Shown piece after piece: positions 1-64,000 of a DNA stretch of 64,000 bases (positions are counted from its first letter, which is position 1; every line of letters starts with the position of its first letter). Source of the stretch: Candidatus Zixiibacteriota bacterium (GTDB taxonomy: Bacteria > Zixibacteria > MSB-5A5 > GN15 > FEB-12). Position numbers and translations under genes: made by a program. The stretch spans positions 124,001 through 188,000 of the forward strand of contig JAVEYB010000006.1 of NCBI GenBank assembly GCA_034003725.1. Reading direction: 5' to 3'. The notes under the pieces are model-generated. The model saw nothing but the letters and a program-made list of their open reading frames with translations, did not search any database and was not told the origin of the DNA.

Positions 1-417
1 CGCGACGGTCTCGAGGCGCTTGAAATCGTGAAGAAACAACCGCCGGACCTGATCTCGCTCGACCTGGTGATGCCCAAGCACTCCGGTGTCAGGTTCTACC
101 ACGAACTATCCAAAAACAAGAAATGGGCCTCGATCCCGATTATCATTGTCACCGGCCACGCCCGCGATGATCTCGGCAAGGCCGACCTCAGGGAACTCAC
201 CATGTCCGGACCGGGAATCTACCTCGAGAAGCCGGTCAAGCCGACCAACTATATCGCCGCGATCAAAAAGCTGCTCTGCGTCGAAGTGACGCCCGAGGAA
301 GATGAAGCCGCGGAGACAGTGGCTATTCAGAACGAGTTGAAAAACCTTGTCGACGGGGCCGACCCGGCGACTCTGAAAAAAATAAAGGAACTGCTGAAAG
401 GCCGCAGCAACGACTGA
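1..417 (+). CDS. Response regulator receiver protein, 5'-truncated by window
   Basis: The reading frame is open from base 1 to the stop at 415-417, so the start lies left of the window. The 138 visible codons cover the second half of a CheY-type receiver domain: the phosphoacceptor Asp in the motif SLDLVMP is encoded at bases 61-63, the switch Thr lies in IIIVTGH, and the conserved Lys-Pro lies in LEKPVKP. After the receiver there is only an acidic stretch and a short basic helix, with no HTH or enzymatic output domain. It is probably a single-domain regulator acting through a partner protein. A second receiver of the same type follows 54 bases downstream, so the two are likely cotranscribed. 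Confidence 0.85.
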   Translation, partial: RDGLEALEIVKKQPPDLISLDLVMPKHSGVRFYHELSKNKKWASIPIIIVTGHARDDLGKADLRELTMSGPGIYLEKPVKPTNYIAAIKKLLCVEVTPEEDEAAETVAIQNELKNLVDGADPATLKKIKELLKGRSND

Positions 418-471
418 CTACATGTCGCATACGCCACAATGACCGACCCGGTCGCAGAAAGAAGGCGCCGC

Positions 472-867
472 ATGGCAAAAAAAATACTGATCGTCGACGA
501 CGAACCCGATGTCCGCACGTTTCTGGAGACGCTGCTCCGCGAAGAGGGGTACGAAACCAAGACTGCGGTCGACGGCAACGAAGCCGAGAAGATCGTGGCC
601 TCGTTCAAGCCCGACCTGATCACGCTTGACATCATCATGCCGAAAGAAACCGGCGTGAAGTTCTATCGCTTTCTGACGAAAGACAAGGCGCTCTCCGGCG
701 TACCGGTAATCATACTGAGTGGCGTGACGCGGTTCAAGGATCTGTTCGGGCGCGACCATGCCGCCATGCCAAAACCGTTTGCGTTCGTCGAAAAGCCGAT
801 CGAGAAAGACGAACTGCTACAAAAAATCGCTGACGCAATCGCCGGCAAGCCGGCCGCCAAAGCATAA
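472..867 (+). CDS. Single-domain response regulator
   Basis: This 131-residue CheY-like receiver has the acidic pair D9-D10 (KILIVDDEPD), phosphoacceptor D53 (LITLDIIMP) and conserved Lys in VEKPIEK. It has no output domain. An in-frame ATG at 439 exists, but the ATG at 472 is preferred: it begins directly at the first beta strand and follows the purine-rich AGAAAGAAGG. It is related to the truncated receiver before it (both carry an MPK..GVKFY/GVRFY segment after the phosphosite), which suggests a local duplication. The partner kinase is not visible in the window. Confidence 0.88.
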   Translation: MAKKILIVDDEPDVRTFLETLLREEGYETKTAVDGNEAEKIVASFKPDLITLDIIMPKETGVKFYRFLTKDKALSGVPVIILSGVTRFKDLFGRDHAAMPKPFAFVEKPIEKDELLQKIADAIAGKPAAKA

Positions 868-925
868 AACCGCATTGGCTGTGGTGTCAGACGACCCCGC
901 CTGACGCCATACATGTATCTTGTGT

Positions 926-981
926 TGTCGGGCGACTCGCCCGACACCATCTATCGGATGGATACCCGTTTTCACGGGTAT
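926..981. repeat. Two small perfect hairpins (REP-like)
   Basis: TGTCGGGC-GACTC-GCCCGACA (926-946) and ATACCCG-TTTTCA-CGGGTAT (962-981) lie close together in the gap after the receiver gene. Neither is followed by a clear T-run in either direction, so they look more like interspersed palindromic repeats than simple terminators. Both flanking genes could use them as a 3' barrier. Confidence 0.5.
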
Positions 982-1101
982 GGCAGCCGTCTACGGCGGG
1001 TCCTTCTTCAAGCCCGCCTTCGTCCAAACCACAGCCCACCGCAGCGACGGACCGACAACTTCCGTGGTGCCAGGCGAGATCGACTAACACCACGTGTGAA
1101 C

Positions 1102-1491
1102 CTACTTCTTCACGAACTCCATCAGGGACACGACCGCGCCGGTTGGATCTTTGAGAATGCAGAAGCGTCCGAGGTTCGGAATGTCCTGCGGGCCGTGAAA
1201 CACCTCGCCGCCCAGCTCTCCTACTCTCTTCGCACAGGCATCGATATCGTCCACGGCGATATAGGCCATCCAGTGCGACGGGACCTCTTTCGGGACATTG
1301 GGCGGCATTGCCATTAAGCCCCCGGCCTGCGTGTCACCGGCCTTCAGAATCGTGTACTTCATGCCGGGCATGCCGGAGTCTTCGGCTTTCCAGCCAAGCA
1401 GCTCGGTGTAAAACTCGGTCGCCCTGGCGGCATCCCAGGTCATCAGTTCGTTCCAGCAAAATACCCCGTGTTTAGGCATACCGTTTGACAT
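1102..1491 (-). CDS. VOC-family (glyoxalase/bleomycin-resistance fold) protein
   Basis: This 129-residue protein contains two beta-alpha-beta-beta-beta units of the vicinal oxygen chelate fold. The first runs from FCWNELMTWDAARATEFY to the GGLMAMP segment; the second begins at WMAYIAVDDIDA and ends with DPTGAVVSLME, where the terminal Glu is the usual metal ligand. Length is typical of one-module VOC proteins. The start is supported by AGGAGACGTCAC directly before the ATG. The substrate cannot be predicted; relatives include glyoxalase-like and antibiotic-binding proteins. It is a monocistronic minus-strand gene. Confidence 0.85.
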   Translation of the reverse strand: MSNGMPKHGVFCWNELMTWDAARATEFYTELLGWKAEDSGMPGMKYTILKAGDTQAGGLMAMPPNVPKEVPSHWMAYIAVDDIDACAKRVGELGGEVFHGPQDIPNLGRFCILKDPTGAVVSLMEFVKK

Positions 1492-1716
1492 GTGACGTCT
1501 CCTCTGATTTTGTGATACGCGAGATTGGAGTAACCTCCCGCAGGAGTATACGGTATGATCGTCGGAAACGGTATCACATTTGTGAGCCGGCGCGCGGGAT
1601 GAAGTGCTCTCAGCCCCATAGGGCGGATCCCTCTTCGAGTCCGCCTTTGCTCCACCCCCCGCTTGCTACCAGGCGCACTGGGGCGTCGTGCGCGTGGGCA
1701 TGTGCCACGTACGCAG

Positions 1717-1743
1717 GTCACCCTTCGACAGGCTCAAGGTGAC
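1717..1743. repeat. Small palindromic element GTCACC...GGTGAC
   Basis: GTCACCCTTCGACAGGCTCAAGGTGAC folds into a hairpin (GTCACC-TT pairing AA-GGTGAC). The core CTTCGACAGGCTCA is a motif I recognise as recurring between genes in many GC-rich genomes. It sits just 3' of the permease gene on the minus strand, so it may also act as a 3' processing barrier. Confidence 0.5.
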
Positions 1744-1746
1744 CGA

Positions 1747-2967
1747 CTATTCGTGTCTCAGCGCATCGATGGGGTCGAGCAGAGCTGCTTTGCGCGCGGG
1801 GTAAAACCCGAAGAATATTCCAACGGCCGCCGAAAACAAAAACGATAACGCGACAATCTCCGGCGTGACAATGGCGTCAAGCTCGGTCCAGCGGTTGAGG
1901 CCGCCGACAATTGCTATCGACAAGGCTATTCCCACCAGCCCGCCGCTCACGCTGAGCACCACCGCTTCCGTCAGAAACTGCACGAGTATATCGCTCTCAC
2001 GCGCCCCGACCGACAGCCGGATTCCGATCTCGCGCGTGCGTTCGGTCACGGATACGAGCATGATATTCATGATGCCGATGCCGCCCACCAGCAGGCTTAC
2101 CGCTGCGATCGATCCGAGCAGCAGCGTCATGGTCTTCGTGGTTTCGTTCACCATCTCCATGATCTCCGCCTGGCTGCGAATCGTGAAGTCATCCTCCTGA
2201 CCGTCCTGCAGCCCGTGCGCCGCGCGCATGAGCGCGCGAAGTTCTTCGATAGCCGCACTCACCTGCTCGGTCGATATCGCGCCGGCATTGATCATGTCGA
2301 TCCACTGCCGGCCTTTCAGCCGGTACAATACGCTGGTCGATGGAGCAAGGATGGTGTCGTCCTGGTCCTGCCCCATGGCGTTTTGGCCTTTGCTCTTGAG
2401 GACGCCGACAACCGTGAACGGGATGTTGCGGATTCGGATAGTCTGGCCGACGGCGTCGGTCTCGCCGAAAAGCTCCCTGGCGACCGTGCTGCCGATCACC
2501 GCCACTTTGCGACGCGCGGTCACATCCTTGTCATCGAACGGCTCGCCATAATCGATCTCCCAGTTTCGAATGGCGAGATAGTCAGGATCGACACCGTAGA
2601 TCGTGGTATACCAGTTGTTGCCGCCGCCTACTACCTGGTCGGCCGTTCGCACGACAGGCGACACCCGCGCGACCTGCTCGCAGTTCTTCCGGATGTGGTC
2701 GACATCGTCAAACGTGAAGCGCTCGGATGTGCCGGCGCCCATGCGAGCGCCGCCGGTGGTCATCGTGCCGGGAATGATCATAATGAGGTTGGTCCCCAGC
2801 GAGTCGATACTGGCCGTGATGCGCGACGAGGAACCCTCGCCGATGGCCACCATGATGATCACGGCGCTCACGCCGATAATGATGCCGAGCGACGTGAGCA
2901 GGCTTCGCATCCGGTTCTTCCCGATACTTCGAATCGCCGCTTTGACCAGCCTGTAAAGGTAGCCCAT
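1747..2967 (-). CDS. MacB-type ABC transporter permease (FtsX/MacB_PCD)
   Basis: The product has 406 residues. Residues ~20-45 form the first membrane helix (SLGIIIGVSAVIIMVAIG), followed by a periplasmic core domain (~50-270) and an FtsX domain with three helices (~280-400), including the typical GIGIMNIMLVSVTERTREIGI segment that couples the helices to the ATPase. In classical MacB the ATPase is fused at the N terminus; here it is a separate gene 6 bases upstream. With the ATPase and the HlyD-type adaptor it would form a tripartite pump or lipoprotein/peptide exporter driven by mechanotransmission. The substrate is not predictable. No outer-membrane TolC partner is encoded nearby. Confidence 0.92.
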   Translation of the reverse strand: MGYLYRLVKAAIRSIGKNRMRSLLTSLGIIIGVSAVIIMVAIGEGSSSRITASIDSLGTNLIMIIPGTMTTGGARMGAGTSERFTFDDVDHIRKNCEQVARVSPVVRTADQVVGGGNNWYTTIYGVDPDYLAIRNWEIDYGEPFDDKDVTARRKVAVIGSTVARELFGETDAVGQTIRIRNIPFTVVGVLKSKGQNAMGQDQDDTILAPSTSVLYRLKGRQWIDMINAGAISTEQVSAAIEELRALMRAAHGLQDGQEDDFTIRSQAEIMEMVNETTKTMTLLLGSIAAVSLLVGGIGIMNIMLVSVTERTREIGIRLSVGARESDILVQFLTEAVVLSVSGGLVGIALSIAIVGGLNRWTELDAIVTPEIVALSFLFSAAVGIFFGFYPARKAALLDPIDALRHE

Positions 2968-2973
2968 GATCTT

Positions 2974-3714
2974 CTACCTCGCCTCCGCCTGCAGTGCGGC
3001 CAGGTCCGCGCGCGCGTCGCGGCGCCCGTTCACCGGCTCATCACGGACGATCAGGCCGTCGCGGAGCGCGACCATCCGCCTCGTGTACTGCGCGATATCC
3101 CGTTCGTGCGTCACGAGTATGACCGTGACGCCGGCTTCATTGAGATCCTGAAACAGCGCTACGATTTCCACCGACGTCGCACTGTCGAGGTTGCCGGTGG
3201 GTTCGTCCGCGAGCAGTATCGACGGCTTGTTCACGAGGGCGCGGGCGATCGCGACCCGCTGTTGCTGTCCGCCGGAGAGCTGGTTGGGAGTGTGATCGAG
3301 ACGGTCGCCCAGTCCGACACGCGCAAGCGCCTCGGCTGCCGCGGTTCGATTGTGCTTGATTCCGTTGTGACGATTGTAGAACAGCGGCAACTCGACATTC
3401 TCCAGGGCCGACGTGCGCGACAGCAGGTTGAAGCCCTGGAATACAAACCCTATTTTGCGGTTTCGCACGTCGGCGCGCTGTGTCCGGCTGAGTCGGTCCA
3501 CCCGTTCGCCGTCGAGAATGTACTGCCCCGACGTTGGTGTGTCCAGACAGCCCAAAAGGTTCATCAGCGTGGATTTGCCGGAGCCGGAAGCTCCCATAAT
3601 CGCAACAAACTCGCCGGGCTGGATGACCAAATCGATTCCGCGCAGCGCCCGAACTGCGATATCGCCGATCTGGAACGTGCGGATCAAGGCATGTGTCTCT
3701 ATCACTGGCGCCAT
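2974..3714 (-). CDS. MacB/LolD-type ABC transporter ATP-binding protein
   Basis: This 246-residue cytoplasmic ATPase shows Walker [10 protein letters not shown], signature [15 protein letters not shown], Walker [13 protein letters not shown] and the H-loop VTHERD. The frame is open upstream to 3825, but the ATG at 3714 matches family N termini ([13 protein letters not shown]) and removes a basic extension that overlaps the adaptor gene. The family powers FtsX-type permeases such as MacB, LolCDE and FtsEX. The middle position between adaptor and permease, with short gaps, indicates one operon. Confidence 0.92.
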
Positions 3715-3739
3715 GGACAACGATCTCCGTTCGATACCG

Positions 3740-4999
3740 CTAAAACGGCCGCATCCCCGGACCCATGGGCGGACGCTGCATGGATCTGCTCTGCTGCGCA
3801 GTCGATATCTCGCTCTGCGTGCCACTGATTATCTGCATGCCTTCGGTAAGGATGCGCGATGCCACCACCTCGGTGTTGGAGCCGTCGGACAGTCCCGTTC
3901 GAAGCGGAGCCGCCGCAAGACGGCCCAGCGAATCAAGATACCAGACCGTTCCCGCTTCGGCGGGGCGCTGTCGAATCGGTCTCCCCGCCTCGCCCGGACG
4001 CCGCGCGGAGACATCGACGGCCGACGAATCAACCTTCCCCGCTCGCTCCTGGTCCCGTCGAGCTCGGTAAGTCTCGAGTTCTTCCGCCGGTGGTTGGAAG
4101 CGCAGGGCCTTTGCGGGGATAATCAGCACATCTGCGCGAGCGGACGTGATGAACTCCGCAGTTGCGGTCATGCCCGGCAACAGCAGCCCGCGATCGTTAT
4201 CAGCCTCGACAACGACCGTATACGTCACCACGTTGGAGACCGTTTTGGGCTGGAGTCGGATCTGGGTGACGGTTCCGGAGAATTCTTCGTTGAGATACGC
4301 GGCGACTTCGAAACGCACGCGCTGTCCGAGCTTGATATCACCGATATCGCTTTCGTCGACATCCACGAGGATTTCCATGCGATCGAGATTCCGGGCAATG
4401 ACAAACAGCGTCGGCGTGGACAGACTGGCGGCAACCGTCTGCCCGGATTCGATGTTACGTCCGATCACGATACCGTCGATCGGCGAGCGGATAACGGCGT
4501 ACTCGAGATTGCGGCGGTTGCGGTCAAGCGCCGCCTGTGCCGATTTTACGGCGGCGTTCTGCGTTTTCAGATTGATCGCAAACGGCAGCCAGGTTGATTC
4601 CGAAATCAGCTTCTGTTCGAACAACGCTTTGTTGCGCGTGTAGTCAGCCCGGGCCTGATCGAGCTGCGCCTCCGCGCGCTCCAGGCTTGCTTCCGCATCC
4701 AGCACCGACGCTTTGAGCAGCGACGTGTCCAGCACGGCGAGTATCTGATCGGCCGTCACCGGGTCGTTGAAATCGACAAATACCGTATCGATGGTACCGG
4801 AGATTTGCGTGCCGACTTCCACCGTCGTCACCGGAGATAAGGTTCCCGTCGCGGAGACAGTGATCTCGATAGTGCCGCGAGTGACACTCGCAAACTGGTA
4901 TTGCACAGCTGCCGCACCGGGAAAGCCATGGAGCAGGAAGTAGGCGCCGACAATCACGATCGCGATCGCCAAACCGTACACCAGAACTCGTTTCGACAT
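3740..4999 (-). CDS. HlyD/MacA-type periplasmic adaptor
   Basis: The product has 419 residues. A single N-terminal membrane anchor (VLVYGLAIAIVIVGAYFLL) is followed by the first half of a lipoyl domain, a short helical hairpin (~90-150, rich in Glu/Gln/Ala), the second lipoyl half (RSPIDGIVIGRNIESGQTV) and a beta-barrel plus membrane-proximal domain. The C terminus is rich in Arg/Pro/Gln and looks disordered. The ATG at 4999 follows GGAAAGGACGC, a good ribosome binding site, and is preferred over the one at 5020. The adaptor would link the MacB-type permease/ATPase downstream to an outer-membrane channel. Confidence 0.9.
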   Translation of the reverse strand: MSKRVLVYGLAIAIVIVGAYFLLHGFPGAAAVQYQFASVTRGTIEITVSATGTLSPVTTVEVGTQISGTIDTVFVDFNDPVTADQILAVLDTSLLKASVLDAEASLERAEAQLDQARADYTRNKALFEQKLISESTWLPFAINLKTQNAAVKSAQAALDRNRRNLEYAVIRSPIDGIVIGRNIESGQTVAASLSTPTLFVIARNLDRMEILVDVDESDIGDIKLGQRVRFEVAAYLNEEFSGTVTQIRLQPKTVSNVVTYTVVVEADNDRGLLLPGMTATAEFITSARADVLIIPAKALRFQPPAEELETYRARRDQERAGKVDSSAVDVSARRPGEAGRPIRQRPAEAGTVWYLDSLGRLAAAPLRTGLSDGSNTEVVASRILTEGMQIISGTQSEISTAQQSRSMQRPPMGPGMRPF

Positions 5000-5250
5000 G
5001 CGTCCTTTCCATCCGGCCACCGGCCGGAGATGATTTCGCCAATGATCTCATGAAAGGACAACTAAGGGCGGGAAATAGATTAATGAAGGCTGCTAATGAT
5101 ACGTGCGAAGAACTGGGCGCACCATCATACGAGCGGGAGGGAACGAGCTGCCCGACCATGTTATGTCGTTGCACAACATGCCGTTTAGCCGCCTCTGCGG
5201 GATGGGACTGCGGGTAAGTGCATGGGCCAAAACGTAGCAATATACATATG

Positions 5251-5310
5251 TGCTGGTTTTTTAGCATTTTGTGCTTGACGTGATGTCCATTTTATGCTAA
5301 TTTTTTAGCA
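5251..5310 (+). promoter_or_regulatory. blaI promoter with two BlaI-type operators
   Basis: TGCTAATTTTTTAGCA (5295-5310) is a perfect dyad and TGCTGGTTTTTTAGCA (5251-5266) is a near copy. Between them lies -35 TTGACG (5275-5280); 17 bases later the -10 TAATTT (5298-5303) is inside the second dyad. A repressor on the second dyad would occlude the -10, which fits autorepression by the BlaI/MecI-family protein encoded at 5347. The 347-base gap otherwise holds the start region of the divergent adaptor operon. Confidence 0.7.
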
Positions 5311-5346
5311 GAAATTGATGAACGCGGTTTCCCTGAGGCTCGTCTT

Positions 5347-5748
5347 ATGGTCATGAAGGAAGGTGCTCTCAATCAACTGAGCCGTCGCGAACGACAGATC
5401 ATGGATGCGTTGTTCCGCGATGGTGAGTCTACGGTGGCGGCGGTGCGGGCATCGATCCCCGATCCCCCCAGTTATTCCGCCGTGCGGGCTCTGTTGGCCG
5501 TCCTGGTCGACAAGAAAATGGTGACATACCGGAAGGAGGGACGCGCCTACATTTACCGGCCGACCGTCAATCCCGATGCGGCTCGTGAGTCGGCGCTAAA
5601 GCATGTCGTACAGACGTTTTTTGACGGGTCAGTCGCAGGCGCGGTGTCATCACTGGTGGATCTGTCAGGAAACCGGCTGAGTGACGAAGACCTGGATCGG
5701 CTCGAGCGGTTGGTGAAGGAATCGCGAAGCAGGAGGAAGCGCCCATGA
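5347..5748 (+). CDS. blaI: BlaI/MecI/CopY-family repressor
   Basis: This 133-residue winged-helix repressor begins LSRRERQIMDALFRDGE, contains the recognition helix region SYSAVRALLAVLVDKKMV and the wing YRKEGRAYIYRP, and ends with a helical dimerisation region. The start has TGAGG eight bases upstream; a second ATG two codons later is equally possible. Members bind dyads like the two found upstream and are cut by the partner M56 protease on signal. The gene overlaps the protease gene by ATGA, so the two are translationally coupled. Confidence 0.92.
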   Translation: MVMKEGALNQLSRRERQIMDALFRDGESTVAAVRASIPDPPSYSAVRALLAVLVDKKMVTYRKEGRAYIYRPTVNPDAARESALKHVVQTFFDGSVAGAVSSLVDLSGNRLSDEDLDRLERLVKESRSRRKRP

Positions 5749-7124
5749 ACGCCCTGTCTGGTGATCCGCAGATCGCGCACCAGTTGTTCATCGCGTTGTC
5801 GGTGTATGCGCTCAAGGCGAGTATCATGACGGCTCTGGCGCTGGTGACTGTTGTCCTGATGTCGAAATCGAGCGCACTCGCGCGCTCCCTTGTTCTGAAG
5901 CTGGCAATCGGCGCCGTCATGGTCATGCCGCTCGCCGCCCTGATCGTGCCGGGATGGTACGTGGCTCTTCCGGATTCTCTGGCGTCTGTGTGGCCCGGTG
6001 GATATGCGGGGCAGGTGGGATCCGGTCTGGAGACCGCTGTCGATGGCGAGACGACAGGCGCGTGGAGCGGCTGGCCGGTTTGCGGTCTTCTCGTGTGGCT
6101 GTCGGGGGCAGCATACCTCGCGGTCCGGATGGCTGCCGGCCGAATCGTGGTTCTGCGCTTGCGTCGGCGCGCGCTGCCTTTCGCCGATACCGAGAGCCGG
6201 GCGCTCGCGGTAGCGGCCGCCGGGATTCCATCACAGGTAATCGTCTTGATCGGCCCGGCGGTTGTGCCGTTTGTATCGGGATTGACCCGGCCATTCATCA
6301 TGCTGCCTGAAAACTCGCGTCAGTGGACAACGGAAAAACTCAGAATCGTACTGCAACACGAATACGCTCACATCCGGCAGGGCGACAGCGTCTGGATGAT
6401 TCTTGCCGGGCTGTTTCGCGCCTTGCACTGGTTCAATCCGCTTGCTCATATCACGTACGGTCGACTGGTGAGCGAAACCGAAAAATCATGCGACGATGCC
6501 GTCCTGGCGCTCGGCACAAGCCCGGATTCGTACGCGTCGTACCTCATTGAATTCATGCGCACTATCAGAGTTGCAGGCCGTGCGATTACGGCCGGCGTAC
6601 CGATGGCACGCACATCATATATGGAGGGAAGACTGATGTCTATTCTCAGAGAGCAACGCCGGTCGACGAAACTCCGCAACATCGCCGTCACGCTGACTGT
6701 GTTGATTTTCGCACTATTGCTGCTGCCCTTGTCCGGCTGGCAGGTGCTGGCCGGCGAGAAAACCGAGGCGCCGGCGAAGAAACCCGCCGCGCAGCCGGTG
6801 AACGAGAAGTTACCGGCTCCCGATGAATTCGTCGAGGTGACGACCATGCCGGAAATGACCTCTGCGATCACACCTGTCTATCCTGCAGAAGCGAAGAATC
6901 AGGGGATCGAGGGCAAAGTCTGGGTGATGATCCTGGTTGACAGTACCGGAGCAGTCCGCGAGACACGGGTAAAAAAGAGTTCGGGAAACAACGCCCTCGA
7001 TGACGCCGCGCTCGCTGCGGCCAAAACCGCGACCTTCATACCGGCCACGGCCGACGGTAAGCCGGTGGGCGTCTGGGTAGCGTTCAGTATTGAGTTTGTA
7101 CTGGGTGATGCGGAAAAGAAATAA
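5745..7124 (+). CDS. BlaR1/MecR1-family M56 metalloprotease with TonB C-terminal domain
   Basis: The product has 459 residues. Several membrane helices in the first ~320 residues carry the M56 zincin motif H205-E-Y-A-H209, followed by a SETEKSCDDAVLALG segment containing the third ligand Glu. After a last helix (~310-330) and a Pro/Ala/Lys-rich linker comes a TonB/energiser C-terminal domain (PVYPAEAKNQGIEGKVWV to the end). BlaR1 proteins sense a signal and cleave the BlaI partner. The C-terminal sensor here is TonB-like rather than a penicillin-binding domain, a common arrangement in FCB bacteria where the signal is unknown. No beta-lactamase gene is adjacent. Confidence 0.9.
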   Translation: MNALSGDPQIAHQLFIALSVYALKASIMTALALVTVVLMSKSSALARSLVLKLAIGAVMVMPLAALIVPGWYVALPDSLASVWPGGYAGQVGSGLETAVDGETTGAWSGWPVCGLLVWLSGAAYLAVRMAAGRIVVLRLRRRALPFADTESRALAVAAAGIPSQVIVLIGPAVVPFVSGLTRPFIMLPENSRQWTTEKLRIVLQHEYAHIRQGDSVWMILAGLFRALHWFNPLAHITYGRLVSETEKSCDDAVLALGTSPDSYASYLIEFMRTIRVAGRAITAGVPMARTSYMEGRLMSILREQRRSTKLRNIAVTLTVLIFALLLLPLSGWQVLAGEKTEAPAKKPAAQPVNEKLPAPDEFVEVTTMPEMTSAITPVYPAEAKNQGIEGKVWVMILVDSTGAVRETRVKKSSGNNALDDAALAAAKTATFIPATADGKPVGVWVAFSIEFVLGDAEKK

Positions 7125-7150
7125 AACCGAATGTTACCATTCGATTTGCC

Positions 7151-7184
7151 GGGCCGCCGAGTTAACTCCGCGGCCCGTTTTTTT
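7151..7184 (+). terminator. Rho-independent terminator after blaR1-like gene
   Basis: GGGCCGC (7151-7157) pairs with GCGGCCC (7170-7176) around a self-complementary GAGTTAACTC core, followed by G and a run of seven or eight T. It lies 26 bases after the stop codon. Confidence 0.85.
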
Positions 7185-7242
7185 GTCCGGCCAGCCGGTG
7201 AATAACAATCTCCCACCCGGGACGAGCACACTACCCGCCTGA

Positions 7243-7950
7243 TTACTCGGGTCGCGATTCCCCGGCAGCTTCGACCCACCGTGCAGCCAGCGTTGCAGCG
7301 TCGGCCGAAGTCAACCCCGATTCCGCTAATGTCTGCCACGTGAAGAAATCCAGGACTACGCGTAGGCAAGCTCGAATTTCTTTCTCCGTCGTGTGCCGAC
7401 CGTCAGCCGCCGAAATGTTGTCCTCAACGAGCTCCGACAAATGCGACTCTACAGTCTGTTTCGCTGGAGCACTAAATCCGTCAGCAAGGATGTCAACAAT
7501 CCCCTCGAGCTGTGGCACCCACTTCATGCGCCGGATTTCGTCCATCGCCGGAACGACCGCCGCATCGCGAAGAACCTTTCCCAGCATGTCCCGACTCCGA
7601 TCGTAATACTCATACATATCCTGAAGTGCGCACCGCGTCCGAATTCCCGGATTCTGAATCTGCAACCAGGCGGTCTGATCCGGAGGCGGATTCTCTGCGA
7701 ACCAGTGCGCGCTGCAGGCATCGATAAGCTCCAGCTCGGTCGGGAAGTGATTGTATACGGTGGCCCGCTGGACACCGGCATGCTTCGCAATGGCGTTGAT
7801 CGTTGTCCGCGCCGGCCCGACTGTCTCGTGCAAATGAACTGCTGCCTTTGTGATGCGCTTGCGGATATCTTCCCACCGACGAGCCCTGGCCTTCAATGTG
7901 TATGGCCGCTTCCGAGCCCCTGTGCCATTCGAGCTATTTTCGTTAGACAT
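7243..7950 (-). CDS. TetR/AcrR-family transcriptional regulator
   Basis: This 235-residue protein has a basic N-terminal tail, a TetR HTH (KRITKAAVHLHETVGPARTTINAIAKHAGVQRATVYNHF, about residues 30-70) and a variable ligand-binding domain. Two starts are close (7950 and 7959), neither with a strong Shine-Dalgarno sequence; the frame also remains open to 8043. It is divergent from the cupin gene at 8094 with a 143-base shared control region, so the cupin is the most likely target. The effector is unknown. Confidence 0.85.
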   Translation of the reverse strand: MSNENSSNGTGARKRPYTLKARARRWEDIRKRITKAAVHLHETVGPARTTINAIAKHAGVQRATVYNHFPTELELIDACSAHWFAENPPPDQTAWLQIQNPGIRTRCALQDMYEYYDRSRDMLGKVLRDAAVVPAMDEIRRMKWVPQLEGIVDILADGFSAPAKQTVESHLSELVEDNISAADGRHTTEKEIRACLRVVLDFFTWQTLAESGLTSADAATLAARWVEAAGESRPE

Positions 7951-8015
7951 AGTGTACATTAATTGAAACCGATAGCCGGTTGTTTCGTTTAACTCTATAA
8001 ATAAGTATACGCTGT

Positions 8016-8030
8016 GTATAATGAAATGTA
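8016..8030. promoter_or_regulatory. Possible TetR operator
   Basis: TATAC-GCTGT-GTATA is an inverted repeat in the AT-rich divergent region between the TetR gene and the cupin gene. Position fits an operator controlling both; there is no independent support. Confidence 0.3.
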
Positions 8031-8093
8031 ACGAAAAAGTCAAGAGGATTCAGACAACACACTCGATAGCAACATGTTAGCAAAGGAGATTCC

Positions 8094-8588
8094 ATGCCAC
8101 CGACCATCATCAAATCAGCTGACGGCGACTCCTTCGATTTTGGAGGCCTTGGGGTACACTGGAAAATTGAAGGCGCCCCCGCCGAGAAACGGTTCGCCGT
8201 CGTTCACCACCCCATCGCACCACGGGCCCTGGCCGCACCATTGCACCGTCACGAGAACGAAGATGAGTATTCATTTGTGATCAAAGGTCGGTTGGGGGCG
8301 CTCCTGGGCGATGATGTCGTCGTGGCCGATACCGGCGACTGGGTGTTCAAACCGCGTCACCAGTGGCATACGTTTTGGAATCCCGGTGACGAGCCGTGCG
8401 AGATAATCGAGATTATTTCTCCATCCGGATTCGAGAACTACTTTCGCGAGGTTGCAAACGCCTGGGGAGATATAGAGGCCTTTGCACGAATCAATGACAA
8501 GTACCGGCTCGGAATGAAATTCGAGAGCGTCCCGGAGCTATGCCAACGCTTTGGGCTCACATTTCCGGAGCTGCAGCCGGCAACCTGA
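8094..8588 (+). CDS. Cupin-domain protein
   Basis: This 164-residue single-domain cupin has motif 1 around PLHRHENEDEYSFVIKGR (two His and a Glu as metal ligands) and motif 2 around GDWVFKPRHQWHTFWNPGD (third His). AAGGAGAT lies four bases before the ATG. Such proteins range from dioxygenases to sugar isomerases, so no reaction can be assigned. A GGCCCACCC/GGGTGGGCC hairpin (8609-8627) follows the gene but lacks a T-run. Confidence 0.85.
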   Translation: MPPTIIKSADGDSFDFGGLGVHWKIEGAPAEKRFAVVHHPIAPRALAAPLHRHENEDEYSFVIKGRLGALLGDDVVVADTGDWVFKPRHQWHTFWNPGDEPCEIIEIISPSGFENYFREVANAWGDIEAFARINDKYRLGMKFESVPELCQRFGLTFPELQPAT

Positions 8589-9003
8589 CATTCGCGGCAC
8601 AATCCAGTGGCCCACCCCGGGTGGGCCGCTGACTTCTCCTCTAATACGGCGTCCCCTCCAGGGCCGGTGTCGGCATCATTGACTCTTCGGAGCTATTCGC
8701 TGCCCCGCTGCTCCGATCTCTGTCCCCGGCTTCTTCGACTCTACGTAATCCACACGCTTTGGGCGAACTGAATCGGATGGAAGCATCCACAACGGAGCTG
8801 CCAGCCTCATGCTGCCGGTCGCTATACATAACGGTAGTGCTTGCATTGCAATGCCTTAACGATGCTTTTATCAATCCAGCCCCTGGAACGACTCATTAAT
8901 GACTTAATTTATTTAATCTGTTTATTCATTTTCATAACTTTATTACGCAACATTTGTCATTTTATTCGTATACTGCTATCAGAAAGACCAACACGGAGAC
9001 CAT
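8589..9003. other. Intergenic region upstream of the DUF2089 operon
   Basis: After the 8609-8627 hairpin the sequence is GC-rich and carries only an unconvincing minus-strand frame (8641-8874). From about 8895 it turns strongly AT-rich (TTAATTTATTTAATCTG and onward to 8965), as expected for a promoter or UP-element zone for the gene at 9004. TATACT at 8969-8974 could be a -10, but no -35 at proper spacing is evident. Confidence 0.5.
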
Positions 9004-9384
9004 ATGAAAAGAGACTGGGCATATCTGACCTCAATGACCGGCGGAAAGTCAATCACGATCCGGCGGGTCGCAATCGACGGCGAGGATATCGCTATCGATG
9101 GAGAGTTTGAACTGCCGCCATTGGCCCGGCTCAAAGCCGAAGACCAGGTGTTCGTAGCCGTGTTCGTGAAAAGCCACGGTTCAATCAAGCAAATGGAAAA
9201 ACAGTTCGGAATCAGTTACCCGACCGTCAAAAGTCGGCTTAACCGGATCGCCGAGCAGCTTGACTTTGTCGACGTGGAAACGGTGGCGGAGCCCCAAAAC
9301 GAGATACTCGACCGACTCGACCGCGGCGAGATCTCGGTAGAGGAAGCGCTGAACGCATTGGGGAAGAGAGGAGAAAATGGCTAG
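9004..9384 (+). CDS. DUF2089-like HTH protein with C-terminal SHOCT-like motif
   Basis: This 126-residue protein contains the core of DUF2089 (LARLKAEDQVFVAVFVKSHGSIKQMEKQFGISYPTVKSRLNRI), a sigma-like/HTH segment, and ends in a short helical motif EILDRLDRGEISVEEALNAL of SHOCT type. The zinc-ribbon often found at the N terminus of DUF2089 proteins is absent; instead there is a short beta-rich segment. GGAG precedes the ATG. It heads a three-gene operon in which each product carries a SHOCT-like motif, and is probably a cytoplasmic regulator. Confidence 0.75.
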   Translation: MKRDWAYLTSMTGGKSITIRRVAIDGEDIAIDGEFELPPLARLKAEDQVFVAVFVKSHGSIKQMEKQFGISYPTVKSRLNRIAEQLDFVDVETVAEPQNEILDRLDRGEISVEEALNALGKRGENG

Positions 9385-9565
9385 CACCGTCATGACTGTG
9401 CTGGACCAGGTGGCCGGCGGACTGCTGGCCGTGGACGAGGCCGAGCGGATGATCCGCTCAATACTGGCATCAAAATCCCCGGTCCGGTATCGCGAAACAC
9501 CGGCTTTTGTCGAGCCGATCATACCGAGCTGGCTCAGCAGCGAAACATCGCAGGTTTTCAGGTAG
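9377..9565 (+). CDS. Small SHOCT-like protein
   Basis: This 62-residue product starts at an ATG overlapping the previous gene by 8 bases, after AGAGGAGAAA. Its first half (VLDQVAGGLLAVDEAERMIRSIL) resembles the SHOCT-like helical motif in both neighbours, with the tail unrelated. Overlap, ribosome binding site and motif support a real coupled gene, but there is no domain beyond that. Confidence 0.55.
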   Translation: MASTVMTVLDQVAGGLLAVDEAERMIRSILASKSPVRYRETPAFVEPIIPSWLSSETSQVFR

Positions 9566-9600
9566 TCGAACGACACACATATGAAGTAAGGAGATAGAAG

Positions 9601-10035
9601 ATGAGTGCAGAACGAAAGAAAATCCTGGACATGCTGGCTGAAGGCAAGATCACGGCCGATGAGGCCGACCGCCTGCTGGCAGCGCTTGATCCAAAAGAGC
9701 CACGTCCGGTCACCAGCGCCACCGCAAGCGAGACGCCCCGCAGCAAACCGAAGTATCTTCGCGTACAGGTGGCGGGCGGTCCGGATACCCACCGTCGACA
9801 CAAAAATGTAGACATCAAGATTCCGCTGGTGCTGCTCAAGGCAGGTGTCAAACTGGGTTCTCTGATGCCGGGGGAGTCGAAAGCGAAGTTAGTGTCGAGC
9901 CTCTCGGAAAAGGGAATCGTTCTCGACTTGAACGATCTCAACGGAGAGAAGCTCGATACCTTGATAGCGGCGCTGACGGAGACGTCGATCGATATCGACG
10001 CCGACGACGAAAAAGTGACGATCTGCTGCGAGTGA
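9601..10035 (+). CDS. SHOCT-like domain protein (YvlB/LiaX N-terminal type)
   Basis: This 144-residue protein has an N-terminal SHOCT-like motif (KKILDMLAEGKITADEADRLLAAL) followed by a Pro/Ser/Lys linker and a second domain (~55-144), beginning YLRVQVAGG, with alternating hydrophobic residues and an acidic C terminus ending in CCE. TAAGGAGAT precedes the ATG. DUF2089 genes are often followed by proteins of this kind. Role in envelope-stress regulation is an inference from LiaX-like relatives. Confidence 0.75.
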   Translation: MSAERKKILDMLAEGKITADEADRLLAALDPKEPRPVTSATASETPRSKPKYLRVQVAGGPDTHRRHKNVDIKIPLVLLKAGVKLGSLMPGESKAKLVSSLSEKGIVLDLNDLNGEKLDTLIAALTETSIDIDADDEKVTICCE

Positions 10036-10101
10036 CGAGTGCAATCACCGCGGCAGGTCCGGATCGGACGAAAGGGCCCTCGTCCGAACTCCTGCCTTCA
10101 C

Positions 10102-11379
10102 TTACTTTACCAGCAGCATCTTGCGAGACTGCGTCTCGTGTGCCGTCACCAGTCTGTAGAAATATACGCCGCCGGCAACCGGGCGACCCTGGTCGTCCGT
10201 GCCATCCCACACCGTGCGATAATTCCCCGCCGGGTAAATACCATCAAGTACAACCCTGACCGACTGGCCCAGCACGTTGTATACCGCAAGCCGCACCGGC
10301 GACGCCTCACGAAGCGAAAACGAAATCGTGGTCGCGGGGTTGAACGGATTGGGATAATTCTGTTCGAGTCGCACGCCGGTTGGCAATTCGCCTCCGGGGC
10401 TGCCCCCGACATCGGTGGGTGAAAGCGGAAGACACCACAAACCCTCGAGGCGAGCCGCATAAAGCCGATCCCCAAAGGCCGCGAGATCGTAGCAGTAGAC
10501 GAGCTGGTGATCGAACAGCGACCAGGAATCATCGGTGCGTTCGAAGATGTACGCGCCCCGCGACGCATGCATCAAAAGGACAAATGTCCGGCCGGCCGCC
10601 GACACGACAGCCCCGTCGCCGGCGGCGCTGAACGGCGTGGCATAGTGCTCCCAGCTCGCCCCGGTGTCGACGCTGGTGTAGATGCCGTTCGATGCCGCGC
10701 CGATCAGGTCGAAGCCGGTGCCCTCAATTGCATGCATCGCCAGCCCCGTGGGGATGAAATCGCCAAAGGGCACTTCCTGCCAGGTCGACTCTCCCGGAGC
10801 GTTGATGTAGACATTCGCGTTTTGACCCGAGCCGCAGAAGAGCCAGCCGGACCACTCGTGCAATGTCTGAACATCCCAGCCGGCCAGCGAAGGCATCCCG
10901 GTGCGGTAGGTCGCCCATTGGAAGGGTCCGTTGAGGTTCATTACGAATACTCCGGCGCCGGACGTCCCCGCATACAAACTGTCATGCCGCACGGCTAGTG
11001 CGGTGACCGTCATTGCCCCGACTCCCGATAGACCGGTGGTTCGCGGAGTCCAGTCGAGGCCGAGGTTGGAGGTCTCAAAAACGCCGGACCCGTACGTTCC
11101 GACAAACAGGCGATCGCCCTTTTTGATCAGACTCGACGGCGGCGTGTCTGACGGAATAGGCGAAGACTGCTGCCAGTTCGGATTGTCGTGCGACCTGTAG
11201 TGCACCGAAGAGTCGATCAGGGCATAGAGAGTGTCTGCATCGACCAAAAGGGCGAATACCTCGCCGTCGGGCAGTTCGTCGACCGGAAGCCAAGTTTGCT
11301 GGGCCCGGACGGCAGCCCCGTGGAAGAAAACGGCACACGAAAGAGACACTACCGATATCAGCGACCAAAAAGCAGGCAT
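10102..11379 (-). CDS. Secreted protein with FlgD-like/T9SS-type C-terminal sorting domain
   Basis: The product has 425 residues with a signal peptide (MPAFWSLISVVSLSCAVFFHGAAVRAQ) and a repetitive body with recurring GTYGSGVFETSNLGLDW and GTSGAGVFV units, consistent with a beta-propeller of the Asp-box/BNR or photosystem-stability type. The C-terminal ~90 residues begin LEQNYPNPFNPATTISF and continue with VYNVLGQ and WDGTDDQGRPVAGGVYFYRL, the FlgD-like Ig fold used as a secretion or sorting tail in FCB bacteria. The ATG at 11379 has AGGAGTCAC upstream and is preferred over 11481. Likely exported or surface-attached; ligand unknown. Confidence 0.85.
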   Translation of the reverse strand: MPAFWSLISVVSLSCAVFFHGAAVRAQQTWLPVDELPDGEVFALLVDADTLYALIDSSVHYRSHDNPNWQQSSPIPSDTPPSSLIKKGDRLFVGTYGSGVFETSNLGLDWTPRTTGLSGVGAMTVTALAVRHDSLYAGTSGAGVFVMNLNGPFQWATYRTGMPSLAGWDVQTLHEWSGWLFCGSGQNANVYINAPGESTWQEVPFGDFIPTGLAMHAIEGTGFDLIGAASNGIYTSVDTGASWEHYATPFSAAGDGAVVSAAGRTFVLLMHASRGAYIFERTDDSWSLFDHQLVYCYDLAAFGDRLYAARLEGLWCLPLSPTDVGGSPGGELPTGVRLEQNYPNPFNPATTISFSLREASPVRLAVYNVLGQSVRVVLDGIYPAGNYRTVWDGTDDQGRPVAGGVYFYRLVTAHETQSRKMLLVK

Positions 11380-11615
11380 TGTGACTCCTGACATCAGGCT
11401 TTCATTGAAGAACAAGGTAACGTGACTAAAAACGTCCTTTGCGGGGGATTGTTTCGTTTCGGGGGCCGGCTTTCCGAACAAGGATGGATTCCGCCGGTCC
11501 TCTTTTTGGGTGCCCCGGCAGGCGCGAACACCCGCCTGTCAGAATTTGTCAGATCTGGTCAATTCACTATCCGGGGGGCGGTATTGGAAAAAGCGAGGGT
11601 AGCGTAAGGCAATCA

Positions 11616-11644
11616 TTGACTTTTGAACGGCGACCCGGTATTAT
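11616..11644 (+). promoter_or_regulatory. Sigma-70 promoter with ~170-nt leader for RRM gene
   Basis: TTGACT (11616-11621), a 17-base spacer and TATTAT (11639-11644) form a near-consensus promoter. The predicted start near 11651 leaves a leader of about 170 bases before the RRM gene at 11823, containing a hairpin GTGCGC-ACAAAC-GCGCAC (11740-11757). The preceding part of the 443-base gap (11380-11615) contains an imperfect GGCAGGCG/CGCCTGTC hairpin near 11520-11545 and no gene I can support. Confidence 0.7.
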
Positions 11645-11822
11645 GGTCGGGTAAATAACTGAGTCCCGTTCTTGTTTTCTCGAGTTGGTCTAATCACCAA
11701 AACTTTGAAGAAGCTAGAGTCAGGAATTCTCGCGCAATAGTGCGCACAAACGCGCACCCGGTGCAGCGCCGATTCGGCAGAATCAGGTGGTACGCTAAGG
11801 GGGCGTCACAGTGGAGTGTAGA

Positions 11823-12116
11823 ATGAAAATCTACATCGGCAACATGTCTTTCAACACGACGGAAGACGATTTGCGCCAAACTTTTGAAAGTTTTGGTGAA
11901 GTCTCGGACATCAACATCATCACCGACCGCGACACGGGCCGCCCGCGCGGTTTTGCGTTCGTGGAAATGCCCGACTCCGGCGCCGCCAGCTCGGCGATCG
12001 CCGGCCTGAACGGCAAGGAACTCGATGGCCGGCAGTTGACGGTCAACGAGGCCAAACCCCGCACCAACGACAATCGTGGCGGCGGCGGCGGCGGTTTTCG
12101 CAAGCGGTCCTGGTAA
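11823..12116 (+). CDS. RNA-recognition-motif (RRM) RNA-binding protein, glycine-rich tail
   Basis: This 97-residue protein has a single RRM (residues 1-80) with RNP2 IYIGNMSF and RNP1 RGFAFVEM, then a seven-Gly tail ending FRKRSW. The frame opens with a GTG at 11811 but GGAG placed before the ATG at 11823 marks that start. The family binds single-stranded RNA and in several bacteria is made abundantly and induced by cold. The strong promoter, structured leader and strong terminator around this single gene fit high, post-transcriptionally regulated expression. Confidence 0.92.
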   Translation: MKIYIGNMSFNTTEDDLRQTFESFGEVSDINIITDRDTGRPRGFAFVEMPDSGAASSAIAGLNGKELDGRQLTVNEAKPRTNDNRGGGGGGFRKRSW

Positions 12117-12136
12117 TCGTGAGTGAGACTCGTACA

Positions 12137-12165
12137 GGAGACCGGTTTTTCCGGTCTCCTTTTTT
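12137..12165 (+). terminator. Rho-independent terminator after RRM gene
   Basis: GGAGACCGG (12137-12145), loop TTTTT, CCGGTCTCC (12151-12159) and a T-run to 12165. Perfect nine-pair stem. Confidence 0.95.
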
Positions 12166-12230
12166 GTCGCTTTTCCAGTCCGACCCGGCAAGAGCAACCT
12201 CGCGCACCCTCAGCCAGTCTGTCAGCCGAC

Positions 12231-13268
12231 GTGACCGATAGTAACCCGGAGTCACACGGCGTCAATGGCCGGCTGATCCAGCAATCACTGTCACGCTTTC
12301 AGCAACCGACCCGGCTGAAAAGCGTCTGGCAGCTGGTCAACACCCTGGTTCCGTATGCCGCACTGTGGATCGCTGCCTACAAGCTCGGGCAGATCTCCTT
12401 CTGGCTGATGCTGCCGGTGACCGTGGTGGCGGCCGGGTTTATGATCCGCACTTTCATCATCTTCCATGACTGCGGGCACGGGTCCTTTTTCCGCTCCAAA
12501 AAGGCCAATGATTTCTGGGGAGTGGTAACGGGCATTATCACGTTCACACCGTATCATTATTGGCGGGCGAGCCATGCCCGGCATCACGCGACCTCGGCGA
12601 ATCTTGACCAGCGCGGGCACGGCGACGTCTGGATGATGACGGTCGCCGAGTATCTCGCGGCACCGCCGTTCAAGCGTCTCCAGTATCGGCTGTATCGCAA
12701 TCCGATCGTCATGTTCCTTCTGGGGCCGTTGTTCATACTGCTGGTCACCCATCGCTTCGTGCGACGCAAAGCGTCGAAAACGCAGAAGCTGAGCGTGTAC
12801 GGAACGAATCTCGGGATCATCGCGATCGGAGTGGCGCTCAGCCTGGTGATGGGAGTCTGGCAGTACCTGCTCATCCAGTTCATGATCCTGTTTCTGGGAA
12901 TCATGGCCGGCATCTGGCTCTTCTACGTACAACATCAGTTTGAAGACGTGTACTGGGCCCGTGAGGAGGAGTGGGACTTCGTGACGGCGTCGCTCGACGG
13001 CGGTTCGTATTACAAGCTGCCGGCGGTCTTGCGATGGTTCACCGGCAGTATCGGTTACCACCACATTCACCACCTGAACTCCCGTATCCCGAACTACAAC
13101 CTGCCGCATTGCCAGCGCGAGATAGAGAATCTCAAACAGCCGACCAAGTCGATCGGTCTCTGGAAAAGTCTGAAAGCGCTCGGCTATCGACTGTGGGACG
13201 AGGAGAGCCGCACGCTGGTCGGATTTCGCGGAGTCAACCGCCGCCTTCGCCAGCCCTCCGCACCATAA
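12231..13268 (+). CDS. Membrane fatty acid desaturase
   Basis: The product has 345 residues with the three histidine boxes of the acyl-lipid desaturase family: HDCGH, HARHH and HHIHH. Hydrophobic segments lie between and around them, giving the usual four-helix di-iron membrane enzyme. NFxH-like spacing and the N-terminal part resemble delta-12/omega-6 type bacterial desaturases, but regiospecificity is not certain. The frame extends back to 12123, which lies inside the previous terminator, so the first plausible start is GTG at 12231; no strong Shine-Dalgarno sequence is seen. Desaturases adjust membrane fluidity, often in cold, which pairs sensibly with the RRM gene just upstream. Confidence 0.88.
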   Translation: MTDSNPESHGVNGRLIQQSLSRFQQPTRLKSVWQLVNTLVPYAALWIAAYKLGQISFWLMLPVTVVAAGFMIRTFIIFHDCGHGSFFRSKKANDFWGVVTGIITFTPYHYWRASHARHHATSANLDQRGHGDVWMMTVAEYLAAPPFKRLQYRLYRNPIVMFLLGPLFILLVTHRFVRRKASKTQKLSVYGTNLGIIAIGVALSLVMGVWQYLLIQFMILFLGIMAGIWLFYVQHQFEDVYWAREEEWDFVTASLDGGSYYKLPAVLRWFTGSIGYHHIHHLNSRIPNYNLPHCQREIENLKQPTKSIGLWKSLKALGYRLWDEESRTLVGFRGVNRRLRQPSAP

Positions 13269-13280
13269 ACGTCCCCGCCG

Positions 13281-13784
13281 CTACTCCTGAGGAGCGTCGG
13301 TGGCCAGAGAAAAGTGCTGCTGCACCAGCAGCCAGACGCCGTCCCGTTTCTCCAACACGCCGGTCCATCGGGCGTCTTCCCAACCTACCGGCTGACCGTC
13401 CCATTCCCCCATATCGTCGAGCAGACACGAGAACCACGCGACATCGCCGCCTCTCGACAGGTTGACGCGAAGCTCCTTGATATCGGCGCTGACGGCTTTG
13501 AAGCGCGGGTCAAAGAATATCCGTTCGGCATATGCCTGGAATTCGTCGAAGCCGTGGATGGTGGACCGGGAATTGGGATGAAAGATGAAAAACGACGAGT
13601 CTCGAGCCGTGTGGGCGTAGAGGCGGTCACGGTCCTTTTCCGGAATACACCAGGTAATACTCTCTCTGACCGCCGCCTGCACGGCGGCGATTTCTTTGTC
13701 GCGGTCAACGGCCTGTTGCATAGGCGAGCACCCCGTAATAACAATACCGATTACCATCAAGCCTAAGGTCAGTGATTTGCCCAT
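13281..13784 (-). CDS. NTF2-like (SnoaL/DUF4440-type) lipoprotein
   Basis: This 167-residue protein has a lipobox (VIGIVITGC-S, Cys ~19) after a short hydrophobic signal. The mature part is one NTF2-like alpha+beta cone: helix with IAAVQAAVRESI, the segment HTARDSSFFIFHPN, then VAWFSCLLDD and ARWTGVLEKRDGVWLLVQQHFS strands. Proteins of this fold bind small ligands or are steroid isomerase-like; no catalytic residues can be assigned. It is convergent with the desaturase gene, 12 bases apart. Confidence 0.75.
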   Translation of the reverse strand: MGKSLTLGLMVIGIVITGCSPMQQAVDRDKEIAAVQAAVRESITWCIPEKDRDRLYAHTARDSSFFIFHPNSRSTIHGFDEFQAYAERIFFDPRFKAVSADIKELRVNLSRGGDVAWFSCLLDDMGEWDGQPVGWEDARWTGVLEKRDGVWLLVQQHFSLATDAPQE

Positions 13785-13923
13785 AACGAACCCTCATAAT
13801 TGGAGTCTTCTGCACGTGCAGAGAACCGGGTGAACGGACACGTATGGATCACGTGATCCATTATTACGAATACGTACAGGCGGACGACTGAGTTGCTATC
13901 CGTAAACGAAAAGCAGCGGCCGG

Positions 13924-14688
13924 TCAAGCGGGTTTACGGGCAAGAAAGAACTCCGGCAACGCCGGCTCCATATCCGGCGTGCCTGCCGGGGCGGCAATAA
14001 CCTCGAATCCGACCCGTTCGAGCAGAGCGATCCAGGTCTGCCTCGGAAACAACCCCGCGACATGGCGGTCGTACACGTATCGCATGGTATTTCCGTCGCG
14101 CAGCAGATAAACCATGTCGCTGACCGAGACGGTATCGTTCGGGTCGGGATCCCAGTGCCATTCAAGGTAGCGCAGTCCCCGGTTGCCCCGGTCGTGACCG
14201 CCGTGACTGCACGAAGGCCTGAATGTCTCCCGGATGTGATCCGGCGCAAACAGCGCCACCCCGCCGGGGCGGCAGTGAATTGCGGCGGTAGCCATTGCCG
14301 AAGCGAGATCCTCCTCGGTGGCCATGTACATGATGGCATCCTGAACAAAAACGGCGTCGAACTGACGACCGAGACGGATGTGGCGCATGTCACCGAGAAC
14401 GTGTTCGCACTGGGGATTGAGCGCGCGGCTGACTTCAAGCATGCCGACTGATACGTCGGACAGGGTCAACGCAAAGTGCTTCTTCATGTGCGAAGCGTTG
14501 TTGCCCCCTCCGCAGCCGAGTTCAAGAACCGTTCGAACGGGGCTGTCGGCCGCTTCCTGAATCGTGCGGGAATAGACGGCTGCCGCTTCGGCGTATTCTT
14601 CCGGGTCGGACAAAAGCGGCCACCAGTCGGCAAGGTCGCGATACAACAGCGGCTGGCCGCCCTCCCCGGCGTTTCCCGATTCTGTCAT
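13924..14688 (-). CDS. Class I SAM-dependent methyltransferase
   Basis: This 254-residue protein has motif I VLELGCGGGNNA, followed by LTLSDVSVGML, the post-II segment FDAVFVQDAIMYM and the C-terminal motif PGGVALFAPD. The ATG at 14688 has GGAGG five bases upstream and is preferred over 14706. The acceptor substrate is unknown. It lies downstream of the DinB gene on the same strand with a 61-base gap and may be cotranscribed. Confidence 0.85.
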   Translation of the reverse strand: MTESGNAGEGGQPLLYRDLADWWPLLSDPEEYAEAAAVYSRTIQEAADSPVRTVLELGCGGGNNASHMKKHFALTLSDVSVGMLEVSRALNPQCEHVLGDMRHIRLGRQFDAVFVQDAIMYMATEEDLASAMATAAIHCRPGGVALFAPDHIRETFRPSCSHGGHDRGNRGLRYLEWHWDPDPNDTVSVSDMVYLLRDGNTMRYVYDRHVAGLFPRQTWIALLERVGFEVIAAPAGTPDMEPALPEFFLARKPA

Positions 14689-14749
14689 GTAATCCTCCGC
14701 ACGCATATCCGAAGCATGCAGTTGTTATACGTCGAGAGACTCAATCCGG

Positions 14750-15259
14750 TTACGACTGGTCCAGTGACTTCTGCGTGCGACCGACCCAGCGGGGGGCGGA
14801 GTCGATTCGTTGTCTCAGCAAAAGGTTCAGCTGGGCGCTGTGGTGCTGCACGTGGCGCATGGTGTACAAATGCAGTTCCGCGACCGTCAGCTCTTTGCGG
14901 CCGTGCGCATTCAACTGTTGTGACGACTCCTCGGTAAGCGCCGATACGGCGGAGCGGCATTTGGCACGACAATAGCCCAGATACTCCAGCATTTCATCTT
15001 TGGAGTACGCGCGATCCGGAAACGCCCCCTCGGGATCAAACTCGCTGAGCGTATACGGCTCGGGCGGGCGGAACCCGTCGCCCGATTCCGACAAATAATA
15101 GTCCGTCCAAAACAGGGTGTGATATACCATATACCAGAACTCGTGGAATCCGGCCCGGTCGCCCCAAACGTGTTCGGGACAGGCGCGAATCGCATTTTCG
15201 AGCATATCGAGCGCGGCGCCAAACTGCCGCCAGACGGTTTCCTGCCAGAACCTGTGCAT
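14750..15259 (-). CDS. DinB-family four-helix metal-binding protein
   Basis: This 169-residue protein has the DinB/YfiT spacing of His ligands: YHTLFWTDYY in the second helix and MRHVQHHSAQLN near the C terminus. Length is normal for the family. AGGAGTTCACG precedes the ATG. DinB-like proteins bind a divalent metal and several act as thiol transferases; no function can be assigned here. Confidence 0.8.
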   Translation of the reverse strand: MHRFWQETVWRQFGAALDMLENAIRACPEHVWGDRAGFHEFWYMVYHTLFWTDYYLSESGDGFRPPEPYTLSEFDPEGAFPDRAYSKDEMLEYLGYCRAKCRSAVSALTEESSQQLNAHGRKELTVAELHLYTMRHVQHHSAQLNLLLRQRIDSAPRWVGRTQKSLDQS

Positions 15260-15339
15260 CGTGAACTCCTGATGTTTCGCTGAAAGTCAGTACGGGCAAA
15301 GAACACCCTCCGTAGACGGTCTGCCAATCACTTTCTGGG

Positions 15340-15371
15340 AACACGCTGGTGTTTATAGGGTGAGACCCTAT
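15340..15371 (+). promoter_or_regulatory. Palindromes at the ECF sigma gene start
   Basis: AACAC-GCTG-GTGTT (15340-15353) is a perfect dyad immediately followed by ATAGGGT-GAG-ACCCTAT (15355-15371), whose right arm contains the first two bases of the start codon (15370-15372) and whose left arm holds the only purine-rich candidate ribosome binding site. Folding of the second dyad in RNA would hide both. Confidence 0.5.
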
Positions 15372-15909
15372 GGGAACAGTTGATTTGGACAAGCTTGTAT
15401 CGGCCCGAAGCGGCCTGCTGGCGTACATTCGGATGAAGCTCCACGACCACGATTTGGCCGAGGACATCCTGCAGGAGTCGCTGCTGAAAGCCGTCCGTGC
15501 CGCACCCGACCTTCGCGACGAGGACAAGCTGCTTCCCTGGTTTCACCGGATTGTCCGGAACGCCATTATCGACGCCTATCGTGCACGCAGGGTGCAGCAG
15601 CGGCTTTCCGAAGAGTATCGCGGCGCTCTTGAAACACTGCGGGAATCTGAAAGTCCGGAAGTCGCTGAAGTATGTGAATGTCTCGCCGGACTGCTTCCGA
15701 CATTGCGGCCCGACTACGCTCGATTGATCGAATCGCTGGAACTGGCCGATGGCGACCCGGAGGCGCTGGCCCGCGAGCTGGGGATCAGTCGCAACAATCT
15801 TAAAGTCCGGCGACATCGTGCCCGCCGCGCGCTCCGCCGGCGGCTGGAAGAAACCTGCCGGCTCTGCGCTGCGCACGGTTGCCTCGACTGCTCATGTAAA
15901 CGCGGATAG
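15370..15909 (+). CDS. ECF-type sigma-70 factor with Cys-rich C-terminal tail
   Basis: The product has 179 residues. Region 2 (LAEDILQESLLKAVRA to FHRIVRNAIIDAYRARR) and region 4 (LADGDPEALARELGISRNNLKVRRHRARRAL) are both clear. The last 20 residues carry CRLCAAHGCLDCSC, a cysteine cluster like that of ECF factors whose activity depends on bound metal (CorE-type copper-responsive sigma factors). No anti-sigma gene is adjacent, which fits self-contained metal sensing. The downstream gene encodes a His/Cys-bearing DUF4396 membrane protein. Confidence 0.85.
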   Translation: MGTVDLDKLVSARSGLLAYIRMKLHDHDLAEDILQESLLKAVRAAPDLRDEDKLLPWFHRIVRNAIIDAYRARRVQQRLSEEYRGALETLRESESPEVAEVCECLAGLLPTLRPDYARLIESLELADGDPEALARELGISRNNLKVRRHRARRALRRRLEETCRLCAAHGCLDCSCKRG

Positions 15910-16029
15910 TCCCGGCCTGGCCGCCTGCCGTCTGATTTTTTTCCGTTTTTTCCCCCGCCCGGTGTAACCGTCGCGAGTCTCTCCGTCTTAACAGACAAAA
16001 GCGAACTCAGTTACGCAGGAGGACCTTCA

Positions 16030-16542
16030 ATGAAGATGCACCATCACAACCATACGTATGCATCCCTGAACCATACGGCACTGGCAGCCACGGTTCACTG
16101 TCTCACCGGATGTGCCGTCGGGGAGATACTGGGGATGATTATCGGCACGGCTCTCGGGTGGGGAACGGTATCCACAATTGTGCTCGCAGTGGCACTGGCG
16201 TTTGTGTTCGGCTATTCTCTGACCATGATTCCCCTGATCCGATCGGGGTTTGCGCTGAAAACGGCCGCGGCATTGGCCTTTGCGGCAGACACGGCGTCAA
16301 TCCTCATCATGGAAGTCGTCGACAACGCCATCATGTTGGTCATTCCGGGGGCAATGAGCGCGGGCCTGGATTCCTCGCTCTTCTGGGCCAGCCTGTCGGC
16401 GTCTCTGGTAATTGCAGGCACGGCAGCGTTTCCGGTCAACCGATGGCTGATTCGCCGGGGCCGGGGGCATGCTGTCGTTCACGGTCATCACGCAAACCGG
16501 TCGCGCCTGTCCGACGACCACCGGGTTCACCGTCTTTGTTAG
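16030..16542 (+). CDS. DUF4396 membrane protein
   Basis: This 170-residue protein begins with a His-rich segment (KMHHHNHTYASLNHT) and the family signature ATVHCLTGCAVGEILGM, followed by four hydrophobic helices and a His-rich C terminus (HAVVHGHHANR, DDHRVH). AGGAGG precedes the ATG by several bases. DUF4396 proteins have no established function but often neighbour copper-related genes. Placed 120 bases after a Cys-tailed ECF sigma factor, it is a plausible target for metal stress control. Confidence 0.8.
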   Translation: MKMHHHNHTYASLNHTALAATVHCLTGCAVGEILGMIIGTALGWGTVSTIVLAVALAFVFGYSLTMIPLIRSGFALKTAAALAFAADTASILIMEVVDNAIMLVIPGAMSAGLDSSLFWASLSASLVIAGTAAFPVNRWLIRRGRGHAVVHGHHANRSRLSDDHRVHRLC

Positions 16543-16584
16543 AACGCGTGGCAAGCGCGCACGTCGCCGCGCGCCTCGACCGTC

Positions 16585-18618
16585 TCAGTCAACTCTCGGG
16601 CAAAGCACCAGCTCGGTGAATCGCATGGCGCTGGCCGGACCGTCGCCGTCGGTGTCGAAAGTGATGGATAACGTGCTCCTCCCGGTATCCGCCAGCCACA
16701 CGCCCGGCGATGTCGATTCCCGCATAGGAACAGACTTGTTGCCCGGGAATACGAGCGTGATGAGACTGTCGGTGCCGGTGACCGATAAGGTGGCACTCTG
16801 CATCGGGAGCGTGTAAGACCCCACGAGGCGGCGGTACTTCTCAGGAATCGCGGTAGCTGTCGCGGCGGAATCCGTGTCAACAGAGCGCGGAAAGCGCTGG
16901 CGCTGATGAATCGTCAGGCTGCTCGATCTTCCCTCGGCGTCGAGTTCGAAGGAAACCGACACGCTCGACGTCAGCACGAAACACCATTCACCGTGCTCAT
17001 CCGGATCCTTGAGTTCGAACACCATCTGACGGGGGATATCGATCGCCAGATGGTTGTTCTGCGAAAGGATGGTAAGAACGGTGTCCGGGCCGCGATACGC
17101 TCCGAGGAAAGGCTCGAAATCCTTCGCCGTCTCGACGGAGCGCCCTGCGTCGTCTTCGTCACTGACCGTAAAGGCGATTATCTCCATCTTCTCGGGGTTG
17201 AACATGGTTGCCTTCGAGGTCCATTCGCCGATTCGGATGTGGCTGCAATCGACAAAAGTCACTTCATCGACTGTCGCATCGATCGGGATCCACCCGGCTT
17301 CGCCCATGAAAACTTCATTCCACGCATGCTGACCGAACGCGCCGCCGTGTGTCGGCACATAGATACAACCGAAAACGCAGCGCGCGGGTATACCGACGGC
17401 GCGGCAGAAAGCGGCCACCAGGTTGGAATGCGAGCCGCACTCGCCAAGACGCGTTTCGTATGTTTTCAGCGCTGTCACGCCGCCCGGAAGATCATAGCCG
17501 ATTTCCTTATTGACCCAGCTGCTGAGCCTCGTCACCGCCTCCCACGAATCGCGGGAACCCGCAGTCAGCTCCTGCGCTTTGGCGATGAGACTCGGGTCGT
17601 CCGACTCGATCATCTCTTGCGGCTGCAGATATTTCCAGAGAGAATCGGTAGCGGTGAAATCCGGCGGAAAGGGAGGCGCGCCGACACCGTTGTATCGTGC
17701 ATGACTGATCTCAAAGACGCCGTCGACCATATTGTCCACTACCGTCCCCTCGAATGCCTGGCCGGGAACAGTCAGGCCTTCCGGAGTAATCCAGAGCCCG
17801 CCGGGCCGCATGACGGCACGCACCTTCATATACGAAAGTCCCCAGGGGTTACTGATGATGGTATCGACACGGGCGAAAAGCCGCTCGTCGAAGTCCGCGC
17901 GCACTATCCGATCGCGGACGCCGGGATCGGTGAGGTACTGGTCCCGCACGCCGGTCGACTTGAGAAGCAAACCGGTGGACGGATCGACCCAGAAGGTGGT
18001 GGCGACGCCGGTCGTCTTGTCCAGCTCCGTTACCTTCAGGGCGTCGTAAGTGGAGCCGGCCAGCTGGAGCGACTCGCGTCCGAGGTTGCGGTAGTGCACC
18101 GTGTTGACCGTCCCGTCCATTTCATTGAAGAGGCGACACTCCTGTTCCAGGAGAGTGTCTCTCACGAAGAAGTCCACGACATGATGCTGAAGTCGGCTGT
18201 TCTGAAGGATCGTTCCCGGCGGCAGGGCGACACGCGTGGTGTTGCTGTCTCCCGGGGCGACCATCTCGACCGTGTCACCACGCACGGTCATTGATGCGCC
18301 CACTATCTTCGTCCCCTGCTCGATGCGGCTGTTGTGTGCCACGTACATTCCAGTCGCCGAATCGATGAGGTAATCGAATTGGATATTGGCTTCTATCGAC
18401 TTCCCGAAGGCTTTGATACTGAGCCACATGCTGTCAATCAGGTGCACGGCGGGACGCCCGCCGTGGTCGGTCGGCGTTACCACGACGTGTGCGTAGCCAC
18501 ATACGACATTGTTCTGCTCGATAGCGTAATAATACTCCTGCATCTCGGCTGCAGCCATGCGCGGGGTGACGTAAAGACCGAGAAGCGCAACTGCGAAAAT
18601 CGCCCGGATGATTTTCAT
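16585..18618 (-). CDS. Secreted transglutaminase-like protein
   Basis: This 677-residue protein has an N-terminal signal peptide (IFAVALLGLYVTPRMAAAE). A beta-rich N-terminal part (~25-350) precedes a transglutaminase-like core (~370-470) with nucleophile Cys in ETRLGECGSHSNLVAAFCRAVGIPAR, His in FGQHAWNEVF and Asp in GWIPIDATVDE. The C-terminal ~200 residues are beta-rich, beginning FLGAYRGPD, and lipocalin-like. AAGGAG lies before the ATG. Members are cysteine proteases or protein cross-linking enzymes; the substrate is unknown. Confidence 0.85.
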   Translation of the reverse strand: MKIIRAIFAVALLGLYVTPRMAAAEMQEYYYAIEQNNVVCGYAHVVVTPTDHGGRPAVHLIDSMWLSIKAFGKSIEANIQFDYLIDSATGMYVAHNSRIEQGTKIVGASMTVRGDTVEMVAPGDSNTTRVALPPGTILQNSRLQHHVVDFFVRDTLLEQECRLFNEMDGTVNTVHYRNLGRESLQLAGSTYDALKVTELDKTTGVATTFWVDPSTGLLLKSTGVRDQYLTDPGVRDRIVRADFDERLFARVDTIISNPWGLSYMKVRAVMRPGGLWITPEGLTVPGQAFEGTVVDNMVDGVFEISHARYNGVGAPPFPPDFTATDSLWKYLQPQEMIESDDPSLIAKAQELTAGSRDSWEAVTRLSSWVNKEIGYDLPGGVTALKTYETRLGECGSHSNLVAAFCRAVGIPARCVFGCIYVPTHGGAFGQHAWNEVFMGEAGWIPIDATVDEVTFVDCSHIRIGEWTSKATMFNPEKMEIIAFTVSDEDDAGRSVETAKDFEPFLGAYRGPDTVLTILSQNNHLAIDIPRQMVFELKDPDEHGEWCFVLTSSVSVSFELDAEGRSSSLTIHQRQRFPRSVDTDSAATATAIPEKYRRLVGSYTLPMQSATLSVTGTDSLITLVFPGNKSVPMRESTSPGVWLADTGRSTLSITFDTDGDGPASAMRFTELVLCPRVD

Positions 18619-18887
18619 CGTGTGCTCCTTGTTTCGTTAGTTGATTGGTTCGCGAACGACCCGCTCTTACCCCGACGTTGAGTCGCGTGGTGACAGCTAT
18701 GCTCGCCGGACGCAAAGATGGGCGGATACGTCGCGTCAATGCTGCTTTCTGTTTACGGAAATACTCTGTCAGAAGCGCATTATTCATGCCCCGTGCCGGG
18801 TGAATGCGCGCCAACAGCCCGGATAAAGCCCTGACAGGACATGTCATGCGTCCCACGCGGAGGGTGTGTGTACCCGGTCGTCAATTC

Positions 18888-19232
18888 TCAGTCGCCGGCC
18901 GAATCGGCCCCGGGTGACGCCGTCCCGAACAACTCGTGCATGCGACTTCGATAATCCTCGAACGCATTCCTTCCGGCCGCGCTGAGCCGGAGCGTGGTGC
19001 GTGGTTTCTTCCCTGCAAATGACTTCTCTACAGCTACGTACCCCGCACCCTCGAGGCGCGCGATATGGGACGACAGGTTTCCGGGGGTTTGTCCTGTCTG
19101 GTTCTTGAGAAAAAGAAAGTCGGCACGCTCCACTACATAGAGCAAAGCCATGATGTTGTAGCGCGACGGCTCGTGGATGAGACGATCCACATCCGGCATG
19201 GATCGCGCACTGTTCCCCCCGTTAGCCCGCAT
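18888..19232 (-). CDS. Winged-helix transcriptional regulator (HTH_34 type)
   Basis: This 114-residue regulator consists mainly of one winged helix: PSRYNIMALLYVVERADFLFLKNQTGQTPGNLSSHIARLE, then the wing KKPRTTLRLSAAGR. GGAGG is six bases before the ATG at 19232, which overlaps the end of the upstream membrane gene by 11 bases, so expression is translationally coupled. Such regulator/membrane-protein pairs are common, with the regulator acting on its own operon; the signal is unknown. Confidence 0.85.
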   Translation of the reverse strand: MRANGGNSARSMPDVDRLIHEPSRYNIMALLYVVERADFLFLKNQTGQTPGNLSSHIARLEGAGYVAVEKSFAGKKPRTTLRLSAAGRNAFEDYRSRMHELFGTASPGADSAGD

Positions 19233-19839
19233 AGTGAGCCTCCGCCTTCGCTTTCGGGTACCGCTGTATGAACTTGAAAAGCTGGTACAACCCCGCACAG
19301 AAAATAATCAGGCCGGGGAGTCCAAACGAGATGACGGCGTTGGCCGGGGCTCCCACGAACGTCACGAGTAACTCCGACTCCAGAACCGCCGCCATGAGAA
19401 AAGCCAGATAAAGAAACAGCCGGGGGAAGTCGAGGGCGTAGATCGCAATGGCCGCAATCGGCGCCACCGCCATCGCCACCAGCCGCCACCCGTGTTCTGC
19501 GGCACCGCTGCCGGCCGTCATAATCACGACGGGCGCCAGCAGAATCGCGACTCCTGCACCGATGACAAGGATAATCCGGTTGCGGCTCTTTCGCTTCTGG
19601 CGAAACTCTACGGTTCCCATTCGGGGAATAGTGATATAGCGCTTGCCCAGCCACGGCAAAAGGACCGGCACAACAAGCAGGGCATAACCGACAAACCTCG
19701 AGATCCCAAGCGCATCTATCACCGCAAACCAGGCGAACACGATAAAGAACAGCGCAAACTGGATGTCGTAGATGCCGTCGCTGAAAGTCGATCGATAGGC
19801 GCGCCGTTCAAGCTCCTCGAGTGAATCGGAGTGTATCAT
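19222..19839 (-). CDS. Integral membrane protein of unknown function
   Basis: This 205-residue protein has about five or six predicted membrane helices (for example DIQFALFFIVFAWFAVIDAL, FVGYALLVVPVLLPWL, IILVIGAGVAILLAPVVIM and LIIFCAGLYQLFKFI). The N terminus is a short cytoplasmic helix. ATG 19839 is chosen because TGAGG lies upstream; the frame opens at 19887. I do not recognise a functional family. Its gene overlaps the downstream winged-helix regulator. Confidence 0.7.
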   Translation of the reverse strand: MIHSDSLEELERRAYRSTFSDGIYDIQFALFFIVFAWFAVIDALGISRFVGYALLVVPVLLPWLGKRYITIPRMGTVEFRQKRKSRNRIILVIGAGVAILLAPVVIMTAGSGAAEHGWRLVAMAVAPIAAIAIYALDFPRLFLYLAFLMAAVLESELLVTFVGAPANAVISFGLPGLIIFCAGLYQLFKFIQRYPKAKAEAHYAG

Positions 19840-20009
19840 GGCTTTCTGCCTCATCATAACAAGAGTTATCAACAAAAGACTTTGCATTACAGAGTAGTTT
19901 ACGATTCAAAATAATGGATGTTTCAAGCCTGGAGAAGATTTCTCTTCGGGGATGCACCGAATGGCACAACTGATTCTACGGTAATGAGTTATACTGATTC
20001 GAGGGATCG

Positions 20010-20039
20010 AAAAACGGGGGCGGCGTGGCGCCGTCCCCG
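20010..20039 (-). terminator. Rho-independent terminator (minus strand)
   Basis: On the minus strand CGGGGACGGCG pairs with CGCCGCCCCCG around a three-base loop and is followed by TTTTT (20014-20010). It lies 67 bases past the stop of the MddA-like gene. Confidence 0.85.
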
Positions 20040-20106
20040 TGCCTGTGATCGGAATACCGGATGAGACCAAAATGCGGGATTGTGTGGTCCCGCGATCGTC
20101 CGCAGA

Positions 20107-20889
20107 CTATCCCGCAGCGGGCTCGTCCTCGAGCTTCGGACCGGAAACACCACGGGAGCGTCGGATCTTCGAGAACGGAATCAACATCGGAACGCGCCTC
20201 GCATAGTCACGATAGCGTTCGCCGTGATGCCGGATGAGATCCCGCTCCTCGAACATCAGCCCGACAAGGATGTAGCCCGTTGTCATGGCCGCAAAAAAGA
20301 GACGGCTGTTACTCATCTCCGGCGCGGCCCAGAACGCGATTATAAAGCCAAGCATAATCGGATGGCGAATGATCTTGTACAGGCTGTGCTCTTTGAATGT
20401 CAGAGGCCCCGGCTCTCTTTGCAGCAGATACATGGTGACCTGTCGCAGTCCAAAAAGATCGAAATGATTAATGAGGAAGGTGGCAATCAGCACCACAAGC
20501 CATCCCGCCCAGAAAAGGGCGTTGAGTACCATCACCGCGATTTCGTTTTCAACCTGCCAGACCATCCCGCCAAGCGGACGCCACTGCCAGAAAATGAGCG
20601 CCAGCGAGAGATTGGCGGCGAGGACAAATGTCGACCGCACCGCCGCCGCCGGGATTATCCGACCAAGAGCGTTCTTGAACGCCGGCCGCGCCATGATGGT
20701 ATGCTGGATCGCAAACACACCCAACAACAACGCGTTGATAAGAATCGCCGTCCCCAGCGGTCCCGGGATCCCCGAGTCAATTGACTTGGGTACCAAGATA
20801 TTCCCCACGAAGCCGATCGCGTACAGAAAGACGCCCAGGAAAAAGACGTAGGTCAGGACGCCATAAACAAATACCAGGACTCGTTTCAT
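20107..20889 (-). CDS. mddA: MddA-like / isoprenylcysteine-methyltransferase-type membrane methyltransferase
   Basis: This 260-residue protein has six or seven membrane helices. The C-terminal half has the ICMT/NnrU-type motif: RHPIMLGFIIAFW, then FEERDLIRHHGERYRDYARRVP. N-terminal sequence (VYGVLTYVFFLGVFLYAIGFVGN and VPKSIDSG) matches my memory of proteins annotated as methanethiol S-methyltransferase, which make dimethyl sulfide from methanethiol with SAM. The specific assignment is less secure than the superfamily. AGAGGAC precedes the ATG. A long palindrome sits just upstream. Confidence 0.65.
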   Translation of the reverse strand: MKRVLVFVYGVLTYVFFLGVFLYAIGFVGNILVPKSIDSGIPGPLGTAILINALLLGVFAIQHTIMARPAFKNALGRIIPAAAVRSTFVLAANLSLALIFWQWRPLGGMVWQVENEIAVMVLNALFWAGWLVVLIATFLINHFDLFGLRQVTMYLLQREPGPLTFKEHSLYKIIRHPIMLGFIIAFWAAPEMSNSRLFFAAMTTGYILVGLMFEERDLIRHHGERYRDYARRVPMLIPFSKIRRSRGVSGPKLEDEPAAG

Positions 20890-20960
20890 ACTGAAGTCCT
20901 CTGTGTTGATGTGTAACTAATGGTGCCCCGATCTGCCAGAACACCGCTTCGGGATCGGTC

Positions 20961-20994
20961 AATGTAGATAATATATAGCGATTTAATCTACATT
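20961..20994. promoter_or_regulatory. Operator-like palindrome upstream of MddA-like gene
   Basis: AATGTAGAT (20961-20969) and ATCTACATT (20986-20994) are perfect 9-base inverted arms around a 16-base AT-rich spacer that includes TATATA-like sequence usable as a -10 on the minus strand. It lies 72 bases before the MddA-like start. The rest of the 20890-21228 gap shows nothing else I can name. Confidence 0.5.
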
Positions 20995-21228
20995 ACACCA
21001 CGTAAACTGTCAAGGGGCGACGCGCGTGGCCCCCGCATCGGGGATCCGCCGAACGCTTCAAATCCAGGCATTTCGAACGGCGACAGGGTTTCGAGAAACC
21101 GGGAAGAATCGACTATGTGACGGTCAAATACCCGGTTGGTTTCCCCGTCCGGATATGTGCACGGCCGCTCTCCGAATAGCCTCGGGCGCGCCGCCCGGTT
21201 TCTCTGAAGACATCTCCCCCGAACCGAC

Positions 21229-22443
21229 TCAGAACGACAGCTGGATCTGGGTTCGTACAAGGTAATCGGTCCGATCGTGGTCGATCCGATTCCGTACCGT
21301 AAATCCAACGTCGTTTTGCACTTTCAGGTTGTGTTCATCAAGATAGATCGTAGCGGCCACCGTTCCCTCGCGTTCGCCACGCACCCGCCCGGCGTCCTTG
21401 TACCGGTTCACCGTCTCGTCGTCGTCCGACCCGCCCATAATCGCTGCGGCCCGCGCCAGCGCGGCATCGGCGACGGCGGCATCGATGTCAACATCGGCAT
21501 ACCTCGCCGCAAGCTCGAAACGGCGGTGCACTCGCCAGGCCCCCTGCACCAGCAACCCGGTCATTGCCAAACGCGTCCGCTGCGAACCATTGATGTCAAC
21601 GAACCCGATAAACGCCGCGCCCATCAGCGCGAAGTGCCGGTACTTGATCAGGCATTCGGGCGAAAGGCGGAGAGCCAGGTCCTGATACACAGCCGGGTCG
21701 ATATCCCAGGCTGCGCTGACCGCAAGACTGTAGCGAACTTCACCCCCGTCGGCGTCGGAGTCCATACTGACGTCGATACCGCCCGCATTGTATGACACGT
21801 GGGCAACGAATTCCGGGTGAAATTCCGATCTGGCAGAGGCAGCCGACAAATCGGAGGGGTTGCTCACCGGCTCGCCGAAGATCGATGCCAGTCCGACCGC
21901 ATGTGACGACCGCGCATTGACGCCGCTGAACAGGCCGGCCGCATACGCAAGTGCCGGCGCTTTTTCATACCCGTTGTGGACGGCGATCCCGAGCTGGCGC
22001 TCGGCTCCAAAGTACTTCGTTACGATCGACCAGTCGACGAACGTGAGCCGCTGGAAGGACTGGATGCGGTAGCGGGTGAACGGAATCTTGTACTGGCCCG
22101 CGCGCACGGTCAGGTCTTTTTTCAGTCTCGTGTCGAAATACAGATCCATCAACTCGATCGATCCCGGCGCGGTGCTGAGATGCAGCCGAAACGAAGTTTT
22201 GTATTCGGGCACCGTCACACTCAGGGTGGGACGAATGCGCCGGGCCTTCATGTAGACGGACTCATCGCGCTCAACGCCACTGCCTTTGTCTTTGCTTTCC
22301 CAGGCCGACTGCAGCTGCGCCGCAAGTTGCAGGCGGAGCACGGTGCTGTCCGGGGCGACAATCTCAAACGGACCGACGGCTGACGCGGTAGACCAACAGA
22401 CGGCTACCGCTGCGGCAATAACGAGCAGACATTTCACGTGCAT
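21229..22443 (-). CDS. Porin, phosphate-selective OprP/OprO-like
   Basis: This 404-residue outer-membrane beta-barrel has a signal peptide (CLLVIAAAVAVCWSTASAVG). Strand pattern is typical: KARRIRPTLSVTVPEYKTSFRLHLS, LTVRAGQYKIPFTRYRIQSFQRLTFVDWSIVTKYFG, ending VRTQIQLSF with a terminal Phe for BAM insertion. AAGGAG lies before the ATG at 22443, preferred over 22479. Ion selectivity is not predictable. Its 5' flank overlaps the decayed CBS gene region, which ends only 55 bases upstream. Confidence 0.8.
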   Translation of the reverse strand: MHVKCLLVIAAAVAVCWSTASAVGPFEIVAPDSTVLRLQLAAQLQSAWESKDKGSGVERDESVYMKARRIRPTLSVTVPEYKTSFRLHLSTAPGSIELMDLYFDTRLKKDLTVRAGQYKIPFTRYRIQSFQRLTFVDWSIVTKYFGAERQLGIAVHNGYEKAPALAYAAGLFSGVNARSSHAVGLASIFGEPVSNPSDLSAASARSEFHPEFVAHVSYNAGGIDVSMDSDADGGEVRYSLAVSAAWDIDPAVYQDLALRLSPECLIKYRHFALMGAAFIGFVDINGSQRTRLAMTGLLVQGAWRVHRRFELAARYADVDIDAAVADAALARAAAIMGGSDDDETVNRYKDAGRVRGEREGTVAATIYLDEHNLKVQNDVGFTVRNRIDHDRTDYLVRTQIQLSF

Positions 22444-22497
22444 CAGGCTCCTTGGACGTTCGCCAACTGCTGCCTTCAATTTCGCTGGGCTGCGTCC

Positions 22498-23256
22498 TTA
22501 CAACTCCACACCCGCGAGGCAAGCCGTGGCGATGATTATATCCCGGCCGCGCAGGACTCCGACCAGACGACCATCCTTGACGACGGGGATGTTGATCAAT
22601 CGGTGTTCGACGAGCAGGTGGATCGCTTCCCTCAACGGACCAGTAATGTCGCGCTGTTTTCGTGCGGGGCACGATCCCGGAAAACACCAGAATGAGACCG
22701 ATACATAATGCTGCTCCCGGAAGTTGCATCGCCTCCGTAATGAAGCAGACCACGACCAAAACCACCATGGCTATGCAGGCCAGAATCTGTTTCGCCCATC
22801 GGTCGACACGCGCCTTCTGCTTATCGGTAGGCGAATCATACGCGAGGTGGTCGTAACGGAAGCTCCGCGCCTGTACCAGCAGGTTGTTGACCTCGTCCGG
22901 CGCCATCGCCTGCACGAACCCCTGGTATGTCTTGGAATGAACTTCCTTGACGTCGATCCCCATCTTGGACAGATCCTTCGCGCTCCGCTTGAGCAGGTTC
23001 TCCTTCCTGACCCCTCCCTGCATCATAACCGCATTCATCGCCTGTGCCGTGAGCTTCTGCCGTTGTTCGACCTCGCCGATTCCCTTGTCAAACAGGTCGC
23101 GGGCGATGAAATCCTCGACACATTCCTTTCCTGAGGCGTACTCGACCGCCGCATCCAGCATGCTATCGGGAACAGGATCAGCGCGAACAGCCCGACCGCG
23201 ATCGAAAATCGCCTGTAATCGATGTGTCGCACATATGCGCCGAGTTTTGCCCTCAA
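22498..23256 (-). pseudogene. Decayed membrane protein gene with C-terminal CBS half, at least two frameshifts
   Basis: Three frames together read as one protein. The segment from a TTG at 23256 (RAKLGAYVRHIDYRRFSIAVGLFALILFPIA) gives a membrane helix; near 23160 the sense shifts to another frame (LDAAVEYASGKECVEDFIARDLF ... AKQILACIAMVVLVVVCFI ... GLILVFSGIVP); near 22665 it shifts again to REAIHLLVEHRLINIPVVKDGRLVGVLRGRDII, a good CBS-domain half, ending at TAA 22498-22500. The start of the CBS unit also looks too short, suggesting a deletion. One frame stays open from 22364 to 23371 by chance and is not a real protein. Sequencing errors are a possible alternative. Confidence 0.6.
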
Positions 23257-23339
23257 CTTCTCTCCCTTGCGATAATTCTCCTTTATGACCCGGTGCCACC
23301 CTTCCAGATTCTTCGCTCATCCTCGCGGACCGGCGGTCG

Positions 23340-24191
23340 TCAGTCGGTGTAGCGTCGTCTGATCTCATCAATGAGGCGGCGCTGTTGCTGGTCGAGAAAC
23401 TCCAGACGCTGGCGATGAAGTCGGGCGATGGCGGCGATGAGCTCGTCGATGTCCGCCGGCTTCTTCAGGTACTCGCCGGCGCCGAGACGCACGCCCTCCA
23501 GCGCCGCCTCAACCGACGGATGCCCGCTGAGCAGGATGACCTGGACCGCGGAGTGTTTGTCCTTGACTCTGCGCAGTACCTCCAGACCGTCCATGCCGGG
23601 CATCTTGACGTCCAGCACCATCACGTCAATCGGCTCCTGCTGCAGCAGGGCGAGCGCCTTCTCGCCGCTCTCGGCGGTGATAGTGTGAATCTTTCTGCGT
23701 GCGAATATCCTGCCAAGTGAATCGAGCAAATCGGTCTCGTCGTCGACGATCAGGACGGTTATGCGGTCGGCGATTGCTTCGTCGGCGTCGACCTCCGTAT
23801 GATTTTTGCCCGCCCACTCCGAAACTACGTGGCGTGCTTTCCGGGCCAGTTCGTCGAGATCAACCGGTTTTGACAAATAGTCGGCGATCCCCTGCTTTGA
23901 CGTGCTGAAGGCGTCGTCGATCGACGGATGCCCGGTGAGGAGTATCACCGGAATGTGCGGGAGGCTGGCGCGAATGTGGTTGAAGACTTCCAGACCGCTG
24001 ATATCCGGCATCTTGACGTCGAGGACCACCACATCGAACGACTCCGCCGCCACTTTGTCAAGGGCGGTCACGCCGTTCGGCGCCGCAGTTACCTCGAAGC
24101 CGCGTCGTCCGAGGGCCTGCGACGTCGCCAGCAGGAACTCCTCTTCGTCATCGACGAGCAGCATGCGAATCGGGTTCTTGAACCTGTCCAT
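23340..24191 (-). CDS. Double-receiver response regulator
   Basis: This 283-residue protein has two complete CheY-like domains in tandem: one with VDDEEE, phosphosite VVVLDVKMPD, Thr in LLTGHPS and LSKPVD, and one with VDDETD, VMVLDVKMPG, LLSGHPS and LKKPAD. A basic helix follows and there is no DNA-binding domain. The ATG at 24191 starts two bases after the kinase stop. Two receivers on one chain suggest a phosphorelay or graded readout of the kinase encoded directly upstream. Confidence 0.9.
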   Translation of the reverse strand: MDRFKNPIRMLLVDDEEEFLLATSQALGRRGFEVTAAPNGVTALDKVAAESFDVVVLDVKMPDISGLEVFNHIRASLPHIPVILLTGHPSIDDAFSTSKQGIADYLSKPVDLDELARKARHVVSEWAGKNHTEVDADEAIADRITVLIVDDETDLLDSLGRIFARRKIHTITAESGEKALALLQQEPIDVMVLDVKMPGMDGLEVLRRVKDKHSAVQVILLSGHPSVEAALEGVRLGAGEYLKKPADIDELIAAIARLHRQRLEFLDQQQRRLIDEIRRRYTD

Positions 24192-24193
24192 GA

Positions 24194-25900
24194 TTATCTC
24201 TTCTCCGACTGGCCGGTGTTGTCTGATTGCTGGTACGCAAGGATCAGCCTGACGGCCGTTCCGGCTCCGACCTGGCTGCTGACCTCGATATCGGCCCCCC
24301 ACGAGCGGACGATTCCGTAACAGACCGACAACCCAAGGCCGGTCCCTTTACCGACGGGTTTGGTAGTGAAAAACGGTTCGAAGACACGATCGAGATGCTC
24401 GGGTGCGATACCCATACCCGAGTCGGCCACCTCGAGAATCACCCGATTGTCGTTCAGATCGCCGCGAATTGAAATCACCCCGCCGTTGGGCATGGCGTCA
24501 AAAGCATTGTTGATCAGATTGACCACCACCTGTTCGATCTCGATGGCGTCGGCAAGGACCGGTGGCAGTTTTTTGTCCACATGCAGCTCGATCGAGATGT
24601 TGCGGAGCGAGGCCTGCCGTTCCATGAGGGCGACGATCTCCGCGAGGGCCGGGGCCAGTGTGACCGGTTCCACACGAGACTCGGCGCTCCGGCCGAACTG
24701 CAGCAGTTTGCGCGTGATAACCGCGCATCGTCGCACCTGTGCCTGGCAACGTTTGACCGACGCCATCGCCTGGTGATGATCCTCGGGGCCGGCGCCGGGG
24801 TCGGCGAGGATGTCGGCTATGTTGGTCTGCTCGGCGCTGATGATTGCGAGCGGATTATTGATCTCGTGCGCCAGCCCGGTGGTTAGTTCCCCGACCGACG
24901 CGAGTTTCGCGGATCGCACGAAGGCGCGCGATATCGCCTCGCGCCCCGCGGTCGCCCGGTCGATCAGACGACTCAAATGCCAGGTGGCGAGCACGGTTGT
25001 CAGGGTGAGAATCACGACGGCCACCAGCACGACATACACGCCACGCACGATCGCCTGCGTAACGGGCGCCTGGACGTGTGCCAGATCCTGCTGGACGACC
25101 AAAAGCCAGCGATTGTCGTTGAGCCAGGTCATCACCCGGATACTGGTGCGAACTCCGTCCTCCAAACGACTGGAACGCACACCCGGGAACACCGGGACAT
25201 CGGTAACTGCGGAAGAATCCAGCAACTGCCCGTCCCGGGGCGTCGTCTGGTAAAGGCCGCTGAGATTCACAATGAACACGTCGCTGCTGTCGGCCAGAAA
25301 CGCCTTCTGCACCTGGTGGTCGAATTGCGCGCTGTTGATCGTCGCGCGCAGTATCCATGGCCGGCCCTCGTCCGTCGACCGCACCGCGATGATGCAATGC
25401 GGGACGCCGCGGAAACCCAAAAAGACGTCGCTCACATACTGGCCGCGAACCAACACTTCCTTGAACCAGTCCGCCTCACGGTAATTTCGCGTCATGAGGT
25501 CGAATGGCCCGACATAAGCCAGATGATTACCTTCGTGATCGATCACACCGAGGTCGATGAATCCCCGGTCGCTGACCCTGTTGAGATTCTCGAATATCGC
25601 CCGCAAACGGACCGAGTCGGCAAGACGCGCCCGATCGTTGTTCTCCGAGACGGCCTGCAGCAGTCGCCGCTGATTGGCGAGATACGTATCGATGGAATTG
25701 GCGTGATACTCCACGGATCGGCGCATCAACTCCACGGACTTCTGTTCAAGCAGGTCGCCAAACACGACCCACGATCCGAATCCCACCAGGAGCAACGGCA
25801 CAAGCGCCGCGAACAACAGCGCAGCAACAATTCGCCACTTGAGCGATCGGTACGCTTCCGAAACCCGGCTCAAAAGCGGAATCCTGAGACCCGTCGGCAT
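24194..25900 (-). CDS. Membrane sensor histidine kinase (NtrB/DctB-like)
   Basis: This 568-residue protein has a first membrane helix at ~23-48, a large periplasmic sensor domain with dCache-like motifs ([39 protein letters not shown]), a second helix at ~295-320, and a kinase core with H-box [18 protein letters not shown]-box [16 protein letters not shown]-boxes DSGMGI and [10 protein letters not shown]. No PAS or HAMP is obvious. The partner is the double receiver downstream. A sigma-54 activator without its own receiver is divergently encoded across 180 bases and could be part of the same circuit. Confidence 0.92.
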
Positions 25901-26011
25901 GTACTAACCCTTTCGATTTACTGTCAGAATCGTGTCAAGCAAGCCCCGGTCCAAAAGTGAATATGATTCCGTAATTCATTTCAATTGCAGTACTTAACGA
26001 AAATCTCGCCC

Positions 26012-26040
26012 TTGACATCGTAGAGTTTGTATTCTATAAT
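26012..26040 (+). promoter_or_regulatory. Perfect consensus sigma-70 promoter
   Basis: TTGACA (26012-26017), 17-base spacer, TATAAT (26035-26040). All twelve hexamer positions match. Predicted start near 26047, about 34 bases before the GTG of the sigma-54 activator. Confidence 0.9.
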
Positions 26041-26080
26041 GAAACAGGATTGTCGATTTTGGAATCGAGGATGAAATCAC

Positions 26081-27031
26081 GTGAACGAACGTGAGCCATT
26101 GCCTCCGTACATGTCCCCCGTAAAAAGCACGGCTTTCGCCGAGGTGCTTCGGCTGGCGCGAATGGTTGCCGCGTTTGACTCATCCGTGCTGCTCAGCGGC
26201 GACACGGGAGTGGGGAAAGAAGTCGTCGCCCGGTTCATTCACGATCACTCGCGTCGCCGGGAGCGGCCGATGTTGACGATCAACTGCGCGGCGTTGCCGG
26301 CGGCGCTGCTGGAAAGCGAGTTGTTCGGGCATAAGGCCGGATCGTTCACCGGGGCGGTCAAAGATCGGGTCGGGCTCTTTGAACAGGCAGCGCGCGGTAC
26401 GGCATTCCTCGACGAAATCGGCGATGTTGACGGCGCTATCCAGGTCAAGCTGTTGCGCGTGTTGCAGGAACGCGAAATCCTGCGAATCGGCGAAAACATC
26501 CCCCGTCGCGTGGACATTCGGGTGATCGCAGCAACCAACACCGATCTCTCCTCGGCTGTGGACGAGAATCGATTCCGCAAGGATTTGTACTTTCGGCTTC
26601 GGGTGGTGGAGATCCGTGTCCCGTGTCTGTCGGAGCGTACCGACGATATTCTCCTGCTCGCCGAACATTTCGTCACCGAACTGGCCGCTCGCATGCAACT
26701 GCCGATGCTGCGTCTGCACGAGGACTGTCATGCCTGCCTGCTGAAGTATTCCTGGCCGGGAAACGTGCGCGAATTATATAATGTCCTTGAACGTGCGGCG
26801 ATTTTCGGTCACGGCAAAACGATACGTCCCGAGCATCTTCCGCCGGAAATTCTCCGTCCCACGTCTTCCCAACGAACGGCCGGTGCGTTTGTGCCCATGA
26901 GTCTCCGCGATATCGAGCGTGCTCATATCGAGCGGACGTTCGCGCACACGGCCGGCAACCGGCCGCGTGCGGCGAAAATACTCGGAATCAGCCAATCAAC
27001 ACTCTGGCGCAAGCTCAAAGAGTATGGCTGA
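26081..27031 (+). CDS. Receiver-less sigma-54-dependent activator
   Basis: This 316-residue protein is almost only the AAA+ activator domain and a Fis HTH. Walker A is GDTGVGKE, the sigma-54 contact loop reads GSFTGA, Walker B is TAFLDEIGD, and the arginine finger lies in FRKDLYFRLR. The C-terminal HTH (GNRPRAAKILGISQSTLWRKLKEYG) is Fis type. No receiver, GAF or PAS domain precedes the ATPase, as in PspF, so activity must be controlled by a partner protein or by expression. Start is GTG 26081 with GAGG upstream; the nearby ATG at 26071 is out of frame. Confidence 0.92.
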   Translation: MNEREPLPPYMSPVKSTAFAEVLRLARMVAAFDSSVLLSGDTGVGKEVVARFIHDHSRRRERPMLTINCAALPAALLESELFGHKAGSFTGAVKDRVGLFEQAARGTAFLDEIGDVDGAIQVKLLRVLQEREILRIGENIPRRVDIRVIAATNTDLSSAVDENRFRKDLYFRLRVVEIRVPCLSERTDDILLLAEHFVTELAARMQLPMLRLHEDCHACLLKYSWPGNVRELYNVLERAAIFGHGKTIRPEHLPPEILRPTSSQRTAGAFVPMSLRDIERAHIERTFAHTAGNRPRAAKILGISQSTLWRKLKEYG

Positions 27032-27056
27032 GCCACCGCTATCGCGTGATCCCGCC

Positions 27057-29012
27057 CTATCTCCTGAGCAGGATTCGGCGGCTGATCGTGCTGTCCGGAG
27101 TCTCCACTTTCAGCCTGTACACGCCGTCCGGTTCGGCGCTGATATCGACGGGAACGAATCCTTCCTTGAACGCATCAAATCGCCGACTGTAGACACTCCG
27201 CGTACTGTCCTGGGAGAGTACGCTGAGTACGACATCGGTCGGCTCGTTGAAAAACAGGTCGACATCGAACATCCCCGTGTTTCTCGGCGGGAATGGCTGG
27301 ACGATCGGCAGCGACGTGTCTGCCGCGCGAGCCGTACTGTCCGTCCCCGTCTCAAACCAGTGATCGATACGACTGCCGAAATCCGATGAGAATGCTTTGA
27401 TCAGGCGGCCATCCCGATCGAGCAGCCGCACGAAACCCCGTCCCCCGCCGGTGTTGAACCAGAAATCGAGTCCGTCGCCGGCCGTATCGTCGACAATCAG
27501 GCGGTAGCACCCTTCGGGCAATCGCAGCGTGTCGCGGTAGACCGTGGCAATCTCGGCCGCCGGTGGCACACGCTCGTGGATCACGGCTCCCGCCGCATCG
27601 GTAACGCGGTACGATGTCTGACCGGAGTCGTTGTTGGTTCGCACGGTCAGGATCATCTCCGGTGGGTAAACCGGCACCGGAGCGGTTTTCGACACCGCCC
27701 GGTTGTCCGCCGGATAGTCATCGGCAGCGCCGTTCGGCTGTGCGAGTTGAACGAAAAACTCCAGCGCGGTGTCGGCAATCGGTATGGGGCCGGGCAGATG
27801 GACCGAGATCAATTCCTGCGGTGCGAGTTCTCCCGTCCAGTCAAACTCACGCTCGTCGATATCTCGAACCCCGTATCGCACGGAGACTGATTCGACAGTC
27901 TCGGCGCCGTTATTTTTCATCAGAAAGACCGGCTGACCGCACGCCGGGTTGTTCCGGGAATATTCGTCGCGATCACCGGGCACTACGATGTCCTCGATAC
28001 TGACATCGTGAGCGGCCCAGGGCGCCGAGAAGTAAAACAAAAACGAGTGAATGAACCAGTTCGCCGATGGCGTGCCGGGGTTGATGTAGGGTTCCATCGC
28101 GATATCAATCACATGCGATACGAGCCGCTCAATGGGCAGATCGTATACGTCCGGATGGACGACCGCCCCCGGACACCAGTTGGCGCGATCGAAAATCCAC
28201 GTCCCCGCCTGCGGGTAGAGCGGATTGTCACCGCACGCGCGCCACAGGAATCGTTCGTTGACCAGTGAATCGTCGAACAGCACCTTCCGCCATTTGCGAC
28301 AGAACTCCGCGCAGTTCGCGGAGTCGTCCATACCGTGACCGGTCTGGTGAATTCGCAGCCGTGCGAACTGCGCGCCGGGCGGCGGGGCGAAATTCACGGG
28401 GGCCAGCAGGTGTTCGATATCACGCGCTGAATCGCCGTAGGGAAAGGAGCCGCACCACAGCGTGTCCATGCCCAGGCACATCATGGCGGGTCGCCCATGC
28501 GTAATCTCGAAATCAAGCGTGACGAGCCAGCCGCGATCAGTATCGCTCTCGTAGCCGGTGTGCACGAACTCGACTTCCACTGAATCATGCAGCAGCAACG
28601 CGAAGTCGGTAACATCGGTATGCCAGGTGAACCGCCAATCGGCGCCGAACTGCCATCCGTAGGGCGAAATCATGCGCGCCAGCTCGATATACTGCGCTGC
28701 CGATGTGTCACTGCCGGCGCGGCGAAGCCTGACCTGATCGATATAATCCCACTCGCCGCAGTGAAGGCTGTCCGGACACGAGTAGGTTATCCACAGGGTC
28801 ACTTTCCGATACTCAACGGAGTCCGGCGGGAACACGACTTCCCGCAGGTAGGAGTTGGTGCCGTCCGACGGATCAGTCACGACCAGGACCCGGTCGTGAG
28901 AGATGACGTGCGTGATCGCGCTGTCGCCCGCGGACGCTGACGAGACGGCTGCGTGGAGGATGACCACGAGTGCGCACCCGATCCGCGCGGCGGTCAAAAG
29001 CGTGCCTTTCAT
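27057..29012 (-). CDS. Secreted peptide-N-glycosidase F-like amidase
   Basis: This 651-residue protein has a signal peptide (IGCALVVILHAAVSSASAG). Residues ~30-180 and ~190-370 match the paired beta-sandwich domains of PNGase F, including the TYSCPDSLHCGEWDYIDQV segment (acidic active-site residues) and the conserved RLRIHQTGHGMDDSANCAEFCRKW segment. The C-terminal ~250 residues are beta-rich and end in a sorting-like domain. The enzyme cleaves the bond between Asn and the first GlcNAc of N-glycans, releasing the whole glycan outside the cell. It starts 4 bases after the GH38 gene and is last in the operon. Confidence 0.82.
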   Translation of the reverse strand: MKGTLLTAARIGCALVVILHAAVSSASAGDSAITHVISHDRVLVVTDPSDGTNSYLREVVFPPDSVEYRKVTLWITYSCPDSLHCGEWDYIDQVRLRRAGSDTSAAQYIELARMISPYGWQFGADWRFTWHTDVTDFALLLHDSVEVEFVHTGYESDTDRGWLVTLDFEITHGRPAMMCLGMDTLWCGSFPYGDSARDIEHLLAPVNFAPPPGAQFARLRIHQTGHGMDDSANCAEFCRKWRKVLFDDSLVNERFLWRACGDNPLYPQAGTWIFDRANWCPGAVVHPDVYDLPIERLVSHVIDIAMEPYINPGTPSANWFIHSFLFYFSAPWAAHDVSIEDIVVPGDRDEYSRNNPACGQPVFLMKNNGAETVESVSVRYGVRDIDEREFDWTGELAPQELISVHLPGPIPIADTALEFFVQLAQPNGAADDYPADNRAVSKTAPVPVYPPEMILTVRTNNDSGQTSYRVTDAAGAVIHERVPPAAEIATVYRDTLRLPEGCYRLIVDDTAGDGLDFWFNTGGGRGFVRLLDRDGRLIKAFSSDFGSRIDHWFETGTDSTARAADTSLPIVQPFPPRNTGMFDVDLFFNEPTDVVLSVLSQDSTRSVYSRRFDAFKEGFVPVDISAEPDGVYRLKVETPDSTISRRILLRR

Positions 29013-29016
29013 CCCC

Positions 29017-32000
29017 TCACCTCGTTTCCTTCCACTGGTGGAAGAGCATACTTTTGCCGACCTCCTGCTTGTCGATCCCCGGACCGGTTACCAGAACGCG
29101 AAGCGCCTGTCCCCCCTTGCACTGGAACATCCGCGCTTCGATCGGATGGTACCCCGCCGTGAGCGCGATCTTGCCGGCAATCTCGCCGTCGCCATGAATG
29201 CCGTCGTTGTCGGCAATCAGTGTATCGGCGACCCACAGCGCGCTGCCGTCATCGGAACTGATCCCGAACTCGTACAAACCATCCACCGGAACCTGGACAA
29301 AGCCACGGAACACCAGCGCGTAATCCTCAGGACGCGCGCTCTCCGGAATGGCGACCGTGTTGGTGACAAACTCGCTCACCGGCGTGAGCGTACTGAAATC
29401 GGGAAGCCTCTGCCACTCACCCTCGTAGTAAGAACAGAGCAGCCCCGCGGATGGGTCGTCGAGCGGCACGGCCGCACGCGGGATGAGTTTCTGCACCGCA
29501 AACGTGGAGGTAACTCCGCTCTCGCGAGGACCAAACGCCCGTGCCTTGATCGTTGTCGACTCGGAAAGGCGAACGGGACCCGCAAAGACGGGGGACGACC
29601 CATCCGGCTCACCGCCGTCGAGTGTATACCGCACGACCGTACCCGGCATCGGGCTGGAGAGGGTCACGATCGTGCTGTCGATGAAGATCGGATCTGATGC
29701 CGCAATTCGGGCGATGTTAGTCGACGCGGCATCGTACAGCGGTGTGACAGCCCTTACTGCGTCATGCTGTGGTCCCGCCACCGACGCAGCCATCAGCTTG
29801 ATGCCGGGGTTATCGGGCAGAATAATCGCGCGTGCGTCGGCTGCAAGGGGAACGCGATAACCATACACGTACGTGAACTTGTATATGTCGTTTTTCCCGG
29901 CGGCCGTATGACGGTGCGTTCCCGCCCACGCGACCGGGGTCTGGTTGATATATGCCGGGACGATCTGGGAACGGTCGCTGACCATCCGTCCATTCACCAT
30001 GCGATTGTCCCATTGGCCCACCGGCTCGGTATATTCGTACAAGGAAACGGTCTGCCGCCGACTTCCCCCATCCGTCACGACTGTGACTTCCCCCTCGGCA
30101 GGCCCCCCGGTGGCAAGCATGAGCAGATATACATCCGACCATTGTGAACTCTCGGGCGACGACGGCAGCGTCAGTTCCTGGCCCGTGCAGGTCACGACAT
30201 TGGCCGCGCCCGGTGAAGTGGGACCAAATGCGAACTGGACGTTGTCGTACTCGAGTCGGTCGGGCAACAACTCGCCCGCAAGCGTGTTACCGTCGCCGTC
30301 CAGATTGCCGTCGGTGGGATTCTCGTCGAGTGAAATACCGTCGAGATCATAAGGAAGCTCGATCGGCTGCGATATGCGTCCTTCCACCATCAGCATCCGA
30401 GGTTGTCCCAGCCGCACCGCAAACGCTTTGGGCTGATATGGCGACAGAGAGAATCCTATTTCGTTTCGGTCGGCGGTTGCGGCGCCGATCTCTTCCTCCT
30501 GACCGTTGACCTCCCGAACGGATACGACCGGGCGACCGAATGTGATTGTCGCGTGCTCGGCCGGGCGTCCTGCCAACTCACGAACACGGACGATCACTTC
30601 ATCCGAATTCTCGGCCATCTTAACCGCATTGACCATCACCTGACCGTCTCCGCCGACCGCAAGCAATGAATGTGACTTGCCGAGCTTTCCCGGATGCTGC
30701 GGAACCGAAAACGCAATCAACGGCTGGTTGAGCCGCGCGGCTTGCCACACGGCGCCGGACTCCCGCCACGTGCGTTCGTGCCCCGCAAGCGAGAACGTGA
30801 AATGATGTATGCCCAAGTCTTGTGAACTCTGGTCTCCTACCCAGCTCCATGAATCAAAAACGCCCGGCGTGTGGATCAGGGTGAGTCGAAGCGTGCCGCT
30901 GTCCGGATGATCCCAGCCGTACCGGCAGTCGTTCATCACGGTCAGGCCATAGGAACCGTCGCGTGATGAAATGTCGGCCCACTGGTGCCCGGGGACTTCG
31001 TACTTCTTCTCCGTATTGATACCCCGCGCGATCGTGCCCAGCCCGAGATCGTAGGTCACCGTATCGTTGGCGAACGCGGGCTTGAAGGCGACTTTCAACA
31101 ACGTCTCCTTCTCGGCCCAGTTGACCGTATTGACGAAATCAATCCGATCGTCCTGCGCGGCGAGACGAATGATCGTCTGATATTCCGAGCCACCGTGTGT
31201 CCGCGTGATTTTGATCGCCCCGCGCACGGATCCGCTTTCGAGAACCTCTATCGAAGGAGTACCTTCGACTTTCCCGCGCGGTCCGGCCAGCAAGTCCTCG
31301 TACTGGATTTCCCATGCCGGCCACTGACGGGGCTTGTTGAAGATCAACTGCCACTCGATGGGCGCCGCGAGCATCTCCCGCCCCGCTTTCTTGTCGAATA
31401 TCGAGGCTACGTCGCCATCGGCGTTCAGGGTCAGCCTGTACCGCTCGCTCTCCAGACCCGCCGGTGTTGCCGTCACGCCGCCTTCCTGCTCGTATCCGGA
31501 CTCCGTGGAGCGGACGTCGTAGATTGCCAATCCCACCGGCGGCACATCCGCGCGGACCAGCACGCTGGCGGGTCCGTCGTCGCCCATGACAACCTGGCTG
31601 GGCACTTCCGCGCCGTCCGGGCCGAAAACGCGCACAAAACCGTGCGGCAAGCTCTCACGCGCCAGTGGGATTTCCACGACATCGCTTCGCTCTATCGACA
31701 GCGGATTATAGACGACATAGGTATGTCCTTCGCCGCGTGTGTCCAGAGCGGGTGCGATTGCCGCCACCGACGACGTAAGAACGCCCGCAAATTGATTGAG
31801 CGAAAGAAGCTCATCGCTCCACGAAAACTCGTACGCTTCGGGGATCGATGTCCCCGTCAGATCGTCATGGAACTGGTGCCATAAGAATCGCACCCACGCG
31901 TCGTGCAGGATCCGTTTTGGGTACGCGTACCCGCCGAGAAGCGTCGCCGTGACTGCGGCCCGCTCGGCCGCATCCGCCAGCAGTTCGTTTTTTCGGTTCC

Positions 32001-32955
32001 AGCGTTTCATGGCAGCCTGGGACGTGTAACAGCCCACGCCGTGCCGCGTCATAACCAGCTCGCCGTCGTATTCGGGCAAGGTCGCCCCGGGGAACTCATT
32101 GATCAGCGCAGGCAAATCGTCCGCACCGATACTGGCGACCGTGAGCGGGCCGTCGCTGTGAATCGACCTGACCAGCCAGTCAACCGACAGCGAGTCCGGC
32201 GCGCCGCCGACATCGCCGGTACCGAAATAAATGTAGCCCGCGTAACATCCGCCGGAATCGCCGAGTTCATCGATGACAGCGCCCCAGGCCGTGTCGCGCG
32301 AGAGATCGTCGCGGAATGTCGCGACATAGTTGCCGGTCTTGAGTCCCGCCACTACCGAGGATCCATCGACTCCTCTCCAGTGACCGATCGAGAACGGCAC
32401 CGGCACCGAGCAGCCCCAGGTAAGTTTCTGCGTGGAAAAACTCTTGAGCCCGCAGTGATTCGCTATCGACGGCAGCGCATAGCCGAATCCGAAACAGTCG
32501 GGCATGAAAATGTCATAGCTCTGTTTGCCGAACTCCCGCTTGTAGAAGCCGTTGCCGTACAGAGCGTGTCGCACGAGTGACTCGAACGACGGGATATTGA
32601 CGTCGACCGCATCTACCCAGCTGCCCGTCACGCGCCACCGTCCGTCGGCGATATACCCTCTCAGTCGTTCGTAATCGTCCGGGTAATACTCCTGCGCGAG
32701 CATATAGCGGAACGCGCCCTCGAAACTGAAGATGTAATCGGGATAGAGATCCAACAACGCGAAGTTGTCGTGAAGCGTATTGGGTATGTATTCCTCGATC
32801 GTGTTTTTGATCGTCCACCGCCACTGCGTGTCGAGGTGAGCGGTCGCAACCACCCCGAGTTTTTTCTTCGACTGCTTCCCGGCAGGCGATTGCGCACCGG
32901 CCACACCCGAGAGTGCGAGACACATGATGACTGCAAGAACTGTTCCCGTTCGCAT
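29017..32955 (-). CDS. Secreted GH38 alpha-mannosidase with PA14 domain
   Basis: This 1312-residue protein has a signal peptide (VLAVIMCLALSGVAGAQ). The GH38 catalytic part covers ~30-800: zinc ligands H40 and D42 in ATAHLDTQWRW, probable nucleophile D153 in FMPDCFGFGY, and the WHQFHDDLTGTS segment with another zinc ligand. After a beta-rich all-mannosidase region, a chitobiase/FN3-like unit (RYTLDGGEPDGSSPVF) and a PA14-type domain (GLLCSYYEGEWQRLP to the end) follow. ATG 32955 has AAGGAGCATATC upstream. It would trim mannose from N-glycans released by the downstream PNGase F. The operon context with a sugar ABC transporter supports this. Confidence 0.88.
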   Translation of the reverse strand: MRTGTVLAVIMCLALSGVAGAQSPAGKQSKKKLGVVATAHLDTQWRWTIKNTIEEYIPNTLHDNFALLDLYPDYIFSFEGAFRYMLAQEYYPDDYERLRGYIADGRWRVTGSWVDAVDVNIPSFESLVRHALYGNGFYKREFGKQSYDIFMPDCFGFGYALPSIANHCGLKSFSTQKLTWGCSVPVPFSIGHWRGVDGSSVVAGLKTGNYVATFRDDLSRDTAWGAVIDELGDSGGCYAGYIYFGTGDVGGAPDSLSVDWLVRSIHSDGPLTVASIGADDLPALINEFPGATLPEYDGELVMTRHGVGCYTSQAAMKRWNRKNELLADAAERAAVTATLLGGYAYPKRILHDAWVRFLWHQFHDDLTGTSIPEAYEFSWSDELLSLNQFAGVLTSSVAAIAPALDTRGEGHTYVVYNPLSIERSDVVEIPLARESLPHGFVRVFGPDGAEVPSQVVMGDDGPASVLVRADVPPVGLAIYDVRSTESGYEQEGGVTATPAGLESERYRLTLNADGDVASIFDKKAGREMLAAPIEWQLIFNKPRQWPAWEIQYEDLLAGPRGKVEGTPSIEVLESGSVRGAIKITRTHGGSEYQTIIRLAAQDDRIDFVNTVNWAEKETLLKVAFKPAFANDTVTYDLGLGTIARGINTEKKYEVPGHQWADISSRDGSYGLTVMNDCRYGWDHPDSGTLRLTLIHTPGVFDSWSWVGDQSSQDLGIHHFTFSLAGHERTWRESGAVWQAARLNQPLIAFSVPQHPGKLGKSHSLLAVGGDGQVMVNAVKMAENSDEVIVRVRELAGRPAEHATITFGRPVVSVREVNGQEEEIGAATADRNEIGFSLSPYQPKAFAVRLGQPRMLMVEGRISQPIELPYDLDGISLDENPTDGNLDGDGNTLAGELLPDRLEYDNVQFAFGPTSPGAANVVTCTGQELTLPSSPESSQWSDVYLLMLATGGPAEGEVTVVTDGGSRRQTVSLYEYTEPVGQWDNRMVNGRMVSDRSQIVPAYINQTPVAWAGTHRHTAAGKNDIYKFTYVYGYRVPLAADARAIILPDNPGIKLMAASVAGPQHDAVRAVTPLYDAASTNIARIAASDPIFIDSTIVTLSSPMPGTVVRYTLDGGEPDGSSPVFAGPVRLSESTTIKARAFGPRESGVTSTFAVQKLIPRAAVPLDDPSAGLLCSYYEGEWQRLPDFSTLTPVSEFVTNTVAIPESARPEDYALVFRGFVQVPVDGLYEFGISSDDGSALWVADTLIADNDGIHGDGEIAGKIALTAGYHPIEARMFQCKGGQALRVLVTGPGIDKQEVGKSMLFHQWKETR

Positions 32956-32995
32956 GATATGCTCCTTCCGGAGAGACAATACACCACCTGATATT

Positions 32996-34360
32996 CTAGA
33001 CGGGCGACTTCAGAAACCCCAATCCGCGCTTGAAGCCGCGTTGCTTGAGCCGGTCGAACAGCACCGCCGCCAGAATGACCAGCCCCAGTACCACTTTCTG
33101 CGTATAGCTTTCGATATTCGTGAGATTCATGCCGTTTTGAATCACGCCGATTATGAGGGCGCCGATGAGCGTGCCGATAATCTTCCCTTCTCCTCCGCTG
33201 AGGCTGGTGCCGCCCACGACCACCGCGGCGATAACGTACAATTCATAGGTAAGGCCGTAGGTCGGCGCACCGCTCTTGAGCTGAGAGGCCATGACAATAC
33301 CGCCCAGTCCGGCCAGCAAACCGCACAGCGTGTACACGAAGAGAAGCACGCCTTTGACTCGTATGCCCGCCAGCCGCGCGGCCTCCGGATTGCCTCCCAC
33401 CGCGTATATGTACCTTCCCAGAACCGATCGTTCCATCACCACCCAGGCGATCGCATACAGCGCAAGCATGAGAATCACGGCGACCGGTACATCAAAAACA
33501 GGGTCGGCGCCCCGACCGAGCCACACGAACGAGTCCGGCAGCTGGTAGATCGGTTTCCCTTCTGAAATAATGTAGGCCAGTCCCGCTGCGACCTGCATCA
33601 TGGCGAGCGTGGCGATAAACGGTGGAATACGAAACGCCGTGATCATCAACCCGCTGAATGCGCCGATCCCTCCGCATGCTGCCATGGCCGCCAGCGCGGC
33701 CACAATCACGCCGACCGTCGAGACATTCGCCCCGCCCAGCGGTCCGATTACCCATGCGATTACGACCGCCGACAGGGCGATCAGGCTGCCGACCGAGAGA
33801 TCTATCCCCGCCGTGATGATTACCATCGTCATGCCGATTGCGATGATCGCGATCACCGTTATCTGATTGGCAACATTGCGAAGATTGTCCGCCAGAAGAA
33901 ATGTCGGCCATCGCCGGCTCTCCGGGCTGTGAACGGGCGCCCCACCGAATCCATCGAATTGCGCCAAAATCTGTTCAACGACCGGACGGGACGCCGAGGT
34001 TGTCGCGACATGCTGGATTGACTGTCCCGAAGAATCGAGGGCCGCGACTGAGGCGCGGATAGTCGATGGATCCCCGGTCGCCGTGATGACGCGCCATCCG
34101 CGCTGCTCGCCCAGTCGCGACAACGAAGCCGCAAAGTCCTGCTCGTCGCGCGTGCCGGACGCACACACCAGCAGACTGCCCGCGGATGCGTCCATGTGCT
34201 CGAGATGCCGCACAATCTGCTCTGCGCCCTCTTCGCCGGTGACGGCCTGCTCTTTCAGTGTAAGAACGGAAAAGAGCCCACCGAGCAGTATCAGCACCGG
34301 CAGCATTCCGTAATCGGAAAGCAGTCGCGACAGTCGAGCTTTTCGCGTGATGTGACTCAT
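32996..34360 (-). CDS. RbsC-type sugar ABC transporter permease with periplasmic insert
   Basis: The product has 454 residues; RbsC proteins are usually near 320. TM1 is residues ~18-36; then ~110 residues (LLVCASGTRDEQDFAASLS to SPESRRWPTFLLADN) are inserted before the usual TM2 with the family signature TAGIDLSVGSLIALSAVV. The rest is normal, including the conserved GGNPEAARLAGIRV loop. ATG 34360 overlaps the ATPase stop by four bases (ATGA), giving translational coupling. The permease would import a monosaccharide, here most likely mannose or a small manno-sugar. Confidence 0.9.
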   Translation of the reverse strand: MSHITRKARLSRLLSDYGMLPVLILLGGLFSVLTLKEQAVTGEEGAEQIVRHLEHMDASAGSLLVCASGTRDEQDFAASLSRLGEQRGWRVITATGDPSTIRASVAALDSSGQSIQHVATTSASRPVVEQILAQFDGFGGAPVHSPESRRWPTFLLADNLRNVANQITVIAIIAIGMTMVIITAGIDLSVGSLIALSAVVIAWVIGPLGGANVSTVGVIVAALAAMAACGGIGAFSGLMITAFRIPPFIATLAMMQVAAGLAYIISEGKPIYQLPDSFVWLGRGADPVFDVPVAVILMLALYAIAWVVMERSVLGRYIYAVGGNPEAARLAGIRVKGVLLFVYTLCGLLAGLGGIVMASQLKSGAPTYGLTYELYVIAAVVVGGTSLSGGEGKIIGTLIGALIIGVIQNGMNLTNIESYTQKVVLGLVILAAVLFDRLKQRGFKRGLGFLKSPV

Positions 34361-35889
34361 ACGGCCAGCGCCATTATGTCTTCCTGCGTGAGACCGGGGA
34401 CTATCGCGTGTTCTCCGGCGACACGCCCCGCTTTCATCACCAGCACCCGGTCGCACATGCCGAGGATTTCGGGCAATTCGGACGAGATGAGGACAATCGC
34501 CTTGCCCTGTGCCGCCAGTCGCCTGATAATGACGTACATCTCGTATTTCGCCCCGACGTCTATTCCGCGGGTCGGCTCATCGAATATGATAACCTGCGAG
34601 TCGGTCTCGAGCCAGCGCGCAACCAGCAGCTTCTGCTGATTGCCGCCGGAGAGGTTTTCCGCGCGCTGGTGCGGTCCGGACAGCTTGATCGCCAGTGATT
34701 TCGCCCGCGTGTCGAACGCCTCGGCCTCGTCCGTCAGCTGGAGCAGGCCGAATCGCGACCAGCGGGATAAGTTGGGCAGAGAGAAATTGTCGCGGGCCGA
34801 TAAGCACAGTACGAGTCCCTGCCCCTTGCGATCTTCGTTGAGCAGACAAATGCCGGTGCGAATAGCGTCGCGCGGGCAGGTAATGTGCACCGGCCGGTCA
34901 TCCAGCAGAATCTCTCCCGACTCGCGGGGATCGACGCCGCAGATAAGGCGGGCTAGTTCCGTGCGACCGGCCCCCATCAGGCCGGCAATGCCGAGTATCT
35001 CTCCTGCGCGAACCCTGAACGACACGTCGCGCACTTTCCCGCCCGTGAGACCCGATACGGCCAGCCGGACCGCGCCGTGTTCGACCGCGCCGGGCGGAAA
35101 CTCTTCTTCAAGAGAACGACCGACCATCAATTCGATCAGCTCCCGCCGGGAGAGTTCCGATGTCGGCCGGGTGGCCACCGTGACACCGTCGCGCATCACG
35201 GTCACGCGATCCGATATCTCCAGCACCTCGTTCAAACGGTGGCTGACGAACACGATACCGATACCGTCGCGCACGAGTTCTCGCAATACGGCGAACAGTC
35301 GTTCCACCTCGCGCGGGGTCAGTGCGGCGGTCGGCTCATCCATGATAAGAATGCGGGCCTCCGCCAGAAGCGCCCGCGCGATTTCCACGAGCTGCTGCTC
35401 CGAAACCGACAGGTCTGCGATGCGCGTGTCGGGATCAAGTGCGGATCCGAGTCTCGACAGCACGGCGCGCGACTCTCGCCGCTCGTCGGTTCGTCGAAGC
35501 ATGCCCGCACGGCCCCGCTCCCGACCGAGAAAGAGATTCGCGGACACCGTCAGGGCGGGAATGAGTGAGAATTCCTGGTAGATGGCAACGATGCCGCGCC
35601 GGAACGACTCGAGCGGCGAGTCGAATCGAACGGGCGATTCTCCAATCCAGATCTCGCCGCTGTCCGCCTGTTGCACTCCGGTGAGTATCTTGATCAGGGT
35701 GCTTTTGCCTGCCCCGTTCTCCCCCACCAGCGCGTGAATCTCCCCGGCGAGCAGCTCAAACGAGCCGTCGCTGAGCGCCTGCACGCCGGGAAACGCCTTG
35801 CGTATTCCGCGGACGCACAGCAGCGGCGATACTGCCGGCTTCCGGTCGTCGCCGCCGGGCGGTCGAGTGCTGGTGTCGCTATTCCGCAT
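34357..35889 (-). CDS. RbsA-type sugar ABC transporter ATPase (duplicated)
   Basis: This 510-residue protein has two ABC domains. The N-terminal one is canonical (GENGAGKST, LSVSEQQLVEIARAL, LIMDEPTAALT). The C-terminal one has the usual degenerate Walker A (AGLMGAGRTEL) but an intact signature LSGGNQQKLLVARWL and IIFDEPTRGIDVG. This is the CUT2 family layout. ATG 35889 overlaps the end of the binding-protein gene by 11 bases. It lies between the binding protein and the permease in the operon. Confidence 0.93.
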   Translation of the reverse strand: MRNSDTSTRPPGGDDRKPAVSPLLCVRGIRKAFPGVQALSDGSFELLAGEIHALVGENGAGKSTLIKILTGVQQADSGEIWIGESPVRFDSPLESFRRGIVAIYQEFSLIPALTVSANLFLGRERGRAGMLRRTDERRESRAVLSRLGSALDPDTRIADLSVSEQQLVEIARALLAEARILIMDEPTAALTPREVERLFAVLRELVRDGIGIVFVSHRLNEVLEISDRVTVMRDGVTVATRPTSELSRRELIELMVGRSLEEEFPPGAVEHGAVRLAVSGLTGGKVRDVSFRVRAGEILGIAGLMGAGRTELARLICGVDPRESGEILLDDRPVHITCPRDAIRTGICLLNEDRKGQGLVLCLSARDNFSLPNLSRWSRFGLLQLTDEAEAFDTRAKSLAIKLSGPHQRAENLSGGNQQKLLVARWLETDSQVIIFDEPTRGIDVGAKYEMYVIIRRLAAQGKAIVLISSELPEILGMCDRVLVMKAGRVAGEHAIVPGLTQEDIMALAV

Positions 35890-36823
35890 CGGCCTGCGTG
35901 AATAAATCACACGGGATCAGGACCGACGGCGGAACGTCGTGGCCGGACATGTACGCCGTGATTGCATCGACCGTCTTCACGCCGATTTCGTGCGGCTTCT
36001 GGATCACATCCGCGTAAATTTTCCCGGCCTTGATGGCCTCGCGCGCTTCGGGCACCGCATCAAACCCGACAATCGTCACCCTGCCTGACTTGCCTGCCTT
36101 TTCAACCGCGGCCAGCGCCCCAAGCGCCGAATCATCGTTGATACCGAAAATCGCCGCCAGATCGGGATGTGCCTGAAGTATGTCCTCGGCCGTTCGGAAG
36201 GCCTGGTCTTTGACTCCGCGCCCGCTCAGCTTCGCGACCACCGTCATTCCCGGCGCCGTCGCGATCTCTTCCTCAAACCCCTTCACGCGCTGGATGACCG
36301 ATTCGACTTCGGGATGATCGATAATCGCCACCTTGCCCTCTCCGCCAAGCGCATCGATCAGGGCGCGAGCGGCCAGCCGTCCCCCGGCCACATTGTCCGA
36401 GGCGACATGTGTCACCACCCGGGCGTTCTCCGCCAGACAGGCTATATCGGCCGTGAACACCGGTATCCCCGCCTCGTTTGCGGCTTTGATCGCCTCGCCG
36501 ATCGAGCGGGAATCACACGGGCAGACGACAATAGCGTTGACTTTCTGGATTATGAAATCCTGGAGCTGATCCTTCTGCCGCGCCACATCAAACTCGCCCG
36601 CGGTAATCAGAAGTTCATAGCCGTTGGCCTGCGCGGCCTCGCGAAGGCCGGCTTCGAGTTCTTGATAGAATGGATGCGTACGTGTGAGCAGACTGACGCC
36701 GATCGTGATGTCGGTCTTCGTGACGCCCGTATCCCGGGTGTTTGCCTTCTCCGTGGAGTCGCCGCACCCGGCTGCCAACAGCACAAACGCGGCTGTCGCC
36801 GCCCATCGGGAAATTCTCAGCAT
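35879..36823 (-). CDS. RbsB-type sugar-binding lipoprotein
   Basis: This 314-residue protein has a lipoprotein signal peptide (ISRWAATAAFVLLAAGC-G). The periplasmic-binding-protein type 1 fold begins ITIGVSLLTRTHPFYQELEAGL and includes IVVCPCDSRSIGEAIKAANEAGIPV, IFGINDDSALGALAAVEKAG and VTIVGFDAVPEA. ATG 36823 follows GAGGGTTGGT and is preferred; the frame is open to 37084. First gene of a five-gene operon, and the receptor for the imported sugar. The ligand is not proven; mannose is the inference from the downstream mannosidase. Confidence 0.9.
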   Translation of the reverse strand: MLRISRWAATAAFVLLAAGCGDSTEKANTRDTGVTKTDITIGVSLLTRTHPFYQELEAGLREAAQANGYELLITAGEFDVARQKDQLQDFIIQKVNAIVVCPCDSRSIGEAIKAANEAGIPVFTADIACLAENARVVTHVASDNVAGGRLAARALIDALGGEGKVAIIDHPEVESVIQRVKGFEEEIATAPGMTVVAKLSGRGVKDQAFRTAEDILQAHPDLAAIFGINDDSALGALAAVEKAGKSGRVTIVGFDAVPEAREAIKAGKIYADVIQKPHEIGVKTVDAITAYMSGHDVPPSVLIPCDLFTQADAE

Positions 36824-36894
36824 ACCAACCCTCGCCGTTTGCCGCTCCAGTTCGGCCCGCGCGGCTGCGACCGTCTTCATCTCAACTGGCAGTG

Positions 36895-36923
36895 AATATA
36901 ACTGACCGCGGCGAAGACCGCAA
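36895..36923 (-). promoter_or_regulatory. Probable promoter of the N-glycan operon
   Basis: On the minus strand TTGCGG (36923-36918), 17-base spacer, TATATT (36900-36895). Predicted start near 36888, about 65 bases before the binding-protein start. The remainder of the 36824-37172 gap up to the LRR promoter is GC-rich with no gene I can support. Confidence 0.55.
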
Positions 36924-37110
36924 TTGCACAGGATGCTCACGCGTGACCAATGGCTCGCAACACCCGCCGATGACGCGACCTGCGCGGGCGGACACCCGGC
37001 ATGCAACCTCCGGGAGCGCTGTATCGCATTGTCGTGTCGAGAGTTATGGCGTAGAGGGAGATGACGGAAATGCGCCGTCAACATCCCGCCTGCAGGACAT
37101 CGGCCTCACT

Positions 37111-37139
37111 TTGCAAATGTACTCGAAAAACCGTATATT
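37111..37139 (+). promoter_or_regulatory. Promoter of LRR lipoprotein gene
   Basis: TTGCAA (37111-37116), 17-base spacer, TATATT (37134-37139); predicted start near 37146, 27 bases before GTG 37173. Confidence 0.6.
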
Positions 37140-37172
37140 AGATAATGTACTCCCCTTTCTCGGAGGTGTTGC

Positions 37173-38297
37173 GTGCGGGGTTGCTGGCGCCTAGTGAGAA
37201 CAGTCTTTCTCTCCATCGTCTCTTTCTCTGTCCTGATCTGGCTGAGCTGTGCTGAAAGCGAACGAGATATTTCGGGCGAAGATGAGAGCCTTGACCACAC
37301 CGAACCGGCTGTTATCGCCGATCTGATAGTCACGGCGATGACTCCTACCGGGGTCAGCCTGGCGTGGACAGCCACCGGTGATGATGGCGATTCAGGGGTG
37401 GCTGCCGTCTATGATCTGCGCTACTGGCAGTACGAAATCACTTTCGATAACTGGGACTCGACTTTGCCCGTGCAGGGTCTGCCCGCACCGGGTCCGGCAC
37501 ACGCGAGAGACTCGGTATCCGTTACCGGGCTGATGGCCGACTCAACGTACTACTTCGCGATCAGGGTAGCCGACGAAGCCGGCAACTGGTCGGGCCTGTC
37601 GAATGTCGCGCAGGCAGTTTGTTTCGATGACTATGCCGTCACATTTGCCGATTCGGCGCTCGAACGCGTTGTTCGGTTTTATGTGAGCAAGCCAGGCGGC
37701 GACGTGCTCCGGTCCGATATGCTGGCGCTCTGGTCGGTCAATGCCTCCGGTCAGCACATACGAAACCTTTCAGGCATTGAACACTGCCGCAACCTGCGGC
37801 GGCTTCTGCTATGGAACAATCGCGTGACCGACATCAGTCCACTCTCCGGGCTCGTCGGTCTGCGAGTACTCAATATTGGCTACAACGGCCTGGCCGACAT
37901 CGGACCGCTGCAGAGTCTGGTCCTGCTCGATACCCTTGATCTTCACGCCAATGCAATCAGCGACATCGCGGCATTGTCCGGGATGAAAAACCTCTTGGAG
38001 TTGAACCTCAGCAGCAACGAAATCTGGAATATGGCGCCACTGGCGGACAATGCGACACTGCGAAGCCTGCTGCTCGATGACAATGAGATCGCCTTTGTTA
38101 ATGCGCTGTATAACGTGACCGGGCTCGACCGGTTGAGTCTCGCCCGGAACCACATCGACGACATCCTGCCGTTGACGTACAACGCCGGACTGGGAACCGG
38201 CGACACGATCTGGCTGACAGGCAACCCGCTGGCCGCATCGACGACCGACAGTCTGATCGCGGTGCTTCGTGATCGCGGCGTGATCGTGGTCAACTGA
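37173..38297 (+). CDS. Lipoprotein with FN3-like domain and internalin-type leucine-rich repeats
   Basis: The product has 374 residues. Signal peptide ending SVLIWLSC (lipobox, Cys ~26) is followed by a fibronectin type III-like domain (~45-150; PTGVSLAWTATGDDGDSG, STYYFAIRVADEAGNWSGLSN) and about seven SDS22/internalin-type repeats of ~22 residues (LRRLLLWNNRVTDISPLSGL and so on). GGAGGTG is placed before the GTG start. The final residues RDRGVIVVN match the usual LRR cap. A surface protein-binding role is likely; partner unknown. Confidence 0.85.
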   Translation: MRGCWRLVRTVFLSIVSFSVLIWLSCAESERDISGEDESLDHTEPAVIADLIVTAMTPTGVSLAWTATGDDGDSGVAAVYDLRYWQYEITFDNWDSTLPVQGLPAPGPAHARDSVSVTGLMADSTYYFAIRVADEAGNWSGLSNVAQAVCFDDYAVTFADSALERVVRFYVSKPGGDVLRSDMLALWSVNASGQHIRNLSGIEHCRNLRRLLLWNNRVTDISPLSGLVGLRVLNIGYNGLADIGPLQSLVLLDTLDLHANAISDIAALSGMKNLLELNLSSNEIWNMAPLADNATLRSLLLDDNEIAFVNALYNVTGLDRLSLARNHIDDILPLTYNAGLGTGDTIWLTGNPLAASTTDSLIAVLRDRGVIVVN

Positions 38298-38339
38298 AAA
38301 GACAGCCGCGCCCTTCGAATCCGAAAGCCGGCTTCGATA

Positions 38340-39209
38340 TCACCGTGAGTGCGCCCGTGCCGCCTGTTGAGCATACGCCGCCGGAATGTGAACGAGGTGA
38401 CACTTCGAGCAGCTCTCGCGACCTATCAACTGCATCAACTCACCTGCTCGTGCGGCGTCCACTTCGGGTTTGACGAGCTCTGATTCGAGCGCGGCGATCA
38501 ACGTGTCAATATCGTCGCTGACATAATAGTGACGCTCCGTCTCATGGCACACCATACAGGCGTCGCCAAACGTCTCGAACCGGCTCTTGAACCCCGCAAA
38601 CTGCGCCCGGGCATTCTCGATTTGACCCTGCGCCAGATCGGCGCCTATACCGCTGAAGTTTGTCTCCATCATCAGCATGAGACGGGCATAGCTGACATCA
38701 GCGCCGCTCAGCGGATCGGTGAGCGCAATATCAGCGAATCTCCCCCAGTGAAACCGATGCTGTACCGGGGCCATGGTCGACAGATGGCAGCTGTGACACA
38801 CCGCGCCGACCGCCTCGACTGCGGGCATGATCTGCGACATGTCCCGCGTCGCAACTGCCTCGGCAAGCCGATCCACAGGTTCAACCGGGTAACGGTCTGT
38901 CCATTCCGGCACCATCGCGGCGGCGCCGAGATACGCCTTTCTGAAGGCGTCGAAATCACCCGCGACATGATCCAGGTCGCCTTCGAGCGCGTCGCTCACC
39001 ATCGCTGAAAACGGTTGTGACATGCTCATCATGGCAAGCAGATACGCCGGCGCCGGGCTGACCGGCGGATAATACTGCTCAAGCGACGCAGGCAGGGTTG
39101 CGTGATGATCGACCATCGCCTCCCCGTCGCCGTGAACCGAGGCCGTGCCCGTGACCAGGACCACCACCACGAGGCACAGGACACCAATGCATTTGTTGAT
39201 CAGCTGCAC
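38340..39209 (-). CDS. Triheme c-type cytochrome, exported
   Basis: This 289-residue protein has a signal peptide (CIGVLCLVVVVLVTGTASVHG) and three CXXCH heme motifs: CHSCH, CMVCH and CSKCH. A Met/His-rich helical region links them. The start is GTG 39209 because AGGAGAG lies five bases upstream; the frame is open to 39278. Length and motif spacing suggest a cytochrome c'-like or diheme-derived electron carrier in the periplasm. A perfect HcpR/FNR-type palindrome is 77 bases upstream, which links it to nitrosative or anaerobic control. Confidence 0.85.
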   Translation of the reverse strand: MQLINKCIGVLCLVVVVLVTGTASVHGDGEAMVDHHATLPASLEQYYPPVSPAPAYLLAMMSMSQPFSAMVSDALEGDLDHVAGDFDAFRKAYLGAAAMVPEWTDRYPVEPVDRLAEAVATRDMSQIMPAVEAVGAVCHSCHLSTMAPVQHRFHWGRFADIALTDPLSGADVSYARLMLMMETNFSGIGADLAQGQIENARAQFAGFKSRFETFGDACMVCHETERHYYVSDDIDTLIAALESELVKPEVDAARAGELMQLIGRESCSKCHLVHIPAAYAQQAARAHSR

Positions 39210-39285
39210 GGTACTCTCCTGAAGTTGTGATGTGTGAATATGAATCGAACCGATTCGCATAAAGCGGTTGCCCGCCACTGGAGGC

Positions 39286-39301
39286 TTTGACTTAAGTCAA
39301 A
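39286..39301. promoter_or_regulatory. HcpR/FNR-family operator TTTGAC-TTAA-GTCAAA
   Basis: This is a perfect 16-base dyad matching the CRP/FNR-family site TTGAC-N4-GTCAA that I know as the HcpR consensus. A weak TATA-like TTTATG lies on the minus strand at about the spacing expected for class II activation of the cytochrome gene. The long gap 39210-39829 also holds GACAT-N8-ATGTC (39641-39658) and the promoter of the NnrS gene. Confidence 0.65.
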
Positions 39302-39722
39302 TCCGGCATCTAGCCGACTACCGGGAGGACCTGCACGTGAGAACCGACTGTCGCTGTTGCAGCCATCGTTACCGGAAGGTCGATTGACAGGGCGCAGCTG
39401 CGTGCGCTGCAACCGTCGAACCTGATAGTTGCCTCCACTGCTGTGAACCGGATGTGACCGCACGTGCAATAGGCGCGCCCGAACGGCGGGGCAGCGGACC
39501 CCGAAAACGGCCGATGCAACAGAGTACAGTGGCTCCGGGTTGGCAGAATCCAGCGCGGCGCCGCTCTCCTCCCGCCCAACTGTTTTCGTTGAGAATATTG
39601 GATCGATAATATCTAAGTTATCGCCATCCCGGCAGATCTCGACATCTTATTATATGTCAAATAGTTACGCTTGTAATACTAAATCGTGACAGGCCGGTTT
39701 CTGCACATACTTCAGATTGCAG

Positions 39723-39751
39723 TTGACAACCGGGTCCAGATTATTTAAGAT
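39723..39751 (+). promoter_or_regulatory. Promoter of the NnrS-RIC operon
   Basis: TTGACA (39723-39728), 17-base spacer, TAAGAT (39746-39751). Predicted start about 73 bases before GTG 39830. Confidence 0.5.
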
Positions 39752-39829
39752 AACGGAGTCCGAAATACGAAATAGCATGTCGCTCGATTCGAGCGACCGA
39801 CCGGTTACCATGTAGGGCGAGTACCAGAC

Positions 39830-41161
39830 GTGAATGCAATTCGACTCCACCGACCGTTTTTCTCCTCCGCGATAGTCTGCACGCTGACTGTCGGGACCGG
39901 CTGGGGCGCGTATCTCCTCTGGCAGATCAGCGAAGCCGGCTCGTTTACCGCAGTGTCGCTTCATCTGATCAACGCCCACGGCCATGCCCAGGTCTTCGGC
40001 TGGGTCGGCCTGTTTATCATGGGCTTCACTCTTCAGATACTCCCCCGCTTCCTCCAGACAAAAGTGTGGGGACCCAGTTTGGTTGACTGGGTCTTCGGCC
40101 TCATGATTGTCGGTATCCTCGGCCGGCTCGTCGGCGGGTATTACTGGGACGCCGCCTGGGGCCGCCTTGTCGGCCAATTCGGCAGCGTCAGTGAAATCGT
40201 CGCCGTGGCCCTGTTTGTACTGATTGTCGTCAGGACAGTTCGACAATCGCTGTCCCCTGTCTCCGTAATCGAACTGTATATACTGGCGTCGTTGTTCTGG
40301 CTGACGGTTGCGGTCGTCTTCTCTGCGGTCCATTTCGCGATTACCGTCGGGGCGCCGAGCCGACCGGCGCTGCTCCAGCAGGTGGCCACCTGGCAGGCTC
40401 CTCTACGCGACGTACAGATAATCGGTTTTGCGCTCGTGATGATTCTCGGTGTCAGCCAGCGCATCTTGCCGGGCGTGTACCGGACTGAGGCTACCGACAG
40501 TCGGAAGAGCCTGACCGTACTGATCCTCGTCAACCTGGCCGTGCTGCTCGCCGTGGTCGCCCATCCTGTCTTCATCTCGACCGGATCAATGCTGGCGCTC
40601 GTCGTGCGAGGGGCGGCAGGACTGCTGCTGTTCGTGTCCGTCGCCTGGTTGATAATTCCCTGGAGGCTATGGCGATTGCCAAAACCGCCCGACCGAAGCG
40701 CAAAGTTTATCTCGACCGCGTTCGGTTGGCTGCTCGCGTCGCTCACCCTCACCCTGCTGACGCCCCTTTACTCCGGCTGGAGCGATATGGCCTTCTCGCA
40801 TGCGTACTTCGGCGCGGCACGGCATGCTATCACGGTCGGCTTCGTCTCTCAAATGATTCTCGGTGTGGCCGCCCGAGTTGTTCCGTTCCTTCAGGGATTA
40901 AATGCGAAAGATCTCCCCTCGCTGCGGAGCGTGTATGCACTGATCAATGTCGGCTGCTCCCTCCGCGTTATCCTGCAGATTGCGACCGACCATGCTCCCG
41001 CCGCCTTTCAGCTGATCGCCGTGAGCGGACTGCTGGAGCTTACTGCAATAGCCGTCTGGGGTGTACACCTGATCCGCCTCATGTATTCGCGACCGTCGCC
41101 GCCGTTTGATTCGCACAGAGGCATTTCCGGCGGAATGCGCGTACGCAATAAGATCGTATAG
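39830..41161 (+). CDS. nnrS: NnrS family protein
   Basis: This 443-residue protein has about twelve membrane helices and the NnrS signatures: HGHAQVFGWVGLFIMGF near residue 50, a second WQAPLRDVQIIGFALVMILG block, and FSHAYFGAARHAITVGFVSQMILGVAARVVP. NnrS proteins bind heme and copper and protect against nitric oxide. Start is GTG 39830 with only a weak upstream purine tract. The next gene, 28 bases on, encodes the NO-stress Fe-S repair protein, which supports the assignment. Confidence 0.85.
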   Translation: MNAIRLHRPFFSSAIVCTLTVGTGWGAYLLWQISEAGSFTAVSLHLINAHGHAQVFGWVGLFIMGFTLQILPRFLQTKVWGPSLVDWVFGLMIVGILGRLVGGYYWDAAWGRLVGQFGSVSEIVAVALFVLIVVRTVRQSLSPVSVIELYILASLFWLTVAVVFSAVHFAITVGAPSRPALLQQVATWQAPLRDVQIIGFALVMILGVSQRILPGVYRTEATDSRKSLTVLILVNLAVLLAVVAHPVFISTGSMLALVVRGAAGLLLFVSVAWLIIPWRLWRLPKPPDRSAKFISTAFGWLLASLTLTLLTPLYSGWSDMAFSHAYFGAARHAITVGFVSQMILGVAARVVPFLQGLNAKDLPSLRSVYALINVGCSLRVILQIATDHAPAAFQLIAVSGLLELTAIAVWGVHLIRLMYSRPSPPFDSHRGISGGMRVRNKIV

Positions 41162-41189
41162 CCTAACCAGTCACAAGAGGATATTACTC

Positions 41190-41861
41190 ATGACCATCTC
41201 CACGGAATCAACCGTCGCATCGCTGGCCACCGAGCACCCGCTCGCTACTCGCGTCTTCTCGCGTTATGGTATCGACTTCTGCTGTGGCGGTGGACGGCCG
41301 CTGAAGGATGTGTGCGGAGAAAAGGGTCTCGATGTCGGCCGCGTGGTTGAAGAGATCCGACAGGAACTATCGTCTGCCGACGAGCAGGTTCATCGATGGG
41401 ACACCCGGCCGCTCGACAAACTGATCCAGCATATCCTCGACACGTATCATCGTCCGCTCGACGAGGAACTTCCGCGCCTGCAGCAAATGGCCGCCCGGGT
41501 GCTCGAGGTTCATCACGATAAAGACCCCGGGCGGTTGACCGAACTGGTCGACGTCTATGCCGGCCTGAAGACGGAATTGGAGGATCACATGGCCAAAGAA
41601 GAACAGATTCTGTTCCCCATGATCCTGAGAGGACAGGGTGCGCTAACCAATGGACCCATTGCGGTCATGGAACACGAGCACGAATCGGTTGGCATCGCCC
41701 TTCGGCGGCTGCGCGAACTGACCGATGACTTCGAAGTGCCGCTCGAAGCCTGCAATACCTGGAGGGCGTTGTGGAAGGGCCTCGAAGCGCTCGAACAGTC
41801 GCTTCACGTGCATATTCACCTCGAAAACAACATTCTCTTTCCGCGTGCCTTGGAGAATTGA
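41190..41861 (+). CDS. ric: Iron-sulfur cluster repair di-iron protein (RIC/ScdA/YtfE)
   Basis: This 223-residue protein has an N-terminal DUF542 (residues 1-60) with the paired cysteines C31-C32 in YGIDFCCGGGRPL and a C-terminal hemerythrin-like domain with di-iron ligands in DKLIQHILDTYHRPLDEELP, EVHHDKDPGR, HMAKEEQILFPM, EHEHESVG and HVHIHLENNILFPRAL. ATG 41190 has AGAGGAT upstream. RIC proteins restore clusters damaged by NO or peroxide. It is cotranscribed with nnrS. Confidence 0.95.
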   Translation: MTISTESTVASLATEHPLATRVFSRYGIDFCCGGGRPLKDVCGEKGLDVGRVVEEIRQELSSADEQVHRWDTRPLDKLIQHILDTYHRPLDEELPRLQQMAARVLEVHHDKDPGRLTELVDVYAGLKTELEDHMAKEEQILFPMILRGQGALTNGPIAVMEHEHESVGIALRRLRELTDDFEVPLEACNTWRALWKGLEALEQSLHVHIHLENNILFPRALEN

Positions 41862-41901
41862 ACGAGGACCGGCGCCGATGCGCTCCTTCGACGCGTGATC
41901 C

Positions 41902-41987
41902 TCACTTCGGCCTCAGGTAAAACAGCAGCGAACCCTCGCCCGACAGCAGTATCACCTTTCCCAACAGGGTTCGCTGCATGGTGATAC
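41902..41987 (-). other. Interlocked inverted repeats and possible 25-codon ORF
   Basis: GCAGCGAACCCT (41925-41936) is complementary to AGGGTTCGCTGC (41966-41977), and GTATCACC (41949-41956) to GGTGATAC (41980-41987), in an a-b-a'-b' order. The same block contains a minus-strand ORF from ATG 41979 to TGA 41902-41904 encoding a short hydrophobic peptide (MQRTLLGKVILLSGEG...), with GAGGT seven bases before its ATG. Neither the RNA structure nor the ORF is established. The rest of the 41862-42266 gap shows nothing else but the kinase promoter. Confidence 0.3.
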
Positions 41988-42228
41988 CTCGTGTGCCCTG
42001 CTGTTATCGAGAGCCGTGCCCCATGCGGTACGCGGACTGCACGACCGGATGACCGGCGTTGCGAGGTCATGCCTGACCAGTCGAGCTGATCGAGGGACGC
42101 CCCTTCCGTGTGCCCCGCTGCGGCCGGCATGTACCAGGCACCGGGAATAACATCGCGTCGAATAGCTGCCCGAAAGGCAGTCGATTCACTCCGCAATCCC
42201 GCCCGCCGGCTGCCTCACCGAAAAGCGT

Positions 42229-42257
42229 TTGACAGTTTCCGCACATTGTACTCTATT
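42229..42257 (+). promoter_or_regulatory. Promoter of NarL-type kinase gene
   Basis: TTGACA (42229-42234), 17-base spacer, TCTATT (42252-42257). The predicted start (about 42264) lies within a few bases of ATG 42267. Confidence 0.45.
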
Positions 42258-42266
42258 AGTATCTGT

Positions 42267-43454
42267 ATGGCGAAAGAAAACCCCCGAAATCCCTCCGATC
42301 TCCCGGCAAGCCCCGCCCGCGCACAGGAGACAACCGCAGCCGGTTCGGGCAGCCGAAAAGGACTCGATCACGAGCTGCATTTACGGTCACGTGAGCTCGC
42401 CGAACGAATCAAGGAGCTGGGAGTCATCCACTCCGTATCGACTCTCTTTGAGACCAAAATCGTCGATTTGACTGAGGTCTTCCAGAAAATCGTAAACGTT
42501 CTGCCTTCCGCGTGGCAATATCCGGAATTGGCCTGCGCGCGGATCAGTATGAAAAACCGCGATTACCGCAGTTCAAGCTATCGCGAGCCGATCTGTCTGA
42601 TACAGGAAGATATTCTGGCAGTCGGAGAAAAAATAGGGACACTGGAGGTGGGCTATTTCGAGCCGCTGCCCGATGGCTCGGAACCCGACTTTCTCGTCGA
42701 GGAAAAAGGCCTGCTGACAATCGTCGCTCGCCGGCTCGCCGAGGCTTACTCGCTGAAAGAATCCCAACTCCAGCTCGCGACATATCAGCAGCACCTTCGT
42801 TCGCTGGCGTCTGAGCTGACGTTGACCGAGGAACGCGAACGCCGACGGTTGGCTCTGCATCTGCACGACAGCATCGGCCAGGGCCTCGCTCTTGCCAAAC
42901 TCAAGCTGGAGACATTGCGACACGTCCTTCCCGAGGCGTTCAAGGAACGGGTCGGGGATGTCCTGACGCTCGTCCAGCAGATCATTGCCGAGGCCCGCTC
43001 GATTACGGCCGAAATCAGCCCGCCCATCCTCTACGAACTGAGCTTCTACCAGGCGATTGTGTGGCTGTGCGACCACTTCAAAAAGCAGTTCGGAATGACC
43101 ATCGAGGTCGTCGGCGCCGACCAGAATTTCCTGCTCGGCGAAGGCGTCCGGGTCATGTTGTTCCGGTCGATTCAGGAGCTCCTGACGAATGCCGTCAAAC
43201 ACGCCAGCGCCACCGAAGTGCGCGTTTGCCTGGAGCGCGAAGAACATGCCGTGCATGTCTGCATCGAGGACAACGGCGTGGGCTTCGGTCCCGAACAACA
43301 GAATCGGTATCCATCCGCGAGCGGCGGGTTCGGGATATTCAGTATCCGGGAACGGCTCGCTCATCTGGGCGGACGACTGACCATCGAGTCGAGTCCCGGC
43401 AAGGGCGCGCGGGTCCATTTGTGGGTACCGGCTGCGGAACGGACCGTGGTATGA
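42267..43454 (+). CDS. Cytoplasmic NarL-family sensor histidine kinase
   Basis: The product has 395 residues with no membrane helix. A GAF-like domain (~50-200; LGVIHSVSTLFE, LTEVFQKIVNVLPSAWQYPE, PICLIQEDILAVG) is followed by the HisKA_3 dimerisation helix with ERRRLALHLHDSIGQGLALAK and an ATPase domain with ELLTNAVKHASA, EDNGVGFG and GGFGIFSIRERLAHLGG. The frame extends upstream to 42108, but ATG 42267 fits the family and the predicted promoter. The cognate regulator follows after 19 bases. The GAF domain could sense redox or NO, judged only from its place beside nnrS and ric. Confidence 0.9.
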   Translation: MAKENPRNPSDLPASPARAQETTAAGSGSRKGLDHELHLRSRELAERIKELGVIHSVSTLFETKIVDLTEVFQKIVNVLPSAWQYPELACARISMKNRDYRSSSYREPICLIQEDILAVGEKIGTLEVGYFEPLPDGSEPDFLVEEKGLLTIVARRLAEAYSLKESQLQLATYQQHLRSLASELTLTEERERRRLALHLHDSIGQGLALAKLKLETLRHVLPEAFKERVGDVLTLVQQIIAEARSITAEISPPILYELSFYQAIVWLCDHFKKQFGMTIEVVGADQNFLLGEGVRVMLFRSIQELLTNAVKHASATEVRVCLEREEHAVHVCIEDNGVGFGPEQQNRYPSASGGFGIFSIRERLAHLGGRLTIESSPGKGARVHLWVPAAERTVV

Positions 43455-43473
43455 ACTCGTGGAGGAATGACCG

Positions 43474-44139
43474 ATGAAGATTCTGTTGGCAGACAACCAC
43501 AGGCTCTTTTGCGAGGGCCTCCGCGTCCTGCTCGAAAAACAACCGCACATGGAGATCGTCGGTGAGGCCAACAACGGGCGACTGGCGGTGCGCCTCTGTC
43601 GTGAACTCTCCCCGGATCTGGTCGTGATGGATGTCGGTATGCCCGAATTAAACGGAATCGAGGCTACCCGGCAGATCAAGACCGAAATGCCCAACATCAA
43701 GGTCCTCGCCGTCTCGATGCACGCCGACCGACAGTACGTCGCAGGCATGTTGTCCGCAGGGGCCTCCGGCTACGTGCTGAAAGACAGCGCCTTCACCGAA
43801 CTCAGCGAGGCGATCAGGATCGTCACCCGGGGCGGCCGCTACCTCAGTCCGGATATCGTCGATGTCGTCGTCGAGGACTACGCGCATCGACTGTCGCCCG
43901 CCCTCGGCTCCGCCCTGCAGAAACTCTCCGCACGCGAACGGGAAGTCCTGCAGATGATTGCGGAAGGGTTTGCCACCGCCGATATCGCCGCCAAACTCAA
44001 CGTGAGTCGGAAAACGGTGGAAACGCACCGCAAAAACCTCATGCTGAAACTCGATATCAGGACCGTGGCGGAATTGACGAAGTTCGCGATCCGCGAAGGA
44101 CTTACCTCGCTCGATTTGTCCGACGACTCGTCGTCATAG
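43474..44139 (+). CDS. NarL/LuxR-family response regulator
   Basis: This 221-residue protein has a receiver domain with LLADNHRLF, phosphosite LVVMDVGMPE and VLKDSAF, followed by a LuxR-type HTH (LSAREREVLQMIAEGFATADIAAKLNVSRKTVETHRKNLMLKLDIRT). The cognate kinase is directly upstream. The pair is a standard transcriptional two-component system. Confidence 0.95.
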   Translation: MKILLADNHRLFCEGLRVLLEKQPHMEIVGEANNGRLAVRLCRELSPDLVVMDVGMPELNGIEATRQIKTEMPNIKVLAVSMHADRQYVAGMLSAGASGYVLKDSAFTELSEAIRIVTRGGRYLSPDIVDVVVEDYAHRLSPALGSALQKLSAREREVLQMIAEGFATADIAAKLNVSRKTVETHRKNLMLKLDIRTVAELTKFAIREGLTSLDLSDDSSS

Positions 44140-44164
44140 CAATCTCCTGCCCCCCTCGGCAGGA

Positions 44165-44192
44165 CATGCGGCAGCCCGTCGGCTGCCGCATG
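44165..44192. terminator. Hairpin between convergent genes
   Basis: CATGCGGCAGCC-CGTC-GGCTGCCGCATG is a perfect 12-pair stem with a 4-base loop between the regulator stop (44139) and the aminotransferase stop (44200). It lacks a T-run but is well placed as a bidirectional transcript end. Confidence 0.6.
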
Positions 44193-44199
44193 CCGTCCA

Positions 44200-45660
44200 T
44201 CAGCAGCGTGACATCGCCGTCACGCCCGCAGAGTCTACCCGGGCGCCTGTGTACGTACAGTGAAAGTCACTCAGCCGTTCGATCAGCAATTGGATCTCCT
44301 CGCGCGGCGGCAAAAACGTCATGCGGAAATGATATGTGCCCGGCTTCTGCCCGAATCCGGAACCGGGCACCACGCATATGCCCGTCTTCTCAAGCAGGGC
44401 GAGACAGTAGTCGGTTTCCCGCTTTTCCGTATAGGCCGCCAGCTCGCGCGGCGACATCCGCCCGATATCGACCCCGCGCTCGTCGGGCAATTCGAACCGG
44501 ACGAAGGCGTACATCGCGCCCTGTGGGACATCCACCGACATGCCGGGAATGCTGTTGATCCCCTCGCCGAGAATGAGCGCTTTGGCTTTCAACTCCGTCA
44601 GTATCGCGTCACGCTCCTCGACATAGGTCTCGTAGCTCCGCTCTCCGGGTTGCGGTGGAGATACCATCAGATAGGCCGCAATCTGGCCCGGTACGTTCGC
44701 GCACAAGCTGATGGACTGGAGTTTGATGAACTGCGCCAACACGTCGTCCGGCACGTTGCGAATCTCCAGGTACCCTCCGCGATGGCCGCATTCTCCAAGG
44801 AACCCTTTCGAGATCGAGTGCAGACTGAACAGCGGCACATCGGTCACCCCGAGATGACCCATCACCTTGGCGAACGAATGGAACTGCTGTCCCGCCGCGT
44901 AGACGTTCTCCTGATATACCTCGTCCGCGATTATCGACAGGTGGTGCCGACGCGCAAACGCGATGATCATTTGGATATTCTCCACCGTCAGGACCGCACC
45001 CGTAGGATTTCCGGGATTGATCACCACGATCCCCACCGGATTGATCTTGTTCGCTTTCGCCGACTCCAGGCTCTTCTCGAGCGTCGTCTCGTTGAGCTGC
45101 CAGTGCTCGTCATCGTCAAGCAGGTAGCCGATCTGCCGGCCGCCGTAAAGCTCGAGACTCGCGCTGTACAGCGGGTACTGCGGAATCGGAATCATGAAGC
45201 CGTCGTTGCTCTTCTTGATCAGCGCCATCAGAACCGCCTGCGCCCCCTTGCTGGCCCCATCGGTCATGATGACCGCGGCGGGATCGGCCGGAATGCCGTC
45301 ACGCTGTGCGATGAAGCTCGCCACTGCGTTCCGGATAAACGGGATACCCGCGCTCTGACTGTACGCCCCGGTGCCGTGCGGATGGCGCGCGAGGATCGAC
45401 TTCGCCCGCTCCACGACGTCCCGAGGAAAATGCCGCGTCACGTCGGCATTCTCCAGCAGATCGGGGTACTCGACAAGACTCAGTATCTGGCGAAAATACG
45501 TCAGCGGCTTCTGCTGCAGCGCCTGAGGGTTGCCGATATTGCAGTAGATGATCTTTTGCCCGGCTGCTTCCAGCTCCTGTGCCCGCTGAACGATCGGCCC
45601 GCGTACCGCATACTCCGCCTGAAGCAAACGCTCGTTGAGATGCTTCGTGGTGATACTCAT
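44200..45660 (-). CDS. Alanine aminotransferase-like PLP enzyme
   Basis: This 486-residue fold-type I aminotransferase has motifs KIIYCNIGNPQ, TDGASKGAQAVLMAL, VVINPGNPTGAVL, IIADEVYQENVY and the PLP lysine in LHSISKGFLGECGHRGGY; the C-terminal Arg is in YHFRMTFLPP. The N-terminal region and ECGHRGGY loop match the eukaryotic-type ALT/GPT group, longer than typical bacterial AlaA. It would interconvert alanine/2-oxoglutarate and pyruvate/glutamate. Its ATG overlaps the pntB stop (ATGA), so it is translationally coupled. Confidence 0.87.
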   Translation of the reverse strand: MSITTKHLNERLLQAEYAVRGPIVQRAQELEAAGQKIIYCNIGNPQALQQKPLTYFRQILSLVEYPDLLENADVTRHFPRDVVERAKSILARHPHGTGAYSQSAGIPFIRNAVASFIAQRDGIPADPAAVIMTDGASKGAQAVLMALIKKSNDGFMIPIPQYPLYSASLELYGGRQIGYLLDDDEHWQLNETTLEKSLESAKANKINPVGIVVINPGNPTGAVLTVENIQMIIAFARRHHLSIIADEVYQENVYAAGQQFHSFAKVMGHLGVTDVPLFSLHSISKGFLGECGHRGGYLEIRNVPDDVLAQFIKLQSISLCANVPGQIAAYLMVSPPQPGERSYETYVEERDAILTELKAKALILGEGINSIPGMSVDVPQGAMYAFVRFELPDERGVDIGRMSPRELAAYTEKRETDYCLALLEKTGICVVPGSGFGQKPGTYHFRMTFLPPREEIQLLIERLSDFHCTYTGARVDSAGVTAMSRC

Positions 45661-47087
45661 ACCTTCGCTCCTTCCAAACGACCAACGGGCTCGAAACTCT
45701 CCAATACGTCCCCGATCGACTTGGCGGCGTCTCCGAACAACAACAGCGTCGTCGGCTCATCGTACAGCGAGTTCGGCACCCCGGAGTAACCCGGCCGTTC
45801 GTCGAGATTGAACACAAGCACGCGCTTCGCCTTGTGCGCGTTGAGAATGGGCATGCCCGAAATCGGCGTGTCAGCCTTCATGATGGCCGCCGGATTCACC
45901 ACGTCACACGCCCCGATTACCAGCACCACGTCCGTATCCGCAAACTCGGGGTTGACCTCGTCCATTTCCCGAAGCAAGTCGTAATCGATTTCCGCCTCAG
46001 CCAACAGAACGTTCATATGACCCGGCATGCGACCCGCGACGGGGTGAATCGCGAAACTGACCTTCTTCCCCATGCGCATGAGGATGCGACACAAATCCGC
46101 CACCAGAAACTGCGCCTTGGCCAGCGCCATCCCGTATCCCGGTACGATAATGACGCTGCGCGCCTGCCGAAGAACGTCCTTCGCCTCAGCCATGGCATCC
46201 GAAAAGCTCCGAACGACCCGTGTGACCGACGGCTTCTCCTCGGCGACCGCCGGGTGCCCGGCCGCTGCCGGCGCCGCCTTGTTGCCCGACAGCACGCGCA
46301 CGAAGCTTCGGTTCATCGCCTTGCACATCACCGCCGTCAGGATCGAACCCGAAGCCGCGACCGTCGCCCCGCACGCGATCAACAGCTGATTCTGGATCAC
46401 GATGCCGCAAAACGCCGCCGCCAGTCCCGCTGTGGCGTTCAAAAACGAGATCAGCACCGGCATGTCGGCGCCGCCGATCCGGACTGAGAATACCCAGCCG
46501 AGAAAGATCGACGCCACAAGAATGCCGATCAGCACGGGAATGGCGCCTGAAGGCGACGTTGCGGCTGCTACCACGCAAAGACCCGCAATCACGGCCAGTA
46601 CGAGCAACAACACGGCGTTGTGATTCGGTAGTATCGTCGGCGTCTGCCGGATCTTCGCAGCCAGCTTGGCGCTCGCCAGCATCGACCCGCTGAAGGTGGC
46701 TGCCCCGATCACCAGCCCGAGATATCCTGACACTTCCCCGAGCGCCGTCATCTCCGCGTGCGACCGCGTCAACTCGACCAGCGCGACGGTGCACGCCGCC
46801 ACGCCGCCGGCGCCGTGCTGAAATGCCACCATGGCCGGGATCTGTATCATCGTCACCCGCGCGGCAACGACTATACCGACTGCGCCGCCGACAAGCAGCG
46901 CCACGGCCAGCCACGAGAGCCCATGGATCGTATGGGTCGACAGAACCAACACAATCGCGCCCAGCAGCGCCACCGAGGCGGTAAGGTTGCCCCATCGAGC
47001 ACCACGCGGAGTGCGAAACAGTCGAATGCCGACGATTAATAAGGCGATAATCGCCAGCTCCAGAACGAGTCTCAAAGTATTATCCAT
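45657..47087 (-). CDS. pntB: NAD(P) transhydrogenase subunit beta
   Basis: This 476-residue protein has nine membrane helices in the first ~270 residues (domain II) and a C-terminal NADP-binding domain III (VIIVPGYGMALAKAQF, FAIHPVAGRMPGHMNVLLAEA, ADTDVVLVIGACDVVNPAA). ATG 47087 is preferred over 47138. The protein is the proton-translocating partner that drives NADPH formation. The 259 bases before it (47088-47346) carry no gene I can support, a long gap inside an otherwise tight operon. Confidence 0.95.
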   Translation of the reverse strand: MDNTLRLVLELAIIALLIVGIRLFRTPRGARWGNLTASVALLGAIVLVLSTHTIHGLSWLAVALLVGGAVGIVVAARVTMIQIPAMVAFQHGAGGVAACTVALVELTRSHAEMTALGEVSGYLGLVIGAATFSGSMLASAKLAAKIRQTPTILPNHNAVLLLVLAVIAGLCVVAAATSPSGAIPVLIGILVASIFLGWVFSVRIGGADMPVLISFLNATAGLAAAFCGIVIQNQLLIACGATVAASGSILTAVMCKAMNRSFVRVLSGNKAAPAAAGHPAVAEEKPSVTRVVRSFSDAMAEAKDVLRQARSVIIVPGYGMALAKAQFLVADLCRILMRMGKKVSFAIHPVAGRMPGHMNVLLAEAEIDYDLLREMDEVNPEFADTDVVLVIGACDVVNPAAIMKADTPISGMPILNAHKAKRVLVFNLDERPGYSGVPNSLYDEPTTLLLFGDAAKSIGDVLESFEPVGRLEGAKV

Positions 47088-47346
47088 GCGTATTACCCCG
47101 ATCAAGCTGCTCCTCGGTACGTGCACGGCGTGCACCACTGCCTCGTTCCAACCTCCGACACGATTGCCCGATCGGAGCAGATATTTGGTTGCGGTACTTC
47201 ACGTGTGCTTCACAGCCGCGCCGCGCCAGGAATGGTACGCCAGGATCGCCCTGTGGCGGTCGAGATGGGGCCCGCCACCGCGACAACGGACATCCGATGT
47301 CACGCAGACGGGAGCCCTGGACGCGGCGGCGACTGTGAAACGCCAT

Positions 47347-47655
47347 TTAACGGTCCTCGCCTTTCACGTGTGGATCCTCGTGCGTCTTGAACAGACGCGT
47401 CATCCGGTCCGTGATCACGAATCCGCCGATCAGGTTGAAAGCTGCCGTCACAAGCGCAAGCATGCCGACAAGCCTCAAACCCGTTCCCGACGGCACCGTG
47501 AACAACAGGATGGCGCCCAGGATCGTCACGGCCGATACCGCATTCGTCATCGACATCAGCGGCGTGTGCAGCAGCGGAGGAACCCGCGATATGAGCAAAT
47601 AGCCCACTCCGAACGCCACGACAAACACGGTCAGCATCAGTAGTAGATCAGCCAC
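47347..47655 (-). CDS. pntAB: NAD(P) transhydrogenase alpha subunit part 2, membrane
   Basis: This 102-residue protein has three membrane helices (LLLMLTVFVVAFGVGYLLI, VSAVTILGAILLF, LRLVGMLALVTAAFNLIGGFVI) and the family segment PPLLHTPLMSMTNAVS. In three-subunit transhydrogenases this part is separate from the soluble NAD-binding domain, as here. It starts 21 bases after pntAA. Confidence 0.93.
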   Translation of the reverse strand: MADLLLMLTVFVVAFGVGYLLISRVPPLLHTPLMSMTNAVSAVTILGAILLFTVPSGTGLRLVGMLALVTAAFNLIGGFVITDRMTRLFKTHEDPHVKGEDR

Positions 47656-47676
47656 GGTACTTCTCCTTTGGGTCGA

Positions 47677-48849
47677 TTACTTCGCCGCCACGGTTTCATG
47701 CATAGCCTCAAGCGCGGGCCCGTAGACAATGCTGCCGTCTTTGGTAACGAGCGACGCTTGGACGATTTCGTCGGCGAGATCGGGCGTCCGGGATCCCTTC
47801 TTGAACAGGTTCTCGATGTAGTAGTACATGTTGTTGGCGTAAAGCCACGACGACTGCATCGGCATACGACCCGGAAGGTTCTGCACGCCGCACACGCGAA
47901 CGTCGTGCTTGACCACGTCCTGTCCCGGCTTCGTGAGTTCGCAGTTCCCGCCCTGGTCGATGGAGATGTCGATGATCACGGAACCCGGCTTCATACACGC
48001 CACCGCCTCCTCGGTCACGATGGTGGGAGCCAGTGAACCGGGAACGAGGGCCGACAGAACCATGATGTCGACCTCATGGGCCATGTCCCGAATCGCTTTC
48101 TGCTCCTTCTTCAGCCAGGAGTCGGGAAGCTGCTTCGCATAGCCGCCCTCGGCAATCGCCAGCTCGGCCGGAACATCGAAACCCTCGACCTTCGCGTTGA
48201 GACTGGACGCTTCCTGTCGGGCCGACTCCCGGATGTCCCATGCCTTGACGACCGCACCGAGTCGCTTGGCCGTCGCAATGGACTGCAACCCCGCAACGCC
48301 GGCGCCGATCACCAGTACCGTCGCGGGCTTTATCGCGCCGATCGCCGTCCCCACCATCGGAAGGAACCGCGGAAGATACTCGGCCGCGTCGAGCACCGCC
48401 CGATAACCGGCCACCGTACTCATCGAGGTCAACGCATCCATGCGCTGCGCGCGCGATATCCGGGGGATACCATCCATCGTGAACGAACAGATGCCGCGAG
48501 CGGCAAGCTTGCGGACCATCTCATGGCTGTCCGGTGAGGCCGGATGCAAAAAGGTCACCAGGATAGCTGACGAAGGCATCATGTCCACTTCGTGCTTCCC
48601 GACTTCCTCGTTGAAAATCGGCTGCTTCACCTTCAGGATCACGTCAGCCTTGCTGAACAGATCCTCAACCTTCGATACAATCTCGGCACCGGCTTTCTCG
48701 TAGGCCGCATCGGTCACGAAAATACCCGCTCCCGCTCCCGACTGCACCGCTACCTCATATCCCAGCTTGCGAAACTTCTCCACTGTCTCCGGAATGGCTG
48801 CAACGCGTCTTTCGGCATGCAGAATCTCTTTGGGAATGGCTATACGCAT
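47677..48849 (-). CDS. pntAA: NAD(P) transhydrogenase alpha subunit part 1, NAD-binding
   Basis: This 390-residue soluble domain I has the AlaDH/PNT N-terminal motif RIAIPKEILHAERRVAAIPE and the Rossmann motif VLVIGAGVAGLQSIATAKRLGAVVKAWDIR, then GSVIIDISIDQGGNCELT. The full set pntAA-pntAB-pntB is present. It couples NADH oxidation to NADP reduction using the proton gradient. Upstream by 31 bases is an unknown gene likely in the same transcript. Confidence 0.95.
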   Translation of the reverse strand: MRIAIPKEILHAERRVAAIPETVEKFRKLGYEVAVQSGAGAGIFVTDAAYEKAGAEIVSKVEDLFSKADVILKVKQPIFNEEVGKHEVDMMPSSAILVTFLHPASPDSHEMVRKLAARGICSFTMDGIPRISRAQRMDALTSMSTVAGYRAVLDAAEYLPRFLPMVGTAIGAIKPATVLVIGAGVAGLQSIATAKRLGAVVKAWDIRESARQEASSLNAKVEGFDVPAELAIAEGGYAKQLPDSWLKKEQKAIRDMAHEVDIMVLSALVPGSLAPTIVTEEAVACMKPGSVIIDISIDQGGNCELTKPGQDVVKHDVRVCGVQNLPGRMPMQSSWLYANNMYYYIENLFKKGSRTPDLADEIVQASLVTKDGSIVYGPALEAMHETVAAK

Positions 48850-48880
48850 GGTAATCTCCTTGTTTTTGTTTGATCGTTCC

Positions 48881-49693
48881 TCAGGCCCGCTGCCCGGCCA
48901 GCGATTGCTCTTCCGTCGTCACCCGCCCCAACAGCCCGTCGCAAACACGCGCGAGCGCCCCGTTGAAGGCGTCAAGACTCGAAAAACGCCATTCGCGCTG
49001 CCAGATCTTGTGATTGACCTCGTGACCGGGGTCGTTGAGCAGAGTCTCGCCCAGCTTCCAGGGCGACACCGTGAGGTTGTAACGCTGGTTCGTCAGATGA
49101 GCCGGCAAAAGCGATAGTTCCTGAATGGACCGAAGCCCCTGCTCGAACGGCATCCCTTCGGTGCCGCGAAGATACCATTCCGGATTGGGCGTCCCCTCGT
49201 TCGGTTCGCCGTCATACCAGTTCAGCGTTACGAGTACCGCGGTGTCATCGGGCCAGAAAGGCAACACACAGTGGAACTCGATGCGCAGGTCGTCGGCCGT
49301 ATATCCTGACGCGGAGACGCCGAGCGCCACCAGCGGCTCCCGAGACATGGCGCCGCCCGGACGACTTGCACCGTGGGCTCCCCGACCGAGATGCTCATAC
49401 GCCTCGAGCGTCGACGCCGCCTGGTGGGAATAGACGGGAAACTTGACCGTGTTCGGCAATCCACCGTCGGCAAGCTTGTGAGGAAAACTCTCCGAGGATA
49501 GACCCGCCACGTGCCGCTTGACACCGTCAAAAGGAACTTCGACCTGCACCGGTGTCGGTGTCCAGATGGGAAACTCACAGGGAGCCAGTTCGGAGTAGGT
49601 TGCCTGCACAACCGCATCTCCGGCCCTGATCAGCAAATCGGTGGTGGCACCGTGCTGCTTCAGGACCCGTGCTTCAACTCGCTGACCCTTCAT
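48881..49693 (-). CDS. Protein of unknown function upstream of pnt operon
   Basis: I do not recognise this 270-residue protein. It has no signal peptide or membrane helix. Features: a beta-rich N-terminal segment (RVEARVLKQHGATTDLLIRAGDAVVQATY), several Trp/Pro-containing stretches (EFPIWTPTPVQVEVPF, VLPFWPDDTAVLVTLNWYDGEPNEG) and a helical C-terminal end. GGAGG nine bases before the ATG supports the start. Shared strand and short spacing with pntAA point to a cytoplasmic protein expressed with the transhydrogenase. Confidence 0.6.
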   Translation of the reverse strand: MKGQRVEARVLKQHGATTDLLIRAGDAVVQATYSELAPCEFPIWTPTPVQVEVPFDGVKRHVAGLSSESFPHKLADGGLPNTVKFPVYSHQAASTLEAYEHLGRGAHGASRPGGAMSREPLVALGVSASGYTADDLRIEFHCVLPFWPDDTAVLVTLNWYDGEPNEGTPNPEWYLRGTEGMPFEQGLRSIQELSLLPAHLTNQRYNLTVSPWKLGETLLNDPGHEVNHKIWQREWRFSSLDAFNGALARVCDGLLGRVTTEEQSLAGQRA

Positions 49694-50119
49694 GATCTGA
49701 AACCTCCATTAAGGTGTGCGCATGAACCAATGTCGCCTGTTCACTCCGATTACCACCCCGGAGGGGTGCCAACCGGGGCACTCGCCCCTGGCTGTGATGC
49801 TGCTCGCGGACGCGACTTTTGGCTCGTTTGTTTCATTTGTCATGAAGTAACGGCATCTGCCGTGGCGCGGCTATCGGGCGCCACCGGATAATCGGAGAGG
49901 CTAATCAGGAAAGACAGGGTGACTTCCGGATTAGCGCGTTTCGGTCATTGACTTATGATTGATGTATCAGAGGATGAGGCTGGGTACGAAAATGGCGCGG
50001 TGGAAATTAGGGGTTTTCCCTAGATCCGCGGCGGTCAGACATTCGTGGAAAAACTCTTTCAGCTCAGTTAATGCGTCGGCGATGCCCTCGGAATCCGCAG
50101 GCGCGCGCATGAGTGCAGA
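49694..50119. other. Intergenic region upstream of pnt operon, with hairpins
   Basis: This 426-base gap holds CACCCC-GGA-GGGGTG (49754-49768), GGGGC-ACTC-GCCCC (49775-49788) and a longer dyad GCTAATC-A-GGAA ... TTCC-G-GATTAGC (49900-49935). The last could be an operator for the minus-strand operon that starts at 49693. No ORF or RNA gene is convincing. Confidence 0.5.
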
Positions 50120-50809
50120 CTACCCAAGTCCGGACTGAATAACCGCGTTGTATAGCTTCTGCATCCGCATATCGGTCGCCGAAATCACGTCGGCGCAGTC
50201 TTTCAACTCCCTGGTGATCTGCTCTGTCTGTTTGTCAGCAAGACGATACGCCAACTCATGCTCCAGCGACGCCCAGAAATCCATGGCAATGGTGCGGAGT
50301 TGAATCTCGACTTTGACCGACTCGGGGCCTGATGACATGAATACAGGTACGGCAATAATCAGATGCAGGCTGCGATAACCGTTAGGCTTTGGGTTCTTGA
50401 TGTAGTCTATTTCCCGAATCAACTCGATATCGCTCTGCGATGTTAACAAGGTGGCCACCAGATACAGATCGTCGACATACGAACAAATCACGCGGACTCC
50501 TGCGATGTCGTGGATGTTCTGCCGAGCCGACGCCAGGGTCATTTCGTGGCCCTTTCTAGCCAGCTTCTCCACTATCCGCCTGGGGGTCTTCACGCGCGCC
50601 GTGACCTGATGGATCGGGTTGTGATGCTGGCTGTACTTGAACTCGTCGTTGAGATTCTCCAGCTTGGTCACTATCTCGCGGGTCGCCGATACGTAGATGT
50701 GTTCTGTTGACAAAAACGCGCGGATCTGCTCCGAGGCTTCCTCACCGAACGTTTGATCCAACAGCTTATCTAGAAAGTAAGTCTCTCTGGAGCGATTGAT
50801 AGAGTCCAT
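50120..50809 (-). CDS. Small alarmone (ppGpp) synthetase, RelA/SpoT-domain
   Basis: This 229-residue protein has only the synthetase domain: RVKTPRRIVEKLARKG, IHDIAGVRVICSYVDDLY, the substrate loop YIKNPKPNGYRSLHLII and EIQLRTIAMDFWASLEHELAY with the catalytic Glu. There is no HD hydrolase or TGS/ACT domain, so it is a RelQ/RelP-like small synthetase. ATG 50809 has GAGGTGAGC upstream; the frame extends to 51085 but the extra residues are unrelated. A single gene at the left edge of the accessory segment. Confidence 0.9.
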   Translation of the reverse strand: MDSINRSRETYFLDKLLDQTFGEEASEQIRAFLSTEHIYVSATREIVTKLENLNDEFKYSQHHNPIHQVTARVKTPRRIVEKLARKGHEMTLASARQNIHDIAGVRVICSYVDDLYLVATLLTSQSDIELIREIDYIKNPKPNGYRSLHLIIAVPVFMSSGPESVKVEIQLRTIAMDFWASLEHELAYRLADKQTEQITRELKDCADVISATDMRMQKLYNAVIQSGLG

Positions 50810-51115
50810 TATGCTCACCTCGTGTTGCCGGCATTTCGCTGTCCCGTTTGTTGGGCATTCGTAACGTACGGCGAGTCGCCGGAATAGGCAAGCCGGTGAC
50901 GTGGAGTGAAAGAGGGTCGGTGATTGTTCAGTGGAGGCCGACCGATTGCCTGGCGCAGCGGGGTGAAGCGCAATGCTGATCTCGCACGATCGTCGGGCGA
51001 GACGCCTGACCGAAATCGGACAACTGTCGGAAAGCCCGAGTCGATCGAATGGGAGATCTCTTCGCCGTTGTCGACAGCTGCACACATGTATTCTGACCTA
51101 TCGGCCACATTTAAT

Positions 51116-51190
51116 GAGGTGGGGAAATTGAACCCCATACTCGCGTTGCGAAACAAGGACTTACACTGTATTGTGACCAAATTGTGACCG
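51116..51190. repeat. tRNA/tmRNA 3'-end-like repeat A (attachment-site remnant)
   Basis: Read on the minus strand, GGGGTTCAATTTCCCCACCTC has the form of a T-arm plus 3' acceptor strand. Next to it are CATACTCGCGTTG, CAAGGACTTAC and a pair of TTGTGACC repeats 11 bases apart (51171, 51182). Repeat B at 54048 is closely similar. This looks like an attachment-site copy left at an island boundary. The rest of the 50810-51211 gap shows nothing more. Confidence 0.6.
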
Positions 51191-51211
51191 ATTTTCACTT
51201 TTCCTTTCGAT

Positions 51212-52090
51212 TCAAGGCGCACTGCTGCGGGGATACCGAAACATGTCACCGGGTTTCTCCGGGCATTCAATGAGGTATTCAAGTCCATTTTCTTTGCACT
51301 CTTCAAAAAATTCTTTATAGGCTTGCTCTCTCCCACCATAATGCATCGGAAAAACGACTTCAGGTTTCAGTCTCGCCATTATTTTCAATATTCTCGTCGA
51401 AGCCTCGCCCCACCGTCGTGTATGCGACCCAAGAAAGGCCATGTCTACGGAGTCGCATTGTTCTAGCAAGTAATCAAGGTCGGCTATCGAATCGGTCTTA
51501 TAGTCACCTTGAAAGAAAATGGTCAGGCCGTCGGTTCTGATCAGATACGCCACTTCCGGGACGCCCGACAGGCAGTTGATTGTATATATATCCATATTGC
51601 CGATTTGAAGCGACGCCCTCGGACCGACAAGATGGTAATGACTGGTGTCATCAGTGGCCTGCCATCCGAAGATGTAGGTCACTCGGTCGACTTCCTTCTG
51701 CCAGTTGAGAATGATCGAGTCAAAGTGATCTTCATGGCTGTGGGTAACGAATACATATACGTCCAGGTCTCCGATTTCGGCTGGGTTGATTCGCCCGGTT
51801 GCCAGCGATGGCACTGATATAGTATCCGGGAAGTCGCGCGTCGAGCGCACGTAGTCAAAAATCAGCAGTTTAGTCCCGGTTCTGACCGCATAGCCGCAGT
51901 GAAGAAGATACCAAACATATGCCTCATCGTTCCCCAGTGGTTGCTGAAGCAGCGACCGGATCGAGCTGGAAGTGTTGGAATCAATGACTTGTGCAGTGCC
52001 GGAGTTTTGGGCTGCCCCGACCCGGGTCGTAGCCCAAGAGATGCTGGCTATAACGACAGCAATAGAGAGAACAGCCTTCAGGGCCATCAA
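51212..52090 (-). CDS. Secreted metallo-beta-lactamase-fold hydrolase
   Basis: This 292-residue protein has a signal peptide (VLSIAVVIASISWATTRVGA) and the MBL metal motif VFVTHSHEDHFDS (HxHxDH). Later elements of the fold include FFQGDYKTDS and FPMHYGGR, the last probably carrying a metal-binding His. Similar to UlaG/YtnP-like lactonase-type enzymes only at fold level, so the substrate is unknown. Eight bases after the PD40-MBL fusion gene, it is probably cotranscribed with it. Confidence 0.8.
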   Translation of the reverse strand: MMALKAVLSIAVVIASISWATTRVGAAQNSGTAQVIDSNTSSSIRSLLQQPLGNDEAYVWYLLHCGYAVRTGTKLLIFDYVRSTRDFPDTISVPSLATGRINPAEIGDLDVYVFVTHSHEDHFDSIILNWQKEVDRVTYIFGWQATDDTSHYHLVGPRASLQIGNMDIYTINCLSGVPEVAYLIRTDGLTIFFQGDYKTDSIADLDYLLEQCDSVDMAFLGSHTRRWGEASTRILKIMARLKPEVVFPMHYGGREQAYKEFFEECKENGLEYLIECPEKPGDMFRYPRSSAP

Positions 52091-52097
52091 CTCTCCC

Positions 52098-53819
52098 TCA
52101 GTGTTCGTTGTTGGTGATCAGGTCGGATATCTTGAGTGTGCTTCCGACTCCCAGATCCAGGCACCGATTGCCGAACCGGTTCTTAAAACGCTCTCGTGCC
52201 AGATCCCCCGAGCAGTGACAGGGGCCAATGTACTTCACCAGGCCCTCCAATTTCGTTGCCAGAACGTCAATCATTTCTTGCGATTCGGCGGCGAGGTGGA
52301 ACCCACCCATAACCAGCAGGATCGGCTCTTCTGTCAATTCCGAGATCCTGTGCACAATCCGTTCAATTCCAGGGTGTGCACATCCAGTGATAAGCACTGC
52401 CCCAGCGTCGGTGTGGATGATGAGACCTTCTTCATGAATTCCATTTCCTACCGGTCCAGTAGTTGTGACTCCGGCACAAAGAGATGTCGGCGTTTCAACG
52501 TAGATAACATCGCCTGCAAGATTCGTAGCAGAGTCGATCGTTGACAGAGCTCGGCCGGCAATGTTGCCGGACGATCCGCCACAGGGGAGGAACAACTTTG
52601 CCTGCCGCTGCGAAGCACGCATCACGGACGGCAGTCCCCCGATATGGTCGGCGTGGCAGTGAGTAACCGCTATCATGTCAATCTCCTGCGGATTATATCC
52701 GCCGGCCGCCATATTCGACACCAGCAGTTCACCGTCCCCCCCGGCATCGAGCAACAGAGTTTCGTTGCCGGCTTCGATCAAGCAAGAGAAACCATGTGCC
52801 GGTGACATACGGTCGTTGTGAGAGTTGTTGTCATATAGGATATGCAATTCGACTGCACTCGCTGGGAGACACTTTCCTGTGTGCGATCCGGACGACGGTG
52901 ACACCCACGAAGGCCAGTAATCATTCGCCGGGTGGTTGATCAGATTCCTCAGATTTGAACCATCGGCGTCCATTGCGTAGATTTCGAAATTGCCGTCCTT
53001 CATGGTTTGAAAGGCGATTTGTCTTCCATCGGGAGACCAGACCGGATTTTCCTCCACACCGTCAAAGTCGGTCAGCGTAATTTCATGAGTGCCGTCAACA
53101 TTCATAACGTGTATGTCACCCTGAAATTGCCGTGCCGGGCCACTGCGGAAAGCCAGCCGGGTGCCGTCGGGTGACCATGAAACACCGGTTTCATCAAGAT
53201 CCGAGGTTGTCAGCCTGCGGAGACCGCTTCCGTCGGTGTTAACAACATAGACTTCCCAATTGCCGTCACGGTTGGAGCTGAAGCTGATCTGCCTTCCGTC
53301 CGGTGACCAGTTTGGCCAAAGCTCTTCGGCCTCATTGTTAGTGAGACGTTGCCAGTTGGTGCCGTCGGCATCCATGACGTGTATTTCGTAATTGCCATCA
53401 CGATCCGACTGAAAGGTTATTTGCCCGCCATCGGGCGACCATTTGGGCTGGCGCTCAACGCTTGGCAGACTGGTCAGACGCTGTTCGGTCCCGGAAACAA
53501 GATCCAGCAGATAGAGGTCTGAGTTGCCATCGCGGAGAGAGACGAAAACAATGCGTGTTCCATCAGGCGAGATATCCGGACACTTCCCTCCGTCCTTACC
53601 CTTTGTAACCAGCTCAACGTTGCTTCCGTCGGCGTTCATGATAAAAATATCGTCGCGACCGTTTCGTGGCGAATAAAATGCGATCTTGCCATCAAGATTC
53701 TGACCCATTATCGGCGATGATATCAGAACAAGGATGCATACAAGTACTCGACATGCAGCTTGATATTTCGACTCAGACTCTCTTCCGGCCGTTTGTCTTA
53801 CTTTCTTTCCGATGTTCAT
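52098..53819 (-). CDS. TolB/PD40 beta-propeller fused to metallo-beta-lactamase domain
   Basis: The product has 573 residues with a signal sequence or membrane anchor (VLVCILVLISSPIMGQ). Six or seven PD40 units follow (~45-310), each with the core WSPDGRQIAFxSxRDGNxEIYVMxADG. After a short linker the C-terminal ~250 residues are an MBL domain with VTHCHADHIGGLP and TGCAHPGI, of the group annotated as dihydropteridine or MBL-fold metallohydrolases. It is the first gene of a two-gene operon in the segment between repeats A and B. Confidence 0.82.
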   Translation of the reverse strand: MNIGKKVRQTAGRESESKYQAACRVLVCILVLISSPIMGQNLDGKIAFYSPRNGRDDIFIMNADGSNVELVTKGKDGGKCPDISPDGTRIVFVSLRDGNSDLYLLDLVSGTEQRLTSLPSVERQPKWSPDGGQITFQSDRDGNYEIHVMDADGTNWQRLTNNEAEELWPNWSPDGRQISFSSNRDGNWEVYVVNTDGSGLRRLTTSDLDETGVSWSPDGTRLAFRSGPARQFQGDIHVMNVDGTHEITLTDFDGVEENPVWSPDGRQIAFQTMKDGNFEIYAMDADGSNLRNLINHPANDYWPSWVSPSSGSHTGKCLPASAVELHILYDNNSHNDRMSPAHGFSCLIEAGNETLLLDAGGDGELLVSNMAAGGYNPQEIDMIAVTHCHADHIGGLPSVMRASQRQAKLFLPCGGSSGNIAGRALSTIDSATNLAGDVIYVETPTSLCAGVTTTGPVGNGIHEEGLIIHTDAGAVLITGCAHPGIERIVHRISELTEEPILLVMGGFHLAAESQEMIDVLATKLEGLVKYIGPCHCSGDLARERFKNRFGNRCLDLGVGSTLKISDLITNNEH

Positions 53820-54047
53820 TGTTTATTAGACGAGTCGTGAAAGCAAATGTTACGCTCCACTATCTTGAGTCACCCACCTACCTTGGTCTGGTCTTTACAG
53901 GATAAACCTGTGACTAAACTGTGTCCTCAATCGTCGTAAGTTATTGCACGATATTCAGAGTTATAGCAGTGGGACGGGGGTATAAGTAAATGATCCAACA
54001 TATTCTACCTCCATAAGCTATTGATTTACAATTGGTTATACAAAATA

Positions 54048-54122
54048 GGGGTGGCGGGAATCGAACCCCATACTCGTGTTGTGGCACAAGGACTTACTGG
54101 TCATTGTGATCAAATAGTGACG
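54048..54122. repeat. tRNA/tmRNA 3'-end-like repeat B (attachment-site remnant)
   Basis: Minus strand reads GGGGTTCGATTCCCGCCACC, a clear T-loop/acceptor signature. It shares with repeat A the blocks AACCCCATACTCGxGTTG, CAAGGACTTAC and two 11-base-spaced repeats TTGTGATC/TAGTGACG (54104, 54115). No complete tRNA can be folded here. It lies in the otherwise featureless 53820-54207 gap. Confidence 0.65.
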
Positions 54123-54207
54123 CATCTGGCGGGCCTCAGAACCGGAACAATGGACTGGCGACTCACAGGCAATTTGACAGCGAAAGCCTTGACGCCGTGA
54201 GTAGCCC

Positions 54208-55651
54208 TTAGCGATCTCCCGTAATCAATTTCTCGATGTTCTTCTTCAAATCGTCGTAAGCACCGCTATCCTGATTCGAGAAGATAATGAACGTGACATC
54301 GACTTCAGGAAAATAGCGCGCTTCAAAATTGATCCCCGGCGCCTGTCCACCATGACCATAAGACACGACCCGTTGCCCTTTCAAGCCCAAGGTGAAACCG
54401 TAGCCATAGGGGAATTTGTCCTCCAAGCCGCTGTTCTTGGGTGTGATCATCTCTGCCACTGATGACTCTTTGAGAACGGTTCCATTCTTCAGCCCACGCA
54501 TGAATCTGAGCATGTCTCGCGGCGTCGAGTAACCACCCCCAGCTGAACTTCCGCGAAGTCCGTGACTTGCTTCAACCCACCCCGTCTTCCCCTTCGACAA
54601 AGGCTCAGCCAATGTTGTGTCTGACGACAATTTCAAATACGAATCCGTCTCGGTCATCCCAAGCGGCCGATAAATATGTTCTCGAACATAGTCGAAGTAA
54701 TCAGCCGATGCCATCTTCTGGATAATGGCTCCTGCAAGTATGAATCCCGAATTGCTGTATTGGAACTTCGTGCCGGGAGCAAAGGTGGGTGTATCGACGT
54801 GAACAAACGGCATCATCTGCTCGACTTGAGAGATACTGTCCCAGGCCCGCTCATACGTATCAGTCCAGTAATCGCCGAGCCCGGCCGTATGAGAAGAGCA
54901 AGTGATGGACGGTAGCCGATCTGACAAACTGCTGGTGCGGATAGTCTGGAAAGTAGCGGGAAAGCGTGTCCGTCAGCTTGAGCTTTCCGGCATCTCGAAG
55001 CTGCATTATCGCCAGCGCCGTAAACATCTTGTTGCCGGAACCAAGATTGAGGCGGGTCGATGGTCCTATTCTTCTGGTCCGGGCAACATCTGCAAATCCC
55101 GTGTACCGCTCATAGACGACCGAATCGCCTCGCGCGATCAGAATGGCTGATGCCAGATCATTCTCTTTGACCAATTTGTCGACATAGCTGTCTAACCACC
55201 GAAGAGTGAACGGATCTTCAATCCGCCCATTGGGGAGATAGATCGGTTCTGTTACGTCCGCGATGAATACGATCTTGAGCAGTTTCGGTTCGGCCCCGGA
55301 GGTCAGCCCGAATTGAAAGTCATGCCACTGCTTGTCCTTCAGCGACTGAGCGAATATGTGTAGATGGTTTCCTGTCGACTCACTGTGGTGATACGTTAGC
55401 TCACCGAAGTCACTGTGAATCCGTTCAAAGAGCCCAAGCAGTCGCTCATTGCCGAGTTCCTCAATCAAAGAAGCATCATAGATATTGTTGACCGCTGCAA
55501 GTCTTTCCACTCGAGTTGTATCATTCACTCCGCGCACAAAATCTGCCCCGAGAATATTAAGTACTGAATCAGCACGCTGAGCCGCGACCATCGCCTTGGT
55601 CGAGACTGTGAGAGTTGCCAGTAGGGCGCAGATCGTTAAAAGTGCCTTCAT
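54208..55651 (-). pseudogene. Serine hydrolase (class C beta-lactamase-like), single-base frameshift
   Basis: The gene starts at ATG 55651 with a signal peptide and reads through SxxK motif S-G-N-K (LNLGSGNKMFTALAIM) to TVHHLL, near 54895. There an extra base shifts the frame; the other frame continues SHTAGLGDYW to the stop at 54208. The YxN motif (YSNSGF) and HGG motif (YGHGGQAPG) lie in the second part, so all three catalytic motifs of the penicillin-binding-like hydrolase are intact. Combined length is about 480 residues with an N-terminal extension before the hydrolase domain. Either a recent inactivating mutation or a sequencing error; I favour a real single-base insertion without proof. 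Confidence 0.75.
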
Positions 55652-55962
55652 TATTTTGTCACTCCCTTGTTACACAATAACCCAACAATAATATAATTGA
55701 AGCGCGAGGGCTATTCCGAAATGGCTATCGAGAGGAGTCTAAGAGTGTATGGGTTATGGTCACACTTGCCGGCACGTCCAGTCCGGGAACTCCTCGGCGG
55801 GCTTGAGGACGTTGCGGGGCATGCATCCGCGTCTCCTGAGATACCTATTATACTAGGTAAGCAAATAAACAACGACAACAGCGGCTGACCATGCACCTGC
55901 TTCCAGTATGACTGAACCTCCCCGGGCTTGCCGGAGACAGAATTATGTGAGAGATTACGCAT
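55652..55962. other. Intergenic region with no supported gene
   Basis: AT-rich next to the serine hydrolase start, then GC-rich. Small frames on both strands (for example 55697-55888) have no recognisable motif. Confidence 0.5.
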
Positions 55963-56196
55963 ATGGCAAGACCAAGCAGGTATTCACCGGAGGTCCGGGA
56001 ACGGGCCGAGCACCTGGCCCGGAACAATGCGCGGCGCGATGCGCTCCAATTGCTCGCAACGCTACAATGGATCGCGCCGCCACACTGTTCATGGGTTCAA
56101 GACTGGGCTGCAAGTGAGCTGCGGAAGATCAGAGTGGCCGAGAAGGGCTGTCAATTACCGGTTCATGACTCCGCCACAGAAGGATTGGACCGATGA
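55963..56196 (+). pseudogene. IS3-family transposase OrfA remnant
   Basis: The start MARPSRYSPEVRERA is the typical N terminus of an IS3-type OrfA. The rest is scrambled by frameshifts: pieces such as ATLQWIA and SELRKI in this frame and LFMGSRLGC in another correspond to the HTH region in intact OrfA proteins. OrfB is absent. It is evidence of past insertion-sequence activity inside island 2. The stop overlaps the start of the next gene by ATGA. Confidence 0.55.
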
Positions 56197-57770
56197 CCGA
56201 AAATCACTCAAACTACCAATCTGTAAGACCGGGCCGGAAGGCCTTACCGCTCGGCCTGGCGTTGCTTTTCACAGTTGTCTCCTGTTTATGCAATTGTTCC
56301 CAGTCAAATGAGTCACAGCGGTTTAAGAATTACGTTCAATCGCATGCCGTTTCTTCGACAGAGGCCTATATCCTGGACGCACTCACGCGCAACCGCGTCG
56401 TCCTGCTCGGGGACAACGCCCATGGTCAATGGCAACCGCGCGAGACAGTCATTGATGGACTGCTGTATTGGTTCGCGCTTGCATCAGCGGATTCAGTAGT
56501 CGAGAGCTCTATCCCGCGCGACCTGTCGCTGGTACTGGAGCTCGATTCACTGTCGGTGGGCCGGGTTGAGAAGTATATGGTGAGTGGCGATCCGAGCGAT
56601 ATTCTCACTCTGCCACTTATATGTTCCGGAGTCTTCACCACCGCCGACCTGGAGTTTTTCGATAGACTGGGGCAACTGCGCGCCCGCGTAAACGCGTTCA
56701 ATCAGAAGGCGTCTGATGATCGGCGGATCTCATTTGCCGTATTGCCAGGCGAGCCGACAATTGACAGGGCCACCTGGTCCTTCGACAAACGGTCCTACTA
56801 CTTCATGCACGAACGCGATTCACTTGTAGCGCGAAGAATAGAGTCCCTTCTGTCTCGTCCTGGTGCGGGTCATCTCTTGCTCTTCTACGGCGAGGCCCAC
56901 CTGCAGAAGGGCAAGGTGACGAAGCGGGCAGACGACAAGGAATTCCAGGGGTTGTACTTGGCATCGTACCTCGACTCTGCGCTGCCCGATTCCTTTATGA
57001 CCATAGGTCAGGTAACTCCGGACTACTGGGGCGTCTGGCGGAACGACTTCGCCACCAACACTGCGGCGTACGCACTTCCGATTTCCGGAGTGAAAGAGAA
57101 AGTAGGCGCGTTTGTGTCCGGACCGCACCGATACGATGCAGTCATCGTTCACAATCACCGCGTGATCAGCGGCACACCGATCCTGCAGATTCCGTCGATG
57201 AACGTCACTCGGCTGTGTGTCCAAGCGCTTGACTCGATTGTTGACCCTGAGGATGATTTCAGTAGGGCATATTGGCCGCTGCTTCTCCCGTATCTTAACG
57301 CTGTCTCTGGTCAACTCCCGCACCGTCTTGACCTGAATAGTAAGGATGCCTTAGCCGATGAGGCAAAAGCCTGGTCGTCCTGGTTGATTTCCGCACCGCA
57401 CAGCGTGGCACCAAAGGTGGCGGATCTGACGATGTATACCGGGATCCTCGACCGCCTGTCGCAGGCCACCGGACCGCTGGCAGGCCGATACGACCATCAA
57501 TTCACATCGCTTCTTCCCGACTCGCCCGCCCTTGAGAGAGGGGACAACATGCCGACCCCTGCCGAAAGGGCTTCTCAACTCCGCCAATTCCTACATGCAA
57601 ATTCAGAAGAGATTGTGATACATGCGTTAATCGAATTACTTTGGGTTGGTTCGAAGGAAGAACGCGATGAGGCCGAGTCGCTGTTGCGACAATGCACCGG
57701 CGTGGATGTGGGAGATCGGTCGGCTTGGTCCGAGTGGTATCGCACGAAGAATGTGCCCCCCTCACGCTGA
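56193..57770 (+). CDS. Lipoprotein of unknown function
   Basis: This 525-residue protein has a hydrophobic signal (LGLALLFTVVSCLCNC-S) that may be a lipobox. Early in the mature part is RNRVVLLGDNAHGQWQPRETVIDGLLYWFA, and later HLLLFYGEAHLQKGKV; these paired motifs resemble the EreA/ChaN-like erythromycin-esterase fold, but the similarity is weak and I would not assign activity. The C-terminal part is helical. It lies between attachment-site remnants B and C and has no obvious operon partner. Confidence 0.6.
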   Translation: MTENHSNYQSVRPGRKALPLGLALLFTVVSCLCNCSQSNESQRFKNYVQSHAVSSTEAYILDALTRNRVVLLGDNAHGQWQPRETVIDGLLYWFALASADSVVESSIPRDLSLVLELDSLSVGRVEKYMVSGDPSDILTLPLICSGVFTTADLEFFDRLGQLRARVNAFNQKASDDRRISFAVLPGEPTIDRATWSFDKRSYYFMHERDSLVARRIESLLSRPGAGHLLLFYGEAHLQKGKVTKRADDKEFQGLYLASYLDSALPDSFMTIGQVTPDYWGVWRNDFATNTAAYALPISGVKEKVGAFVSGPHRYDAVIVHNHRVISGTPILQIPSMNVTRLCVQALDSIVDPEDDFSRAYWPLLLPYLNAVSGQLPHRLDLNSKDALADEAKAWSSWLISAPHSVAPKVADLTMYTGILDRLSQATGPLAGRYDHQFTSLLPDSPALERGDNMPTPAERASQLRQFLHANSEEIVIHALIELLWVGSKEERDEAESLLRQCTGVDVGDRSAWSEWYRTKNVPPSR

Positions 57771-58063
57771 CCACGAAATGACACTGATATTGCAGTTACT
57801 GACTTTCTTTCATTCCTTGGTCCCACAAATCTCGCATTTGAGGTTTCTAATCACAGCATTTCACTCTCGACTTTGAGAATTGCACGAAGACAACAAAGTC
57901 CATGAGCAAATTCGAGTGGTCGGTGAATTGCCGGAATTGGCACAGCGATTAGTACGTATTTGTAATCCGAAGAATACCTGAATGTTATGATATTGCATTG
58001 GAGGTGACCACACCGAACCCTTGACATATGTAGTATGTTGGTGTGCACCGATTCATAATCAAA

Positions 58064-58229
58064 TGGAGGTGGGGGGAATCGAAAAAGGCCCATTTTGCAA
58101 CTTTTTGACGGTCACCGACTTATGCGATAACTCGCTGAATCACAGCGAATTACAGCTTTTATGTGGTTTTGTGTGGTTCTGGAAAATCAGCGTGTTTTTC
58201 ATTCAAGTTGGCACAAATCTGGCACAAAT
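58064..58229. repeat. tmRNA 3'-end-like repeat C and 11-base-period repeats
   Basis: Minus strand at 58083-58064 reads TTCGATTCCCCCCACCTCCA, the usual form of a tmRNA 3' end. In the same gap TGGCACAAAT occurs twice exactly 11 bases apart (58209, 58220). It marks the left edge of the third island. The remaining part of the 57771-58240 gap shows no gene I can support. Confidence 0.65.
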
Positions 58230-58240
58230 TGAAGGGATGA

Positions 58241-60967
58241 TCATTCCCTCTCTTGAATAGGAACAGGCACACCGATTCTTGCCCTCACTTGTTCATAAAT
58301 TGGCAAGTCAACGTCCTCTTTGACTTCCAAAGTCACAGCAAGTCCATAGCAAACAGATTCATCTAGAGTTGAGGCATCCTCGCGACACTCGACCGGGATC
58401 AATAGAGCATCGCCTTCCTCAAATGAGGCAACTCTATGGCCGACGAATACTTCATGTTGCACGGTGCCTTTCCTGACCTTCTGCCAATCCGCTTCGATTC
58501 TATCATCAGCAATACCAATCTTGCTTGGTTCAAATGAAAGGTTGGCTTTACGATAGTTTCGATTCATGACATTGATTGGACTTAACCAGGCAAGGGTTAT
58601 CGTCAAACGTCGCGAGTCGTTGATACCATTTAAGCACGGAGGGAGCGGAAGCCTAAACTCGTGTCTCTCATCTTTTCCTATCCGACCGTACCCAAAAGCC
58701 GTTACTCGTTGATCGATGCATTCCAAGACCCTCCCTATGTCTGGCACTCCATATCCCAAGTATCTCGTCAAGGACTTTCTATCCAAGCTTCCGTTTGTAC
58801 ACAGATTCAGGGATTCCTGGCTTTTTCCCCATGAAGTGCCATGTACTAAGAGCGTCTTAATGATTGGTGCGATATTGTCGCGCGGTATGCTGACTTCGAG
58901 CTGTTGAGCTAATTCTTCGATTGACTCCCATATGAGCGCACTAGAACGTGATGCCAAAGCCGCTGCATTGCTAGTACCGCATGTATAAGTTGTGCGCGTT
59001 GTGTCACCACCAGTATTAGGTGCCGTAGCGACCCTTTGTCCTGGCGGAAGTATAGACCTATTAATTTGAGCAGAATTACCGTTAACAAAGTGATAGAACT
59101 GTCTGCCGGCCGGAATGTACATGTCTGGCTTTATAGATGATCGATAACCGAAGCCATATGGTGAAATTGGTGAAGGGAGATTCGAATCATGCAACAAATC
59201 GATACGATTTCCTGTTGCGCTGCCATTCGAACGATCCTTGTGTAGTGCCCCAGCAGTAATGGCATTCACCGATTCCGCTGGCGAAATGATCCGGTAATTT
59301 CTTGAGTTGGTATGTATGATGCCAATTGACCTTTTGGTTTGTTCCGCAGCGGGTAAAGCTAAGAACTCACTCTCCGAGAGCCCTATGTCGAGGTCGTCAA
59401 GGATATTTCCGGCACTTACACAAAACAGAAGCCCGTACTTATAAGAGAGCCAATCCAGTAATCGCGCCATCGAGCTCATTCGATGATAAAACACCTTAGC
59501 AGGATCACAGACCGACAAATTCACTATTCTGACTGACGGAGCGACCGGTTCGCTGCCGCCCGTGCCTTCAAATAGTCGTCGGACAGCCCTCTCGATCAAA
59601 TCTTCGAAAAACTCATCTTCAGGTATGTGTTCAATTCTGTTCAAACCGTTTCGATTAGGTGCCATGATAGGTCGCACGTATATCGGTCTATGAAGCGGTT
59701 CCTCCTGAGAATCGAGTTCTCCATGACATATCAAAGATGCCATCGCAGTTCCATGCCGCCGGTCGGTGGCCTGATATCTGCTGCTATAGTTATCTGGGTC
59801 GTCAAAACGGATGCGACCATCTAGCAGTGCATGATTGGTAAAGGGCACACCGTCGAACAGTGCCACGACCGGGTTTCCCGTTGTGGTCCCTGAAGTGAAT
59901 GATCCGGGTTCTCCATCAGGCATTATTTGCACTGCACATTGACCAGTCGGACGGAAGAACATGACATCATTACTTCGAAATAGGTCAACATAATGAGATT
60001 CTAACACTCCCTGGATTTTTGAAGCTGGAAGCTCTGCCTTTAAGGCACAAAACCTTATCTCATCAATAGTACATGATTTTATAACACGCCCCTCTTCCGC
60101 TGCAACAAGTCTTCGAACGTGCTCAATTGCATCGTCCCTTTTCGGATTATCCCCTCGATACCATAGTTCGACCTCGAAAGGCACGGCAATGTTCTGAGAC
60201 TGATAAAAGCTCAGGTTTGTTCGCCAGTATTCGATTACTCCGGTCTCTCTCAATCTATCCGAAACGTCCCAACGTCTTATATCTCTGAGGTAGGAGAAAA
60301 TTTCCGACCACTTCTGATATCCTCTTGGCAACCTCCTGTTAGAATCCCACTGTTGCCACAAGCGCAATAATTCGTCGATGGCCCCTTGATTGCTCATGCT
60401 CATAAATAGCCGACAAGATAGGCTCTTAGTAGGAACGGAAGCCTCCTCCAACACATCCATTATCCGCTGCTTCTCGGCGTCGAACTCAGGCGGTATCAGT
60501 GCAGCAAAACTTTCTAGCGGTTTGCTGGTCCTGAACCCAGTAGCATCTATGTATTCGTGTTCTTCAAGTAATTTCCACAATTCTGACGACTGTCGCGAAT
60601 TGATGTCTTCAATCTCGGAGTAGAGCAGTCGTTTGCCGATTCTCGGTGGCACATAAAAGTCTTCATCTGGGGTGATCGCATCAGCGTCAATTTCTGCCAG
60701 CCATTCAAGTCCCTGGATTGCCCTCGCGGCACGCGCAAAATCTTCAATTTCCCCAACTACCTCCAACACCAAGACGGTCTCGGGTTCAAGGCCTGCCGAG
60801 GAATCAGAGATAAGGGACTGCCTCATTCTGTCGAACTGCGGAGTCAATCTGTCTTTTTGACGACTAACATCGGGATAACGATAGTCAGGAGATCCGAAAC
60901 CGGTTGTCTTCTTGGTTCTCTCAATAGACCTGGGATTGGGGAAGATCAGGATAGGTTTTTCGGCCAT
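58241..60967 (-). CDS. ietS: S8 (subtilisin-like) serine protease, IetS-like
   Basis: This 908-residue cytoplasmic protease has no signal peptide. The catalytic triad is D372 (VVALFDGVPF), H405 (RRHGTAMASL) and S666 (CGTSNAAALASR). About 350 residues precede the protease domain and 240 follow it, the latter beta-rich. It is encoded 18 bases after an AAA ATPase on the same strand, the exact arrangement of the IetAS pair known from anti-phage screens and from Ti plasmid stability studies. Codon use is more AT-rich than in the first 50 kb, in keeping with transfer. Confidence 0.8.
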   Translation of the reverse strand: MAEKPILIFPNPRSIERTKKTTGFGSPDYRYPDVSRQKDRLTPQFDRMRQSLISDSSAGLEPETVLVLEVVGEIEDFARAARAIQGLEWLAEIDADAITPDEDFYVPPRIGKRLLYSEIEDINSRQSSELWKLLEEHEYIDATGFRTSKPLESFAALIPPEFDAEKQRIMDVLEEASVPTKSLSCRLFMSMSNQGAIDELLRLWQQWDSNRRLPRGYQKWSEIFSYLRDIRRWDVSDRLRETGVIEYWRTNLSFYQSQNIAVPFEVELWYRGDNPKRDDAIEHVRRLVAAEEGRVIKSCTIDEIRFCALKAELPASKIQGVLESHYVDLFRSNDVMFFRPTGQCAVQIMPDGEPGSFTSGTTTGNPVVALFDGVPFTNHALLDGRIRFDDPDNYSSRYQATDRRHGTAMASLICHGELDSQEEPLHRPIYVRPIMAPNRNGLNRIEHIPEDEFFEDLIERAVRRLFEGTGGSEPVAPSVRIVNLSVCDPAKVFYHRMSSMARLLDWLSYKYGLLFCVSAGNILDDLDIGLSESEFLALPAAEQTKRSIGIIHTNSRNYRIISPAESVNAITAGALHKDRSNGSATGNRIDLLHDSNLPSPISPYGFGYRSSIKPDMYIPAGRQFYHFVNGNSAQINRSILPPGQRVATAPNTGGDTTRTTYTCGTSNAAALASRSSALIWESIEELAQQLEVSIPRDNIAPIIKTLLVHGTSWGKSQESLNLCTNGSLDRKSLTRYLGYGVPDIGRVLECIDQRVTAFGYGRIGKDERHEFRLPLPPCLNGINDSRRLTITLAWLSPINVMNRNYRKANLSFEPSKIGIADDRIEADWQKVRKGTVQHEVFVGHRVASFEEGDALLIPVECREDASTLDESVCYGLAVTLEVKEDVDLPIYEQVRARIGVPVPIQERE

Positions 60968-60985
60968 AAACTACGCCCCGGCATT

Positions 60986-61942
60986 CTATGCCGAAAACTT
61001 GAGCCGCCACTGTCTTAAGGATTCTGAAACAATGGATTTGGCATCATCGTGCTTGTGCTGTAAAACCGCCCTGCGAACAACTTCCAAACAGAACTCTTCA
61101 ACTTCGGAATAGCTGCATCCCTTAAGTTTACTGGACAAGGTCTTTAAATTGTAATTGAAATTACACTTTGCCCGTTGAGAAACCGTCTTGATGAATGATT
61201 CAATTTGTGCCAATCCGGGGGTTGTGAGCTCCAATCGTATTTGAAACCGACGCCAAACGGCTCGGTCAAGAAGCTCCGGGTGATTGCTGGCTGTTATGAC
61301 CACAACATACGTGGGTAATCTATCCATTTGAAGGAGCAAAGAGCTCACGACGCGTTTGATTTCGCCAGTTTCCTTAGTATCTCCCCGCTCCTTGCCGATA
61401 GTGTCAAACTCATCGAAAAACAAGACGCAGTTTCTAGTTTTCACATGGTCAAAGACTTTTTGAAGTCGTGAGGCTGTCTCGCCCAAGTAGCTGCCGATTA
61501 GATTCTCATACCGAATCGTGAAAAAAGGGTACATCAAATGAGTCGCAATGGCTTCAGCCAAGCTGGTTTTGCCGTTACCAGGTGATCCTGCAAGGAGGAT
61601 TCGGTTGCGTGGTTCGAGTCCATGACTTCTTAGCAAGTCTGACCGATGTTGTTCTTCGATGAATTGTTGACAGATGACTTTGATTTCATCTTGAAGGAAC
61701 AAGTCGTCGAAGGTGCGATTTGCTTGCGACTCGAAAAGAAGATCCCTTGCTTCACCTCTCGATTGAATTGAGAATCCGTTGGACCCGCCATTACTGAGAG
61801 CACTTGCCAGTCTGTCAGCCAGCACATCGTGTTTCTTCGATCTTTCCTCAGCTATCAAGATTTCAACTGCCTTGCGAAACGCAACCATATCGCCTCGATT
61901 TGCAGATTGAACCAAAGACAGTAATATATCCGAGCGAGCCAT
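60986..61942 (-). CDS. ietA: AAA+ ATPase, IetA-like
   Basis: This 318-residue protein has a helical N-terminal ~90 residues, then a single AAA+ domain with Walker A at 119-126 (GSPGNGKT, K125), Walker B D177-E178 (VLFFDEFD), sensor 1 VITASNHPE and arginine finger RAVWRRFQIRLE, and a C-terminal lid. It is FtsH/spastin-like in sequence. Its partner is the protease downstream. In IetAS the ATPase is thought to control or feed the protease; no mechanism is visible in sequence alone. Confidence 0.82.
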   Translation of the reverse strand: MARSDILLSLVQSANRGDMVAFRKAVEILIAEERSKKHDVLADRLASALSNGGSNGFSIQSRGEARDLLFESQANRTFDDLFLQDEIKVICQQFIEEQHRSDLLRSHGLEPRNRILLAGSPGNGKTSLAEAIATHLMYPFFTIRYENLIGSYLGETASRLQKVFDHVKTRNCVLFFDEFDTIGKERGDTKETGEIKRVVSSLLLQMDRLPTYVVVITASNHPELLDRAVWRRFQIRLELTTPGLAQIESFIKTVSQRAKCNFNYNLKTLSSKLKGCSYSEVEEFCLEVVRRAVLQHKHDDAKSIVSESLRQWRLKFSA

Positions 61943-61972
61943 TATTTCACTTCCATATCGGGAATGCGATTT

Positions 61973-62179
61973 TCAAGCTCCACTGCTACTGAACTTTCGC
62001 ACCGTGGAAGGTGATTTTGACCGACTTTTCATCCACATATCAAGTTCAGCAGCATCGAAGCGCCAGATCCGGCCCGCTCTGTGTGCCGGGATACTTCGCT
62101 CGCGAGCCAACTTGTAAATTGTTGACTTGCCTAACTTCAAGTATTCAGCGGCCTCGCTCAGAGTCAGCCAGTTAGTCAT
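61973..62179 (-). CDS. Excisionase-family HTH protein
   Basis: This 68-residue protein is a MerR-like/HTH_17 domain: LTLSEAAEYLKLGKSTIYKLARERSIPAHRAGRIWRFDAAELDMWM, followed by a Ser/Lys tail. Two ATGs (62188 and 62179) are possible, the second fits the family better. It lies 30 bases upstream of the AAA gene, so it is likely the first gene of the ietAS transcript, serving either as its regulator or as an excisionase of the island. Confidence 0.8.
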   Translation of the reverse strand: MTNWLTLSEAAEYLKLGKSTIYKLARERSIPAHRAGRIWRFDAAELDMWMKSRSKSPSTVRKFSSSGA

Positions 62180-62288
62180 TTCTCGCATTCCAGTATTAAC
62201 AGTTAGCAACTAATAGTAAATAAGAGCAATTGACGGCTGTCAGTCAACAAGAAAACGGCTGGTGCATGAGAACGCCTGTAGTCCTGCT

Positions 62289-62471
62289 TCATCTCCCATT
62301 TATAGCTTTTGAATCAAGCCATCGGCCTACCTCACGCTCCCTGAACCGGACAAACCGCCCCAGCTTGAAATGCGGAATATACCCGATGTGAGTCCACTGG
62401 TAAATAGTGGAGAGCTTCACGCCGAGCAATTCCGAATAGCATTTCGACGGTGAAGCCGGAGTTTCCGGCAC
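62289..62471 (-). CDS. Damaged excisionase/AlpA-type HTH protein
   Basis: This 60-residue HTH_17 protein ends with ELLGVKLSTIYQWTHIGYIPHFKLGRFVRFREREVGRWLDS, a very typical sequence. The first helix is abnormal: residues SPSKCY replace the expected FTVEML, which appears intact in the neighbouring frame over the same bases, implying two compensating single-base changes. GTG 62471 is the only start in frame. Probably non-functional, but kept as a gene because the frame is open. Confidence 0.55.
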   Translation of the reverse strand: MPETPASPSKCYSELLGVKLSTIYQWTHIGYIPHFKLGRFVRFREREVGRWLDSKAINGR

Positions 62472-62614
62472 TCTGTCGAGCGGGTTGGGATTGAATCCAC
62501 ATATCTTCTTGGACGTAATCGTTTAGCTACGGCCTTGGTCGCATATAAGCGTTTTTCCGGCCTCGTAACTGTTTTTCTGCTTCTTCAGCGGTTGACCACG
62601 TGTAATTATTTTTC

Positions 62615-62644
62615 TTGACTTGCGTGTAAATTAAACAATATTTT
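62615..62644 (+). promoter_or_regulatory. Probable promoter of Fic gene
   Basis: TTGACT (62615-62620), 18-base spacer, TATTTT (62639-62644) in an AT-rich stretch. Direct repeats CGTGTAATTA (62599) and CGTGTAAATTA (62623) flank the -35 and could bind a regulator. Confidence 0.45.
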
Positions 62645-62675
62645 CCGTGTTGTAATCGATTTTCCGGAGGTAGCA

Positions 62676-64000
62676 GTGGAGAATTCAGTTAATGTTGAAT
62701 CGATTGAAAGGCCCGCGGGATATTCAGCGCTTATCGAGCGATTTTCGCTTGATGTCATTCCAAATTGGCATAGGTCACTAGTCACGACAAGCGGAATTCA
62801 TCGAATTCACTCAGATGGATATGTAGTCGAAGAAGTCTTTCCGCCCAAGTATTGGCCAGGAGACACCACAGGAGACCATCTCGAATTTGCCTTGAAGTAT
62901 GATGGCACGAATCTGGCAATTCTGGCCAACTTGTTTCAAGCGGTAGAAGAAGAGCAGATTCTCGAATATATTCGCTCGAAACCAACCAGTAAATACAGCC
63001 GGCGAATATGGTTCCTATATGAATTACAGACCGGCAGATCGCTTGACTTGCAGGACCTGAAGCAAGGCAACTATATCGACCTGCTTGAGACGGATGAATA
63101 CTACACTATCAAACCCGGCGAACAAATCCGACGTCAGCGGATCAACAACAATTTGCTGGGCGGAAATCAATTCTGTCCAATGGTTCGTCGTACTGCCGTA
63201 CTACGTGAATTGGAGGCGGAAGACCTTCCTGCCCGTTGCCGCCAAATCGTGTCTGCCTATCCCCCGGAATTGTTGAAGCGAGCGCTCAGCTATCTTTATT
63301 CAAAGGAGACGAAGTCGTCATTTGAGATCGAGAACATCAGGCCCTCATCGACCCGTACCGAACGATTTGTGGCGCTGCTTCAACTCGCCGAGCGGGAAGA
63401 CTTCTGCGAAAAGGAAAAGTTGATTGAGCTCCAGAACCGAATAGTCGATCCACGGTTCAAAGCTCCCGATTACCGGGAGAACCAAAACTACGTTGGAGAA
63501 ACAATCCCGTGGCACAAAGAGAAAGTGCATTTCGTCAGCCCGAAGCCCGATGATCTGCCAGGCTTAATGGAAGGATTGATAGCCTGCCATAAGCGGATGG
63601 ATACAAGTGACCAGTTGGCGGCGATCCATGCGGCGGTCATAGCCTATGGATTCGTTTTTTTGCATCCCTTCGAAGATGGTAACGGACGAATCCATCGATT
63701 TCTGATTCACAACGTCCTTGCCCGTCGAGGATTTACGCCAAAAGGCGTCATGTTTCCCATTTCTGCCTCCATGCTGAAGAATCCCGCTGAGTACGACGAC
63801 TCGTTAGAAGCTTTTTCCAAGAAGCTCATGCCGTTAGTTGAGTATTCGCTCGATGAAGATGGCCGCATGACCGTTCACAACGACACCGGAATTTGGTATC
63901 GGTATATCGATATGTCGCCTCAAGCCGAAGCGCTGCTTCGATTCATCGCCAGAACTATCGATACTGAACTGTCGACCGAGTTGGCTTTTCTTGCCAGCTA
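62676..64000 (+). CDS. Fic-domain protein, 3'-truncated by window
   Basis: The frame is open from GTG 62676 (GGAGG at 62666-62670) to the window end, 441 codons, with no stop reached. The Fic active-site motif H330-PFEDGNGR338 is intact. An inhibitory motif of the class II type, [S/T]xxxE[G/N], occurs as S215-FEIE-N220, N-terminal to the core, so the enzyme is probably autoinhibited. N-terminal residues 1-200 are a helical region with no known domain. Fic enzymes AMPylate or otherwise modify proteins. It is divergent from the ietAS operon and may be part of the same island or a separate toxin. Confidence 0.88.
   Translation, partial: MENSVNVESIERPAGYSALIERFSLDVIPNWHRSLVTTSGIHRIHSDGYVVEEVFPPKYWPGDTTGDHLEFALKYDGTNLAILANLFQAVEEEQILEYIRSKPTSKYSRRIWFLYELQTGRSLDLQDLKQGNYIDLLETDEYYTIKPGEQIRRQRINNNLLGGNQFCPMVRRTAVLRELEAEDLPARCRQIVSAYPPELLKRALSYLYSKETKSSFEIENIRPSSTRTERFVALLQLAEREDFCEKEKLIELQNRIVDPRFKAPDYRENQNYVGETIPWHKEKVHFVSPKPDDLPGLMEGLIACHKRMDTSDQLAAIHAAVIAYGFVFLHPFEDGNGRIHRFLIHNVLARRGFTPKGVMFPISASMLKNPAEYDDSLEAFSKKLMPLVEYSLDEDGRMTVHNDTGIWYRYIDMSPQAEALLRFIARTIDTELSTELAFLAS

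Follow-up and report, generated by a model that had tools for sequence, protein, structure and literature searches.

Serial integration at the tmRNA gene ssrA as the probable origin of stacked accessory islands with two families of attachment sites in Zixiibacteriota

How an accessory region comes to hold three partial copies of one RNA gene, all on the same strand and none accompanied by the gene itself, is the question raised by the Zixiibacteriota DNA analysed here. The window, that is the whole 64-kb stretch under analysis, corresponds to positions 124001-188000 of contig C6 in the genome under study (G000), and the contig ends 7.5 kb to the right of it. At copies A, B and C the minus strand reads as the T-arm and acceptor end of a tmRNA, and three such copies in one orientation are far beyond chance. 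The initial annotation had placed same-strand ends resembling the 3′ part of a tRNA or tmRNA at about 51116, 54048 and 58064, and these were recovered at 51116, 54047 and 58064 (Table 1). It had also described them as standing without the rest of an RNA gene, in agreement with a search for tRNA and tmRNA genes in the window and the remaining 7.5 kb of the contig, in which none was found. The most plausible explanation is serial integration at ssrA by elements with two families of attachment (att) sites, and the probability of this reading is estimated at about 85%.

Table 1. Features in the window, with coordinates counted from its first nucleotide.
Feature	Position	Strand	Details
Accessory zone downstream of ssrA	15300..64000		left limit approximate; runs on for 7.5 kb to the contig end
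Copy A	51116..51193	minus	read as attR (far end) of an A/B-type cassette; model R1 79 bits, E 1e-23 in the window
Copy A, tmRNA T-arm/acceptor remnant	51116-51140
Copy A, arms	51170-51189		exact GGTCACAATTTGGTCACAAT; arm 20-mer, 0 expected
Metallo-beta-lactamase-fold protein, A-B cargo	51212..52090	minus	PF13483 E 5.5e-7
PD40/TolB-like beta-propeller fused to metallo-beta-lactamase domain, A-B cargo	52098..53819	minus	PF07676, PF00753
ssrA-proximal end (attL side) of A-B cassette	53904..54049	minus	conserved in relatives
Copy B	54047..54125	minus	read as attR of an A/B-type cassette; model R1 77 bits, E 4e-23 in the window
Copy B, arms	54103-54122		3 mismatches to GGTCACAATTTGGTCACAAT
Serine hydrolase, B-C cargo	54208..55651	minus	PF00144, broken over two overlapping frames
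525-aa protein without family, B-C cargo	56193..57770	plus	opposite orientation
Copy C region	58051..58231	minus	read as attR of the second, C-type family
Copy C, ssrA end	58064-58083	minus	20 nt, 20/20 identical to own ssrA tail
Copy C, arms	58208-58227		exact TTGTGCCAGATTTGTGCCAA
IetS (subtilase), IetAS defence system, right of C	58241..60967	minus	PADLOC E 3e-302
IetA (AAA ATPase), right of C	60986..61942	minus	PADLOC E 2e-143
Excisionase-family HTH protein, C-type element	61973..62209	minus	TIGR01764 E 2e-17
Second excisionase-family HTH protein	62289..62471	minus	TIGR01764 E 7e-10

The 20-mer TTCGATTCCCCCCACCTCCA occurs exactly at C and with 3 mismatches at B, and 100 dinucleotide shuffles yielded no match to it, even allowing 3 mismatches. 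A and B had been said to share further blocks on the island side, and about 72 nt are indeed common to both at 81% identity, extending past the tmRNA part. The A/B-type end is an 82-nt element end composed of GGTCACAATTTGGTCACAAT arms, a GTAAGTCCTTGTGCC block and then the tmRNA T-arm. Model R1 of this end was built from A, B and the copies of relatives, so that the scores of A and B against it are not independent. Copy C matches R1 over the tmRNA part only (E 0.027), since its island side belongs to another family, and A, B and C as a single series are ruled out by their differing island sides.

The initial annotation predicted that a target RNA gene and an integrase would be found beyond 64 kb. 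Neither Rfam nor a DNA comparison revealed ssrA in the own genome, both yielding only tRNA or chance matches; its tail came to light when the termini of small contigs with an integrase were inspected. The first 101 nt of contig C31 are the 3′ terminus of ssrA, with GGGGGTTCGATTCCCCCCACCTCCA as the final letters; the arms TTGTGCCAGATTTGTGCCAA come next, and directly thereafter a tyrosine integrase of 364 aa (207-1301, PF00589 E 4.7e-34); the 5′ part of ssrA is missing from the assembly. Both predictions thereby appear borne out, the target being ssrA and the integrase lying on a separate contig. The C31 arms recur exactly beside copy C, where 0.02 matches are expected at 3 mismatches, and in G001, of the same genus, an integrase with 65% identity to the one on C31 likewise comes after ssrA. 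Based on the identical arms and this ssrA-adjacent integrase in G001, we conclude that copy C is in all probability the far end of the element of the C31 integrase. C6 and C31 are separate contigs, and their joint, missing in the assembly, is deduced from the arms and the synteny.

The C-type end is also found elsewhere in the phylum. A copy located 3.3 kb downstream of ssrA in G015, which belongs to another genus, matches it at 91.7% over 181 nt, and G036, G040 and G066 have similar ends. Within the C element, positions 62340-62435 show 88% DNA identity to the ssrA-linked element of G015. Genes for an MT-A70 methyltransferase, Replic_Relax, a TraG/TraD-like ATPase, ThiF and a sigma factor are located to the right of the window (L011:8581-15269), and this gene content points to a mobilisable or conjugative type for the C element. 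Integron-integrase models score the C31 integrase far below cut-off. The own genome has a further island built in a similar way (L110, on G000:C25), in which an integrase, a second tyrosine recombinase and restriction-type genes come after a tRNA with CAT anticodon.

The setting of the copies is clarified by G001, in which ssrA lies at C4:622087-622455 and R1-type copies at 657.5, 662.0, 678.6 and 690.2 kb, that is 35-68 kb downstream of ssrA. From 704.7 to 741.8 kb G001 is colinear with the window from 15.3 kb leftwards, and right of about 15.3 kb this colinearity stops. Since order and orientation fit the succession of ssrA, accessory zone and backbone seen in G001, the accessory zone covers about 56 kb on C6 alone, and the 51-58 kb section is just a part of it. 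The claim of accessory islands at 51-58 kb therefore stands with respect to the copies, but the zone is much larger than proposed, beginning near 15 kb and continuing beyond the end of the contig. Among R1 sites within 70 kb of ssrA, all 26 of 26 are downstream of it and on its strand, as counted in a manual tally over ssrA-bearing contigs. Repeated integration at one target, as initially proposed, is supported by the ssrA synteny in G001 and other genera, though with two att families rather than one.

Two genes or gene blocks were considered as markers of the flanks. The pnt (transhydrogenase) block at 42300-49700 is 52-82% identical at the protein level to G009:C2 93551-100859, and a close relative of PntA was present only in G009 (82%) and absent from the other relatives searched. 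In G009 the pnt block is also located behind an ssrA array, but inverted relative to ssrA, and because of this opposite orientation PntA and its block were rejected as a backbone flank marker and are not evidence of backbone. A small RelA/SpoT-domain gene at the outer border of A (50120-50812), with a weak PADLOC match to PDC-S33, was rejected as a left-flank marker, having no match in 31 relatives. The congeners G014 and G036 have ssrA and its flanks in common and differ in the segments next to ssrA. These differences are at the species level, with borders not all at att sites, and they support segment turnover without proving site precision.

The A/B-type end is distributed across the phylum. 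R1 was found in 34 of the 54 genomes of the family at E 1e-4 and in 58 of 132 Zixiibacteriota genomes at E 1e-9, representing 40 of 85 genera; in the own genome A and B are the only matches reported. Copy A is 82-90% identical to copies in other genera. The named R1 matches are to Candidatus Zixiibacteriota or GN15 and to three MAGs labelled Aminicenantes, Bacteroidetes and KSB1 (L137, L139, L142), which may reflect transfer between phyla or mis-binned contigs. The pattern was absent from the viral contigs searched. A/B-type arrays far from ssrA were also observed (L059, L064, L066, L074), for example in G067 with six sites in 10 kb.

Between successive sites, or between ssrA and a site, 47 segments could be delimited with a median length of 2.6 kb, and arrays often consist of 1-8 kb segments. 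Similarity to the integrase queries was absent from 45 of them; the remaining two are the 35-kb element of G001 and a segment with a 38-aa remnant in G077. Cargo ORFs are mostly on the ssrA strand (66/91, from 41 segments) and encode, among others, serine hydrolases, Ser/Thr kinases with TPRs, S41 peptidases and metallo-beta-lactamase folds, with some defence-type genes in G014 and G036. Both cassette ends are 74-90% conserved across genera around this unrelated cargo. In the window, the proximal end of the A-B cassette (53904-54049) shows 74-78% identity over 163-222 nt to the DNA directly after ssrA in G011, G019 and G006, and matches the DNA after copies in G010 and G023 in the same range; over 53904-54069 the identity to G011 and G019 is 74-76%. 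In the B-C segment, the ORFs 54208-54927 and 54860-55651 match adjoining halves of PF00144, and the 525-aa protein gave no significant match in Pfam or NCBIfam. The cargo between the copies had been said to include a defence system and an IS remnant. The defence system is real, but IetAS (58241-61942) is located right of C and not between A and C, and the IS remnant at 55.7-56.2 kb found no support in Pfam or NCBIfam.

In serial integration at ssrA, elements would have inserted successively at the 3′ terminus of ssrA, which would be situated to the right, on the stretch missing from the assembly. Each integration would rebuild ssrA and leave the displaced ssrA tail behind as the far att site, and because of this displacement the newest element would be next to ssrA and A would be the oldest recognisable scar. 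C would be the distal terminus of a large element equipped with a tyrosine integrase of its own, that of contig C31. A and B would be the far ends of small cargo-only cassettes that have kept their att ends (arms and T-arm), have no recombinase and owe, or formerly owed, their movement to an integrase acting in trans, of the sort found beside ssrA in G003 and G061. The data show directly the scars and their orientation, the synteny with ssrA, the integrases next to it, the conserved ends and the lack of an integrase in nearly all cassettes, and recombination itself is deduced from them. Neither an excised circle nor an attP or a clean empty site was observed.

The position of the crossover may be read from displaced copies in G011 (L064 and L065), G067 (L059), G014 and G036 (L126 and L127), in which the T-loop is enlarged (TTCGCTNNGCTCAGCATCT..GACGA, roughly 26 nt). 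In these genomes ssrA itself is recognised intact by ARAGORN. As the enlarged loop is confined to displaced copies and ssrA is intact, the observation is most simply explained by a loop supplied by the element and a crossover 3′ of the loop, putatively just 3′ of the T-loop (ATTCCCCCCACCTCC). The enlarged loop as a dispersed REP-like repeat was rejected, since each of its ten matches in 8 genomes coincides with an R1 site or a copy of the ssrA tail. Different palindromic inserts in displaced tmRNA ends were seen in G019, G022 and G066.

An integrase matching the A/B family was found neither in the own genome nor in most of the array genomes. In G003 and G061, ssrA is followed by an A/B-like attL (proximal end) with GTCACAATATGGTCACA arms and then by an integrase; the two integrases are 85% identical and both are cut by a contig end. 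In G077 a decayed integrase remnant behind ssrA is followed by R1 sites. Judged by the shared ends, the odds are about even that integrases of the G003/G061 type would mobilise A/B-type cassettes in trans, and the elements of G003 and G061 are candidate parents of a CIME of the A-B type. The cassettes of the window itself may be dead, given the degenerate cores of A and B and a broken cargo gene.

One might ask whether A, B and C are att sites at all, and not local duplications, terminators or pseudo-tRNAs, as a hairpin can form from GGGGTTCGATTCCCC. The exact 20-nt ssrA tail, the conserved arms and the single orientation of the copies speak against this, as do the location of copies behind ssrA in other genera and the proximity of integrases, and given the synteny and the arm matches the non-att origins are strongly disfavoured and regarded as highly improbable. 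It is also improbable, if less so, that XerC/XerD or another host recombinase moves the A/B-type cassettes. The single contig of G067, with its many sites and only two tyrosine recombinases, both of Xer size, would agree with such a mechanism, but with their paired arms the ends look like attachment sites of an integrase, and in G003 and G061 an end of this kind stands beside a dedicated integrase.

Closer to serial integration at ssrA, with which it has the integrative core in common, is the view that A-B and B-C are ordinary integrative elements that, once integrated, decayed to CIMEs by losing their integrase and transfer genes, with no trans-acting cassette system; the difference concerns the origin of the small units. 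Decay would agree with the lack of the matching integrase in the own genome and in most genomes with arrays, with the decayed integrase behind ssrA in G077 and, in the window, with the broken serine hydrolase and the degenerate cores; accretion of CIMEs is an established route (PMC5704250). On the other hand, 45 of 47 segments are small (median as above) and devoid of any integrase trace, and ends so conserved on both sides of unrelated cargo across genera exceed what is expected of private decay products. We consider decay to CIMEs a serious possibility at somewhat short of even odds. In another view, ssrA could be an active integron-like platform at which cargo-only cassettes of 1-8 kb, with conserved paired ends and mostly ssrA-oriented cargo, circulating between genera, are taken up by a tyrosine integrase acting in trans, some displaced sites having an enlarged T-loop that is seen nowhere else in the tested genomes; this proposal is tentative, and we would not bet on it.

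Integron cassette arrays are composed of small, mostly co-oriented cargo units with conserved recombination sites between them and a fixed anchor. The Zixiibacteriota cassettes are likewise small, mostly co-oriented and separated by conserved sites behind an anchor, but in place of attC they have arm-type att sites that include a tmRNA tail. No intI or attI was found, and the A-B segment has no integrase gene. The nearest known case is the array of ssrA islands in Dehalococcoides, in which islands are in tandem behind ssrA, delimited by 20-bp repeats of the ssrA 3′ end with conserved DNA beside the repeat, 15 of 31 being without an integration module and the cargo including CRISPR modules (PMC3146451). 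Zixiibacteriota too have tandem islands behind ssrA with ssrA-end repeats. They differ in employing tyrosine integrases versus DsiB, which has been compared with the Ccr recombinases of SCCmec (PMC3146451), and in having segments of mostly 1-8 kb and two att families at one target, phylum-wide.

The nearest concept is that of CIMEs with accretion. CIMEs of the ICESt1 type keep attL and attR, have lost integration and transfer genes, are stacked by site-specific accretion and are described as decayed ICEs or IMEs (PMC5704250). The A-B segment appears to be of this kind, with attR at A, an attL-type end next to B, two hydrolases and no integration or transfer genes; the difference is that in Zixiibacteriota the small form dominates in many genera and its ends are conserved. 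In the islands detected by Islander, one end holds an intact RNA gene and the other a displaced piece of it with unchanged orientation; tmRNA is the target with the strongest enrichment, and every island must contain an integrase (PMC4383910). The C element has the displaced 3′ fragment at its far end in the same orientation, and the ssrA tail and the integrase on contig C31 are its probable other end; the A-B segment lacks an internal tyrosine integrase, and as one is required per island, Islander would omit 45 of the 47 segments. In tycheposons and tRNA-repeat additive islands, as described in a secondary source, the cargo follows a tRNA gene, and repeats of the 20 terminal bp of tRNA-Lys mark the additive island (PMC10872708); on that description they differ in their tRNA targets and larger islands from the tmRNA-linked stacks of Zixiibacteriota. 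A literature search combining Zixibacteria, genomic island and tmRNA found no paper mentioning Zixibacteria among the top ten matches.

We read the Zixiibacteriota stacks as a phylum-wide variant of the Dehalococcoides ssrA islands and of CIME accretion, with non-autonomous cassettes. These observations point to ssrA as a main entry point for acquired genes in a phylum with few cultured members, most of whose segments would escape island finders that depend on an integrase. The 82-nt end is a simple probe for cassettes, including those with defence genes, in genomes and metagenomes. If mobilisation in trans holds true, the cassettes would be a tmRNA-anchored counterpart of those in integrons.
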